Part shown: positions 1 through 64,000 of the stretch, in pieces | Position numbering within the stretch: the first letter of the stretch is position 1 | Layout of the letters: each line of letters starts with the position of its first letter | NCBI RefSeq assembly: GCF_000165425.1 | Contig: NW_001799111.1 | Coordinates: 443,779 to 507,778, forward strand | Source of the DNA: Paramecium tetraurelia | Lineage: Eukaryota; Ciliophora; Oligohymenophorea; Peniculida; Parameciidae | Direction: 5' to 3' | DNA length: 64,000 bases | Position numbers and translations under genes: made by a program | The notes under the pieces: generated by a model | Told to the model about the DNA's origin: nothing | The model's input: the letters and a program-made list of their open reading frames with translations, nothing else | Database searches by the model: none

Positions 1-3000
1 AGTTCTTGTAAGTCAAGTTTCGTATTTGGGATTATTGGGAGGATACTGATCAATCAATTAATGCAATTTAAATTAAAATGGCTGCCAAGGATGTCTATCA
101 TTTCATGCCTTCAAGTACTTCAGTTAACTTATAATTGAATATACCACCTGAAAATTGTAGATTTTCTGTGACTCCATCCACTGGAACATCCATTACTGAT
201 CTATTTGTTCTATCAGTTACTAATTGCTTTGACTTTTAGCTTCCTTTATAATATCAATTTCATATTTATTCTAGTTAGAAAACATTAGATAATGATAATT
301 TAATAGGGGAAACAATAAATAAAAAGTCAATAACAGATAAATAATCAAGTTCTTAATTGTAATTAGTATTGCCAACACCTATAGATCTGGATAATAGTAT
401 TGCTTATGAATTAGTGCTTGTAGCAAGTATTTATGATAATAATAATGGAATGAAAAACCTAACCAAAACGGTTAAAGTTAATAGTATTTATCAAAAAATA
501 GAAACTTCAGATTTCTAATCAATTTTATTATAAATTAGAAGAGCACTTAAATTAAGTGACACAATTGATGAGTCAGCTCTTCCCTCATTATTTATAGGCA
601 GTCAAGAATTATCAACTTTATATAGTTAATTATAGCCAGAGAAAAAGGCATAAATGAAAAACATTCTTAAAGAAATTTATTCTATTTTACAATAATTTTA
701 AGGCAAAATGACAAGCAAAGTTTTAGAAGAATCACTTTTATCATCAATCGCAGCCATTGGTAGAACTGGTATCAATTATGAAATGGATGGAGCTAATGTT
801 GTCGATTTCTATACAATAAAGTAATAAATTAAAAAAACTGTCAAATAGTTAAATAGATAAATAAATGATTTAGATTATTATTTAAAATAAAAATAGAAAT
901 CAGGAGGATCAACATCAAAATTTGAAGATGCAATCAAAGCTTTAGATAATACACTTCTTAATAGTGGTTTTGTTACTGATACATTATTTAATGCGATCAA
1001 ATCTAACTCATTTTAAGGAGCAGATGTCACGGATGCAGATGTTAATTTGCTAAAAGAATAAATTTAATAAATAAATAAATTAGTGGCAGTAGCAACTTTA
1101 AAGAGAAGTTTAGCTAATGAAAAACCTAGACAATATGCAGGTTAATAGATGGGTATGTAAGCCTATAAATCAACACCCGCTTAAATTGTTTCAGTTTTAG
1201 GTAATAAGATTACCCCCCTCTTTTTTGGAACAGAAACTTATGCAGATGAGGATATCTAAGGGTCTGGAAGCAATGATAATTTGAATTTGGAAGAGGAAGT
1301 AGATGAAATAAATTATGATGAATATCTTTCTATGTTAAATGGAACCAACAGTACAAATAGCACTAATAGTACAAATAGCACAAATAGTACGAATAGTACA
1401 AATTCAGGAAATAAGAGAAGACTCCTTTAATTTGTTGAATGGATTTAAAATAAAAATAATCTTCATTATTTAAGAAACTTATAATAAATAAATCCTACTA
1501 CTGTAAAATAATATGAAGTTAGTATGTCTAATTATGCTACAAGTCCAAATTTGAATGATCCTAAATTTAAATCATAACTTAATGTTAATCAAACTAATGA
1601 AGTTACCAATTCATCAAATATTACTCATGATTAATCAATAGTTAGTAACTTTGGTACAATTTAACCAAATATCACAATGACAGAAGATGGTAGTAGTACA
1701 GAAATAAAGAGCCTTGATGGTCAAACCATTAAATTATCATTTTCTGCTCCATAAAATGATAGTGCCAATTCAACTATGGAATGCTATTCTGAGGCAAAAG
1801 ATACATGGGAAACTGGTACATGTAAAATAAAGAAAGATGTGGATTCTAAAGGTAATATTGCTTACGTTTGTGATTGTGTGGTAGTTAATCCCACTACAGT
1901 CATCACAAAATTGGATAGTTTTATTTCAAACAAATTAAGTGCAGTGTTTAATGCTGACTCTTTGAACATCTTTTTATAAATTTAATTTTGGAAATATGCC
2001 ATTTTCTACATTGCTATTGGATTTACAGGTGCTTATGTTGCACTCATGGTTTTAGGATTAAGGAAGGATAATTAAGATTTTATAGAAGAAATCACCAAAG
2101 AATTGTAATTTACTGATGAAAACATTCCAGACAACATTAAGAAGTTGAAGTAACAAATCAATAATCTAATTATTGAAGAGTAAAGCAACGAAAACTCAAT
2201 TGATGCAGAAGAGGAGAATAAGACAGTATTGAAGAAAGAAGATATGAATAAATTAGCTTTATTTACTTTAAAAGGATAAAGTGATTTGGAATTCAAAAAA
2301 GATGAAGAAGGTAATTTAATTATTCCTGAAGAGAGAGATAGCAATATATTAAATTAGAGAGACATTCAAAGTTTATAAGTAGAACGAAATAAAGCTAAAA
2401 TCAATTTTAAATAAGTTCAAGATTAGTTATAATAACATTAACTTTATAATCCCTCAACGAATAAGCAATAAGGAAGAGCAACAGAGTTATCAAAGGTAAT
2501 TAAAAATGTTTATACAATTCACGATTTGAAATTTCAATATGGTTAAGAAATCAAACTAAAGCCTTTAACATTAAAAGTTCTTTGGGAAGGAATATTAGTA
2601 ACTATTATATTTTTTAACAATAGACCCTTCATAGAGTATTATCAATATTAATGTTATATGATGATGTTATTAGTAGACCAGCTAGATTTGCTTTGATTTA
2701 TGCCAAAACTATTTTAGTATTAGCATTATCAGCATTATTTTCTGGTAACATGGGACCTGTTTACGGTACTTTAATATCAGTTGGAATTGGTTAAGTCATC
2801 AATGTGATTCTATCCATCATTACAGTTACAATGAAAGCATCTCCAATCCTCAAATTTTTAGGAATTTTATTAACGATTGCAATATCTGCTGTGTGCTGGT
2901 TCATTGTATTGATGCTTTCTGCCAGCATGGAAGAAACCTAAGTATTTTGATATAATATTATTATAGGCTAACATATGGGCAGTTTAATTTGCATCAACCT

Positions 3001-3200
3001 AAGTTATAGACCTAATCATTGTAGAGTTCCTTATTATATCGATTAAACTTTCCATATACCCTTGGGCAATCAAAGCATTACATGATCCTGACGCGAATGC
3101 TTCTAAAATTCTTGCTAATTTACTGTTTATTGCAGTTGCTTAACCATAAATTTCAAAGTTCTTTGAGGTGGAGGATAAGAAAGACAACTTTGAAGCTTGA
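1..3200 (+). CDS. 3' part of giant GPS/multi-TM membrane protein (paralogue of 15323-33802)
   Basis: The gene enters from the left edge with the first full codon at base 3, and ends at TGA 3198-3200. About 1,048 residues are visible. Two introns restore frame: 2598-2623 (26 nt) and 2942-2966 (25 nt). In order: an extracellular-looking region; a run of N-S-T triplets (about 1340-1400); a GPS-like cysteine motif around 1776-1900 with Cys, Trp, Cys and a final CDC; a first membrane segment near 1985-2055; a charged Gln-rich loop; then several hydrophobic segments from 2624 to 3190. By eye it is about 85-90% identical to the reverse complement of 15323-18512, so it is the 3' end of a second giant gene. 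A polycystin-1/adhesion-receptor-like architecture (REJ-GPS-TM) is an inference. The 5' end lies outside the window. Confidence 0.85.
1..3200 (+). repeat. left arm of inverted paralogous duplication
   Basis: These 3.2 kb match the reverse complement of about 15323-18512 throughout, including both intron positions. The arms are separated by 12.1 kb of unrelated single-copy genes. The left arm continues beyond the window, so the full length of the duplication cannot be seen. Confidence 0.85.
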
Positions 3201-3438
3201 ACTTATAATCATCAAATTATTATTATTATTAAAATTCTATTTGATATTATTTATTTAATCGAAATTAGTTGAGATGAAAAACAACCACTAGATATACTTA
3301 ATATTGATATGATGAAAACAAACTCAATATTGCTTAGATAACAATTGTTACTAAAGAGCATAGTGTTTTATATTTAATTGATTATCCCTTTCTTATAATT
3401 TATTTTAATAATGACCTTTAAGATCATCAGGCACAATG

Positions 3439-4217
3439 TCATCGATACCTTTGCGATTCTCTCCTTTTAATTTACAATTCAAATTCTATACCTGTGAGTA
3501 AATTATAACCACAGTTGGCTCTATTATCTAAATTTTAGGCTCTAGCTAATTATCTCACTTAAGTCATTTCGTCTTGTCTTTTTAGTGCTTGACCTTGCTC
3601 GTTTTAAGCATACTCTAATGTCAAAGGGTTGTACGCCAATCCGTTTAAATTTCTTTTGCCTTGTGTAAATTACTCTTAATGGTATTGTCTTTTCATTTCA
3701 TCCTGCTATGATGATGATTAATACTTTTTATTGATAGTGTTCATTCCTCTACCATATCATGCCTTCTCTCTCTAAATTGGCTAGTCTCCTTTATTCATAT
3801 TATAACTGTTTTTATTTATTTTAATATTCCCTTTGCTATTTATCTTGAACAGCAAAATCCTTTAAGAACCTCTCTTAGTCTACCAGATGAATATTAAATA
3901 TACCCTGTTAAAATAAAGTAGTATTCGGTGCTGGACTATGTAAAAGAGTTTTCATATCTTCCCTTTAAGGAGTGTCAAATTCTTCAAAAATTAGATAAGT
4001 GCTTACGTCTTGATTGCATTACGGTTTATTACGAATTGACTTCTTTTAAATAGTCCTAAAATTTAAAATTACACAATACTCTCTCTGCCCTAGTTCTTGG
4101 CTATTGATTGTAATAAGGTTGCTGATTCTAAGGTTTGAAGATTCCAGCCCCATAACTCATTGAAGAAGGTTAGTAAACATCTTTAGGGTTGTAATCCTAT
4201 TATTGAGAGAAGAGCAT
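3439..4217 (-). CDS. Gln-rich protein with a conserved-looking C-terminal segment, function unknown
   Basis: Starts at ATG 4217 and stops at TGA 3441-3439. Two introns fit the frame: 3982-4006 (25 nt) and 3706-3724 (19 nt, among the shortest here). The spliced CDS is 245 codons, 244 residues. The N-terminus is rich in Q, Y and P, followed by a helical charged middle and a C-terminal block containing GLAYNPLTLEYAQNEQG and RANCGYNLLTG. Such Asn-Pro-Leu and Gly-Tyr-Asn blocks suggest a conserved structural protein, perhaps cytoskeletal, but I do not recognise a family. No membrane segment or signal peptide is seen. It lies 30 bp from the end of the RBR ligase gene on the same strand. Confidence 0.75.
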
Positions 4218-4246
4218 ATTAATATTTATAATATTTATATAAGTAT

Positions 4247-5680
4247 TCATTTTTTTTTTAGCCACCGATAAAGCATCTATATTGCATAACATAACCAAAA
4301 AATTCCAAGTAGAATTAAACAAATGGTTACAAAAACAAAGCTCAATGGTGATAATAATATGCAAGCAATCGATAATAAACTAATATAGGCTGTTTTCTTG
4401 CAACAATGATAATCCTAAAATTTATTTTAATGGACACAATCCATATAAATAATAGCAGGCAGTGTAAATGATAGAACGATGAATCCAATTATAAACCCAA
4501 TCAAAAAGATTGGAGGTCCAAATATTAGAACAAATAAAAATCTAAAAAATCTAACTATTTTTGGATATTTATAAGGGTCTCTATGAGAATATCTCAATCC
4601 AGGACAGCCAAATAAGTTGTAATATTTATAGTGTTTATCTGTGATTTTCTATTAGCATAGCCAACAAAATTAATTTTTGCAATATTGACAAATCATTTGA
4701 TTACATCCATCATTTTTTTGAATAAGCGAACCACAATTATTGCATTTTTTAATTTTAAACTTCTTAAGAGATTTAATAATGTCTTAATCTAATTGATCTT
4801 TGCAAGGTTGGTTACTATGAACTTTCATATTGCAATTATTGCAAATAAGCTGTCCACATGAACATTTGAGAGTTTTCTTTTTACTTTTTCTCACTATTTC
4901 TTCACAACCAGGTCTAGGACACCAAATAAAATTTTAGTCCAATTAGATCTTTCTGATTTTTCTAAATCGCTTCAATTTATTGAAATTGTCTTGATCTAGT
5001 AAGGATTCCAAAATATCATCATTGAATTTAAACTCGCAATGAATTTATGGACAATAAATTTCTTCGACCAATCCATTATTAATCTTATCGATGATATAAT
5101 TTTGCAGGCAATCTCTAATATTATTTTTAAGAAGTACTAACAAAATTGATGATAACATTCTAATTTAATATTTTAGATCTTCAATTCATTTAAGCATATA
5201 TTGCAAGTTAGACCTAATAAATTTTCTTATTATTCCCTTTATTTTTAATCATTTAAATAACTAAAAAAATTGGGACTTACTTTTCCTATCAATTATTTGA
5301 TTTAGTCAAAATAATGTCCTTATTATTATTTCGATGTTGCCTTTGGAAACGTCTATCTTACAAATTAAATACTGTACTTCCATTAAAAGAATAGTCTAAA
5401 TGACTCTATGTAAAACTACATTTTCATCATTTTGCCTAATGCATTCCTCTGCCATATTTTCCAGGACATATATAGCCTTATTCTAGTCCAATCCTAGTTC
5501 ATTTATGCGAGTGAGGATGTATTTTTCTTTTAATTTCTTTTCGCCATCCTCTAATTAAATGGGAAGAGAATTTCTTCTAGTTGCTTGAGTTTGATTTTAT
5601 CCCAACTTATCTAATTAATCATAGTAATCTGAATGGGACTTAGTCTCCGGATACTCTTAATTAAAATTGGAATATGACAT
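4247..5680 (-). CDS. RBR-type E3 ubiquitin ligase with C-terminal membrane segments
   Basis: 461 residues. Introns 5353-5377 (25 nt) and 5115-5137 (23 nt). Restoring the second rebuilds a canonical RING1 core, with CNICLNEL early and ECYHQFCQDCLQNY across the splice. An IBR-like cysteine cluster follows (WCPRPGCEE, CSCGQLICNNC). A RING2-like segment comes next (KCNNCGSLIQK, GCNQMICQYCKNQFCWLC), then at least two strong hydrophobic stretches before the TGA. RING-between-RING ligases transfer ubiquitin through a RING2 cysteine, here probably the Cys in GCNQMICQYC. The hydrophobic tail suggests membrane anchoring, as in RNF19/RNF144-type proteins. The Arabidopsis/ARIADNE-type Ariadne domain is not seen. 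The start is the first in-frame ATG and gives an uninterrupted N-terminal region of about 120 residues. Confidence 0.88.
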
Positions 5681-6137
5681 CAATACTATAAAAATTATTT
5701 AAATAAAATTTTACATTCACAAAGGATAGCTTTACTTATGTCATTCCATTTAATCAAAAATTACAATTGAAGCCTCATTATGAAATTAGATAAATGTAAA
5801 TTATTGATTTTTGTGATTCAAAAAAGATATAACCCATACTTTTAAGAAGGTTAAAGGTATTTATCAAAAATTATAATAGATTCAATTCCTGATAATTTGA
5901 GATGTATAAGCATTAAATAAATTTAATTTCTGAAAGATCAATCAATAATAAGTTTATTTTAGCTTTTTCTGTTTTTTTAAAATTGGAAAAGATTAGTTAT
6001 ACTCTTATTTTACACCTACTTTTTAAAAGTTCTTCGCCTAAAAAATTAAAAATGAATTGTATTAATAACCAACTGAAAAATACTCTTGCTGCCTTTATTT
6101 ATGGTCAGATTCCTTATTTAGAAACATCTAAAGGCAG
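5681..6137. other. divergent intergenic/5' region, unresolved
   Basis: This lies between the RBR ligase start on the minus strand and the first secure exon of the plus-strand gene at 6138. It contains several open plus-strand frames without TGA, for example 5781-6058 in one frame and 5934-6137 in the frame of the downstream exon. It also contains a plausible 23-nt intron at 5857-5879. The true 5' exon of the next gene is therefore probably here, but I could not resolve it. No other feature was recognised. Confidence 0.4.
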
Positions 6138-7215
6138 ATGTTGATCCTTAACTTTCACAAGAATTAAAATTATTAAAATTCTATAAATTCTTTAAATTGT
6201 ATGATTCCAATAGTTCCATTAATAAAATCGGTTGTTTAAGAATCGTAGCAGTTATTTACTGCTAAAGATGAATTCGAAAAGAAACAAAATGAATTAATGT
6301 AATTAATAATAGATATAACTCAATCCTTGGATTAAGTGGAATACTTCGATAACATTCAAGAAGAATTATACACTTACGATGAAAAGCAATTTATAAAGTA
6401 GTGCAAAGATCTTTTGCACCAAAGTGAGCAGTTAGTCCAATAATTACCATCCAATTTAACTAAGTAAAATATTTGATTTTATATAACTTAAAGAATAAAT
6501 GGCTATCTATATAGTAAAACTAATAACTATAAAGAGTTACTACAACATTTATAAGAACTAAATAAAATAAGTTCTTAAATTCGTTCATTAGAATTATAAT
6601 CCTATGAAGTCTTAAAAACTGTGGTAGTTTTTTAACCAAAGATCTAATGTAAATAATGATTCTAAACTATAAGCCATGCATGAAGTGTAGATATTTCTTA
6701 AACTTAAAGCTCCTAAAGAAATATAAGACATATTTAATTAATACCCTAGACATTTAAAAAGTGAATATGCTTTCAAATTCCAGATTGATGACTCTTTACT
6801 CTCTAAAAATGTTTTCAATTTTTCAAGAAAGGAGTTTATGAAACTCCAATAAATAAAAAAAGATGCTCAAATTTATACTATCTCAAAAAAATAACATTGT
6901 TCATTAGAAATACGAAATATTTAATAAAATTAATATATACAATAAAAATCATAGATTTTGAAATCACAATTTACTTCTCTTCATTAGGAATAACATTAAG
7001 AACAAGAGAATAAAGCGCAGTTGTTTAGATTATATTTAGTAGTTAATGGATAAAATGGAATATCTATTATAAGAGATAAAGATTAACGAATATATGTGGG
7101 GTGTGGTTAAGACTTTTGTTTATAAGAAAAAGATAAAATTATTATTCTATAAAACTCTAATTAAGAGACTTTAATATCATATAATATTAAAAGGTTAATT
7201 ATTAAATAATTATGA
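6138..7215 (+). CDS. coiled, Gln-rich protein of unknown function (5' end uncertain)
   Basis: The downstream part is well supported. With introns 6464-6493 (30 nt) and 6649-6673 (25 nt) the frame runs from 6138 to TGA 7213-7215 (341 codons). The middle is helical and heptad-like (LLQHLQELNKISSQIRSLEL), with a segment NIQEELYTYDEKQFIKQ before it. The C-terminal half resembles a beta-rich domain with the motif YVGCGQDFCLQEKDKI, possibly B30.2/KELCH-like; this is a guess. Ciliates have large families of B-box plus coiled-coil proteins with this look, but no B-box is visible because the 5' exon is unresolved. ATG 6138 is only the first in-frame ATG. The gene is convergent with ASF1, whose stop is 224 bp away. 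Confidence 0.6.
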
Positions 7216-7438
7216 ATCCTAATAGTGATTATAATTGTTAAGAATTAACATATTTTATAGGATCTCGTTTATAATTAATTTATTTACATTTCTTATTAAA
7301 TAATCATAAAAATCCAATTATTTTATTTAAATATATTTATTATAAGAGGTTTGGAAATCAAATCAACAGATTTTCTTTACGAAAATATCTACTCTAAATT
7401 TCAAAATCTTGATTAATAAAAAATTAAAATATAAATTA

Positions 7439-8165
7439 TCAAAAAATGCTCTGAAAACTCGGCCCTTATGTATTATTATATAATGGTTTGTTATTTGGTT
7501 AAAGTTATTACAGTTAATTTTATTTCTCTTAACATTATTGCTAGAAGTCTTAATGATTATTTGTAATATCATTGAATATTGGTTATTATTAGAACATAAA
7601 CTAATTATTGGATTAGAGTGGGTTAACATAGAGTTGTACCATTTATCCTTCCCAGTCAATATTAGTTCTTGTAATCCTTGGAGTTTAAACATTAATTTAT
7701 CTATAAACTTTATCAATTATAACACAAGATGGATCATTCTCAATCAAATCAGGGTCCAAATACGAATTATAAACATAATACCCAACCTATGATGAAATTA
7801 AACTTAGAATAATTACTCTGAAGAATTCATGGTTTCTATATCTTACACTTAATATTATTGCTGTCGCGCCAAATAAATCTTCTTTGCTTGGAATTAACTC
7901 TAATTTTGGACCTGCAGTCATTAATGTAAACTACATGGTCCCTTGTTAAAGAGGAGGCATTGAAAATTGCTCCAACACTTGATCATGCTTATCATTATTA
8001 GGAGACCCAATGTAAATAAGTCTAATATGTTGTCTTATTGTACTTCCAATCAATTTCTTAATCTAATTGCCTAAGCACTTCAAAAGTGATTTGCATTTAG
8101 ATTGGAGTATTGAACAGTGCAGTGCTTTGGTCGAAAACAATATTTGTAATATTTATAAGTGCCAT
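7439..8165 (-). CDS. ASF1: histone chaperone ASF1
   Basis: 224 residues. Introns 8022-8043 (22 nt) and 7787-7816 (30 nt) interrupt conserved positions. The first follows EIDWK. The second splits the FFR/VGYYV strand, whose valine corresponds to the H3-binding Val94 region of yeast and human Asf1. Other hallmarks are the opening strand ALINITNIVFDQ, an IGSPNNDKHDQVLEQF segment, a TAGPKLELIP loop and the C-terminal PRITRTNIDWEG strand of the immunoglobulin-like core. Family knowledge: Asf1 binds the H3-H4 dimer and hands it to CAF-1 or HIRA in replication-coupled and replication-independent nucleosome assembly. The tail after the core (about 65 residues) is Gln/Asn-rich, where yeast has an acidic tail. 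Start codon 8165 lies only 36 bp from the stop of PIG-L. Confidence 0.95.
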
Positions 8166-8201
8166 AAAATTTAAATAATAATAAACCCTCGAAATTTAAT
8201 A

Positions 8202-9037
8202 TCAAATTTTAATCAACGTATTTATATAAGCATATCTGGAAAACACAACAAATAGCTTTCTATACCACACAAATTGTGAATGGTGGATTTGCATTGACTT
8301 CCATGCCTTAAGCATATTTAGATTCACCATTAGATTATCATTTAGGATGGAAGAGACAAAGAAATCTAAAAATGAACTATACTTTCTAAATATATTAGTG
8401 GTCTCTAAGACAAACACCTTCAGGTCTTCTGTTCTTTTCATTGTAGATATTGCATTATAACAGGCAATATGATTTAAATGGCCTGAAATACCATGTTTAT
8501 CAAATGTAATAATCCCCTTTATATTATTCTCATATATGTATCTATATACTATTAACTAATTCATTTTACTTCTAGACAATTTTTTAAATTTTTTCTATAG
8601 GCCACGTAGCTGTCATTGAATCTTATAAATCTTCATCATTTATAATGGTTAACTTAATAAGTTAAATTATCATATACTTTCTTTATCTTCAAGTATTGAC
8701 AACACTTTTCTAATTCTGATTCTCTAATCTTTCCGATCTTATTAGCATTTCCATTTGATAAACACATTAAATGAATCTCGTAATTGTTATCTTGCAAATA
8801 GCTAATAGTTGGTAAAAAAAACATTGCTTCATCATCAGGATGAGCTGTGACTAATAAAACAGATTTATTTTCCTTTTCTAATATATCAATTATTACTTCT
8901 TTCTAATCCTATTGTTTCTTTGATTTGAAATACAATAAGACAAAAATGGTGATAAAGTTTGAAATTATTAAGCCATATTTTAAAATAAAAAGCAAGTCAT
9001 CATCTATTATCTCTTCAATAATATCAAGAAGTCCCAT
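8202..9037 (-). CDS. PIGL: N-acetylglucosaminyl-phosphatidylinositol de-N-acetylase (PIG-L/GPI12)
   Basis: About 260 residues. An N-terminal membrane anchor (ISNFITIFVLLYF) precedes the catalytic motif TAHPDDEAMFF. Downstream are LCLSNGNA-like and GKIRESELEKCC segments, then INDEDLQDSM, and finally ITFDKHGISGHLNH, which supplies the metal-binding histidines of the PIG-L/LmbE family. The enzyme removes acetate from GlcNAc-PI in the second step of GPI-anchor synthesis at the ER. This fits a ciliate, whose surface carries abundant GPI-anchored proteins. Intron 8653-8677 (25 nt) is clear. A second intron near 8520-8580 is required by frame, but two placements fit (22 or 28 nt). The next gene, ASF1, starts 36 bp downstream on the same strand. 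Confidence 0.93.
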
Positions 9038-9595
9038 AATTAATGTTTAAAAATTAAAATTTTAATTATATCACCAAAAATACTAGAGAAATAGTTTTTA
9101 AGATTATTAGAAATTATGTTAAAGATGAAACTCTATTCAAATTATTGTTAAGAATTTAAAAATTTCATTTTCAATTTCATTGGACTTTCTTGTGTTATTT
9201 TTATTTCAATAATAATTTTATTACAAAGATTTAATTCTATAAATATACTCTAATCTTTGAACTCTAATAGCCTTTCGCCACCATTTATAATATCAAATGT
9301 ATATTTTTTAAATTTCATATGTATATCTTAAATTAATATATAGTGATATTTTGATAAAAGTAACTCTTTCCAATAGATTAATAATTTAGATTTTATCTTC
9401 TGAAGACTTCTTTATCCATAATAAGAATAAATTTTAAGAGATATTTATTTATCTTTAGATATTGCATTCAACAAATTATAAGCGTTAATAAAACTTTAAA
9501 TAAAAAGAGATAACTTGATTTATACTATATTTATGTTAATTTGTTCTTCCTAATTATGAAGAAAATAAAAATCATAATAATAATTATTATAATAT
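9038..9595. other. intergenic, possible short ORF
   Basis: A 558-bp A+T-rich gap lies upstream of PIG-L and downstream of the large coiled-coil gene's stop. A plus-strand ORF at 9116-9346 (76 residues) contains a hydrophobic stretch (FIGLSCVIFISIIILL). A second open stretch follows in another frame, but no splice joins them convincingly. With one stop codon and this base composition, an ORF of this length is expected by chance. Confidence 0.3.
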
Positions 9596-12120
9596 TCAAA
9601 TGTTTAATTTTCTGTAATGTTTTTATTATTGAATTTCGTGATCTATAGCTACTTTCATTAGATCATTCTTTCTTTTATTGATTTAAGCTTGATAGGTATC
9701 AAACTCACTCATCAAATCTTTCAATTCAAATTACTTAGTTTATTCTTTGTAATCTCTATTTTAATCTTCAAAATGTTTCTATAATAATTCTTTCTCATCT
9801 AGTGCTTTTTGTAACTAATAACTTAGGTTGACTTTTTCGTCAAATAGTTTTTCTATTTAATCATGCCTTTATTCTATTTCTAAATCTTTTAATTTGACTT
9901 CATTCTCCAACATTTCATTTCTTAATTTAGATTGATTTAATTCAAATTCCTTTTAAATATATTAAATAGATTACCATTTTCTTGATTTATTAATTATGAT
10001 CAAACTCAACCTATGCCATAGCATCACTATGTTGATCTTTCAGTTCATCTATTTAAATTTTTAATTATTAGATTTCTTCTAAATACTTATGCGTGTCTTC
10101 TTAGATCTTCTCTTCTTATTATCTAACATCTATATCATAATATTCATTATATTAAGGGATGGTTACTTATTTTTTTTAAGGAATTTTTTCTTTCTCCTCT
10201 TATTCTAATGGAGTTACTGATTAATCACTTATTACACTTTTTTCATTAAAATTAGGCTGAAACTTTTCAGCATTTTTTAAGTCTTCGTCTTCTTAGACTT
10301 CAGTTTAAGTTGCCTTTTCTACTTTTTCTACCCCTTAGAATTCATCCTCTTGATAATCAGGACCCACATATTGTTTTCCTTTAGATTTATCAGATCTATC
10401 ATCATCTGCTATTTCAGCATTGATAAGATCTTATTAATCTTACTGATTTTCTTTGTCTTTTTGATCTTGTTTTTGTTATTAGTCCTCTCCTTTCTCATTA
10501 GCTTTAACATAAACTCTTTTAGGCATATAGCTGTTAAACTTATCCATATGAATATCCTTTATATCAGAGGGTAGAACCTTAATATTATTGTGATAGTAAT
10601 TGTAGAGGAAGTTGTAATCATTTTACAACAATGGATCAGTGATAAAGTAACTATAAATATCAATAGATACATCATTGTCGAAACTTGTGATGTATGTTTC
10701 TAATATATTTTTTAGTTTTTGGGACATCTCCTAAAATTGAGGTAAATTGCTATATGATCTATTAGTGTTGTTAAAAAAAAGATCTTTAAATAGATTTGCT
10801 ATAGTAATAAAATGATCCATATTGTAATCTTGATTTATAAATTATTCCTTAAGGTTGGGATTCAATAAAAATTTGGAAATAAATAAGTTCTTTACAGGGA
10901 AGGTAGCTTAGAGGTTGTCTGTAAAATGAGGAGCATCCTGTATGGTCTAATTGAATTAGGCAAGGAGGTTGAGGAGATCTGGAGGTAAGGTGGCAAAGAA
11001 GGAAATAAATTGAGTTTCTACTATTGGTTAAACAGTAGCAAAAAACTTAGGAGGAGCCATTTTATGGTTTGGCAGTAGTAAGTCATCAAGTAGTTGTTAA
11101 AATTCAAAGTAAACAGGAGAGTATAACAATTGCATATAATTTAGTAGAAATTAAAAGTAAGGATCACTATCATCCTAGTCTTTGAAGAGCATATCCCTTT
11201 TAGTTTAGGAATTAATGTATTATTTAAATATATTGTGTATCATATCTTCCCCTTAGAATTTTAATTAAGAAAACTAAGATCTCTTGTAATTAGTCCTTTT
11301 CTTTGAATAGGCTGCAAAATATATTCTACCTAATGTAAAATGCACTTCTTTCACATTTATAGTGTCATTCTTGACGAATAACAGTTTCTTGATAATCAAT
11401 AATTTATTGCTAAATATTAACTTATTGACTTCTTCAATCTCATCTCTCTCAGCCATACTTTATCTTTCTATAATATATTTACTAATTCTTCCTTTGTTGG
11501 CAATATAATCATCCAACACTTGGTCACTAACTTATTCTTTTTCTAAAATGTATTCCAAAGTGTTAACAAAATGACTAAGTTGTAATTTATTTTAGTCTGC
11601 ATCGTTATAATTCATCATAATGTCTAAGGATTCAAAGAATTCAAAACTAGTCGCCATTCTTTCCAAGGCCTTAACAAATACTTTAACATCTAAAGGAACG
11701 TAATTTCCAATGCTTTCCATTATTTTACCAGATTGCAAAGCCAACTGTGATTATTAACTTGTTTAATATAAACTTTGATGTATTTTTGCCCTATCTGAAG
11801 ACTTATTTTTTGAATATAAATTAAATATTAATCCGTCTATTAAGAGTATGATTAAATCTATATATTGAGTGGCTGGTTGATCAGATCCTTCATCAGCTAT
11901 TCTGACTACTTAAATCATAATGGCTGAAATAACTGCATCATAATATTCTTTTCCTTTTACTTCGATGGATTATTTCCAAGTACTCTAAAAAACTTCATTT
12001 ATTTATTAATTTACATCCTATTTCATATGCTCCTTATCCAAATAAGAAATTGAAGGCTTGCCTAATATTGTTTTCGATTTTATCAGATGAGAATTGATCT
12101 TTTTTTTTTTCAAAATTCAT
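9596..12120 (-). CDS. large acidic coiled-coil protein, function unknown
   Basis: 825 residues from ATG 12120 to TGA 9598-9596. Introns 11993-12014 (22 nt) and 9950-9974 (25 nt) give an exact frame. The first 520 or so residues form a mostly alpha-helical soluble region with no motif I recognise (for example QDAPHFTDNLQATFPVKNLF). Then comes an acidic Gln/Lys/Asp-rich linker (about 10500-10150) and a C-terminal coiled coil with heptad-like leucines (EIQQLKIQIDELKDQHSDAM and following). There is no signal peptide or membrane segment. It could be a ciliary or cortical structural protein, but that is only a guess from the architecture. It is divergent from guanylate kinase. Confidence 0.85.
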
Positions 12121-12668
12121 AATAATGTATTAACAATTATTTAATAATTTATATTACAAAAAAGCATAATAATTCTTATTCAATTAAGCTTCTTTGCACT
12201 AATGGTTTTCATTATAATTCCAATATTATAGATCATTCCTATAATTAACATATATTATTGTTGTGATTTTAGTTTTAATCAAATGGTAAGTACTATTTAA
12301 ATATAAATTACTTTAATTTTATAATTTGAAAATTTATTCAATTTCATTATTAGCAGGGCATATATGCTCTTATTCTTAGAAATTATCAACTTAAATTTAA
12401 AATTTAAAAAATAAAACATATAATTCATCAAAAAAGGATGAAACTTATCTTGTAGAGTTTATTTATGTTTTTTAATATAAAATATGTGATTATAATTCTT
12501 ATAACTAGTTTTATGTTTTAGTTTTCTATCAATATCTATTTTTATCATTATTGTTTTAATAAGCTAAATACTATATAAATATTTAGGTAAGGATAATAGA
12601 ATTAGGCATTTCTGATTATGCAAATCTTTATTATTTTTAGTTGAGAATAAATTTTTATATATAAATAA
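12121..12668. other. divergent intergenic region
   Basis: 548 bp separate two head-to-head starts (12120 minus, 12669 plus). The sequence is very A+T rich, with short homopolymer runs. I see no ORF with coding character, RNA gene or repeat. It must contain both promoters. Confidence 0.5.
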
Positions 12669-13517
12669 ATGGATTAATAACAATTTGACTCTGAACTGCA
12701 GACATACTTTCTACACATTAAACATGAAATCAAATAGGAACACATAGAATATTTGAAAAAGCACCCAGAGTTAAATTAGATATTAAATGATTTCACAAGT
12801 TAGATTATTTTGGAGAAAGTAACTTTTCAATAATATTTCAGCCTGATAATGTTTATCAATATGCTAAAGAATACTTCAGTTTCTTTAATCAAGAAAAAGA
12901 TCTTAAGACTTGCAAGCCTTTAGTTATTTCAGGGGCCAGTGGAGTTGGAAAAGTAATTTTAAGTTATTAATTGTTCCTAATAGGGAACTTTATTATAGAT
13001 GCTTTTTAAACAATATCCACAATAATTTGTATTTAGTGTGAGCTACACAACAAGAGCACCAAGGCCTGGTGAAGTTCATGGATAACACTATTATTTTGTT
13101 AGCAAAGAGGAGTTCTAGAAAGAAATTGAAAAGAAGGCATTTTTAGAATATAGTGAAGTGCACGGAAATTATTATGGGACTCATTTGGCTCAAGTGCAAA
13201 AAGTGATGAAGTAAGGATAAGTCTGTGTGATTGAAATAGATGTTTAAGGTGCTGAAAAAATTAGCAAATCTATGCCAAATCAGTGTAATTATATTTTCAT
13301 TAATGCACCATCTGTTGAGGAATTGAGAAAGAGACTAACTGGAAGAGGAACAGAGACAGAGGAAGTCATTGAGAAAAGAATGAAAAATGCACAAAAAGAG
13401 ATAGAGAAAGCACATTAATTAGGATTCTATAATGAACTATTAAACGATGATCTGCAAAAAACCTTTAAGAAACTTATTGATCTTCTCAAAACCTTTTATG
13501 TTGATCTAAAATTATGA
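12669..13517 (+). CDS. guanylate kinase
   Basis: 264 residues; introns 12819-12841 (23 nt) and 12953-12983 (31 nt). The second falls inside the P-loop, so SGASGVGK and GTL are joined only after splicing. The GMP-binding segment follows (FSVSYTTRAPRPGEVHGQHY), then EYSEVHGNYYGTHLAQV, EIDVQGAEKI and the lid/C-terminal part with RLTGRGTETEEVIEKR. These are diagnostic of ATP:GMP phosphotransferases, which convert GMP to GDP for nucleotide and cGMP metabolism. The first 90 or so residues are an extension compared with the usual 190-210-residue enzyme; it is helical, without a recognised domain. The protein is therefore soluble guanylate kinase rather than a MAGUK, because no PDZ or SH3 domain is present. 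Confidence 0.95.
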
Positions 13518-13567
13518 AATGAATTATAGAATGTTCAAATTATACAAAAACAAAATGTTTAGAATAC

Positions 13568-13882
13568 TCATCTATCATTCTTCCACTTATGACCACATTT
13601 TATGCATTCAAATGATATGGTACTCTATTCGTCTGCTCCTCTAGTTTAGAATTCCCAAAAGAAGGCTTTGAGACATCCACATTTGTCGCATTATTCATCA
13701 GTAATTTATTTATTTTATTATGGATATGTGATAGGAGCAGGCTCTTTGGATTAAAATGTTTTTGTTAATCTCATTTCCTTTAATGGGTGATAATAAACGC
13801 ATCCAGGGCATTTTAATCGATATCCTGTACTAGATTCATTCTCTAAAGATAAAAAATTTGAGCATATCGGACAAAAATTCAT
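13568..13882 (-). CDS. POLR3K: RNA polymerase III subunit RPC10/Rpc11 (TFIIS-like)
   Basis: 104 residues, no intron, about the normal length for the family. The N-terminal zinc ribbon has CPIC and CPGC pairs. The C-terminal TFIIS-type ribbon has CDKCGC and CIKCGHKW, and between them FQTRGADEQSTISFEC, whose ADE corresponds to the catalytic acidic hairpin (RSADE in human) that stimulates transcript cleavage. Rpc11 is needed for Pol III transcript cleavage, termination and reinitiation. It is convergent with guanylate kinase; the two stops are 50 bp apart. Confidence 0.94.
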
Positions 13883-14019
13883 TTAGAAAAATAATTAATA
13901 ATATAATTATATTAAACATTTCGACAAATCAATTATTTCATAAAGAAAGAAATACTAAATTGATATCAAATTAACAATCAAATAATAATTAAATTCAAAA
14001 TTACACTCCTCCTCTTTTC

Positions 14020-14663
14020 TCAAAAGTCATAATCATATTCATTTTCTATCTGCCAACCATTCAAATTTTTAAAAGTCTCTCCAATAATTGTATTATGTCT
14101 CATTTATTAAATTCTAGTTTTTTCTATATTAATTTTAATTGGTTTCGATAGCCAATCACACTTCTCTCTAATTACATTTATAAACTACCCAAAATTCTTT
14201 TTTAGCTAGTTTCTGTGAAATTGAAATTAGTACTTTTTTTTCTAGTTATCAAAGAATCTAGACACCTATCAGGTTGATTTTATATTGTAGAAACTCTGTG
14301 CCTTCTTATTATGTTTCTATTATTTACGAAAATTTAGTTCAGCTACTTCGTTGAAATGCTTGATGCTTTAAATTATAATTTATTATTCTCCGGTTTTAGT
14401 TTAACGTTCTTTACAGAAGTATGAAATAGATTTTATGAATTTAAAATGGTAGGTGGTATGTGAGATGAATTTGATTTAGTAATTTTTGTTTCAAAGAGTT
14501 GTGGTTAATGGATTTAATGTTTTGTTTTTCTTCTCATTTAATGCAAGTAATTTATCTGGAAGTAATAAATCAAATCATCTGATGACACATTTCTTTAATC
14601 ACCCATATTTATAAATAATAATTAATAAATTAAATCTTTTCTCCATTTGTTAGAATATTTCAT
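14020..14663 (-). CDS. basic protein of unknown function
   Basis: 204 residues if translation starts at ATG 14663, or 185 from the in-frame ATG at 14606. A 29-nt intron beginning GTTT (about 14268-14296) is needed to join a basic, low-complexity N-terminal half to a C-terminal half with more ordered character: FINVIREKCDWLSKPIKIN, then NTIIGETFKNLNGWQIEN and an acidic end. I recognise no family. The C-terminal half looks conserved and may be a small domain. No membrane segment is visible. It is probably divergent from a tentative gene starting at 14703. Confidence 0.6.
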
Positions 14664-14702
14664 TTAGCATATTTTATTATTGAATCAACAGATATAGTAA
14701 TT

Positions 14703-15234
14703 ATGTACTCTGAAAACTCCAAGTTTCTTCACCCTTAGAGTTGGATTATTTAAGTGGTTATTATATATTGTTAAAATACTTTAGATTAAGTTAAAAATTG
14801 GAATTGCTAATAAAAGAAAAAAGTGGTTTTGCAAGGCTTGTTTCTCCATAAATCTAATCATTACCAACTTAATATCCCGTAGATTAGCTTGTAAAAGGTT
14901 ATATATTTCTTAATTATTCTATCGTCAATAACTTATCCTTATAAAATTATTTTATTGTCTGATTCATGCTTTTGAAATTAACCAATAGCTTTGCTGAACT
15001 TATTCGTTTTTATGTTTTTTTAACATTACTCTCTCACTAGGAACTGAGATGAATATTATCCAAATTTTAAATATTAACTTATTTCTGGGGCTCTGTTTAG
15101 GTATTTTACTTATTTTCTATTTTAACTAATATAACAAGATTATGAAACAATATTTTAATTAATAGGAATAAACCATTTTACACTTAAGATAGATACATTA
15201 AATATTAATTTTAAATCAACTTAATATAATGTGA
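14703..15234 (+). CDS. tentative small membrane-protein gene
   Basis: A plus-strand frame opens at ATG 14703 and stays open for about 90 codons. A final open segment (15050-15234) contains a clear hydrophobic stretch (NINLFLGLCLGILLIFYF) and ends at TGA 15232. Plausible introns of 32 and 35 nt would join them, but the placement is not secure and neither codon pattern nor homology decides it. It would be convergent with the giant gene, 88 bp from its stop. It could also be non-coding. Confidence 0.35.
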
Positions 15235-15322
15235 AATAATTATGTCTAAGAAAAGACCCGAAAAGATAAGGATTTAGTAAAATAATTTAAATTTGAATAA
15301 TTAAAATAGAATTGATATAATT

Positions 15323-18300
15323 TCAAGCTTCTAGATTACTTTCAGGTTTATCTTCCACCTCAAAGAACTTTTAAATCTAAGGTTGTGCCACTATTATAAA
15401 AACTAAATTTGCTAGGATTTTAGAGGCACTTTCATCTGGATTGTTTAATGCTTTGATTGCCCAAGGATATATGGAAAGTTTAATTGTTATAATAAGGAAT
15501 TCTGCAATGATTAGATCAATAACTTATGTTGATGCGAATTAAATTGCCCATATATTTGCCTATAATTATATTTATATCAAAATACCTAGATCTCTTCCAT
15601 GCTGGCAGAAAGCATCAATACGATGAACCAGCAAACAGCAGAGATTGCAATCGTTATTAAAATTCCTAAAAATTTGAGGATTGGAGATGCTTTCATTGTA
15701 ACTGTAATGATGGATAGAATCACATTGATGACTTATCCAATTCCAACTGATATCATAGTAGCGTAAACAGGTCCCATGTTACCAGAAAATAATGCTGATA
15801 ATGCTAACACTAAAATAGTTTTGGCATAAATCAAAGCAAATCTAGCTGGTCTACTAATAACATCATCATATAACATCAATATTGATAATACTCTATGAAG
15901 GGTCTATTGTTAATAAATATAATAGTTACTAATATTCCTTCCCAAAGAACTTTTAATGTTAAAGGCTTTAGTTTGATTTCTTAACCGTGTTGATATTTTA
16001 AATCATGAATTGTATAAACATTTTTTATTACATTTGATAATTCTTTTGCTTGTATTTAATGTTTATTTGTTGAGGGATTATAAAGTTAATGTTGCTGTAA
16101 CTAATCTTGTACTTACTTAAAATTGATTTTAGCCCTATTTCGTTCTACTTATAATCGATAAATGTCATTCTGATTCAATCCTGCATGTTCTTCGTCAGAA
16201 CCACCAATTAGTTTCCCTTCTTCATCTTATTTAAAATCTGCATTATCTGGAGCTTTTAAAGATAGCAAAGCTAATCTAGCAAATTCACCAGATTGAATAA
16301 CTGGTTATCCTTCTTCTTCCTGTTCCACTGAATCTTCCATGCTTTTCTCTTCTATAACTATGTCATGAATCTCTTTCTTTAAATTTTGCAAATTAGGATT
16401 TAGATTGGTGTTTACATTTAATTCTTTGGTGATTTCTTCTATAAAATCTTAATTATCCTTCCTTAATCCTATGACCATGAGTGCAACATAAGCACCTGTA
16501 AATCCAATAGCAATGTAGAAAATGGCATATTTCCAAAATTAAATTTATAAAAAGATGTTCAAAGAATCAGCATTAAATACTGAGTCTAACTTGTTTGAAA
16601 TAAAACTATCTAATTTTGTGATGACTGTTGTTGGATTAACGACAACACAATCACAAACGTATGCAATATTACCTTTAGAATCCACATCTTTCTTTATTTT
16701 ACATGTACCAGTATCCCATGTATCTTTCAATTCAGATACACATTCCATAGTTGAATTGGCACTATCATTTTATGGAGCAGAAAATGATAATTTAATGGAT
16801 TGGCCTTCAAGACTTTTTATTTCTGTGCTATTACCGTTCTCTGTCATTGTGATATTCGGTTAAATAGTACCAAAATTGCTAATGATGGATTAATCATGAG
16901 TAATATTTGATGAATTGGTAACTTCATTAGTTTGATTAACATTAAGTTATGATTTAAATTTAGGATCATTCAAATTTGGACTTGTAGCATAATTAGACAT
17001 ACTGACTTCATATTATTTTACAGTAGTAGGATCTATTTATTATAAGTTTCTTAAATAATGAAGATTATTTTTATTTTAAATCCATTCAACAAATTAAAGG
17101 AGTCTTCTCTTATTTCCTGAATTTGTACTATTTGTGCTATTCGTACTATTAGTGCTATTTGTACTGTTGGTTCCATTTAACATAGAAAGATATTCATCAT
17201 AATTTATTTCATCTGCTTCCTCTTCTAAATTCAAGTTATCATCGCTCCCAGATCCTTATAAATCAGTACTTGATGTATCAGAGCTGCTTCCAAAAAACCT
17301 AGGTGTTATTGATCCACTTAATATTTTTGTAATTTAAGCAGGTGTTGATTTATAGGCCTACATACCCATTTATTAACCTGCATACTATCTAGGCTTTTCA
17401 TTGGCTAAACTTCTCTTTAAAGTGGCTATTGCTACTAATTTATTTATTTATTGAATTTATTCTTTTAATGAGTTAACATCTGATTCTGTAATATCTGCTC
17501 CTTAAAATGAATTAGCTTTTATAGCATTAAATAATGTATCAGTCACAAAACCACTATTAAGAAGTGTATTATCTAAAGCTTTGATTGCATCTTCAAATTT
17601 TGATGTTGATCCTCCTGATTTCTATTTTTATTGTAGAAAATAATCCAAATCATTTATTTATCTATTTAACTATTTAAAAGTTTTCTTCAGTTATTGCTTA
17701 ATTGTGTAGAAGTCAACAACACTCGCTCCTTCCATTTCATAAGTGATACCAGTTCTACCAATAGCTGCTATTGATGATAAAAGTGATTCTTCCAATACTT
17801 TACTAGTCATTTTACCTTAAAATGATGATAGAATAGAATAAATATCTTTAAGAATACTCTTCATTTGTGCCTATTTTTCTGGTTACAATTAATTATAGAG
17901 AGTTGATAATTCTTAGCTACCAATGAATAATGAAGGAAGAGTTGACTCATCTATAGTTTCACTTAATTTAAGTGCTCTTCTGATTTACAATAAAACAGAT
18001 TGGAAATCTGAAGTTTCTACTTTTTGATAAATACTATTAACTTTAACAGTTTTGGTTAGGTTTTTCATTCCATTATTATTATCATAAATACTAGCTACAA
18101 GCACTAATTCATAAGCAATACTATTATCTAGATTTATAGGTGTTGGCAATACTAATTACAATTAAGAACTTGATTATTTATCTGTTATTGACTTTTTATT
18201 TATTGTTTCTCCTATTAAATTATCATTATCTAATGTTTTCTAACTAGAATAAATATGAAATTGATATTATAAAGGAAGCTAGGGATCATAGCAATTTACG

Positions 18301-18512
18301 ACTGATAGAACAAATAAGTCAGTAATAGATGTTCCTGATGATGGGGTAATTATAAATTTACAATCATTGGGTGGTATGTTTAATAATAAATTAACAGAGG
18401 ATGTGGATGGCATATAATGATAAATATCTTTGGCAGCCATTTTAATTTGGATTCCATTAATTGATGTATCAGTATCTTCCCAATAATCCCAAATACGAAA
18501 CTTGACTTATAA
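15323..18512 (-). repeat. right arm of inverted paralogous duplication
   Basis: The last 3.19 kb of the giant gene match bases 1-3200 in inverse orientation, with intron positions conserved and the intergenic sequence beyond the stop codons unrelated. The homology ends at, or very near, both stop codons. Confidence 0.85.
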
Positions 18513-21500
18513 GAATTTAAACGTAAAGGATGCCACAATATTGTAATTATAAACAATTTAGCAAAAGTACTTTAATGAATCAGGATCAACTGAAGTGGCT
18601 AATGTAAAATTGAGTTCTTCATGCAATAATATTTACCTACCATCATATCCTGATGGGTAACTTACTTAAATATTAGGCAAATCATTTTCAATAACTAATA
18701 GGATAATTTAAGTAATCAATATAGTTGAATATTTAGTATTTCTCATAACAAATTAAAGTGGTTAATAAGGATCTAACACTCTAGGTTTAAATGTCTGGGT
18801 AGCATCAGTTACGTTTAACTCTAAAGCCTCTTTATTTGAATCTGTGCAACTTTCGCTAGTAGCTAGATTGATACATCTCCAATTAAATGTAATATCTGGA
18901 TCTTTGTTCCATGGATATTCAAGATCAGGATCTCTACAGAATCCATTCAGGACTGCATAATCATTAAAAGATTAAGTTCTTGTTCCACCTTAAATATAAG
19001 CCTGCATAGGACTACTAATTATTTTTATTGTAAATTATATTGATGTCTTAATTGGTTTATTAGTTAATGATGCTGTAACTTAAAGTGTGTAAGTGGAATT
19101 AACAGCTGCTGTATAAGCTGGTATTCTCAAAGTGTTCAAAAATGTCATACCATCCGTTTCAGAGATGAAAGAATCCTTGAGTACACTTGGAGTATCTTTT
19201 GGAGTCTTAGCAATTTCTGTCCAATTAACTCTGATTGCATCAAAAATTTCAACAACAGAGCTGGTATAGCATGATAAATGTTTAAGGGTTACAGTGAATG
19301 ATAAGTCTTCCCATCTACCGAATGTATATTATTAATCTGGATCAATTTTAATGATGGGGGACTCATATGATTCAGTTTGGATTGTTGTTTGTGCAGTATA
19401 AACTTAATCTCTAAAATTTTTTGCTTTTAGCTAAATTACATATGTGCCATATTCACTTAAAGAAAGAAATTAGATTGTAATGGATTATAAATTATTGGCA
19501 TTAGCATCTGCAAAAAGACTAGTTAAATACTGAGAGACCGATGAGGTTTATGGATACATTTTTACAATGCTCCAAGTTATCTCAGTTAAATTTCTTTTTC
19601 CATCAACAAATTTATTGATTATATTTATTGGAATATCTTAACAAAGTGTAAGTGGATCACTATATGTTGTTAATTCGAATAAAGGCTCCATTTTCACAGG
19701 ATTGTAAGAGAAATTAATCAAAACAAATGTCGATATCGCAGCGCTGCATCCAGTTTTTAACAAAATATCAGTGTTAAATTATATTACTGTAGTTATGGTT
19801 ATGCTACTTTGCTCAGATAATTCTACAATCAAGATTTTTTCTTATATTACTGAACATAAGGGAGCACTTCCGAGTGTTTAAAATGTACTTGGGTTAAATA
19901 TTTAGGAGCAAGCTTAATAGGGTGTTACTTTCTTGGTTGATACAAATTGTACATTGAATGGAAAGTAAAAATAAATTATACTTAAGTCACTGCTGAATTA
20001 AGCAGAGATTACAGCAACATTGCAATCTGAACAATATGGTGTTTCTATATGAGAAATTGAATTTGGAGGACATGTGCATTATAAGGGTTCTAAAATTCTA
20101 TTTCCTTTGCAAGTGAGACAATTGTCTTTGTTGCAAGTAGAACAATTTCCGAAACAGACTTAACAATTGATGGAGACTTCGTCTTCATAATACCCATCAG
20201 GACAATAGCACACTGGATTATTAAGTCGATCTCCCTTGCAATTTTAACAAGTAGCTGTAGTATCACAAGCTTAGCATTTATTAGGACAAGCTAAGCATTC
20301 ATTATTCAATTCGTAAAACCCATTATCACAATCACAAATTGGTAAATTGATTCTATTTAAATTGCAGGCTAAACAAGTATTCAAATCACTGAGAGTACAA
20401 AGTCCACATTTAAAGTAACAAGCTGTGCATTATTTAACTCCACTTTCAATATATCCAATTTTACAATCACAACTTGTACCCTATCTACTCGTAGGACATG
20501 AAGTACAGTAAGTGCTCTATTATTAACAGGTTTAGCATTTATAATTACAAACATCACAAATCAAATTGCCATTATCGTAATATCCTGCACCGCAAGGACA
20601 TGAGTCTGTTGCCTTCACTCTCTAGGTTCCACTAGTATTGCACTTAACACATTTTGTGTTTTTCTCCATGCAAGTCAAACAGGAGTAGTGGCAATTCTGA
20701 CATTATTTATTAAGATTGTCATCATAGAATCCATCATTGCATGGACAAGTATTATCTATACTACTTTTATCCACTCTTCCATATGTGATATTACATGAAG
20801 TGCATACTTGGAATTGAGAGCAAGTGTTACATTAAGGATGGCACAATTTACACACAGTATTCATTCCGTCATCATAATAGCCATCTTAACAAGGACAAGT
20901 GTTATTGATGCCGCTCTTGTCTATTCTAAATGTTTTATTTGTGTTGCATTGAAGACAAAATGTTGGTAGAGTTTAACACTCCTAGCAACTAGCACTGCAT
21001 TTCATACAAGCAGCAAAACCAATATCAGAATATGATGACTAACACTTACATGTGTTCTTTACAGAGTCGTATTTTCTATTCGTATTTAATGGGCAACTCA
21101 AACATTTATCTTAATTAGTTACACAAGTTCTGCATCTATATGAACATGGTTAACATTATGCATTTGTACCATCATCAAAATAACCATCCTTGCAATAACA
21201 TCGTTTATTAAATGAATCAAATAATCTATTAAATGTTGGTTCACAAGATTAACACTAATTGCTCATCACCTTACAAGTTTTGCACGGATAATCGCATTAT
21301 GGACAGATGACGGAATCTAAAGTATCCTTAAAATATCCAGCCATACACTGACAACTTGTAACTATCAATTCTCTAAACTAAAGCGCTTAGCAATCAGAAC
21401 ACTCTGTCCTCGTTGGCCCTGTGCAATTATTGCAATAAATTGAACATTGTTAACAATCCCAAGTTAGATGTATATGATAGTAATGAGTATCACAAATGCA

Positions 21501-24500
21501 TTCATTATTAGATAAAGATCTATGTGAGTTGATCTTACATCCAGTGCATTTAGTTGCTGTATCTACACATGTTGAACAAGTATAATCACATGGCTAACAT
21601 AAAGCATTAACACCATCATCATAATATCCAGGATCACATGGACATGTATTATCTGGTTATTGAGTTCTAAAAACAGATAATACGCAGGTTTAACATACTT
21701 TACCTGCTAATGAACATTTACTACAACTATGATCACAATTTGCACAAATTTAACTGACTCCATCATCATAATATCCATCATTACAAAGACATAAAAAGTT
21801 GGTACTATCCCAAGTCCTATGATATAGAGGGTCGCACTCACTACATTTAGTAGGGATTGTAATGCATTTTCCACAAGAATAGTGACATGGACTACAGATA
21901 ATAACACCTAATTCTAAAAAACCTGGTTTACATTCACAAGTAAACAAATTTAGATCTAATTTTCTGTTTGAATTCAGTGGACAACTTATACATTATGTTT
22001 TAGAAAACTAGCATGTTTGACACTTATAATCACAGGGTTAGCAATCAAGTAACCCAAATGCTGTATCTGCTGGTGGATAATATCCATCTTAACATCTACA
22101 ATTATTCTCTTTTTATCTGTATCTCCCCCAACATTTACATTGATCATTCTAAACTGAATTCAAAACTTATTCATATATTGCTAGACTTATTGATTAAACA
22201 ACATCACTTGGCTATGGGATAGCTCCAAAATCTGCAAAAAGTAAATAAATTAAGAATATGTTATCCTATTGTTATATTTTATAAGTTAAATCTTTAAGAG
22301 GAGGTGTGACAATTGTGTTGATTGTATCAAATTATGGATTTAATGGTCGAATAAAGCATTCGTAGGTATTTGGAAATAATTAAGAATCATATGTTGTGTA
22401 GCATATTGATTAAAATACAATTCCATACTCACTAAAATATGATGTAGAAAGATCTAATTTTCCTTTATTGCTTGGAATAAGTTTGTTATAAATAATAATT
22501 TCATCGATTTTAGTTTCGATAAGTGTCACTGATACTGCATTAATTGTAAACTAATAAATTTGGGATTATGCTCCAAAATATTTTGGAGTAATTTTTTAAA
22601 TTTCACTTACACCTGCTTAAGGTACATCAATGTAAGTGCTTGGTTGTGAAGAGGAAGTTAATTTACCTAATATTAACGCATCATATTGATAGTTATTATC
22701 TGCTACCAGTGCCTAGTAGTTATTTTAAACCAAAGCATTTAGCAAAGCATCTAAGGGAACCTAATAGTTTTTAAGAACAGTAACAGCATTATCAAAATTA
22801 AAATAACTGCATTTCTTACCATTCATATTTTCAACATCAGTAACTAAGTGTTATAATGGATCAAATTCATTGTTCATAGATGTCTAATACCCATTTCTAA
22901 ATATATCACATTATAAATCATTATTATAAGTTTAACACTGAAAATCAAATCCAAAATATCCAGTGGACTTTAAGACTCCTTGATAAATATCCTAAATAAT
23001 AGCATAAGTATTTAAATTATTTGAACTTTTAGATAATACCATTAAGTAATATATTTATTTGATTTTTTGAATATTGCTTATCTTTACTTCAGTACTACTT
23101 TATGATAATACAATAGAACCATCATATTCATTCAAATTGATGATAAATATTTAATAAACTTAAGTTTCAGTCCTCTTACACAAACTTATGTAAGCATAGA
23201 TGTCTTTATACAAAGTTTCTGATTATGAACATGATACAAATGTATCTGTTGAAGCCATTGAAATTGAAATATACAGAATATTATTTAATTATGCCCCTAA
23301 AACAAACTTATTATTAGCTTATGTAAAGTACTTAGTTAATTTACCAAAGGCAGAATCTCCATTTACTAAATATCCATTAGTATAGATAATATTTTATTTA
23401 AGATCTGTGCTTATCTTATGAGAAATATCAAAGGGAAATTTAGTATTTATTGCATTTGTTCCTTTACTTATAAAGTATCCTCCTATTTATTCAGTTAATG
23501 CTTCAAATGTCCCAGGTATTGATAAAGGATTCTAAACCCAATATTGATTGACATATCTTAATGGTGTTCTAGTCGATAATTCAATTGATTTTATTAACAA
23601 TTTTATGTATTATTCAAAAATGGTTTGATAAGAATTATTTATTAATGTATCATCAAAAGCCATAACAGCAAAATTAATCTATTTGACATTAGCTCCACTC
23701 ACCGTTATCAAAACATTATTTGCATTTTAAACTACATTAAATGTGTGTCCTTAGTTGTAACCGAATATCAAAGTCTTAACAGATGTTGTACCATATATAT
23801 CAACCATATATCCTACAAATTGGTAATTATTGCTAGTATATGTAAGTTGTTATGTGCTAATTTAATATCCACTAGTAATAAAATGTTATATTGTAAATTG
23901 ATTGAATATGAATTATGATAGCATGTGCAAACCAAAGACTAATATTTCTGGAAATTAGACAGTGAAATATGAGAATCCACTACTATCATATTGTATAGAT
24001 GTAGTCTAATAATTAACATCTACATTATTTAATTAAATCAATGCACTATTTCCACTGAATTTACTTGAAGACAATGCTGTTGAAATATAATTGGATCCAT
24101 CTGTTACTTTTAATGGCAATAAATTAGTTGGTATAACTTCAAGTAAAAATTGATGATTTTCCCAAAACATTTATTTGGTATTCTTAGGGTGAGGTGTGCA
24201 TTCGAATGCTATGCCCTACCAATATAATTGGCCTATATAATTTGCTACAGCTATTAATTATGCATTTGTAGCAGCACTAAAGGTTGCACTGTTTTCATAA
24301 AATTCTGTTAATAAAATAACTGGTTAAGATGAACTGAATTGAATATTTAATTAATAAACATTGCTTATGATGGAACTTGTAATAGTTGGAGGATTGTTGA
24401 TGTTGTAAGTGAACACCAATACAACTGTATATAAATAATCAATATTGAATGTCACAATTTATTAATTGAGAGATGATTTGGGTACAACATTGCTTTGAAT

Positions 24501-27500
24501 ATTTTCACTATCTGCAACTACAGTAAATTTGTATTCCATTCTTAAGTTTAAGACAGTAGCATCTTTTTAGAAGAGTAAATATCGAACATTGTCCTTGAGA
24601 AAATGAAAATAGGAAGCTTAATTGCCAAAAGGACTTTGATCAATTTGAATCTCTTATTATTTAAGCAGTAGAGAATTATGGTTATTTTTATCAGTTGAAA
24701 TAATACCTTATTCAAGCTAACTTTGAAGAGAACATGAAATAGAAGAGTCAATAAGAGCGTCCATTTCTATATCAGTAGGAGATAATGAATTAGCATTCAG
24801 ATAATCAATTAAATTGTTCGAACTTGGAGAAGGTAAAGATGTAGCTAGTTTTCCAAAGTTAATCTCTGAGCAAGAAGCTCTGCAAAATCTGGTGTTATCA
24901 GGTAAAGTACAAACACACCTTCCATTTAATAAGACTCTGTTACTATTACAAGTTAAACAGGTATTAACATTGCAAGTTAAACAATCCATAGGGCAGGATT
25001 ATATACATTGTCCTGTTTAATTCATTTCAAATCCTTATTTACATACACAAGCCAAGCCATTTTTGGATGGAAGTTAGTCATATTTAGTAAGGTCGCATGT
25101 TTGACATGTAGATTATGATGTACAAGTTAAACAAGTGACGTGACAAAGACTGCATATACCATTGTTTTCAAAGTATCCATCATCGCAAATGCATTAAAAA
25201 TTAGAAAAATGTCTATTCATTCCAGTCAAGCATGTTTTGCATTTAGTTCCATCTGCGAAAGTGTAACATTATTCACAGGGGCTTGTACAAGGTTTGCAAT
25301 CTGAATCATTCATCAAATTATCATAATAATTATCTTAACATATGCAAGTCGAACCAGAAAGTAAACGATGTTTTAAAGGATCACACTAATGGCATTCTGT
25401 GGGTAAATTCTAACATTTTTAACAAGTGTAATAACATTAGCTACAAGTAACACTTGCGCCGACCTAATAGTATCCGTCACCACATACGCAGACTTATGCG
25501 ACAGCAACACGGTTTGAACCAGCAACACAAGATGTACATTCATTTCCAGTTCCATTATCTATGCATTCTAAGCAAGGAGATATACACAAACTACACAATA
25601 CTACTCCAGTAGTTTCGTAATATCCACTATCACAAGGACATTTATTGTTAACAAGATCAATTACTCTGTGTTATCCCGTTTAGCAAGTAAGACATTGAGT
25701 ACCATCAGGTGGTGGTGATGCTTAAGAAACGATGCAAGATAAGCATGGAGCTATACATGGTGCACAGACTGGAGATGAGCTTTATGAAAAATGATTGGGG
25801 TTACAAACGCATTACTTACTTGCATTTAACGTTCTATTATCCCCTGCTCTGCATTCAGTACATTGAGTGCCATCTCCATTATTTTCACAATTATAGCATG
25901 TACTTTCACAAGCGATGCATGGAGTCACATTATCCATTTAATAGTAAGATGGTTTACAAACGCAGACTTAATTTTTGACTTGTCGATTTTAATTTGGAAG
26001 ACAAGTTGTACAATTTTCACCATCATTGGGATTACAATATTCACAAGGTACAACACAAGATAAACATTATAATTCACCGAGTGGCTGATAATATCCAGCA
26101 ACACAACTATAACAAAATGTTGGAAGAGTGACACATGACGCACAAGGACTCTAACAGCTTTAACAAGTTCCATCAGAATCTTCATAAAATCCGTAAGCAC
26201 AATCACATGTATTACCATTTAATACTCTCCCAACTGCACATGCTATGCACCTATCGCTTTACAACTCGCATTGGAAACAAGGAAAGGAGCAAGGTTAACA
26301 TACAAGATCTGTTCCAAAGTAACCATCTTAGCATTAGCATTTTTTGACAGGATCTCTGAATGTGGATGGTTTACATTAATCACAATCCAACTCATCCGTT
26401 AAACATGAAACACAATAAGAAGTACAAGCTTAACATACTAAATACCCGGCATCAAAAAATCCTATTTGACAAGGACAAGTTTTAGTGGTGTTATTAACAG
26501 CTCTATTATTATCAGGCAGACAGGTTACACATTAATTTCCATCATAGTTTACTCCATTACCATCTTTACCACTCAAACAAGTATAGCATGGTGAAACGCA
26601 AGCTGTACATATAAGTTAAGCATCAGAATAGTACAATCCATCATCACAAATACATTAGTTATTATATAAAGTTCTCAAATAAACATCAAAATCGCATGAA
26701 GTACAGTTTGTTGCTGAGGTTTAACAAGTTTTACATTATATGTCACAAGCATTACAAGTAGTGCCATCCAGATAAAATCCATTTTCACAACTTGTACATT
26801 AAGTAGGTACATCAACACATGTCTTACAATTAGCATCACAAATTAGGCACACACTGTCACCATTATTTTGATCATAATAATGAGGTAGACAAACACAAAC
26901 ATCACTAACGACACCTCTAAAATCACTTAAAAAGCAATCTACACAGGTTGACGTTGTTGTGGCACAGTTAAAACAAGGTGGAGTGCAGGGTAAACAAATA
27001 GTTCCACTTAGAAAATATTATGGAATGCAAGATAAGCAGACTGAATCTGAAGAACATTCAAAACAGGGCTATGTGCATGAATGACAAGTTTTATCAGTTC
27101 CAGATACAACTAAAAAATCTCCTGGAGCACATTCAGAACATTAAACATCTGCAGTTCCTGTACATTTGTAGCAAGTAGGATGACAGGCTTAACATGTTGA
27201 AGTATTATCCAGATAATAATGATATTAACAATCAACACATACTTCTACTTGTGATGGAGATTAGCAAACGGCACATGGAGGATGACATACTAAACAAACA
27301 CCAGAAGTTGTGACTGTGATATTATCTAAATACAATCCTGAACTGCATGTCAAGCAATTTGTAGTTGTGTCTTTGCATGTTGCACAATTGACGTTGCATG
27401 CTGACTCGCAAACGTGATTTGAAAGGTTAACATACATCAAATCAAAGCAAGTAGTGCAATGTGATGGATCTATCACACAACTTTAACAATTATCTGTGCA

Positions 27501-30500
27501 TATTAAATCGCAAACAAATGTAGTTTCATTTAATTTATAACCATCATAGCAAGATTAACAATTTGTTGTTGAAATTGTGCATGTTAAACAATTCGTATCA
27601 CAATCAGTTTGACACACATTTGTGGTTTTATTGAGATAAATTCCATCAAAACAAGAGGTACAAAGTGTTGGCTAGCTGAAGCAAGTTGCACAATTTGAAT
27701 CACAAACAACAGTGCATTTATTTGTACTTGTATCTAATTAAAATCCTGAAAAACATGTTAAACAATGGGTTGTGGTAATATCACAAGTTGCACAATTTGA
27801 ATTACATGTATTTACACATGTATTATTAGTTTCATTTAAGTAAGTTCCTGCTGGGCAACTTAAACAATTAGTTGTTGTTATCAAACAAGTAGCACAATTT
27901 ATATCACAAGAAGGTTGGCATATAAAGCTTGATTTATTAAAATACATCCCTGCATTACAAGTCTTGCATTTTATTGTAGTTACTTAACATGTCAAACAAT
28001 TTGCATCGCAAGTGTTTTAGCAAATATTATTTGATAAATTTAAGTAATAGTTGGTGTTACAAGTTAAACATCTAGTAGTTGTAGTTTAACATGTCAAACA
28101 ATTTGAGTCACAAGTGGATTAGCAAAGATTTGTAGTCTCATTTAAATACATGCCTGCATTACAAGTCAAGCAGTGCGTAGTTGTTGAGAGACAAGTTGCA
28201 CAAATAGCATCACATGTTGATGAGCATGTATGTGCTGATGAATTCATATACATTCCAATATTACAAGTTAAACAATAATTTGCATAAGTTTAGCATGTAG
28301 CACAATTAGCATCACAAGTATTCTAGCAGGTATTATTTGATAAATTCAACAAATTAGCTGGGAAACAAGTTAAACAATGATTGGTAGTTGTTTAACATGT
28401 GTCGCAATTTGGATCACAAGAAGATTAGCATTGATTATTAGATGGATTCAAATATTCTCCAGGGTTACAAGAGAGGCAATGAGTTGTAGTGGTTTAACAG
28501 GTCAAGCAAGTTGGGTCGCAACTTGCCGAGCATGTATTATTTGATAATAATAAATATTTTCCAGCTTAACAAGTTAGACAATAAGTAGTAGTGCCTTAAC
28601 AAGTATCACAAGTAGCATCGCAAGTGGATTGGCATACTTTTGTAGTTGAATTCAAATATTATCCAACAACGCAGGATACGCAATTGATTGTTGTGCCTGA
28701 ACAAGTAGCACAATTAGCATCACAAGTTGAATCACAATAATTTGTTAATGAATTAAAATATTTCCCAGAAGCACAAGTTAAACAATAATTTGTTAAATTT
28801 TGGCATGTCGCACAATTTGCATCGCAATTGGCATCACAATATTAAGTTGAAGGATTTTCATATAAACCAGGATTACATGTTAAGCAATGAGTAGTTGTTG
28901 TTTAGCAAGTAGCACAATTTGTATCGCAAGTAGATTAACATTAATGGCTTGATGGGTTTAAATACATTCCTGAATCGCATGTCAAACAATGAATTGTCGT
29001 ATCTTGACAAGTAGCACAATTTGGGTCGCAAGTAGATTAACATTGATTATTCGATACATTTAAATACATCAAGTCATAACAAGTAAGACAATTAACAGCA
29101 GTTGTTTCGCAGGTTTTACAATTTGAATCACATATGATATAACAAACTGTACCAGAACCTCTTAATTCCCAGCCACTCTGACATGAGAGGCACTCAGTTG
29201 TTAAAGTCTAACAAGTAGCACAATTTGAATCACAAGTAGATTGGCATTAATTATTTGATACATTTAAATATTATCCAACATTACACAACAAACAATATGT
29301 TGTTGTGCCTTAACAAGTTAAGCAATTACTATCACAGGTTGATTAGCATAAATTTGTGCTTGGATTTAAGTACATACCTGAATTACAAGTTAAACAATGA
29401 GTTGTAGTTGTTTGGCATGTTGCACAATTAGCATCGCAATTAGACTCACATATATTTGTTGCTTAATCCAAATACATTCCAATTGTACATGTTAAGCAAA
29501 ATGTTGATAGAGTCTAGCATGTCGCACAATTTGATTCACAAACAGATTAGCATTGATGATTAGATATATTTAAATAAGATCCTACATCACAAGTTAAACA
29601 ATAAGTGGGTGAGCTTGAACAGGTTAAGCAATTTAGATCACAAGAAGAAACACATTAGTTAGTTGATGTATTTATGGTATTCTCCTGAGTTACAAGTTTG
29701 ACAATGAGTTGTAGTATCAACACAAGTGAGGCAATTAATATCACAAGAAGACTAACATTGATGAGTAACTTCATTTAAGTACATTCCAGAGTTACATGTT
29801 AAACAATTGGTTTAAGTTGTTTAACATGTTAAACAATTTGAATCACAAACAAAAATACACTAAAAAGTAGTATTATCCAAAACAAAATTTGAGAAGCATT
29901 GTGTGCAATGAGTAGTTGTAATTGAACATTATTAGCAATTTGAATCACAGTTTGATGAGCATTAATGAGTGGATTCGTCTAAATAATATCCTGTGTCACA
30001 TGATAAACAATATGTAGTTGAATTTTAACAAGTCAAACAATTAGTATCACAACTCGATTAGCATTGATGGGTTGATAAATTTAAATAATTTCCTGAATCA
30101 CATGATAAACAATATATTATTGTAGACTAACAAGTTAAACAATTGCTATCGCAAGTTGATTAACATGAATGAGTTGATTCGTTTAAATAATTACCTGAAT
30201 CGCAAGACAAGCAGTAGGTTGTGGTATTTTAGCAAGTTGCGCAATTACTATCACAACTTGATGAGCATTGATGAGTTGATGAATTTAAATAATTACCAGA
30301 GTCACAGGATAAACAATAGGTTGTTGTATTTTAACAAGTCAAACAATTGCTATCACAACTTGATTAACATTAATTAGTTGATGAATTTAAATAATTTCCA
30401 GAATCACATGTTAAACACTGTGTGGTTGTAGTTTAACAAGTTTAGCAATTACTATCACAAGTAGATTAACATTGGTGAGTTGATAAATTTAAATAATTTC

Positions 30501-33500
30501 CTGAATCACAAGATAAACAATTAGTTGGTGTAGTCTAACAAGTCAAGCAATTACTATCACAAATTAACTCACATTAATGAGTTGATGAGTTTAATTAATA
30601 TCCAGAATCGCAGGATAAACAATATGTAGTTGAATTTTAACAAGTCAAACAATTAGTATCACAACTCGATTAGCATTGATGGGTTGATAAATTTAAATAA
30701 TTTCCTGAATCACATGATAAACAATATATTATTGTAGACTAACAAGTTAAACAATTGCTATCGCAAGTTGATTAACATGTATGAGTTGATTCGTTTAAAT
30801 AATTACCTGAATCGCAAGACAAGCAGTAGGTTGTTGTATTTTAACAAGTTGCACAATTACTATCACAATTTGATGAGCATTGATTAGTGGATGAATTTAA
30901 ATAATTACCAGAGTCACAGGATAAACAGTATGCAGTTGTATTTTAACAAGTCAGGCAATTGGAATCGCAACTTGATTAACATTGATTCGTTGACGAATTT
31001 AAATAATTCCCAGAATCACATGTTAAACAATATGTTGTTGTAGTTTAACAAGTTGCGCAATTACTATCGCAAGTTGATTAACATTGATGGGTTGATAAAT
31101 TTAAATAATTCCCAGAATCACAAGATAAACAATACGTTGTAGTAGTTAAACAAGTTGCGCAATTACTATCGCAACTTGATTGACATTAATTAGTTGATGA
31201 ATTTAAATAATTTCCAGAATCACATGTTAAACATTGTGTGGTTGTAGTTTAACATGTTTAGCAATTACTATCACAAGTAGATTAACATTGGTGAGTTAAT
31301 ATATTTAAATAATTTCCTGAATCACAAGATAAACAATTAGTTGGTGTAGTCTAACAAGTCAAGCAATTGCTATCACAAGTAAACACACATAAATGAGTTG
31401 TTGAGTTTAATGAATATCCAGAATCACAAGATAAGCAATATGTGGTTGAATTTTAACAGGTCAAACAATTAGTATCACAACTCGATTAACATCGATTTAT
31501 GGATTCATTTAAGTAATTGCCAGAATCACAAGTTAAACAATTGGTTGTTTTATTTAAACAAGTTGCACAATTACTATCACAACTTGATTAGCATTAATGA
31601 GTTGATTCGTTTAAATAATTACCTGAATCGCAAGATAAGCAGTAGGTTGTTGTATTTTAGCAAGTTGCGCAATTACTATCACAACTTGATGAGCATTGAT
31701 TAGTGGATGAATTTAAATAATTACCAGAGTCACAAGATAAACAGTATGTAGTTGTATTTTAACAAGTCAGGCAATTGCTATCACAGCTTGATTAGCATTA
31801 ATGAGTTCCTACATTTAACAACTAACCCGTATCACATGATATACAAAATGTTGTCGTCGTTTAACAGGTCAAACAATTGCTATCACAACTTGATGAGCAT
31901 TAATGAGTTGATGAATTTAAAAAATTACCAGAGTCACAAGACAAACAATATGTTGTTGTGTTTTAACAAGTCAGGCAATTGCTATCGCAACTGGATTGGC
32001 ATTAATGATTTGAAGAATTTAAAATAATTACCAGAATCACAAGATACACAATATGTTGTTGTATTTTGACAAGTCAAACAATTGCTATCACAGCTTGATT
32101 CGCATTAATGAGTTGATGAATTTAAATATTTACCAGAATCACAAGATAAGCAATGAGTTGATGTAGTCTAGCAAGTTAGACAATTACTATCACAAGTTAA
32201 CTCACATTAATGAGTTGTTGCATTCAATGTATTGCCAGAATCACACGATAAACAATATATTGTTGTGTTTTAACAAGTCAAGCAATTACTATCACAACTT
32301 GGTTAGCAAAAATGAGTGAATAAATTCAAATAATTACCTGTATCACAAGTTATGCAATATGTAGTTGTCGTCTAACAAGTGGAGCAATTGCTATCACAGC
32401 TTGATTCGCATTAATGAGTTGATGAATTTAAATAATTTCCTGAATCACATGTTAAACATTACGTGGTTGTATTTTGACAAGTCAAACAATTACTATCACA
32501 ATTTGACTAGCACTAATGAGTTGATGAATTTAAATAATTGCCTGAATCGCAAGTTAAGCAATATGTCGTTGTGGTCTAACAGGTTGCACAATTACTATCA
32601 CAATTCGATTAGCACTAATAAGTTGATGAATTTAAATAATTTCCTATATCACAAGTTAAACACTATATGGTGGTGTTTTAACAAGTCAAGCAATTACTAT
32701 CACAATTTGACTAGCACTAATGAGTTGATGAATTTAAATAACTACCTGAATTACAAGTCAAGCAATAAGTAGTTGTAGTTTAACAAGTTGCACAATTACT
32801 ATCACAACTCGATTAACATTAATGAGTTAATGAATTCAAATAATTACCTGCATCACACGTTAAGCAATATGTTGTTGTCGTCTAACAAGTTAAACAATTG
32901 CTATCGCAGCTTGATTCGCATTAATGTATTGATGAATTTAAATATTTACCAGAATCACAAGATAAGCAATGAGTTGATGTAGTCTAGCAAGTTAGACAAT
33001 TACTATCACAAATTAACTCACATTAATGAGTTGTTGCATTCAATGCATAGCCAGAATCACACGATAGACAATATTTTGTTGTAGTCTAACAAGTCAAGCA
33101 ATTGCTATCACAGCTTGATTAGCATTAATGATTTGACTCATTTAAATATTATCCTGTATCACAAGAAATACAATATATTGTTGTAGTCTAACAAGTCAAG
33201 CAATTACTGTCACAACTTGATTAGCATTAATGAGAGGACGAATTTAAATATTTACCCGAGTCACATGAAGTACATGTTGTTGTTTTTTCAAAACAGGTAG
33301 CACAGTTTGAATCGCAATTCAATTAGCAAATATTTAATGATTCATTTAAATACATATTTGATGCACATGATAAGCAATGATTATAATATAATAAACACGT
33401 TTAACAGTTTTCGTAACAACTATTAACACAAGTGCTATCTACTGAATTTATATATAAAGGGCAAGTATCTACACAATTCTCCTGGTTTTTGAATTTTGGT

Positions 33501-33802
33501 GGATCACATGATACGCATGTATTACTTGTAGTATCCAAATATTTATTTTAGAGTATATTGCATTTCGTGCAATAATTGGAGTTATTTTAGCATTCTAAAC
33601 AGTTTACATCACAATTCAAGCATGTACTGCCAGACAAATACCAACCTTATATGCAATTATCGCAAGTTGTCCCATCAGAACATGTTGCACATTCAGTAAG
33701 GCAATTTAAACAGCCTCCTAATCCATCATCATATTATTAAGATGTACATTAACTGTATACTTAAGTAATCAGAATTAAAATACTTAAAAACAAAGTATTC
33801 AT
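15323..33802 (-). CDS. giant cysteine-repeat GPS/multi-TM surface protein (about 6,100 aa)
   Basis: Starts at ATG 33802 with a signal peptide (MNTLFLSILILITQVYSQC) and ends at TGA 15325-15323. In order: a first cysteine-rich block; a 59-unit array of a 34-residue six-cysteine repeat (about 33350-27340); more CxxC-rich furin/TNFR-like modules to about 24900; a low-cysteine region (24720-22220); a second cysteine-rich block (22200-20050) with CLCNDGYYDDGVS-type modules; a long region (20050-16760) where REJ/PKD-type domains are expected; an N-S-T run near 17110-17165; a GPS-like motif (16620-16750); one membrane segment (about 16520-16450); a charged loop; and about four more membrane segments (15900-15340). 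Two C-terminal introns are firm: 15904-15929 and 15560-15585 (26 nt each). Others upstream are not mapped. The layout recalls polycystin-1/REJ receptors; no PLAT domain or channel pore was found. Two units of the array are 103 bp, so the frame as given is not continuous. Confidence 0.85.
27340..33350 (-). repeat. 102-bp tandem array, 59 units, coding
   Basis: Marker positions (the CAATT of the CDSNC codons) recur every 102 bp from 27385 to 33303: 58 intervals, of which 56 are exactly 102 and two are 103 (29629-29732 and 31976-32079). Each unit encodes 34 residues with cysteines spaced C-x3-C-x2-C-x6-C-x2-C-x12-C, typified by CDSNCQTCQTTTTQCLTC and an SGNYLNSSTNQCQSS second half. Units between 30.0 and 33.2 kb are the most alike, and longer blocks of 6 and 8 units are repeated there. 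Units toward 27.4 kb are more diverged. The spacing resembles furin-like or growth-factor-receptor cysteine modules but is shorter. Confidence 0.95.
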
Positions 33803-34373
33803 ATTTTATAAATATTTTTAAAGAGGTTTGCTTAGAAAATTATTTATACATTCAATAAAGATATATTAGATTCTTAAAACTTTATAATTAGAGAATAAGT
33901 AGTAAATCTATATTCAAAATATTGTATAAAATTCATTAATTAATTAATTTTATGAATCATGTTTTAGAGTTTGATAAATTAATCTTTAAAAACCGCATTT
34001 CTTTTTATAATGTTCAAAGGATAATTTATTATTCTGTAGAAGTTAGTAAAATCTTATCGAATAGATTTAATGAATTTTCTAAGATTTTAAGACTTTTAAA
34101 ATTTGCAGATTTATACAATTCAAAGAAAAATTGTAAGTTATTCATTTTTTGGTAAAAAAAATATGAAATTTCTAAAATGCAAAGCTATAATTTAAAATTA
34201 AAATTTTATTTTCCACAGGTTTAGTTGTCTGAAATTTATATATTTGTCTACAGCCAATAATTTGACTAATAAGTTGAAAGCATAATGGTTTGGAAATTCA
34301 AATAAAGATAATAGTTTGTAAAACAGCTTTATTGATGCTCTACCACTATGTCATAGAGGTTATTGAAATAATA
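33803..34373. other. upstream region of the giant gene, with a chance-length ORF
   Basis: 571 bp between the giant gene's start and the SmD2 stop. It presumably holds the giant gene's promoter. A plus-strand frame from ATG 33952 to TGA 34333-34335 is open for 127 codons under the ciliate code. It has no recognisable motif, and its length is within what chance allows in such sequence, so I do not call it a gene. Confidence 0.4.
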
Positions 34374-34809
34374 TCACTTTAGATTTCTCAAAGTATAAAT
34401 TACAGAATCCCCTCTTAAAAACATTTTTGGAATATAGTAAAATATAATTTTATATTGGTTTTAAATCTTTCTTTATTTGTAGCATGGGCTTTTTCCCTTT
34501 GTTTCCTTTGATATTTCTATCCACATTTCAGTTAGATTCTCAAGAATCTTAATTGTTTATATAAGATAGATATACCATATTCATATGTCTATCGAAAGCT
34601 TTAACTCTTCCTAAATGCTTTCTATTATTTCTTAGCTCTAAAAAAGCTTGAGTATTATGATTCATAGTAATTGTTAATAATCCAAACGGTCCTTTTTCCA
34701 GTGTTGCTTCTTCAGCTGTTCGCTTCTGCGTTTCACCCTTTTAACAATAATTTGATTATAATAAAATATTTATTCTTATATTTTATTAGATAGATTATCT
34801 AATTTACAT
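34374..34809 (-). CDS. SNRPD2: small nuclear ribonucleoprotein SmD2
   Basis: The Sm1 motif is clear: TITMNHNTQAFLELRNNRKHLGRVKAFDRHMNM. This is followed after a 28-nt intron (34548-34575) by ILENLTEMWIEISKETKGK, and then by the Sm2 strand YIPKMFLRGDSVIYTLRN before TGA 34376-34374. SmD2 pairs with SmD1 in the heptameric ring on U1, U2, U4 and U5 snRNAs and so serves pre-mRNA splicing, which is heavily used in this intron-rich genome. The region between the Sm1 and Sm2 motifs keeps the length expected for D2. The N-terminus is uncertain: the frame is open back to ATG 34899, and the ATG at 34809 is only one choice. A further intron may be hidden there. Confidence 0.92.
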
Positions 34810-34955
34810 GTAGCAATGAACATTTGAAATATACTTAATAAGCTAAGCACTTGAATACATAAAATTCTTAGATAGTAGAATTTCTTTAATATTAACCATT
34901 TTGAATTTTGAGTTCACTTCAAATTATTAAATACCCACTAATATATAATAATCTA

Positions 34956-36121
<1,166 letters not shown>

Positions 36122-36547
36122 TCTTAAATTTGTTGCAAGGTAGTCTATTAATTCAGAGAACTTTAAAATTCTTGTTTTTCTGTTTTCATAAAATCACATA
36201 AATTTCCCATTTCAATTTTTTAATAATTATAAAACTCAAAATAAATAACTCAAAATTTTATTTTTCTCTTTACAATATTAATAAATTTTACTCAAAAGCA
36301 ATATAATAATACCTTATAACTTGATATAATTAATTCTAATTTGAATAGATTTGTCATTTCTAACTAATCTAATCTTCTTCTTCAAATATTCTGGACAAAG
36401 ACTGATCTGTTTTAATAAGAAATAAATCCTATTATTATTGATATAATTGTAATATTAACAAACTTCCAATTTTTAAGTCATTTAATTCTTCCTTAATTAT
36501 TCATTCTTAAGGTAATAATAAGTATAATGTTATCAATAAATATAATA
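36122..36547. other. intergenic / possible 5' exon of the kinase
   Basis: 426 bp between the provisional kinase start and the stop of the next minus-strand gene. The first 90 bp may be coding for the kinase N-terminus (ENRKTRILKFSELIDYLATN lies in the kinase frame). The remainder is A+T-rich with no recognisable feature. Confidence 0.4.
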
Positions 36548-37332
36548 TCATTTTTTGTCCTTTTTCTATCTTTTTATCTGTACTAAAGGTCTTAAACCTT
36601 CTTGCCATTATATTGTGGACATTTTAGTACCTGGCACAAACATATGTCTTACGTGCTAAATATTTTTCTCATTAAATTTCATTGAATATTAAGGGTAATG
36701 AGTATCTGGATCAAAAGCTTTTATTTTATATGATTAACAATTACCACTATATGTTAGTTTAGATAATTTATTTCCACTAATGCTAAGAGACTTCCTTTTT
36801 TATACTTCTTCCTTATAATTAGGCAAAAATTCAGGAAAAAAATCTTTCCTTTTGGTTTTCGGCACAGTAGTCCAATTGCGTTCTTTTTCAACAAGACTTT
36901 TATCAGTTTTAGCATAGGACCTAAGACCAGTTTCAAATTCTGCTTGACTTATGTGGGGAGTAGGTCCTATTCTACCCTTCACCAAATGTAAAATCGAAGA
37001 AGAATTTCCTGTGTAATTGACATCTCTGGAAAGATGTCTTTCTTTTTAAGACTCAATTTTTTGATCTCCTCTTGAAAAAACTTGATTAGGAATCCGAGCT
37101 AACTTTGATGTCATTTCTGCCTATTGTCAAACAACTAATTTACATTATCCATGTTTCTTAACTGAAGCACAAACTCAATATCTTTTTCTGTGATGTATGG
37201 TTCTGCTAAAAAATGGCTATAATAATTAACGTTTCTAGGGATTCCATGCTTTTCAGGAGTTTTATGAGTTTAGGATTTTCCTGGTTTTGGAATGGTAGAA
37301 TGAGAGACGCTCTTTGCTACTTAGTTTTTCAT
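36548..37332 (-). CDS. conserved-looking protein of unknown function
   Basis: 253 residues with one intron, 37121-37143 (23 nt). The sequence is basic and proline-containing, with GIPRNVNYYSHFLAEPYITE, RIGPTPHISQAEFETGLRSY and TTVPKTKRKDFFPEFLP among its more ordered stretches. The C-terminus is strongly basic (VQIKRQKKDKK). No membrane segment, zinc site or enzyme motif is visible. Short Pro-Gly and aromatic motifs of this type are common in ciliary or cytoskeletal proteins, but I do not recognise the family. It is divergent from the MORN-repeat gene; their starts are 168 bp apart. Confidence 0.8.
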
Positions 37333-37500
37333 ATTTTTAATAATTATTAATTTAATACTTTTATATTAGAAATATTAAATAAGAAAGAATCTCGAATAAT
37401 TTTCACTGTTATGAATCAACAACTTGAATAATAATACATAAACCTATGTTTTTATATTAATAAATATAATATATAATTGAAAGTTAATACTCTTTATTCA
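37333..37500. promoter_or_regulatory. bidirectional promoter interval (inferred)
   Basis: 168 bp between divergent start codons at 37332 (minus) and 37501 (plus). No specific element was recognised; the assignment rests on position only. Confidence 0.4.
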
Positions 37501-38797
37501 ATGGGCTAATGCTGTTTAGGGTATTAAGGATAAGAAAGGAAATGCCAAATTATTTTGTAAACTTAGATCCAAAATACAATTATTTCTGAACAAGATCTGA
37601 ACTACATTAATTAAATTAAACTTATACAAGGTAATAGATATTAACCTACATTAGCTTGTGTTAGAGGCTATTTAGTAAGAAAAAGATTATAAGGCTTAAT
37701 CAAAAAATTGAAAGAAAAAAATATTTTAATGAAGGAAAAGAAATACAACTCTAATGAGTTAAGTTTCAATGACTCTACACCATTTTAGGACACTAAACCA
37801 TCTTAGACTACAAAATTGGAATGCTTACAAGCAGAAAAAATAAAACTATTGGACAAAGTACCTGATTATTTAGTTAATAGAGTGAATAAGGTAATATGAC
37901 ACTTTATTTTTAATTTAAAGATTCTATAATAATATACATCATTTAATTATGATAATGAAGAAGAGAATAAATTTAATTTTCAGATCCATCAATTGAATGA
38001 TGGTTGCATTTATTAAGGACAGTGGAAAAATGGGTACTATAAATAATAATTTTTGTGAGATTGAAACATGGTTGTGGTAGACAATTTTGGCTTAATGGTT
38101 CATATTATGAAGGATATTGGGCTGATAACATGTTCCAAGGAAGAGGTAGGTTAATAAAATTGGATGGTGACATTTATTAAGGAGAATTCAAAAATAATAA
38201 GGCTTCAGGAAAAGTTAAAGTAATTTAGTATGTAGGGAACTCTTTACAGCATTGAAGGTCTTAAATATGAAGGATAATGGGAAGACAATGTAAAAAATGG
38301 TTATGGTACCGAAATATGGTGTGATGGATCTGTGTATGAGGGTTATTATAAAAATGGTCTCAAAAATGGATAAGGAACATTTAAATGGGCTGATGGATCT
38401 GTCTACAATGGTGAATTTGTTAATGGAAATATTGAAGGAGAAGGCGAATTCAAATGGGAGGATGGTAGAATTTATAGTGGTTAATGGAAGAACAATTAAA
38501 TGGATGGTTAAGGAGTAAATTGTTTTTTTTATTTTAGATTTTCCAATGGCCAGATAATAGAAAATATTTAGGTAGCTATTAGAATGGGGTTAAAGAAGGG
38601 TTTGGATCATTCGAATGGCCAGATGGCAGAGTAAGTTTCATATTTTATCTAAGATATATAAAGGTCAGTGGTTAAATAACAAACAGCATGGATTTGGAAC
38701 CTATTTAGGATCGAATGGAATAGAAAAGGAAGGAGAATGGGCTGAAGGTAAACTAGTGCGTTGGTAAAAGAATAAGAACCGAATTTAAGACTCTTGA
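37501..38797 (+). CDS. MORN-repeat protein with acylation-type N-terminus
   Basis: 390 residues. Five introns: 37891-37920, 38034-38059, 38228-38249, 38515-38537 and 38631-38653 (30, 26, 22, 23, 23 nt). The N-terminus MGQCCLGYQG is a good N-myristoylation plus palmitoylation signal. A possible IQ-like helix follows (ACVRGYLVRKRLQGLIKKL). The C-terminal two-thirds are about nine MORN repeats (YEGQWEDNVKNGYGTEIW, YEGYYKNGLKNGQGTFKW and similar). MORN arrays bind membranes or scaffold cortical and ciliary structures, so a cortex or membrane location is likely. No catalytic domain such as a PIP5K or a methyltransferase follows the repeats. Confidence 0.92.
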
Positions 38798-39656
38798 TAT
38801 ATATTTAATACTACTTTCTCAGTAATCTTCATTATTTAGATTATTTATTTTTTAGACAATTAAATTATTTTCATTTTAAACTTCAAATAGTGTAAAAATA
38901 CTTATTCCTTGCTTTAAAAAACTTGTAAAGAAATAATGAACAGGTCATCTAAGAAAAGTTTATATTACATATGAAAAAATGAAGTTTATTACAAAATCAT
39001 TTTAAATCAAAGGAGAACACAATTTTCCTTTAGAATTTTATGAAATAATTGAGAATTGAATCTATCTTTTATAAAAACTAACATTAAAGTAGCTCTTTAT
39101 TGAGAGGGATATTAATAGTTAAATAAAAATTGTTAAAATGCTAAATTTTAACAATGGTAAGTTCAGTCAGGAAATATCCATTATATTAGTACCACTCAAT
39201 ACGATAGTTTTAATTTCCATAATAATTTTTAGCAATACTATTATAAATTAGGATTATAATTCATAATATAAAAACGACAGTTATAACATGATGCTTTTCG
39301 ATAAATAATATTGTTTAATTTACTTGCCTTTTTAAATATTAGATTAAGCAATTTAAAGAAATCATGTTAAATTCAATAATTTTTCTATTAATAATAATTA
39401 ATGTGCAATTAAGATTTTAATCCTTTTTCGTTGAGTCTAGATTTCTTTTTTTACTTAAAATCAGGGCAATTTAAAAATTAGGATTAAAAATTTTATAGAA
39501 TTGAAAGAATTTAGTATTCAAATTAAGGATGAATAACAAAGGATAATTTTTACAAGTTGGATTTGATGACTAAAAACTATGAAATTAAATTATCTCACAT
39601 TTATATGAAAATTAATATTAAAATTTTATATCAAATATTCAGGGTGATATAAGTCA
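38798..39656 (+). other. intergenic, possible unresolved gene at about 39100-39532
   Basis: 859 bp between two plus-strand genes. One plus-strand frame is open for about 140 codons and ends at TGA 39530-39532. It has a coding-like, Gln/Phe/Tyr-rich composition (QYDSFNFHNNFQQYYYKLG), preceded by a plausible 30-nt intron near 39074-39103. No start exon could be joined convincingly. The rest is A+T-rich with nothing recognised. Confidence 0.35.
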
Positions 39657-41227
39657 ATGAGATCAAGACGAAGTTCTAAGTTCCATTCCAATGATATTTC
39701 AAAGGATAATATATTGAGTAGTAGTCGTAAACCATCCCCTCCCAAAATCTACACAAACTCCTCAAATGTCAATTAAATGACATAGGAGAGCAGCTTCTAA
39801 AGAAAAGGAAGAAGCACTCCAAAAGATTGTCTTGGATTAGTAAATCCTTATTAATGTAAGAGAGTTAAAAATCATTAGAAAAGTTATTATTACCTAATAG
39901 AGATACATCAAAAATGTCTAATAAAAGTGGAAGGAGTAATTTTGAATCAGAGGTATGTGGAAATTATTGATAATTAGTGAAGAGTCCAAATTTGATAATT
40001 TAGCCAAAATCAGAGGAGAACATGGAAATTGAGTGCTAATCACCGATAAAATAATATAGCGGTTTGAAGCATCCGTTCTTTAGTAACTCTGGAATTTCTA
40101 AAAACTAGCCCGCAAGAAGAGTGATTAAAGATGCTTCCCTTAATAATAGTTAATTGAGATAGAAGGAATCATAAGATATATTGAAAACATCAGAGAAATA
40201 AAGAGCAAACAAACTAAGAAAGGCAAATTATCATCAGTAATAAGATGGTGACTCTTAATGTCAAGTCTATGAGTTTAATCGAGAATTGAAAGCATTAAGA
40301 GTAAAGAGAACTGAGTCATTTGAATGGTTATAAGAGGAATCTTAGGTTTCTGAAGAATCTCAATTTAATTAATTTAACTAGATAAATTTGGGAATATATT
40401 ACATGGATAATTTACGAAATTATTTGAAAGGATTAAACCTAGAAGGATTGTATGCTTAAATGTATATAAATCATTTCGTTCAGCAGTTTCATAGTTTGTA
40501 ATTAAGTAAATAAATGTAATAGCCTGATTAGAATAAGTTAGAGGCAAAAATGCTGCAGCTATAAAAAATAAGTAAAATAAATTAATATTATAGAAAATTA
40601 AAAAACTCTAGTTTTAGACTTGGATGAAACACTGATGCATTGTAATGAATAGTAATAAATGAAATTTGATTTTAAAATACCAATCTAAATGCCAAATGGA
40701 TAAGTTCATGAAGTATGTTTAAATATATTAATTAGGCAGGAATAAGCGTTAGACCATATGCATAATAGTTTTTATCAGAATGCTCAAAACATTTTGAAAT
40801 AATTATATTTACAGCTTCTCATTAATTATATGCTGATAAAATAATTGACAAGCTTGATCCATCTCGTAAATGGGTATCTCATCGACTTTATAGAGAGAAT
40901 TGTATACAAACTTAATAAGGAATATATGTTAAGGATTTAAGAATAATAAATAGAGATTTAAAAGACATTGTTTTGATTGATAATGCTGCTTATTCATATG
41001 CTTTTTAAATAGAAAATGGTATACCAATTATACCATATATTGATAATGTAAAAGATATTGTAATAATAATTTATATTTTAAAGGAATTGTTAGGTGTTAT
41101 AGATTACTTAAAGATTTTGTTATAAATTAATGATGTTAGAGAGATTAATGTAAAGACTTTTCTCTTAAATAAAATCCAATAATGTGCAAGTTTAGATGCA
41201 GCAATAAAACTTCTATTAGTAGCTTGA
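39657..41227 (+). CDS. SCP/FCP1-type CTD-like phosphatase
   Basis: 479 residues; five introns at 39829-39860, 39953-39982, 40572-40593, 40713-40735 and 41060-41083. The N-terminal 280 residues are Ser/Gln/Lys-rich and disordered, probably a regulatory region. The C-terminal NIF/HAD domain opens with the catalytic signature TLVLDLDETLMHC (DxDxT). It continues with ISVRPYAQQFLSECSKHFEI, IIFTASHQLYADKIIDKLDP and the downstream HAD Asp segment KDLRIINRDLKDIVLIDNAA. Family members dephosphorylate phosphoserine, for example on the RNA polymerase II CTD, using the first Asp as nucleophile. This protein has no BRCT domain, which favours an SCP/CTDSPL-like enzyme over FCP1. The target in this organism is unknown. 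Confidence 0.92.
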
Positions 41228-41508
41228 TCAAATTTTTGATTTTCATTTTTGTGTATTTAATAAATAATCTTTCCATAATTAGAAAATAGAATTCATAAAA
41301 TTTATTTTAGATGATTTGAAATAAATAACTAATATCAAGTTGAATGTTAGAAAAAATGAACATGAATTCCATATTGAAATTTATATTAAATAAAATATGA
41401 TTGAAAACAAAATTTATATTAATCATCTTAAGAATCAATGAAATAAGCAAGTTGTCATATTTGATTTATTTAAATATACTTATGTTTTATGTATCAATAT
41501 ATGATAAT

Positions 41509-42247
41509 TCAATAATTTCTACTTTACCCCACTCTTTGTTAGGATGTACGAACATCTTAATTTTATTTCTCTAATCTCTTTTATTCTTCTTGTAAATCTT
41601 ATAATTATCTTTATGATTATGTATAATCTCTTTCTAATTATTAGAACCTCTTCTACCAAGTTTCTATTTCATTTGAGTAGTGGACTGTTCGTTCTTAGAT
41701 TTATATTTCAATTGATTCTTATTATTAATGAATTTGATTCTCTAATTCAGAAATTTCTCTATCTCTATCCTAAATCATCTGTTGCAATTAAGCTTTCTTT
41801 GATTCTAATTCTCTTAATCTAGTATCATCAATAACCTCAATAGCATCTGGTTCAGTAGGGCCTGGTCCTTTTCTCAATTGAATTTACAATTCCAAAATCT
41901 GTCTCTCTAAAGTTGCACACTTTAATCTCCAAGGTGCCTCGATTTCTATAGGAATAATTTAGATTGTTACCATCCATATTTATGACTTATGTGGGTTTCT
42001 CTTAGTAGACAGTAGGCAACACATTAGGTTTGGATTATATGTTTTAGGGTACATAATTGACTTGTGGTGGAAGTGGAAATTATTATTAGAATTGCAATGG
42101 CTGTTAAATAATTGGTTAGGTTGTGGTCTAAATAGGATATCCCTATCTTTAACCAATAACTGGCTAATTAGTATTGGGTAGTATGATATTATATTGATTT
42201 TGGTTTGGCTGTTGGAAAAATGCTGGGTTTCTGTTGTCGTTGATCAT
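41509..42247 (-). CDS. coiled-coil protein with Pro/Gln-rich N-terminus
   Basis: 237 residues with one intron, 41946-41970 (25 nt). Residues 1-95 are Asn/Gln/Pro-rich and disordered. The intron joins them to EIEAPWRLKCATLERQILEL, the start of a long coiled coil with heptad leucines and many Glu/Gln residues (ELESKKAQLQQMIQDRDREI). The C-terminus is short and basic. There is no signal or membrane segment. I recognise no specific family; the EAPWRLK motif before a coiled coil may be a useful search seed. A structural or scaffolding role is only inferred. Confidence 0.82.
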
Positions 42248-42328
42248 TAGAGAGTATAGGTTTAAAATAAATATTATTGCAAATATATATAAATAAATCT
42301 TCTATGAGTATTCTTTTTTTAGTATATT

Positions 42329-43165
42329 TCATATGTCTGCACAGCAATTGTTACACTAAGCCTTTTTTTGGTTGGATTAATTCTAATCTCCATAATATTC
42401 AATAAATTCTTCGGTATTAGGATTATTTATCTATTAGTGATGCTACTTGATTACCTTTTATAACTATTTCTTGTATTAACCATTTTGATTTACAATTTTG
42501 CTTGTTGACATGGAACAGTTGGCATTATTGACATGCTTAATCCCATATTATTCATTCACTAAGTTGGGGTCCTCCATGGCCATCTAATAGATTTGATGTG
42601 CCAATTCCATGAATGCATTTTCTACATTAGATCCTTACAAAGCAGAACATTCAGTATATAGACACTCATTTTCTTTGGCATATTGAACTGCTTCATAAGA
42701 TTCTACTTCTCTTTGATTCTGAAGGTCTGTCTTGTTGCCAATGAGTAGAAATTTCATCCTGCTATTGCCATTGTCAAGGGCCTCACGATGCCAATTACGG
42801 ATGTTTTCAAATGTCTCACGTCTTGTAATGTCAAAAACCATGATAGCTCCCGCTGCTGCTCTGTAATACAAACGTGTCACACTTTTGAAATTCTCTTGTC
42901 CAGACTTTTCATTAAGGATCTTTTTACTGTATCCCACATCTGCAATTTAATGACATGATCATTCACTTAGATATATTTGATATTGAATTCAACTCCAATA
43001 GTCATATTATAGTCATCACAAAACCTCTTCTCGACAAATTACTTAAGCAACGATGTCTTACCAACAGCTACAAAGATTCAGTGTATCATAAATACCAACA
43101 TCTCCAATCAAAATAAATTTGAATAATAGACTTGCCTCATTCTCATCGATATTATTTTACAACAT
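42329..43165 (-). CDS. Rab-family small GTPase (Rab2/Rab14-like)
   Basis: 261 residues; introns 43068-43095 (28 nt, inside the P-loop) and 42905-42927 (23 nt, just before the G3 Gly-Gln). Motifs: G1 GDVAVGKTSLL, switch I TIGVEFNIKYI, G3 WDTSGQENF, RabF segment RLYYRAAAGAIMVFDIT, G4 GNKTDL, G5 ECSAL. The FNIKY and ITRRETFENI stretches resemble Rab2/4/14. After the G domain there is an unusually long Gln/Asn-rich tail of about 75 residues ending CNNCCADI, with a CC pair near the C-terminus suitable for geranylgeranylation, though not a textbook terminal CC or CxC. A stopless 24-nt GT...AG stretch at 42431-42454 in the tail may be a further intron. Rabs direct vesicle tethering. Confidence 0.93.
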
Positions 43166-43190
43166 TATTTTATTTAAACATTGAATAACT

Positions 43191-43278
43191 AATATAACTA
43201 TCTATTTTTAAGACAAATTCATATATCTAAATATAAATGATCAAATATAACTATGGATAACTTATAGATAGTTATATT
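43191..43278. repeat. 15-bp perfect inverted repeat upstream of the Rab gene
   Basis: AATATAACTATCTAT at 43191-43205 is the exact reverse complement of 43264-43278. The 58-bp spacer contains a further partial copy (AATATAACTAT near 43243). It lies in the 263-bp gap between the Rab start and the copine stop, so it could be a regulatory site or a hairpin. It could also be chance in A+T-rich DNA. Confidence 0.5.
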
Positions 43279-43428
43279 TATTTGACGAAGTTATTTCAAA
43301 ACCCTTATTAGGCGAATCCTTACCCTTAATTTTGAGTTGCAAATCCTGTGTTACCGGGTTGCCAGTTAACCTTATTCTGCTGATTTTACTAAAATTACTG
43401 ATATTGTAGAAGGTTCTTTTTATCTAAT

Positions 43429-45125
43429 TCAATAAATAACTTATTTACATGTCGGTGGTTTAGGAGGTATTTTCATTAATTCCATATACTCAACCAACTG
43501 ATTAGGTAGTTCAGCCAGGACTTCTCTTGATAACAGAGTTGAATCATGTTTAAATTGATTGAATGGGACAAATTATACTAAATCTCTTAGAGCCTTTTAA
43601 CCTTTACTATTAACCATACTATTGTCGTCATTGTCGAGTATGGTCATCTTCTTGAAATTTGCATTTCCTATACCCACAATGATAATTGACAATGGTAAAT
43701 GGGATGATTCTATTACATCATCTATTGATTCTTTTAAATCATCTGTTTGTCCATCAGTTAGAATCATTAAAATCAAGTAGTTCTCGCTTCCTTTAAGTTT
43801 ACTTTGTAGTGCCATTTCCATAGCCTTTGCTATGACAGGATGTATGTATGTTGGCCCATCTAATTGCATCTTTTAAATAGCATTTCTATAACATTAGACG
43901 ATCCCATCTAATCCGTATACTCTAAATGAATCATTATACAATTTACTCAGGATCTTCTGGATTATCATTCAAAGGAAAGAGATGTAAGGTTTAGTTTGTA
44001 TTAATTAAATTGAATGCAGGTTGACACCCGAAACCATAGATTGGTACTTTCTTGTCATGATCATAATTTATTAAAATTTCAACTACACTGGTAATTGCTT
44101 ATAAATATTAACTAGAATTTTCATCTTATGAAATATAATGCAATGATTTTTTATCCTTAGGATCACCATTTGAAGCAGTAAAATCAATACCAAGGATCAA
44201 GTTCAATTATTAACCTCCTTCACAATAATCTAAGAAGGTATATTTGCATTTTAGATTGAATTTTTCAAAAGTAATTGTGCCAGCTGGAGAATTATTTTTT
44301 TATTTATTTCTGAATTCCTTTTTTTATAATTTATTCTATGTAAATGAATCTCTAAGTTCTTCAATGCAGAATGTAGTTTCTCCCAAATACAGATGCTTAC
44401 CTGATGTTCTATGATCCCAAACTTCTACTTTAATTGGCATTTAATAATCTCCATTACAAATTTTCTATGATTTGCATTATATAGTTTTCCAATTAGGATT
44501 TGAAGAGTCCTTTATAAATTCAGATTCATAAACCAAAATCGGATTACTATCATCCTTTCTCAATCTATAGAATCGTAAGAATGGACAAGCACCGTGCCAA
44601 AACCCAATTCTGGTGTCAGGTATATTTTAACCAGAAACAGTGATTTCTAAATCATCATCACAGTGTTTCACTTAATCAGCCTTGACAACAATTTTTCCAC
44701 TTTTTTTTCCTTATAGACTAAACAGATCTGCCATTAGTATTTAATCTCTTGCTCCTGCTATGGCTGCAAGAGAAGTCTCTGCGATTCCGATTATCTATAA
44801 GCTTTTATATTTCTCATTACTTTTGATTCATGTTGATTAACATAGTGATGTACTTCCAATTTAAGATATTGGTGAACTTCAAAATAATAATCTATTATAA
44901 TTGATGTTGCAAAATTTGGATTTAAATTGTTCCAAATTAATTCTGTTTATCCTATTTTAGTCCCTAACTTATCAAAGGCAGTTCATTACAATTGTGTTAA
45001 TTAGTTTTTTAAAATAGAACTATGTATGGATCGCTTACACTCATTGTGTCCAAATCATCCAACTAACGACAACTAAAAAATAATTCTAATTTCTGAATTG
45101 CGTCAGAAAGTTAATTTTAATCCAT
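43429..45125 (-). CDS. copine (C2-C2-vWA protein)
   Basis: 539 residues; introns 44964-44989, 44795-44820 and 43922-43946 (26, 26, 25 nt). C2A begins FFSCRQLDDLDTMSVSDPYI and includes GQTELIWNNLNPNF. C2B follows (NIPDTRIGFWHGACPFLRFY, KDSSNPNWKTI, VEVWDHRTSGKHLYLGE). The vWA/copine core has the MIDAS-like DFTASNGDP, VPIYGFGCQPAFN, VYGLDGIVQCYRNAIQ and LILMILTDGQTDDL. The tail LVQFVPFNQF through LAELPNQLVEYM matches the copine C-terminus. Copines bind phospholipid through their C2 domains in a calcium-dependent manner and recruit partners through the A domain. Length and order are typical. The Asp residues expected to bind calcium in C2A are largely present. Confidence 0.95.
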
Positions 45126-45315
45126 TAGTGTTCCCTTTTAATTTAAAGTAATAATTGAAAATTAAATGATAAATTATATAAATGTATTTTATTTATATTA
45201 TTTCAACATTTGGTAATTTGAAAGTATTTTTAATATATATATCAAACAATTAATATAACTAAAAAATCTAAAAGAAGTGTGATTACAATATATTTATAAA
45301 TGTCATAATATACGT

Positions 45316-47039
45316 TCAAGATAACCATTTCTAATACATTTACTTCTCCTTATTTTTATATTAAGAATATAGCTATTTAATTTCCTTCTTAAGTTTAATT
45401 AAATCTTCATTCTCTTCTGTAATAATTTATAAGGCCTCCTCATACTCATACAAATTCATCAAAGCATAGCAATATCTATAAACAACCTTCTAGTTTTTGC
45501 TATCTAATTTATAGAGTTTCTCACATACTATTTTCATGTCCTTCCAATCCTTGAGTTTCATCTGACACAATGAAGAATTTAATAACGATGATATTTGAAA
45601 CTACTTAGATATAATTAAGATACTTCTCTCATTTTCTCTTTATCATCCTCTGTGAATGTTCCATAATCAAAATAGGCATTAATGGTTTTGAATACTTTCA
45701 AAGCTTTTCTATAATTTTACTGAGAAATCCACTTCAAACCGATTTGTTTTTTCCTGATAGCTTACTCTATCTTCTCATCGATTGACATGCTGAAGTTATT
45801 CTTACCCTCGCTGAATGTATGAACATAGATCACATAGATGAGCTCCTTTTCAATCATTCCTTTCATTCCTTCATAATCTAAGCCATGTTTTATAAGATCC
45901 TTGGTTTCATAACATCTAATGATGCTTAATTCCCTCTTTTTCATTCTCAAAAGAGCTAGCCTCATTAACTTTGATACTTTTAGATCATCAATATACAATG
46001 ATAGACTACCTTTACTGGGTTCTTCATCCTCGTCATTATGTTTTTATGCTTCGACTCGATCATAGATGGGATCCTCATCTGTGGATGAATATAAGAGATT
46101 TTCCTTCTTTGGATAAGGGTCTGTTGACATCGAATAAATCCACATATCAAAATCAATTAGTGACACTTTATCAGGTTTTGCAGTATTTCTACTTCTATAC
46201 ATAGTTGTCTTTATTAGAATTCCATCGCCATATAAATCATCAATCTTGAATAAGGTTTTCACATTTATTTCGACTTTCCAATCTACTTTAGCTTCTTTAT
46301 CATAATTTAATGACTATAGGAATTCCTAATTTTCATTCTACAAATAAGAATCATGTTTTATATGACACAATGAAAGTTCCTTATTTTTCATGGTCTTCAA
46401 AATTGAATACACTACTTTGGATTTTATTAACTTTATGGGTGATGGACCATCCTAAGAATCAGTAAATAGTAAATTCTCTCCCTAAAAGATCTTTATTTCA
46501 TAAATAATTTCATCAAGTATTTCGCAACGATCTCCCCCCTTGCCCAATTGAAGAATGTACTTTAAATAGGTTTAATCTTAATAGAGATCGACTATGATTT
46601 ACCAATCGATCATTTAAATTAGAGTGTATACTTTGTTTTCCAAGACTTTCAATTAATTTTCATCATGTTTTAAATGTTCTTGAATGTAAATACTAATCTC
46701 TTGTTTTTTCATAGACTACAATGCCTTATCAATCCATCTATCATTTTATGGAGATAAAATGTGCTACTCCACTATTTTTGCATTTTCTAGAATTAATTTC
46801 TCATCTCCATTATTGTATTCCTCTTCAGTTATTTCAATCATTGCTATTTTAACTTTATCATAATAAGCTGGTTTTTCATAGCTAATGCCTCTTTATCTGA
46901 CTTCCTTTTTGACGTGAAGCAATTCCTTTTTTACAAGCATTTTTTGTTTATGTAATTTTTCCTTAGGAATGTCCTTTTCACTCAAAATATCTGAAGGCGG
47001 ATGCTCACTTTGGAGATCTGTGTCATAAAATTATTGCAT
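45316..47039 (-). CDS. divergent FKBP-TPR co-chaperone-like protein
   Basis: 566 residues, one intron 45601-45623 (23 nt). The C-terminal third matches the TPR region of FKBP51/52: SIDEKIEQAIRKKQIGLKWI (compare the EEKLEQ..KERG start), NYRKALKVFKTINAYFDY, then SLCQMKLKDWKDMKIVCEKL and KLDSKNQKVVYRYCYALMNL. The upstream 380 residues have FKBP-like fragments (LYGDGILIKTTMYRSR; a conserved-length segment SILKTMKNKELSLCHIKHDS resembling the E..M..GE region). The aromatic active-site residues of a working prolyl isomerase are not obvious. Such proteins usually bind the Hsp90 C-terminus through the TPR. The isomerase activity here is doubtful. No membrane segment is seen. Confidence 0.75.
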
Positions 47040-47542
47040 TTTTTATATAAAATAAAATAACTAATTACATCACAATTAAGATAATACCATGATTTTAATT
47101 ATTCATTTTATAAATTTATAAACTTCAATTAAGTCTTTTTATAAACTTAATGAATCAGGAGAATTATAATAAGAATGTGAATTATTTTCAAAGACAGAAT
47201 ATTTAAAAATTATTGTGTTGTATTTAATTTTTAAATGATTTTTTATAGGGATGCAACCTTGATTATATTAAAATTATATTTTTAATTGATATTATAAGAT
47301 CAGAAGAGGGTTTGCGTTTATAAGACTTATTCATTCCATAAAATAAGTAACTAGTAGAGAAGATTCTAAATAAATTAAGGAATATTATTTTTAATGCAAA
47401 AATTTATTAATTAGAAAACAATTATATAAATAATATTTATGATGAAAATGCACATATTTATGCTTCTTTATGAAGAAATACGTCATCCTTACTCTGATAA
47501 GTGCTATCTTGTTAATATATATCCTTTTAATATAAATTAAAT
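47040..47542. other. divergent intergenic region
   Basis: 503 bp between the FKBP-TPR start (minus) and the aminopeptidase start (plus). It is very A+T-rich. No convincing ORF, RNA gene or repeat was seen; it must include both promoters. Confidence 0.5.
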
Positions 47543-50525
47543 ATGTAAATTTTAAAGAAATTCGCGGATTCGAAGTCAGCCAAAATTGGAATCGTTGTCG
47601 CTTTGGGTTTGAGCGGTGTTGCTCTTACCTATCATTAATACGATAAGGCCAAGAAATCTCGCATAATCGCGACTTAAAACCCACCTGTCGCTGAAAACGA
47701 GTTTGGATAAAATCGATTTTTAACTTAAACAGGAGCCATTCAAAGATGGGGTCAAATTGTATAAGATAGTATTTCATATAAAGTGGATTTATTGTTGAAA
47801 AAAGGTACCTATCTAATAAAGATTACGCATAGGTGAATCATATAGTGGTTTAGTAACATTGGAATTTGATGCAAAACACACCTTGACAGATTTGTATGTT
47901 GATTTTAGAGGAAAGAGGGTGGTTAGTTTGTATGTCAATGAAAATAAGATTAACAATTTGGATTGGAATGGATTATTTATCAAGGTACCAAAAGAATTCT
48001 TGAGGACATCTTAAAAGAATAGAGTTAATATCTAATTTGAGTAGGATTATGCTAAAGATGGATGTGGATTACATGGCTATATTGATAAAGATGGAAAATA
48101 ATATCTGTATAGTTAATGTGAATCTTATTTCACAAACAGATTGTATAAGAATATATTAATAAATTAGTTTCCCATGTATGGATCAACCTGATTTGAAAGC
48201 CAAATTGAGATTCACTGCAGTATGTCCTAAAGAGTGGGTAGTTATTTCAAATGAAAATGCTGATCAAAATTAATAGTTCAATTTTGCCTAGGCTGCTAAT
48301 GTCGTTAAAGATTATCTGCCTTAAGAATTGGTGGAGAGTTAGCTCTAAAATCTCGAGAATTCAGATTCATACAACTTTTGGGTGTTTGGTGGAACAAAAA
48401 CTTTGCCAACATATTTATTTGCTTTAGTTGCAGGAGAATATTGGTCAGTCAAATTTTAAGGAGAACAAGATGATATACCATAGACTATATATTGCAGAGA
48501 AAGCTTAAAAGAACACATGATAAACTTAAAAGATTTCATATTTGAAGTAACAAAGAAAAGTATGAAATTCTATGAGAATTTCTTTGGAGTCAAATATTAA
48601 TTCAATAAATATGATTCTGTCTTTGTTAATGAGTACAATTGGGGTGCAATGGAAAATCCTGGATGCGTGACATTTAATGATTTTTATGTTTTTAAGGAGA
48701 AGAAGCCAGCAACTAGTTATACTTCATTTGCTAATACAATTATTCACGAAATGGCTCATCATTGGTTTGGAGATTTTGTAACAATGAAATGGTGGAATGA
48801 TTTATGGTTAAATGAAAGTTATGCTGAATTCATTTCCCACTTTTGTTAGGAAAATATTAAAATTGAAACAATCAAATTATCTAACATTCCTGTTATGTTT
48901 AATTAGAGAAAGGGATGGGGATACAGAGAAGATTAAATGCTTACTACACATCCAATTGCTGGTGAAGTTATCAATACCGAAGTAGCAGAGAATATTTTCG
49001 ATGGAATTACATATTCCAAAGGAGCCTCAGTTATGAAATAATTAATGTGTATTATGGGAGCAGCTAAATTTGGAGAGGCTTGCGGAAATTATTTTAGAAA
49101 ATTCGGATGGAAGAATGCTGTTTTATAAGATTTAATTGATCATTTATAAGAGAAATTTGATAATCCAGAATTTACATTGTCCTATTGGAAATAACAATGG
49201 ATTGAAACTGCTGGTATGAATGAAATTGAACCTTAATGGGATTAAACAGATAGATCTCATCAAGCTAAATTAACTGTCTTTTAAAGACCTGCTCTAAGTT
49301 AATTCCCTACATTGAGAATTCATAAAATTAAAATAGGATTTTTCCATGATAATGGCATCGATTCCATTGACACTATACTCAAAGCAACAGAAGAAAATGT
49401 TATCACTTATGATGGTAGTAAGGGATATAGAGCATTATTGTTGAATTACGAAGATTAATCCTTTGTGAAGGTACTTCTTGACTAAGAGTCCACAAAATAT
49501 TTCAGTTAAAATTTACAAGCAGTCTAGGATATCCTAACTAGAACTTTGATTTACAGAGCTCTTTTTGATAGTGTAAGAGATGGTAAAATAAGCTCAGAGG
49601 AGTATGTTGATTTCCTTTTGGCCTAACTACCAAGAGAAAATTCAGATGAAATTTTGAATACTTAATTGTTATACTTATAATCTGCTATTGCATCCATGAC
49701 ACCAAGAAAGTAATAGTTATTATAATCACCATAGATTCAAGAAGATTCTTGGTAAAAGAGTATTTACATTCCTCCTAGAACAAATAATCAAAGTTAGTAA
49801 AGATCCATAATAAGAAAATAAATTGATTTTATTAAGAAACAACATGGCAGCATTTGCATATGATAACACATGTGTCGATGAATTGTTGGCTTGGTTCTAA
49901 GGATAAAATCAAGAATTATCCTCAATTGAATGCACCAAAGATACCAAATGGGCAATTGTTAAATTAGTTTATGCCTCTTAGAAATATGATTCAAATCCTG
50001 AATTAAGAAAAGAGATCCTCGAAAAGATGTTGTAAATTGATACTTCTGATGCTGCTTCAAGAGCTCAATTGAAATGCAAAGCTCTTATTGCAAACGAATA
50101 AGAAAGAGCTGCTCTTTGGTAAAAGTACGTTGATCCCAACGATAAAGAATCAGCCAAAATGATTGCAGAATCAATGGCTGGATTCAATAATGAGAGACGT
50201 TACCTGAGTTTGGAACCATATTAAGACAAATTCTTCGAAGTCATTATTCAAATCTTCCAAACTAAAAGTAACGATTTCAGTAAGACTTTCTATGATTACC
50301 TGTTCCCAATCACTGATGATTTGGCCAGTCTTTGCAATGTATTGTTTGTATTTACAATTTTAGAAAGTCGAGAAGTTGAGAACTACTGTTCCTGAAAATT
50401 TGATCACTCTAAAAATGCAAGTGGATAAATCACTTGATTCACTTAAGAGATAAGTGAAGTAGTTTGAATGTTTCTGTAACCAAGCCAAATTAGCTACATA
50501 ATAAGTATAAGAAAATGAAGTATGA
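47543..50525 (+). CDS. M1-family zinc aminopeptidase
   Basis: 961 residues; introns 47805-47832, 48143-48167, 49760-49778 (only 19 nt) and 50339-50363. The N-terminus has a hydrophobic segment (IGIVVALGLSGVALTY) after a short basic stretch, suggesting a membrane anchor or targeting signal. M1 hallmarks: FFPCMDQPDLKAKLRF, the exopeptidase motif NWGAMENPG, the zinc site HEMAHHWFGD with its third ligand in WLNESYAEF, then GITYSKGASVMKQL and an alpha-helical C-terminal domain of about 400 residues. The catalytic Glu in HEMAHH and the Tyr in ITYSKG are present, so the enzyme should be active. Aminopeptidase N/puromycin-sensitive relatives trim N-terminal residues from peptides. It is 35 bp from the next gene on the same strand. 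Confidence 0.95.
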
Positions 50526-50560
50526 GATATAACAGATATAATAATATAATAATAATTAAC

Positions 50561-51455
50561 ATGAACACATCGTTCGAATAAATAAACAAATCTCCTTTGA
50601 ATCACTCTGTTTCCAAATAGCTTTACTCTTTCCCTAAGGCTAATCGATTCAAAGAATTCAAGGATTCAGCGTAATCTATCCTACCCATCAATCTAGATGT
50701 CCTAATATTTACTCACTCCCAAGCATGATGAGCAAACGTGGAGCAGGAATCGGATACGGATAAAAGTCAGATTTGATCTAAGAAAGCATTACACCAGGCC
50801 CAAATAACTATTAAATTAAGACTACACTCAACGCAAGCAATGGTTGGACCATGCCTGTAGGCAGAGATGTATTCATATCAAATAAGCATCCCTAAGAAAA
50901 GCAATAAATACGATGGTATCTTTCTTGGTTTAATCCAAAAAACCCCGGGACCAGGATAATATGAGTTCCAAGAATCTAAATCTCCCATTAAATATACAAT
51001 GAGAATGAGAACTGAGAGTCAAAAGGACAAAGATAGAAAACCTGGACCGTATCGTTATTATTCTCAATTATTAGTGGACAGTACAATTTGCCTGAGGCTT
51101 TAAATGAAAATGGAAAATATAAAATTAGCAAGTTTAGAGAGTATTTTTTAATTTAAACTCATAGTTCTGGTGCAATCATTCTCTCTCCACCTAAGGCCAA
51201 AAGCACTCGTTTCTCTCCTGCTCATGAACTAACTCCCGGGCCAGGATAATATCAACATACAGGAGACATTGATCCAAAAGGACTTTATTATTGTTCCAAA
51301 TTTGCAGATACAAAATCGACTGTTTTCACAAGAGCGAAAAGGGAACTAACCAAAATAAGGGTTGAATCTCCAGGCCCTGGGGCATACAAATTACCAACAG
51401 AATTCGGGTACTAACATATATTAGACGTAGTTATTATGAAAAACCGATTAAATGA
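50561..51455 (+). CDS. sperm-tail PG-rich (STPGR/SHIPPO) repeat protein
   Basis: 259 residues with five introns: 50671-50696, 50843-50864, 51049-51074, 51141-51164 and 51408-51424. The last is only 17 nt, but removing it gives a sensible C-terminus (TEFGRSYYEKPIK). At least four repeats with the core PGPG followed by Tyr are present: ITPGPNNY, TPGPGQYEF, KPGPGQYNLP, LTPGPGQYQ and SPGPGAYKLP. STPGR proteins are found on axonemal and cortical microtubules, where they are thought to act as microtubule-associated or inner proteins. A ciliate with thousands of cilia is a natural place for one. It is soluble, with no other domain. Confidence 0.9.
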
Positions 51456-51673
51456 AACCTATAAAATTAGTTAAATTTATTTAATATTTTTCTTAAATAT
51501 TAATATTAATATTCTGTGAATAATTGTTTCCTTATTTTTAGATTTGGTTGAATTTAAAAAAAATTCAATTGTAACCTACATCGGAAGTGAACTTATAAAA
51601 ACATAAAGGTAATTATCAAATGAGTAACATAACATTATTATATTAGGATTTATAATAAGTAAAAATATGTTAA

Positions 51674-53215
51674 TCAAAATCTCTTGATTGTTAGATGCTG
51701 TTCCTTTGAGTATGTATAATTTTCAAATCGATTTTAAATGGTCTCCTATCTGAGTAATAATATATTTTTCTGTATCAATTCATCTTACGAATCATGATCA
51801 GAGGAAATCTCCCGAATATGGCCTTCATCTGAAGATTTCATTATTTTGAATGGGGATGTCAACTATTTCTCATGCAACCCTTTCCATGGGAACCCTGAGA
51901 ACCATGGATGATTTTATATTTCTTCAGTGCCACCATATCCTAAACGAGCTTAAGGTTTTCTTTGTAACAATTGATTAACAAAGTCAGCTGCCTCCGAGGA
52001 CCAATCAGGAGGAATGTCTTGTTTCTTGAGCGATATCTACTTGATAATAATTGCATCTCTAATGTCTTTACGAGTTTTGCCTAAGTATGGTCGTTAACCC
52101 ATCATAAATTCATAAGCCATGACTCCTAATGCAAAATGATCAACTCCAAAACTGTGATTTAATCTAAACATAACTTCTGGAGCTGATTACATAAAAATAA
52201 CATCAATACCCATGTAACCAGGAGTACCACTGGTTTCTTAAGAATTTTCTGGTTTAACCATACGAGCAATGCCAAAGTCTGTTAATCTTGGATATCCTTT
52301 CTTGTCAAGTACAATATTCTCAGGTTTGATATCTCTATGAATAATTCCACTTTTATGTAGATACTCCAAAGCTAATAGCATACTTGCAATCAAGAACTCT
52401 AAGAATATTAAATATAATTGTTATACTAGTATGTTATTCTGAAAACCTACGCATTTTTCCAATATGATATCTGAGATCACCCCCTGTTAACAAATCCAGG
52501 ACAAGATACAAATTATCTCTATCTTAAAAGGAGTAATGAATATTGGCTATAAATGGATGTTTGAGTTGCGAGAGAAGAATACGTTCATTCATAACTGAAT
52601 TGACAGATTTTTTGGCCAAAACCCTTTTAGCTAAATTTAGACTTACTTTGCTTTACTCATCTCTTTGATAGCGAATAGTTTACGTGTTTTGATCATCTCA
52701 ACTCTCCAAACCTTTCCAAATCCACCTTTTCCCAGGACATAATGAAATTTAAAATTGCCCCTTCCTAATTCATTATTCGTCGTTGCCACTTTCAAAGTAT
52801 ACTGGTCTTCTATAAGTCGTGAATTAGGTCTAGAATAGATGGAGTTTCTAAAGCTGCGTCTTTCTGAGGATTTGGGTGCTTAGAAAAGCTTCGGTTATTA
52901 ATCTAACTAAAAATGATATGATTTTCTAGGAAGTTATCTTAATTGAGGACTAGCACTCTTCTTTTAATTGGAGGGATCTTCTTGTCTTTTTCGATTGTGA
53001 CTGAAGGAGTTGTCATTTTGAAAACAAAGGTTTGTCTTCCACATGTTTTGTTAGTCCTTAGGAGATGTTGGAGTTGAAATTGGAATGGGATTATTGAATG
53101 AAGGCAATTTGGAGTGGCGGGTGGTTAGTATTGATTGGTTTTATTTCACACGATAGAAACTAGTATCTAAGGCGTAATTTTGTATAATATTTCTTTGGCC
53201 TATTGAATTCTTCAT
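51674..53215 (-). CDS. serine/threonine protein kinase, AGC-like
   Basis: 486 residues; introns 52631-52656, 52399-52426 and 52183-52209 (26, 28, 27 nt). An N-terminal Ser/Pro/Gln-rich disordered region of about 165 residues precedes the kinase domain. The domain has [65 protein letters not shown] and SGTPGYMAPEVM, followed by [18 protein letters not shown]. All catalytic residues are present. The GGDLRYHI stretch and overall layout are close to the YANK/PKA-like branch of AGC kinases. A short acidic tail follows, with no recognised hydrophobic motif. The start codon is only 17 bp from the divergent helicase start. Confidence 0.93.
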
Positions 53216-53232
53216 TTTTAATAATTTAATAT
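53216..53232. promoter_or_regulatory. 17-bp gap between divergent start codons
   Basis: The kinase (start 53215, minus) and the helicase (start 53233, plus) are separated by 17 bp of A+T-rich sequence. If both starts are right, promoters and 5' UTRs must overlap the opposite coding regions. No element was recognised in the gap itself. Confidence 0.5.
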
Positions 53233-56200
53233 ATGAACAAGAAAGATAAGAAAATCTAGGAGAAGAAAGAAAAGGAAGCCAAGAGACAGTAACTGTTGGC
53301 TGCATTGGCTAAATCCTAATTGACACAAGAATAGATGAATCAACTCAACAGTATAAAGGATGCCACAAGTAGCAAAAGAGACCGTAAGCATTCTGTGGGA
53401 AATCACATGGAGGAAGAAGTCATTAATGAAAATAAGGAAGAAGCTCAATAGGATAGCAATAGCAAATAACAAGTGAATATATTTCAGACCACTGTATATG
53501 AGAATGAGAATCCAATCCAGATTCAACAACATGAGTCTCATTAAAAAATGTCTGAGGCAGAACGCTTAGAAATCATGGCCAAATAACTGTTCCCAGACAT
53601 TAGTTTAGAGTCATTTGATTAAAAAAGAATCCCAAAAGGATAGGTTTAAGCATAACCAAGAGAATTGATATCAGAATATGATCCAGAGAAGGATGATATT
53701 TACGACATTGATCCATAATCAATTACAAATTACGATACCTTGCTTACAGATATAAATTCATTCAAAAATTAATCAATAAATAGAGATGAAAATATTATCA
53801 AACAACGAGCCTAATTACCAATTTTAATATAAGAGAATGACATCATTGATGCCATTAAAGGCAATCTAATTACATTAATATCGGGAGAAACGGGGTGTGG
53901 TAAGAGTACTTAAATTCCTTAATTTCTATATGAGGCAGGATTCACAGAATTTGGTGCAATTGCAATCACACAACCAAGAAGATTGGCAGCAATTTCATTG
54001 GCATAAAGAGTGAGAGATGAAACTGGATTTACTATGGGCAAAGAGATATCTTATTAAGTTAAACATGAATCTAGTGGAATTGATGTTGATCGAATGAAAA
54101 TGAAAGTAGATTTTATATTTAATGTAGTTTATGACTGATGGTATTTTAATAAACGAAATGCAAACAAGTGTGATGGTACCATAGTATTCTGTAATAATTA
54201 TTGATGAGGCTCATGAAAGAAAGGTAAACATAGATTTGCTGATCGGAGTGTTATCAAGAGTAGTTATTGCAAGGGCAAAGATGAATAAACCATTAAGGTT
54301 AGTTATCATGAGTGCCACTTTAAGATTGGATGATTTCTTAAATAATAAACTAGTATTTCCAAGAGCTCTCAATCTCATCAAAATTTAAACTCGTCAATAT
54401 CCAGTACAAATATATTTCAATAAAGTGTAAGTACCTGTAATGATTGTAGGACCAAGGATGATTACGTTTCGGCAGCCATTGAAAAGTGTGTTAAAATTCA
54501 TTAGACACTGCCCCCAGGAGATGTTCTAATATTTCTGACTGGACAGAAAGAAATCCATTAGTGTTGTAGCATATTAAATGATAAATTACAATAAGGAACG
54601 AGAAAATAACAAATAGATGAAGAATACTCCAATAGTGAAGAAGAAAATCAATAATAATTAAATTAATAAGATAATGAAGAAGAAGTATAATAATAATAAG
54701 AAGTATAATAATAATAATAAGAAATATAATAATAATAAATAGATGATAAGGCTGATTATTTAGAATTAAAAAATCTAGTTGGAACTGTTTAAATGACATA
54801 GAATAATGCGTTTAAAATTGATTCAGACTTATCAGATTTTATTGTAGTTCCACTTTATTCTAAATTAGATCTTAAAAATTAATAAATCATATTCCATAAT
54901 AATCCAACTAAAAAAAGGATGTTTGTTATTGCCACTAATGTTGCAGAAACTTCAATCACAATTCCAACTATACGTTATGTTGTTGATGCTGGAAAACAAA
55001 AAAGGAAAATCACAGACTCCAAAATTGGATTAGAAAAACATGTTATTGGATGGATATCTTAGGCAGCTGCCGATCAAAGAAGTGGAAGAGCAGGTAGAAC
55101 AGGTCCTGGTTATTGTTATAGGCTATATTCAACTGCTGTTTACTCAAATCAATTCTAAAAATTCGACAATCCAGAAATCACTTAAATCAGTTTGGATCAT
55201 GTCATCCTACAAATGAAAAGCATTGGAATCAAAGATGTCTATAAATTTCCATACTTGACAAATCCAGATATAAAAGAAATCAAAGATAGTCTTGGTAATT
55301 TGATCAAATTGGGAGCAATGAAAGTCAAATAAGAAACTAATTCTGATAATTCAAACATTACACAATTAGGTATCATATTGTCTTAAATACCATTAAGTCC
55401 AAAATATGGTAAATTCCTCCTATAAACAAGAATAAGGAATTTGCTTTAATATGGCATTTTGTTGGTATGCATCTTAAGTGTTGAAGAAATAATCAATAAA
55501 TCAGTGTTTCAAGTTCATACTCAAATTTAAGCAGATGATAACGAATAAGATGAAATCAAGCAGTTGGAATAAGAATAAAAACAATAATAACAATAAATTA
55601 AAGATCAATTCTAATCATATAAAAATTTGAAAGCTTTTATAGAAAAGCATGGTGAAGGATATAAAATAAGTGACTTAATATATTTAATGAATATTGTTGG
55701 AACAGCAATATCTTAGATTAAAGATGGTCAAGATATCTAATATTAAATTAATTAATTGTCTTAGCAATACCATTTTATTAGTAAGTCATTCAAAGAAATC
55801 TATTATAATTTGTTACAGATTCTTGAAATTTTGAATGTTATAGTGGAAGACAAAACCATAGTAACTCAATGTGTTTCTGCAATTAAATAGTATTAACGAC
55901 CATCAAGAGAAGCTCAACTCGTATTGGCTGAGTTAATAGTGTAAACAAATGGGTTACATAAAGTGGCAAAATTATAGTGTAAACTAGATCCAGAAAGAAA
56001 TATCAATCGTTATTATTATACTACTAGAGAATATGAATAGGTACACATACATCCAACAAGTATATATTATGGAAAATAGAACTGCGAATATATATCATAT
56101 TGTCAACTGCTGACTTTCGGAGAACAACATTCATAAATCACCACTCCTAAAGTTTATATGGTAAATCTAACTGAAGTACCAAATAAGTCTCTCCTATATG

Positions 56201-56646
56201 ATTTGGACACTCGATCTAGTTAATTAAAGAAGCTTACAATCTATGAAAATAGTGAGTATTACGATTCAAAGAATGATAGAATGATGTGCAAAGGAAGTGC
56301 TGTAATAGAAAATTCTTGGGTTTTAGAGGAGATAGAGGTAATTATTATTATTAATATTAATTAATAGATACCATTCCCTAAGGATTAATTGGGATTTTAT
56401 TCAAAATTTGCAAGATTTCTGTATTCTGGAGAAATATTGTAGTTCTATTAGATACTCTAAAAATATTACAAATATAAGGTATCAGAAATTAGAGAATCAA
56501 ATATGCAACCATATTCATAAAAAATAATAAAGGCACTCATGTTCAATGAGATAACAACCAAGAATGATCTCATTAAGAAATGGTCGAAAGATAAACAGTA
56601 ATTATATGTTTAAACAAGTTAGATTTCTACTTTAAGAATGTCTTGA
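53233..56646 (+). CDS. DEAH-box RNA helicase, DHX37/Dhr1-like
   Basis: 1,112 residues; introns 54106-54127 (22 nt), 54427-54449 (23 nt) and 56338-56367 (30 nt). A charged N-terminal region of about 190 residues precedes the helicase core. Core motifs: [10 protein letters not shown], Ia [49 protein letters not shown] and [32 protein letters not shown] after motif III resembles DHX37. Between motifs IV and V there is a long Gln/Glu-rich insertion (about 54600-54740), as DHX37-type helicases also have acidic inserts there. The winged-helix, HA2 and OB-type C-terminus follow. Family role: release of U3 snoRNA during 40S ribosome assembly. Assignment to DHX37 rather than another DEAH protein is likely, not certain. 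Confidence 0.9.
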
Positions 56647-56729
56647 CTTTGTATAGGAAGCTTATCACTAGCTCATAAAGTCGAAATGGCCACCAATTGA
56701 ATGATCTTGTGTATATTATAACAGTTTAA

Positions 56730-57170
56730 TCATAATTTTTTCACTCTAAAGTTTCTTATCAACACTATTTAGGTCCTTGAAGTTTACATTTGTTAACTTT
56801 ATTGAGAATTTTGCAATTAGTTTAAACTATTAGTTCTTAACCTGGCTAATCTTTGATCTTTTTATTTGAAATCCTGATAGTAGGTAGATTTCAAGTAATT
56901 ATCTGATAATTAGTTCTTCAATTTTCTGGAAGTCTTGCTGGAGTTAGTTTCATCGCCATATCCTTTTGTTGCAAGAGTAAAATTATTATCAACTGATTGA
57001 GCTCCTCCTAAACGTCTCTTTCTTGGACTACGATAAACTGATGTGGGTGAGGATACTTTCCGTCTCCTTGGTAACCTGTTTAGTAGTTCAAAAAATTGAA
57101 GGTTGTTCAATATATTTTTGTATCTTATTACTATTCGTACAGCCCATATTATCTATTTCCATTTCTTCAT
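56730..57170 (-). CDS. Ser/Arg-rich ORF, function unknown (frame uncertain)
   Basis: An uninterrupted 147-codon frame runs from ATG 57170 to TGA 56732-56730. The middle is strongly basic and serine-rich (NRLPRRRKVSSPTSVYRSP, RKRRLGGAQSVDNN), and the C-terminus is Gln-rich, typical of a disordered or phosphorylated region. Two other minus-strand frames compete. One runs from ATG 57414 to TGA 57088 and contains MGCTNSNKIQKY, a good acylation start. Another reads HPHQFIVVQERDVQEELNQ across the same bases as the basic segment. I could not find introns that settle it. At least one real gene is likely here. Confidence 0.45.
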
Positions 57171-57414
57171 AATAAATCTTCTTCTATTGTGATTTGTACA
57201 AAAATAAGGTAATGAAACCATCACCAGTTAAGCTGAAGCATTCAAGGTTCCTTCTCTACTAGACTACGAACTCTTTCCTCGTTTGTTGTATTTAAATCTA
57301 CTTAAATATCATTCTTTACATTAGATATTTTCCTTTCCTTTCATTTAATTAGGTGAGTTCAATAAAAAATTTTTTTTAAGCACTCATTAGCAATTAAGGC
57401 AGAATGCGATTCAT

Positions 57415-58520
57415 TTTCTTTTTACTCGTTACACTCTGGTTAATCTTTCTAAAATGAGTAGCTTTTTCAAAACGTCTAATCTAATAGTTTTCCATATCAT
57501 TTTTATATATCGTAGGCAGTTTTCTTAAGTGCAACATTTAATTTTTAGCACAATTTTTTCAATCAAGTTTATAACAATAAATTCAATTAAATAACCAATA
57601 TATATTTACCACTCATATACATTACTAAACAATGATATAATAGATTTTATATGCATTCATTATTTCTCCAATTATGCATCAATAAATTAATTCAATAATT
57701 TCTACTTAGTTCATAATAATTATTATATTATTATGTAAAAATTAGTAAAAAAGCTTCCAATTCTTTAAAAGTTGAATATTTTCTTATGATGTTGATTCAA
57801 ACATTTCTAAAATCTTTGAATACTAAATTCAGACAATATTAAGACCATCTAGAAGAAAACAACACATCGTAGATAATTTAGAGATAAAATCGAATAAAAT
57901 ATTTCTAGCAAGTTTGAGCTATGGTTTCTACTTCAACATTAAGAGGCTAGCTAAATAATCGCATTATTTATAAAAAGCAAAAAAGGATGATAAAAAGTCT
58001 CTTTCAGATCCAATTTAGTTTCAATGTTACAATATTGTAAAAAGGGTCATCTTATATATTTTTTTTGTGACCTAACTAAAAATAACTATTCTATAGTGCA
58101 ATAAATTTGTTTTTTATAAGTCAAATGGATGCTTTTATAAATCTTGTATAATGTATGTATATATATATAATATTCAGTATATTGAAGTTAACTAATATTA
58201 TTATAAAAAAGTGTAACATATGACCTAGATTCATTTATAGAGTATTTATATGGAACAAATCTATGAGAGATGAGAAATATTTGACATAAATGAATGGATT
58301 TAGGATATAAATAAACAAATTCGTATCTTGGCAAATACTTATTTTATTTATATTATTTTAATAAAGACATAATTTATCAATTAATAAATTTATCAATATA
58401 ATCATATTGTTTATCAATAAATGTTTTTTAAGAAAAGAATTTGCTTAAATTTCATTAATATTAATAAAAGTTTAGATCTGTCTAACTTTTCCAAGACTCT
58501 TCTTAAATAAACCATCAAAA
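57415..58520. other. intergenic, possible plus-strand ORF 57786-58273
   Basis: About 1.1 kb without a secure gene. A plus-strand frame from ATG 57786 to TGA 58271-58273 is open if a 32-nt GT...AG stretch at 57912-57943 is removed (151 residues). The first half looks coding (RQYQDHLEENNTSQIIQ; KAKKDDKKSLSDPIQFQC), the second half less so. No motif was found. The remainder is A+T-rich with a short TA run near 58158-58170. Confidence 0.35.
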
Positions 58521-59094
58521 ATGGCTAACTAAACTCTCCAAGACTAGAATATATCAAAATTTAATTAAGAGAATGAAAACAATTCAAATTACCCAATAAT
58601 GGCCTTCCTAAACAGATAAAACAAATAAAGAGTAAAAAAACACTTAAACAGTAAGCAATATGATCAATAAGTAAATTTTTGTATTTATATATAGAATTGT
58701 GAATTTTAAGTTGAGGTTATAAATTACAAAACCATAGAAAAGCAATTTACAATATACCAAATAAAGGTGATTTATGGATCACTTTATTGGATATTCTAAA
58801 CAAGGTATAGTTTGTTAGAGGATTTGAATTCCAAACTCAATAAATAGACGGTTTAACGATTGGAAAAGTTTCCCGAGAAAAGACTTTTTGGGAACTTAGA
58901 TTAGTAGTTCATACTGAAACGCAAAACTTAAATAGATTTTTACCTTAAAGTATATATAAGCATATTAAATTTAGAGTCTGTTTAAATAAGGAAGGAATGA
59001 GAAAGCAGTTAAAGAATTTATCAAACAATCACAGAAAGCTGCTATAGAAATTAATGATCCATGTGAATTAAAACATTTTAAATTAGACGCTTGA
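58521..59094 (+). CDS. PX (phox-homology) domain protein
   Basis: 174 or 182 residues, depending on whether a stopless 24-nt GT...AG stretch at 58671-58694 is an intron. Intron 58950-58974 (25 nt) is required by frame. The PX core is recognisable: VEVINYKTIEKQFTIYQIKV, then IFQTRYSLLEDLNSKL, the loop FPEKRLFGN, and the C-terminal basic ILKRKTQIDFYL. These match the WxxxRRYSxFxxL, FPxK and RRxxLxxYL pattern of phosphoinositide-binding PX domains. A short helical tail follows. PX proteins are targeted to endosomal membranes via PI3P. Without further domains this is a small PX-only protein, possibly a sorting-nexin fragment. Confidence 0.82.
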
Positions 59095-59120
59095 TAATAT
59101 AATGTATATATAAATAGAAA

Positions 59121-60576
59121 TCATAAAAACTTTTTATATATTTTTAATTCTTAAGGCATGGCTCCAATACTTTAATCACTTTTTTCAATATTTTTCACAT
59201 AATTACTTGTATTAGTGTATCTGTGACTTGTATTTTGATGAGAACTAGTTTTTCTATGTTAGGATGGAGTAGAAAGTCCCATTATTTCTGAATGTAACTT
59301 CTACATAACCTTAATGGATTAAATGAGTTCACCTTCATTATCACCAACCCTTGCTGTTAGCATTTTGAGTTTTTGATAGATGCATTGAGGATCTACTTAC
59401 TTATTGTTAACTGCTGCAATCACATCCTTTTCTAGCTTCAAAACATTCTTCTGAACCATTTTAAAGTAAGACTGAATAATTTATACAGAGGCTTGTTCTT
59501 CGGTTTCTTAGATAAGACCTGTAGAACTTCTTTTGTGTCTAGAGTTATCTGATATTTCTTTGGATGTGTTTGAACTATCTTTTGAAATTTCTTTTAAAAG
59601 TTGATTCTCTTTTTCTTTTATCATTTCGCTATATTTTGGCGTTGATAGTTTCTTTTCTTCAGGATAATATTATTTCGTGTCAAATACCTTATCAGTTTTA
59701 CTTTGCTATTACAATTACTGTTAGTATTATTGTTGTTATTAATATATGGTTTATTGCTATTGTTAGATAGGTTTTTTATTGTCGGTTTATTGAAACAATA
59801 ATTAGGATGCAATAGTTGTTGGAGTTGCAACAGGAGTATTAGAATTAGGTTTAAAGAAGTCATTGATTTTGTTTTATTAAATGTTTGATGTATTCGCTTA
59901 TGTTTTAGCCTTGCCTTAGAATATTAAATTTAATACATTCAATTGCAACTTCTTATTATTAGGGTACTTAATAGGACTGCTTTTTTTAGTGATTTGATTA
60001 GGTTGGCTTTGATTATTGTTTACTGGGAGATATTCTTTCACTTCCTAAATTTGGTTTCTTTTTATTAAACTAGGAATGATTAAAGGCATTCTGTGGGTTA
60101 TTGTGAGTGGCCTGTACAGTAAACATTTCGCTTATCTTTTAGACATTCTTATTGTTTGGTTACGATAAATCTTAAATTTAATAGGCATTGGATTATCTTC
60201 TTCCCAATATAGCATCTTATTAATTCTTTTAGAGTGAGAATTGGCTCTAGATTGAATATGAGACTTACTTCGTTAAGTACTTCTTTTTCCATTTCACTTG
60301 AATCTGTGATTAGATATAATTCATTATTTTCTATCAACAAATTCTTGATATCATAAGTGTGTGTCAATTTACGACATTTTGGACATTGGATTCTAAATTT
60401 ATTCTAGATTTGACTATTGTTTGGATTGAAATGTGATACCTTGTATTTTCTTGGATTTGTATATTGACTCCACATTTCATGCACATGGAATGTGAACATA
60501 TCAATTGGATTGGATTTTAAGCAGTCATTTTGCATAGCTGACAAATAGTAGATGAGTTTGAACTTTTATTTAGCAT
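59121..60576 (-). CDS. RING-type zinc-finger protein with Gln-rich region and coiled coil
   Basis: 461 residues; introns 60414-60439 (26 nt), 60247-60268 (22 nt) and 59915-59936 (22 nt). The N-terminus has a RING-like cluster: STICQLCKMTAQNPIQLICS, then HSMCMKCG and, after the first intron, IQCPKCRKL. Thus a C-x2-C ... C-x-H-x2-C-x2-C ... C-x2-C pattern. The middle is Gln/Asn/Pro-rich with long TAA/TAG/CAA-coded glutamine stretches (about 59690-59780). The C-terminal part is helical (ETEEQASVQIIQSYFKMVQK; VVNNKQVDPQCIYQKLKML-like). The RING suggests an E3 ubiquitin ligase; the partner is unknown. No membrane segment is seen. Confidence 0.85.
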
Positions 60577-60618
60577 TAACTGATTATTATATTTTAATAT
60601 TAATATATTGTAATGTGA

Positions 60619-61006
60619 TCATTATGACTTGGTGATTTCTGTTTTTAAGCCATCGAATGTATCAACAGGAACATGTTGAGCAAGTGTATAATATTTGCCT
60701 TTTCCATCATCTTCCTCCTTCTTCTTTCTTTGTAATCTGACTCTGATTCTCCTGGGCAGATTTCTGATTCCTCTAGCCCAAACAGCCTCATTCAAAGATG
60801 GGTCGATTCTGACATCTTCTGTGAGCATATTCTTTCTTGCTGACAATTAACTCATTTTAATACCCGAAATTAACAATATAAGAGACAGCTTTTGGGGCCT
60901 TTTTTTTGAAATGTTTCCTTATGAACCACCTTTTGTGAAGATTGATGGTGTAATCTCTGCTAACTTCACCCAAAGGGTTGGGCTTTCCCTTCTCCTTCTT
61001 TACCAT
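60619..61006 (-). CDS. RPL31: ribosomal protein eL31
   Basis: 119 residues, near the usual length, with one 28-nt intron (60836-60863). The N-terminus [19 protein letters not shown] matches the eL31 opening strand, followed by [10 protein letters not shown]. The core [20 protein letters not shown] and [13 protein letters not shown] is diagnostic, and the C-terminus [18 protein letters not shown] aligns with the eL31 end. It is a component of the 60S subunit near the peptide exit tunnel. Codon choice seems more G+C-rich here than in neighbouring genes, consistent with high expression, but I have not measured it. Confidence 0.96.
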
Positions 61007-61070
61007 TTCAAATAAATAATTTATTTAATATCTTTAATCAAAAAAATATATAAAATAAAGTTAATTAAGC

Positions 61071-61785
61071 TCACAATTATTGCTTCACCTTTACAGGTCT
61101 TCTGTTGCTATTCTTACGGGATTGCTATCTAGATATAATAAACAATGACTTACTAGAGATTCATGCTGTTGCTTGGACTCTACAATTTCTGCAGATCTTC
61201 ATCCATGTATCGATAACCGAGAAAGATTTCCTGTTGCTGACCTTTTTGATGATTAGAATACCGTTCATCACTCTCATGACAAACCTTTAATATTCAACAC
61301 ACACATACTTTTTTGAGTACCGATCTCAAATACAAGTTTCTGCGTTTTAACTGCATCATCGCTTACAATTAGTTCTGAGTGTATGCTTTCGTATGTTATG
61401 GTTATTTTGGAAGAGCATTCAATTTTATTCGTAAATTTGCAATGTTGATTGGTTAATGCAATTTTATATTAAATGCATGATGAGATTGCTCAATATCATA
61501 ATCACATCCTTTGTTCACATCATATTTCTTATTGATTAATTGATTAACAAACACAAACCTTTCTTTTATTGATTCCCTCAGTGGAGTTGTTTAATGATTT
61601 GGAGGATTGACTCTTATGGGTGAAAGTTAAGGACTCTTTAAGAATAACTTTTTAAAGCTTAGCCTATCTGATGGTTGAGTTTTCGTTATGTTGGAAATCT
61701 GAGTGACTTCTTTTTTTTCGCTTTCCTCAGAATCCACAGATTACTCAATATCCCATCCTTACAGATAATCATTTTATTTATACAT
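61071..61785 (-). CDS. basic/Ser-rich protein of unknown function
   Basis: 221 residues; introns 61285-61308 (24 nt) and 61129-61153 (25 nt). The frame is unbroken from ATG 61785 to TGA 61073-61071. An acidic N-terminus (DIEQSVDSEESEKKEVTQIS) is followed by a Ser/Pro segment (KSPQLSPIRVNPPN), helical basic stretches (FVFVNQLINKKYDVNKGCDY; MMQLKRRNLYLRSVLKK) and a basic Gln-rich tail. No catalytic motif, zinc site or membrane segment is seen. The SP motifs suggest phosphorylation by proline-directed kinases, an inference only. It lies 64 bp from the eL31 start on the same strand. Confidence 0.75.
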
Positions 61786-62635
61786 AAAATTATATTCCTA
61801 AATCACACTAAATTCAGATAATATCATTTTATCAATTACATCTTTCAATAATAACAATAGACAGAATTACATTTACATCCAATCAATATCTGATGCTTAA
61901 TTTCTGTCTTTAAAATATCCCATGTGGGTTGATTCTAAAACATGAAGTTATGATTTCATACCATATTCTAAAATAGATGATAGGTTGATATTTTATGATA
62001 TACATCATTAGAAAAACTTTAAGAATATTTATAGCTACTGATAAATGTTTATCTGTGAATATAAATAAATTCTGTTTTTTGATATAAATATGTTTTGATC
62101 TTTTTCTGTTAATATCAAAAATAAGACAAAATATCTATTGGGATTAATTATGACTCTGAATATTTAATAAGAATTTCAGTAATAGAATGCAGGAGAACCA
62201 AAATTAGAATATAATTATAAAATAATTGAAAAGGAAGATGTCTAAGATATAAAATATAAAACTGGAGTAGGAACTAACTCTTTTTTTTGTTAATAATGAG
62301 ATATTACTTTTAAGCCCATCTATCAATAGTAATAGTATGATTCTATCATTGCAGTTCCGAAGCGGGAATATAATCAATTTACAAAATAGTGATCAAGATA
62401 AATGATAATAAAATTAACTTTATCAATTCTATTTTTATTCACTACATTTGAAAATCTTTAATAATATAGAAATTTAGACTTTGTATGCTTTATAGATAAA
62501 ATCTATTTGGACATTGATAAGATGGTATTACAACTTTGATGCAAAAAGTATTTTGTATCTAAAATTAATCTGAAATTGAAAATAATTATAATATCTTCTT
62601 TATATTTATTCATTGAAATTGACTATATTTGGCAA
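61786..62635. other. intergenic, mostly featureless
   Basis: 850 bp between the start of the unknown gene at 61785 and the PUF gene's stop. It is A+T-rich. Apart from the tentative small gene at 62150-62392, I see nothing in it. Confidence 0.4.
62150..62392 (+). CDS. tentative small Gln-rich protein
   Basis: An ATG at 62150 opens a coding-like stretch (AGEPKLEYNYKIIEKEDVQD). A second coding-like stretch ends at TGA 62390-62392 (YDSIIAVPKREYNQFTKQ). They are joined in frame only by removing a 48-nt GT...AG stretch, longer than other introns here; a T8 run lies inside it. The product would be 64 residues of unknown function. The two halves look more coding than chance, but the join is unproven. 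Confidence 0.4.
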
Positions 62636-64000
62636 TCAAGGCCAATGTTAAATTTGCTTATCTAAGAAGCTACTTATTCTTTGACCTAAATTTAAAAGGA
62701 TGAAAATTACCATGAATAGTGGATTTGATTGCTGTTTATTCATACTGATTCTACTACAAATGATCGGAAATATATTTTAATACATTGTGATCGCTTAGCA
62801 CTAAGAATTTCTTAATTACATAATTTGCATATTGATGATTAGCTAATACTACGAAATTGCTTGTGCTATTGAAATATTAAATATGATTTACTATTGATTA
62901 GGACTTTTGCAAAGTAGCCATTTCATAATAGAAATTAATTCTTGCTTGCCCAATGCTTCCAATGCTCGTTCAACAGTGTTACTAGCAATTTAGATAGTAA
63001 GAATAATACCTTGCATATTTATTTATGCTAAGTTAGAAGAACTATTGCAAGACTAATTGAACTAGATAGGCTTTTTCTTGACTCGGGATCCAGTATTAGA
63101 GAATATGTTAAAGTACATAATTTCCATACTCTGTCTAACTCAAGATATTGTAATTTTAGACTGACAATCTAATGATTTTAGCGATTTGTTGTTGAGAATA
63201 TTGTTAAATAATTTTGTGAATGATTTTGCAACCATAGATTTGCTATCCCATGTAATTGAACTATGGATATGATGTATAAGAGATACTGATTCTTCGACTA
63301 TGGGGATCATGAATTCCATCTTTAATTTATCAAAGGTTTCTAGCATTTTGAAAATCACATAGTTTCCATTCAAATCATATATCAAGGATCGCATATTAGA
63401 TTGTAATTGTTACAAGATTATGATTTGTAGATCATTTCGTTGGCAGGTATACTCAATCAATTTCTACATCACTCTGCAGCCGAAAGTGTTTTTGGATAAA
63501 TCATAAAAGTGAGGCTTTAATTTATTGAACATCCTCTATTGCAATTTACTATTGGCTATAGATTGAATATTATATATACTGCATTCGAAGATCTTTTAAA
63601 CAACATAATTGCCGAATATGTCCTTTTCCACTTAAGGTGTAACTCTTTCCAATTTCTACACAATCAATTCCTTCTATTGATGTGATCCTGACTCTATCAT
63701 TTTCTGCAATTTCCTACTGACTATCTGATTGCCCCATACTTAATCCTAAGATAGAATTTAAATCTTACCACCAAACTTGTAATGTACAAATCCATCTCAA
63801 TATCAGGTTCATATATGGGACTCTGACCATCCATCACTGGAGAATAGATAGGCTGATTTAGATATGGTATTTGAGGATCCACCATGTCTTTAAAGTATTC
63901 AGTTTCACTCTTATCTGAATTCCAGAGTTCCTTGATAAATTTCAATGTCTGGGCATTCATCGAAGAAGTGACTGGGGATTGCTAATCTATTTGAGTGTCT
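62636..64000 (-). CDS. PUF (Pumilio-family) RNA-binding protein, 5' end beyond window
   Basis: The frame runs from the right edge to TGA 62638-62636, with introns 63746-63768, 63261-63286, 62982-63009, 62866-62891 and 62686-62710. A candidate start is ATG 63960, but the frame stays open to the edge. PUF repeats are recognisable by their aromatic/Asn and Gln positions: KDIFGNYVVQKIFE, KNTFGCRVMQKLIEY, YDLNGNYVIFKMLE, GQQIYGCKIIHKIIQ, TEYGNYVLQHIL, NKYASNTVERALEAL and NHQYANYVIKKFL. That is at least seven, and an eighth (VWGNQIVSRKLQKMI) precedes them. PUF proteins bind UGU-containing 3' UTRs and repress or localise mRNAs. The repeat residues NYxxQ, CRxxQ and SNxxE are the ones that read bases. 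Confidence 0.93.

Follow-up and report, generated by a model that had tools for sequence, protein, structure and literature searches.

The 102-bp repeat in the window (the stretch of 64,000 nucleotides of Paramecium tetraurelia DNA analyzed here) is an array of 60 six-cysteine, furin-like units that makes up the N-terminal part of a very large gene (33802-15323), and it is a clear example of growth by repeated unequal exchange within an otherwise known kind of protein. The best new fact is a nearby inverted paralog, which carries two such units and has patches of 92-100% identity to the window gene elsewhere in the pair. On balance, the array probably represents an expanded N-terminal region in a giant receptor-like membrane protein of a Paramecium-type ciliate, a protein whose contact role would resemble that of the cysteine repeat modular proteins (CRMPs).

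Gene layout and the 102-bp array

Read in the bacterial code, the locus contains no open reading frame reaching 150 residues, and code 6, the ciliate code in which TAA and TAG are read as glutamine, was therefore used. Three overlapping open frames are then present (33913-31937, 32073-29641 and 30032-15879); provided that these segments form one protein, the product would have about 6,140 residues by arithmetic. Along it, a signal-like leader is followed by the furin-like repeats, a REJ domain, a GPS-like motif and five predicted membrane spans (Table 1). The earlier sequence-only reading overlooked this remaining part of the gene (REJ domain, GPS-like motif and spans), along with the ciliate code and two frame breaks. 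Its suggestion of a surface protein holds for the membrane part, given the hydrophobic leader and the five spans predicted by hydropathy, while the cell-surface location is a prediction.

Table 1. Features of the window gene and its surroundings, in window coordinates
Feature	Position	Strand	Remarks
Whole gene	15323..33802	minus	ATG at 33802, TGA at 15323-15325, ciliate code
Putative signal peptide	33749..33802	minus	Hydrophobic N-terminus by hydropathy; end point set by eye
Array of 60 six-cysteine, 34-residue furin-like units	27297..33418	minus	102-bp period
Core units u02-u34	29950..33316	minus	More alike
Unit u14	31990..32092	minus	One base longer (103), frame break
83-bp exact match	32113..32195	minus	Matches 32929-33011, 8-unit offset
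166-bp exact match	30002..30167	minus	Matches 30614-30779, 6-unit offset
Distal units u35-u60	27297..29949	minus	Diverged
Unit u37	29643..29745	minus	One base longer (103), frame break
Less regular furin-like repeats	24900..27296	minus	Pfam VSP 38.1 bits in 26499-27332, cut-off 31.4
Second cysteine-rich repeat region	20000..22170	minus	
REJ domain	18024..19133	minus	PF02010, E=1.7e-25
GPS-like motif	16623..16742	minus	C...W...C...CxC....PTT, directly ahead of first membrane span
Predicted membrane span 1	16470..16526	minus	Hydropathy
Predicted 26-nt intron	15904..15929	minus	GTA...TAG
Predicted membrane spans 2-5	15488..15840	minus	Hydropathy; two exons, second intron between
Predicted 26-nt intron	15560..15585	minus	GTA...TAG
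3' part of inverted (convergent) paralog	1..3093	plus	Remainder outside the window, from C134:434394 on

Unit starts run on the minus strand from 33418 (the first cysteine of unit 1) down to 27398 (unit 60), and all spacings are 102 bp save two of 103. The six-cysteine array and its period are thus as first described, with the count corrected from 59 to 60. The pattern C-x3-C-x2-C-x6-C-x2-C-x12-C is matched exactly by 57 of the 60 units; the exceptions are the last unit and the two with broken frames (u14 and u37). Across 27300-33470, sequence identity at a lag of 102 reaches 0.677, whereas 200 base shuffles gave a mean of 0.288 (sd 0.005, maximum 0.301). Core units are more alike than the diverged distal ones, although to call the units at 30-33 kb nearly identical is an overstatement (mean adjacent identity across u02-u36 is 0.752). 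The units are kept under purifying selection as protein: third codon positions are the most variable, and dN/dS, calculated from 56 of the 60 units (u01, u14, u37 and u60 omitted), is 0.154 in the core (32 units; u14 omitted) and 0.349 in the distal part (24 units; u37 and u60 omitted).

Two frame breaks lie within the array, and the copy as assembled therefore cannot yield the full protein. Both one-base breaks are suspected to be assembly errors. In another family member (C198), near-identical blocks likewise include single copies with one extra base, as would be expected if repeats had been incompletely polished. The two breaks could instead mark a decaying pseudogene, in which the array drifts and the gene is unneeded while the paralog is retained. 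However, the purifying selection among the units and a frame that stays open for about 13.7 kb (29642 to 15930), with no further break seen, argue against decay, as do the single-copy insertions in C198, and this explanation seems rather unlikely.

Block duplications and the inverted paralog

The 6-unit and 8-unit higher-order duplications proposed from the sequence are real, as seen in the exact matches of 166 and 83 bp and in the enrichment of offsets 612 and 816. When blocks were compared in 60-base segments, scored at ≥90% identity with the middle and upper parts of the array taken apart, the middle part gave 13 of 55 such segments at offset 612 and 12 of 48 at offset 816, and the upper part gave 0 of 26 and 5 of 19, respectively. 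At control offsets, the middle part had no such segment (510, 714 and 1020), and the upper part had 1 of 29 at 510, 2 of 33 at 408 and none at 714. Eight unit pairs are ≥93% identical (five at a lag of 8 units, two at 6 and one at 14), and when the order of u02-u34 was shuffled 2000 times, never more than four such pairs fell at any one lag. A unit tree was built from 58 of the 60 units (u14 and u37 omitted) and rooted, by choice, on a paralog unit; an outgroup carrying the same 34-residue units was looked for, and none was found. The unit-pair lags, the unit tree and the segment identities all support block duplication within the array, as expected from unequal exchange. Near-identical blocks are difficult to assemble, and one-base length differences do occur here, as they might if the higher-order blocks were assembly artefacts. 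Block partners, however, bear substitutions of their own, 2 to 12 in each of ten of the 11 listed pairs; the eleventh is identical, and only one identical unit pair exists across the array. An artefact is thus very unlikely.

The paralog has the same architecture as the window gene and lies inverted to it, tail-to-tail, at a distance of about 12 kb. Between corresponding flanks it has two six-cysteine units, versus 60 in the window gene. The earlier suggestion that unit number may differ between strains has its nearest evidence in this two-unit paralog. The patches of high identity are located in the middle and REJ-side parts of the pair, not around the array. The difference in unit number may reflect expansion in the window gene or contraction in the paralog. 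In C198, a block of about 1784 bp occurs three times in near-identical form and a fourth time in part, which suggests growth in another member of the family too. A pattern search for relatives returned 26 stretches in genome contigs and 44 in viral contigs, none of them confirmed. With a shared architecture and two versus 60 modules, the inverted genes offer a ready-made comparison for studying how ectodomain length matters to a receptor-like protein, and how coding arrays grow in a ciliate that rebuilds its somatic genome at every sexual generation.

Identity of the module

Furin-like, or growth-factor-receptor, repeats have the cysteine spacing C-x2/3-C-x2-C-x5/8-C-x2-C-x10/13-C. The stricter spacing found in 57 of the 60 units falls within this consensus. 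The unit had been described as one that could not be named, but partial profile matches to VSP and DUF4215 and weak, top-ranked fold matches to R-spondins now offer names for it. Pfam VSP scores 31.2 bits within the array, under its cut-off of 31.4, and exceeds that cut-off just past the array. DUF4215 reaches 43.4 bits in 29641-32073 (cut-off 27); it is above cut-off in two of four five-unit segments and covers at most 38 of its 47 profile positions. The Pfam Furin-like family had no match in the gene pieces scanned. An array profile searched against solved structures found none at E≤0.01 and, at E≤10, 40 unrelated sequences (best 0.25), none furin-like; for 26499-27332, the sole chain at E≤1 was R-spondin-1, a weak match (E=0.1).

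A structure model of five units (pLDDT 75.2, pTM 0.34) was used in a fold search, in which furin-like domains of R-spondins fill ranks 1-10, weakly (best E 0.028). R-spondin entries account for 23 of the best 50 of 172 fold matches, with none at ≤0.001 among those listed; 4-1BB, the insulin receptor, EGF-type and other proteins also occur among these 50. At rank 40, an R-spondin 1 match has a TM score of 0.48 by target length and 3.0 Å over 56 columns, with E 0.86. The unit has its cysteine spacing and its best-ranked fold matches in common with the Fu repeats of R-spondins and of the insulin and EGF receptor families, but differs in the weakness of those matches, in its fixed 34-residue period and in its 60 copies.

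Furin-like repeats continue past the regular array, less regularly, to about 24.9 kb. Pfam scans gave no family for 25200-26432, within these repeats, or for the 20133-21332 part of the second cysteine-rich region, and NCBIfam gave 0 families for all three gene pieces searched. Matches to Novirhabdo_Nv, INI1_DNA-bd, Opy2, Invasin_D4, HBS1_N, YecU and DUF1427 were all below their own cut-offs and were treated as chance or composition.

REJ domain, GPS-like motif and possible roles

The REJ domain is above cut-off at at least five loci of the P. tetraurelia genome. A GPS-like C..W..C..CxC motif precedes span 1 in eight relatives, found by tblastn among the examined loci and read by eye. When four pieces were tested against PF01825, two relatives matched at E=0.007 and 0.015, both below cut-off, and neither the window gene's own piece (E≤10) nor one more relative matched; the sole profile match of the window gene's piece was Invasin_D4 (E=0.016). 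AlphaFold modelling of the stretch between the REJ domain and span 1, run with two sequences, gave an unusable result (mean pLDDT 36.9), and a sequence search of 15879-20102 found no solved structure at E≤1.

CRMPs of ciliates and apicomplexans are described as acting in secretory-organelle exocytosis (PMC9670195, PMC9815656). For Tetrahymena CRMP1/2, growth-factor-receptor-type repeats and five predicted spans are reported, together with a GAIN domain recognized by HHpred (PMC9670195), and the P. tetraurelia repertoire is described as highly expanded (PMC9815656). As outlined in these papers, CRMPs are large proteins that have a signal peptide, cysteine-rich repeats of the growth-factor-receptor type and a bundle of membrane spans at the C-terminus. 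The same is found in the window gene, with the signal recognized by hydropathy only and the bundle as five hydropathy peaks. In contrast, the window gene has a REJ domain, a term with 0 occurrences in the main text of either paper, and a regular 60-unit array. Membership of the CRMPs is proposed from architecture. We infer that the protein is most likely a contact receptor of the CRMP type, in part resembling polycystin-1, whose rod would vary in length. The furin-like units would stack into a disulphide-stiffened rod that would set the distance of the protein's tip from the cell surface, and the membrane bundle would receive contact at the tip by way of the REJ/GPS-like region, as has been proposed for CRMPs. 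Each unit is a module whose length is a multiple of three bases, so unit number can change, and unequal exchange would lengthen or shorten the rod while leaving the protein unbroken.

Polycystin-1 has a PLAT domain after span 1, 11 membrane spans and a channel-like C-terminus. The window gene has in common with polycystin-1 and the receptor for egg jelly family a strongly matching REJ domain that recurs in the genome, a GPS-like motif adjoining the first span and a giant ectodomain. It could thus be a polycystin-1-like protein, perhaps a partner of ciliary Pkd2, in which furin-like repeats replace the PKD/Ig repeats. However, no PLAT or PKD-channel match was found at E≤0.1 in two C-terminal pieces, and hydropathy predicts five spans, not 11, so this identity is unlikely. 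One published study describes Paramecium as lacking Pkd1, and REJ-domain, GPS-like genes are nevertheless present in a genome where Pkd1 homologues were taken as absent. It is a long shot that the REJ/GPS-like/five-span family is the missing polycystin-1-type partner of ciliary Pkd2 in Paramecium. In that case the array, the longest regular one found in the family, would be a length-adjustable mechanosensory tether; unequal exchange would retune it in one of the two neighbouring genes, and gene conversion would keep the pair alike in places. A role in mating or cell recognition, like that of Tetrahymena MTA/MTB, is similarly improbable. Those proteins, likened here by description only, also have furin-like repeats, membrane helices and genes paired in opposite orientation (PMC3608545). 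However, they are predicted at 161 and 194 kD, far smaller than the window protein, their genes are head-to-head rather than tail-to-tail, and the available description does not mention REJ.

Paramecium surface antigens (PF01508) are cysteine-rich proteins of the same genus, some with internal tandem repeats, but are described as GPI-anchored (PMC9788069), whereas the window gene has predicted membrane spans. This identity was rejected, as PF01508 had no match in six pieces of the window gene; the rest of the genome gave 150 scored matches to this family. The surface-antigen motif CTVNXXGTGC, as published (PMC9788069), is absent from the unit consensus. Unequal crossing over has likewise been proposed for Tetrahymena LRR genes, in which 90-bp exons form arrays of coding units (PMC6564038), although their fold is different and each LRR unit is an exon between introns.

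Gene organization and reading frame

The window, C134:443779-507778 of the assembly, has a G+C content of 28.5% and, under the bacterial code, contains no ORFs of 150 residues. With ciliate code 6, an open gene appears on the minus strand; it runs across the cysteine array and well beyond the interval originally claimed for it. The gene starts with the ATG at position 33802, stops with the TGA at 15323-15325 and would, by arithmetic, encode approximately 6,140 residues; two introns of 26 nt (GTA...TAG) are predicted. The frame shifts twice within the array, at units u14 and u37 (numbered u01 to u60 from 33418 downward), each of which is one base longer than its neighbors; we read these one-base changes, like those in near-identical blocks on contig C198, as putative errors in repeats that are difficult to polish. 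No further frame breaks were seen in the gene, which was analyzed in separate frame segments, and an open frame of approximately 13.7 kb is uninterrupted from 29642 to 15930. Across the genome, the Paramecium_SA profile (PF01508) gives 150 scored matches from 1370 candidates, all above the cut-off, and it is matched in none of 14 control genomes. The genetic code, the short introns and these matches mark the genome as probably that of a Paramecium-type ciliate.

Features of the window gene and other annotated elements of the window
Feature	Position	Strand	Basis
Hydrophobic leader	N-terminus, before the 60-unit array	minus	hydropathy
Less regular furin-like repeats	array end to ~24.9 kb	minus	
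Cysteine-poor stretch	between ~24.9 kb and ~22.2 kb	minus	
Second cysteine-rich region	~22.2-20.0 kb	minus	
REJ domain PF02010	19133-18024	minus	E=1.7e-25
Nine-base Asn-Ser-Thr repeat, 5 copies, upstream of GPS-like motif	17121-17165	minus	
GPS-like motif	16742-16623	minus	pattern read by eye
Membrane spans, predicted	one after GPS-like motif, four past first intron	minus	hydropathy
Asn-Ser-Thr repeat of the paralog, 6 copies	1350-1403	plus	
IBR (half RING-finger) gene	4250-5185	minus	PF01485 E=1e-19
Peptidase M1 / ERAP1-like gene	48004-49860	plus	PF01433 E=3.2e-52
Helicase C-terminal part with HA2/OB-type domains	54334-56643	plus	
AAT/AAG-rich repeat, close to start of helicase frame	54631-54740		

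The GPS-like pattern, C..W..C..CxC, is present in eight relatives found by tblastn among the collected loci, and Pro-Thr follows it in seven of the eight, both as read by eye. On contig C198, the match at one locus starts past the first cysteine and that at another is complete. Among four GPS-like pieces submitted to PF01825, two scored E=0.007 and 0.015, both below the cut-off; there was no match in the window gene's own piece or in that of the relative on C89.

The array and its block duplications

In the assembly examined (69.07 Mb, 231 contigs), 60 unit starts lie 102 bp apart from 33418 to 27398, with two spacings of 103, and the pattern C-x3-C-x2-C-x6-C-x2-C-x12-C is exact in 57 of them. 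At lag 102 the array shows an identity of 0.677, a value that 200 base shuffles do not approach (highest, 0.301). The six-cysteine pattern and period proposed in the sequence-only reading thus hold, and its count of 59 units becomes 60.

Its higher-order blocks of six and eight units are also found at the positions proposed. At offset 612, an exact match of 166 bp begins at 30002; at offset 816, one of 83 bp begins at 32113, and more windows of at least 90% identity start at 30360-30900. Control offsets of 510, 714 and 1020 yield no windows at 90% in the middle part of the array, and in its upper part offsets 510 and 408 yield one of 29 and two of 33. Eight unit pairs reach at least 93% identity (five at lag 8, two at lag 6, one at lag 14), whereas no single lag exceeds four pairs in 2000 shuffled unit orders. 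Eight collinear neighboring pairs have 88% identity or more, whereas shuffled orders give 0.54 on average and never more than 5. The near-identity claimed for units at 30-33 kb was, however, overstated: adjacent units across u02-u36 have a mean identity of 0.752, and dS among core units (core, u02-u34; distal, u35-u60) is high, at 0.99. The bulk of the units are old, and only the block copies are recent.

The units are maintained as protein. By the Nei-Gojobori method over all pairs, with u01, u14, u37 and u60 left out, dN/dS is 0.154 for core units (n=32) and 0.349 for distal units (n=24); third codon positions are the most variable (core, 0.37 versus 0.16 and 0.15 at the others). In a FastTree tree of 58 array units and two paralog units, with the root placed by choice on a paralog unit, all 32 core units and five distal units form one 37-tip clade (support 0.98 under that root). 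Several block partners are sister tips, such as u05/u13, u22/u30 and u26/u32.

An inverted paralog with two units

The related gene, at C134:434394-446471 on the plus strand of the same contig, is a single open frame of 4026 codons whose homology to the window gene reaches approximately window position 3093. The two genes are convergent, with 3' ends approximately 12 kb apart; at least one gene, encoding the IBR protein, lies in the interval. Domain order is the same in both, but between matching flanks the paralog has 2 of the 34-residue units and the window gene 60. This difference between two nearby copies is new here. It may stem from growth of the window gene or from shrinkage of the paralog; the recent block duplications show that part of the window array has grown.

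DNA identity of the pair is 54-73% from the gene start to approximately 25.2 kb, the array left out. Over 24344-22995, 150-base windows are 92-100% identical, after which identity is patchy (58-99%). Other patches at 92-100% occur at 21794-21495, 18794-18495, 18194-18045, 17144-16854 and 15959-15660, with 54-94% elsewhere. Since such a mosaic is the expected trace of gene conversion between inverted copies, conversion between these convergent genes is likely.

Identity of the module

The array has the cysteine spacing of furin-like repeats. The Pfam VSP profile scores 31.2 bits in the array, just below its cut-off of 31.4, and 38.1, above it, downstream. DUF4215 reaches 43.4 bits in 29641-32073 (cut-off 27) and exceeds the cut-off in two of four five-unit segments, covering part of the profile only. 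The unit, unnamed in the sequence-only reading, therefore does draw profile matches, but within the array they are partial or just under cut-off. AlphaFold2 was run on five units, with 42 overlapping segments from the array itself as the alignment; in the resulting model (pLDDT 75.2, pTM 0.34) short strands are stacked like a ladder. R-spondin entries hold Foldseek ranks 1-10 and 23 of the best 50 rows of 172 (best E 0.028), followed by 4-1BB, insulin receptor and EGF-type entries; none of the matches to this model reaches E 0.001. The array sequence profile found no chain of the R-spondin/furin-like class among solved structures. Support for a furin-like module is fair but not conclusive.

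Likely role

The gene most likely has a role of the type of the cysteine repeat modular proteins (CRMPs), as judged by architecture. According to the main text of PMC9670195, Tetrahymena CRMP1 and CRMP2 are required for mucocyst release and combine five predicted spans with growth-factor-receptor-type repeats and a GAIN domain identified by HHpred; that of PMC9815656 describes the P. tetraurelia CRMP repertoire as highly expanded. In its cysteine-rich repeats and predicted spans the window gene matches this plan, to which it adds the REJ domain, a term that does not occur in either main text. Polycystin-1, the alternative plan, shares REJ and perhaps GPS with the window gene, but not PLAT, the channel or the span number. 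A published study describes Paramecium as lacking Pkd1; the REJ genes found here make that worth re-examining but do not prove orthology. Our literature search, which covered few subscription articles, found nothing on the gene pair or the array. As far as these searches go, the combination of REJ, furin-like repeats and five spans in one ciliate protein is new.

Related loci

A genome search with the C-terminal piece gave at least 32 matches from 33 scored candidates, and REJ is above cut-off at at least five loci, the window gene and paralog counted in both. Two array-segment queries returned their own array first, then the paralog stretch (41% identity), then other furin-like stretches; these matches include C28:57792-66956 and C185:333070-335655, on two other contigs. 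A distant family member at C198:173361-180496 (loci L048 and L049) has three near-identical blocks of approximately 1784 bp, each with approximately 16 furin-like motif matches, and a fourth that diverges beyond approximately 1510 bp. Arrays have therefore grown in a second family member as well. The C198 blocks also carry three one-base insertions, each confined to one copy and two of them in homopolymer runs.
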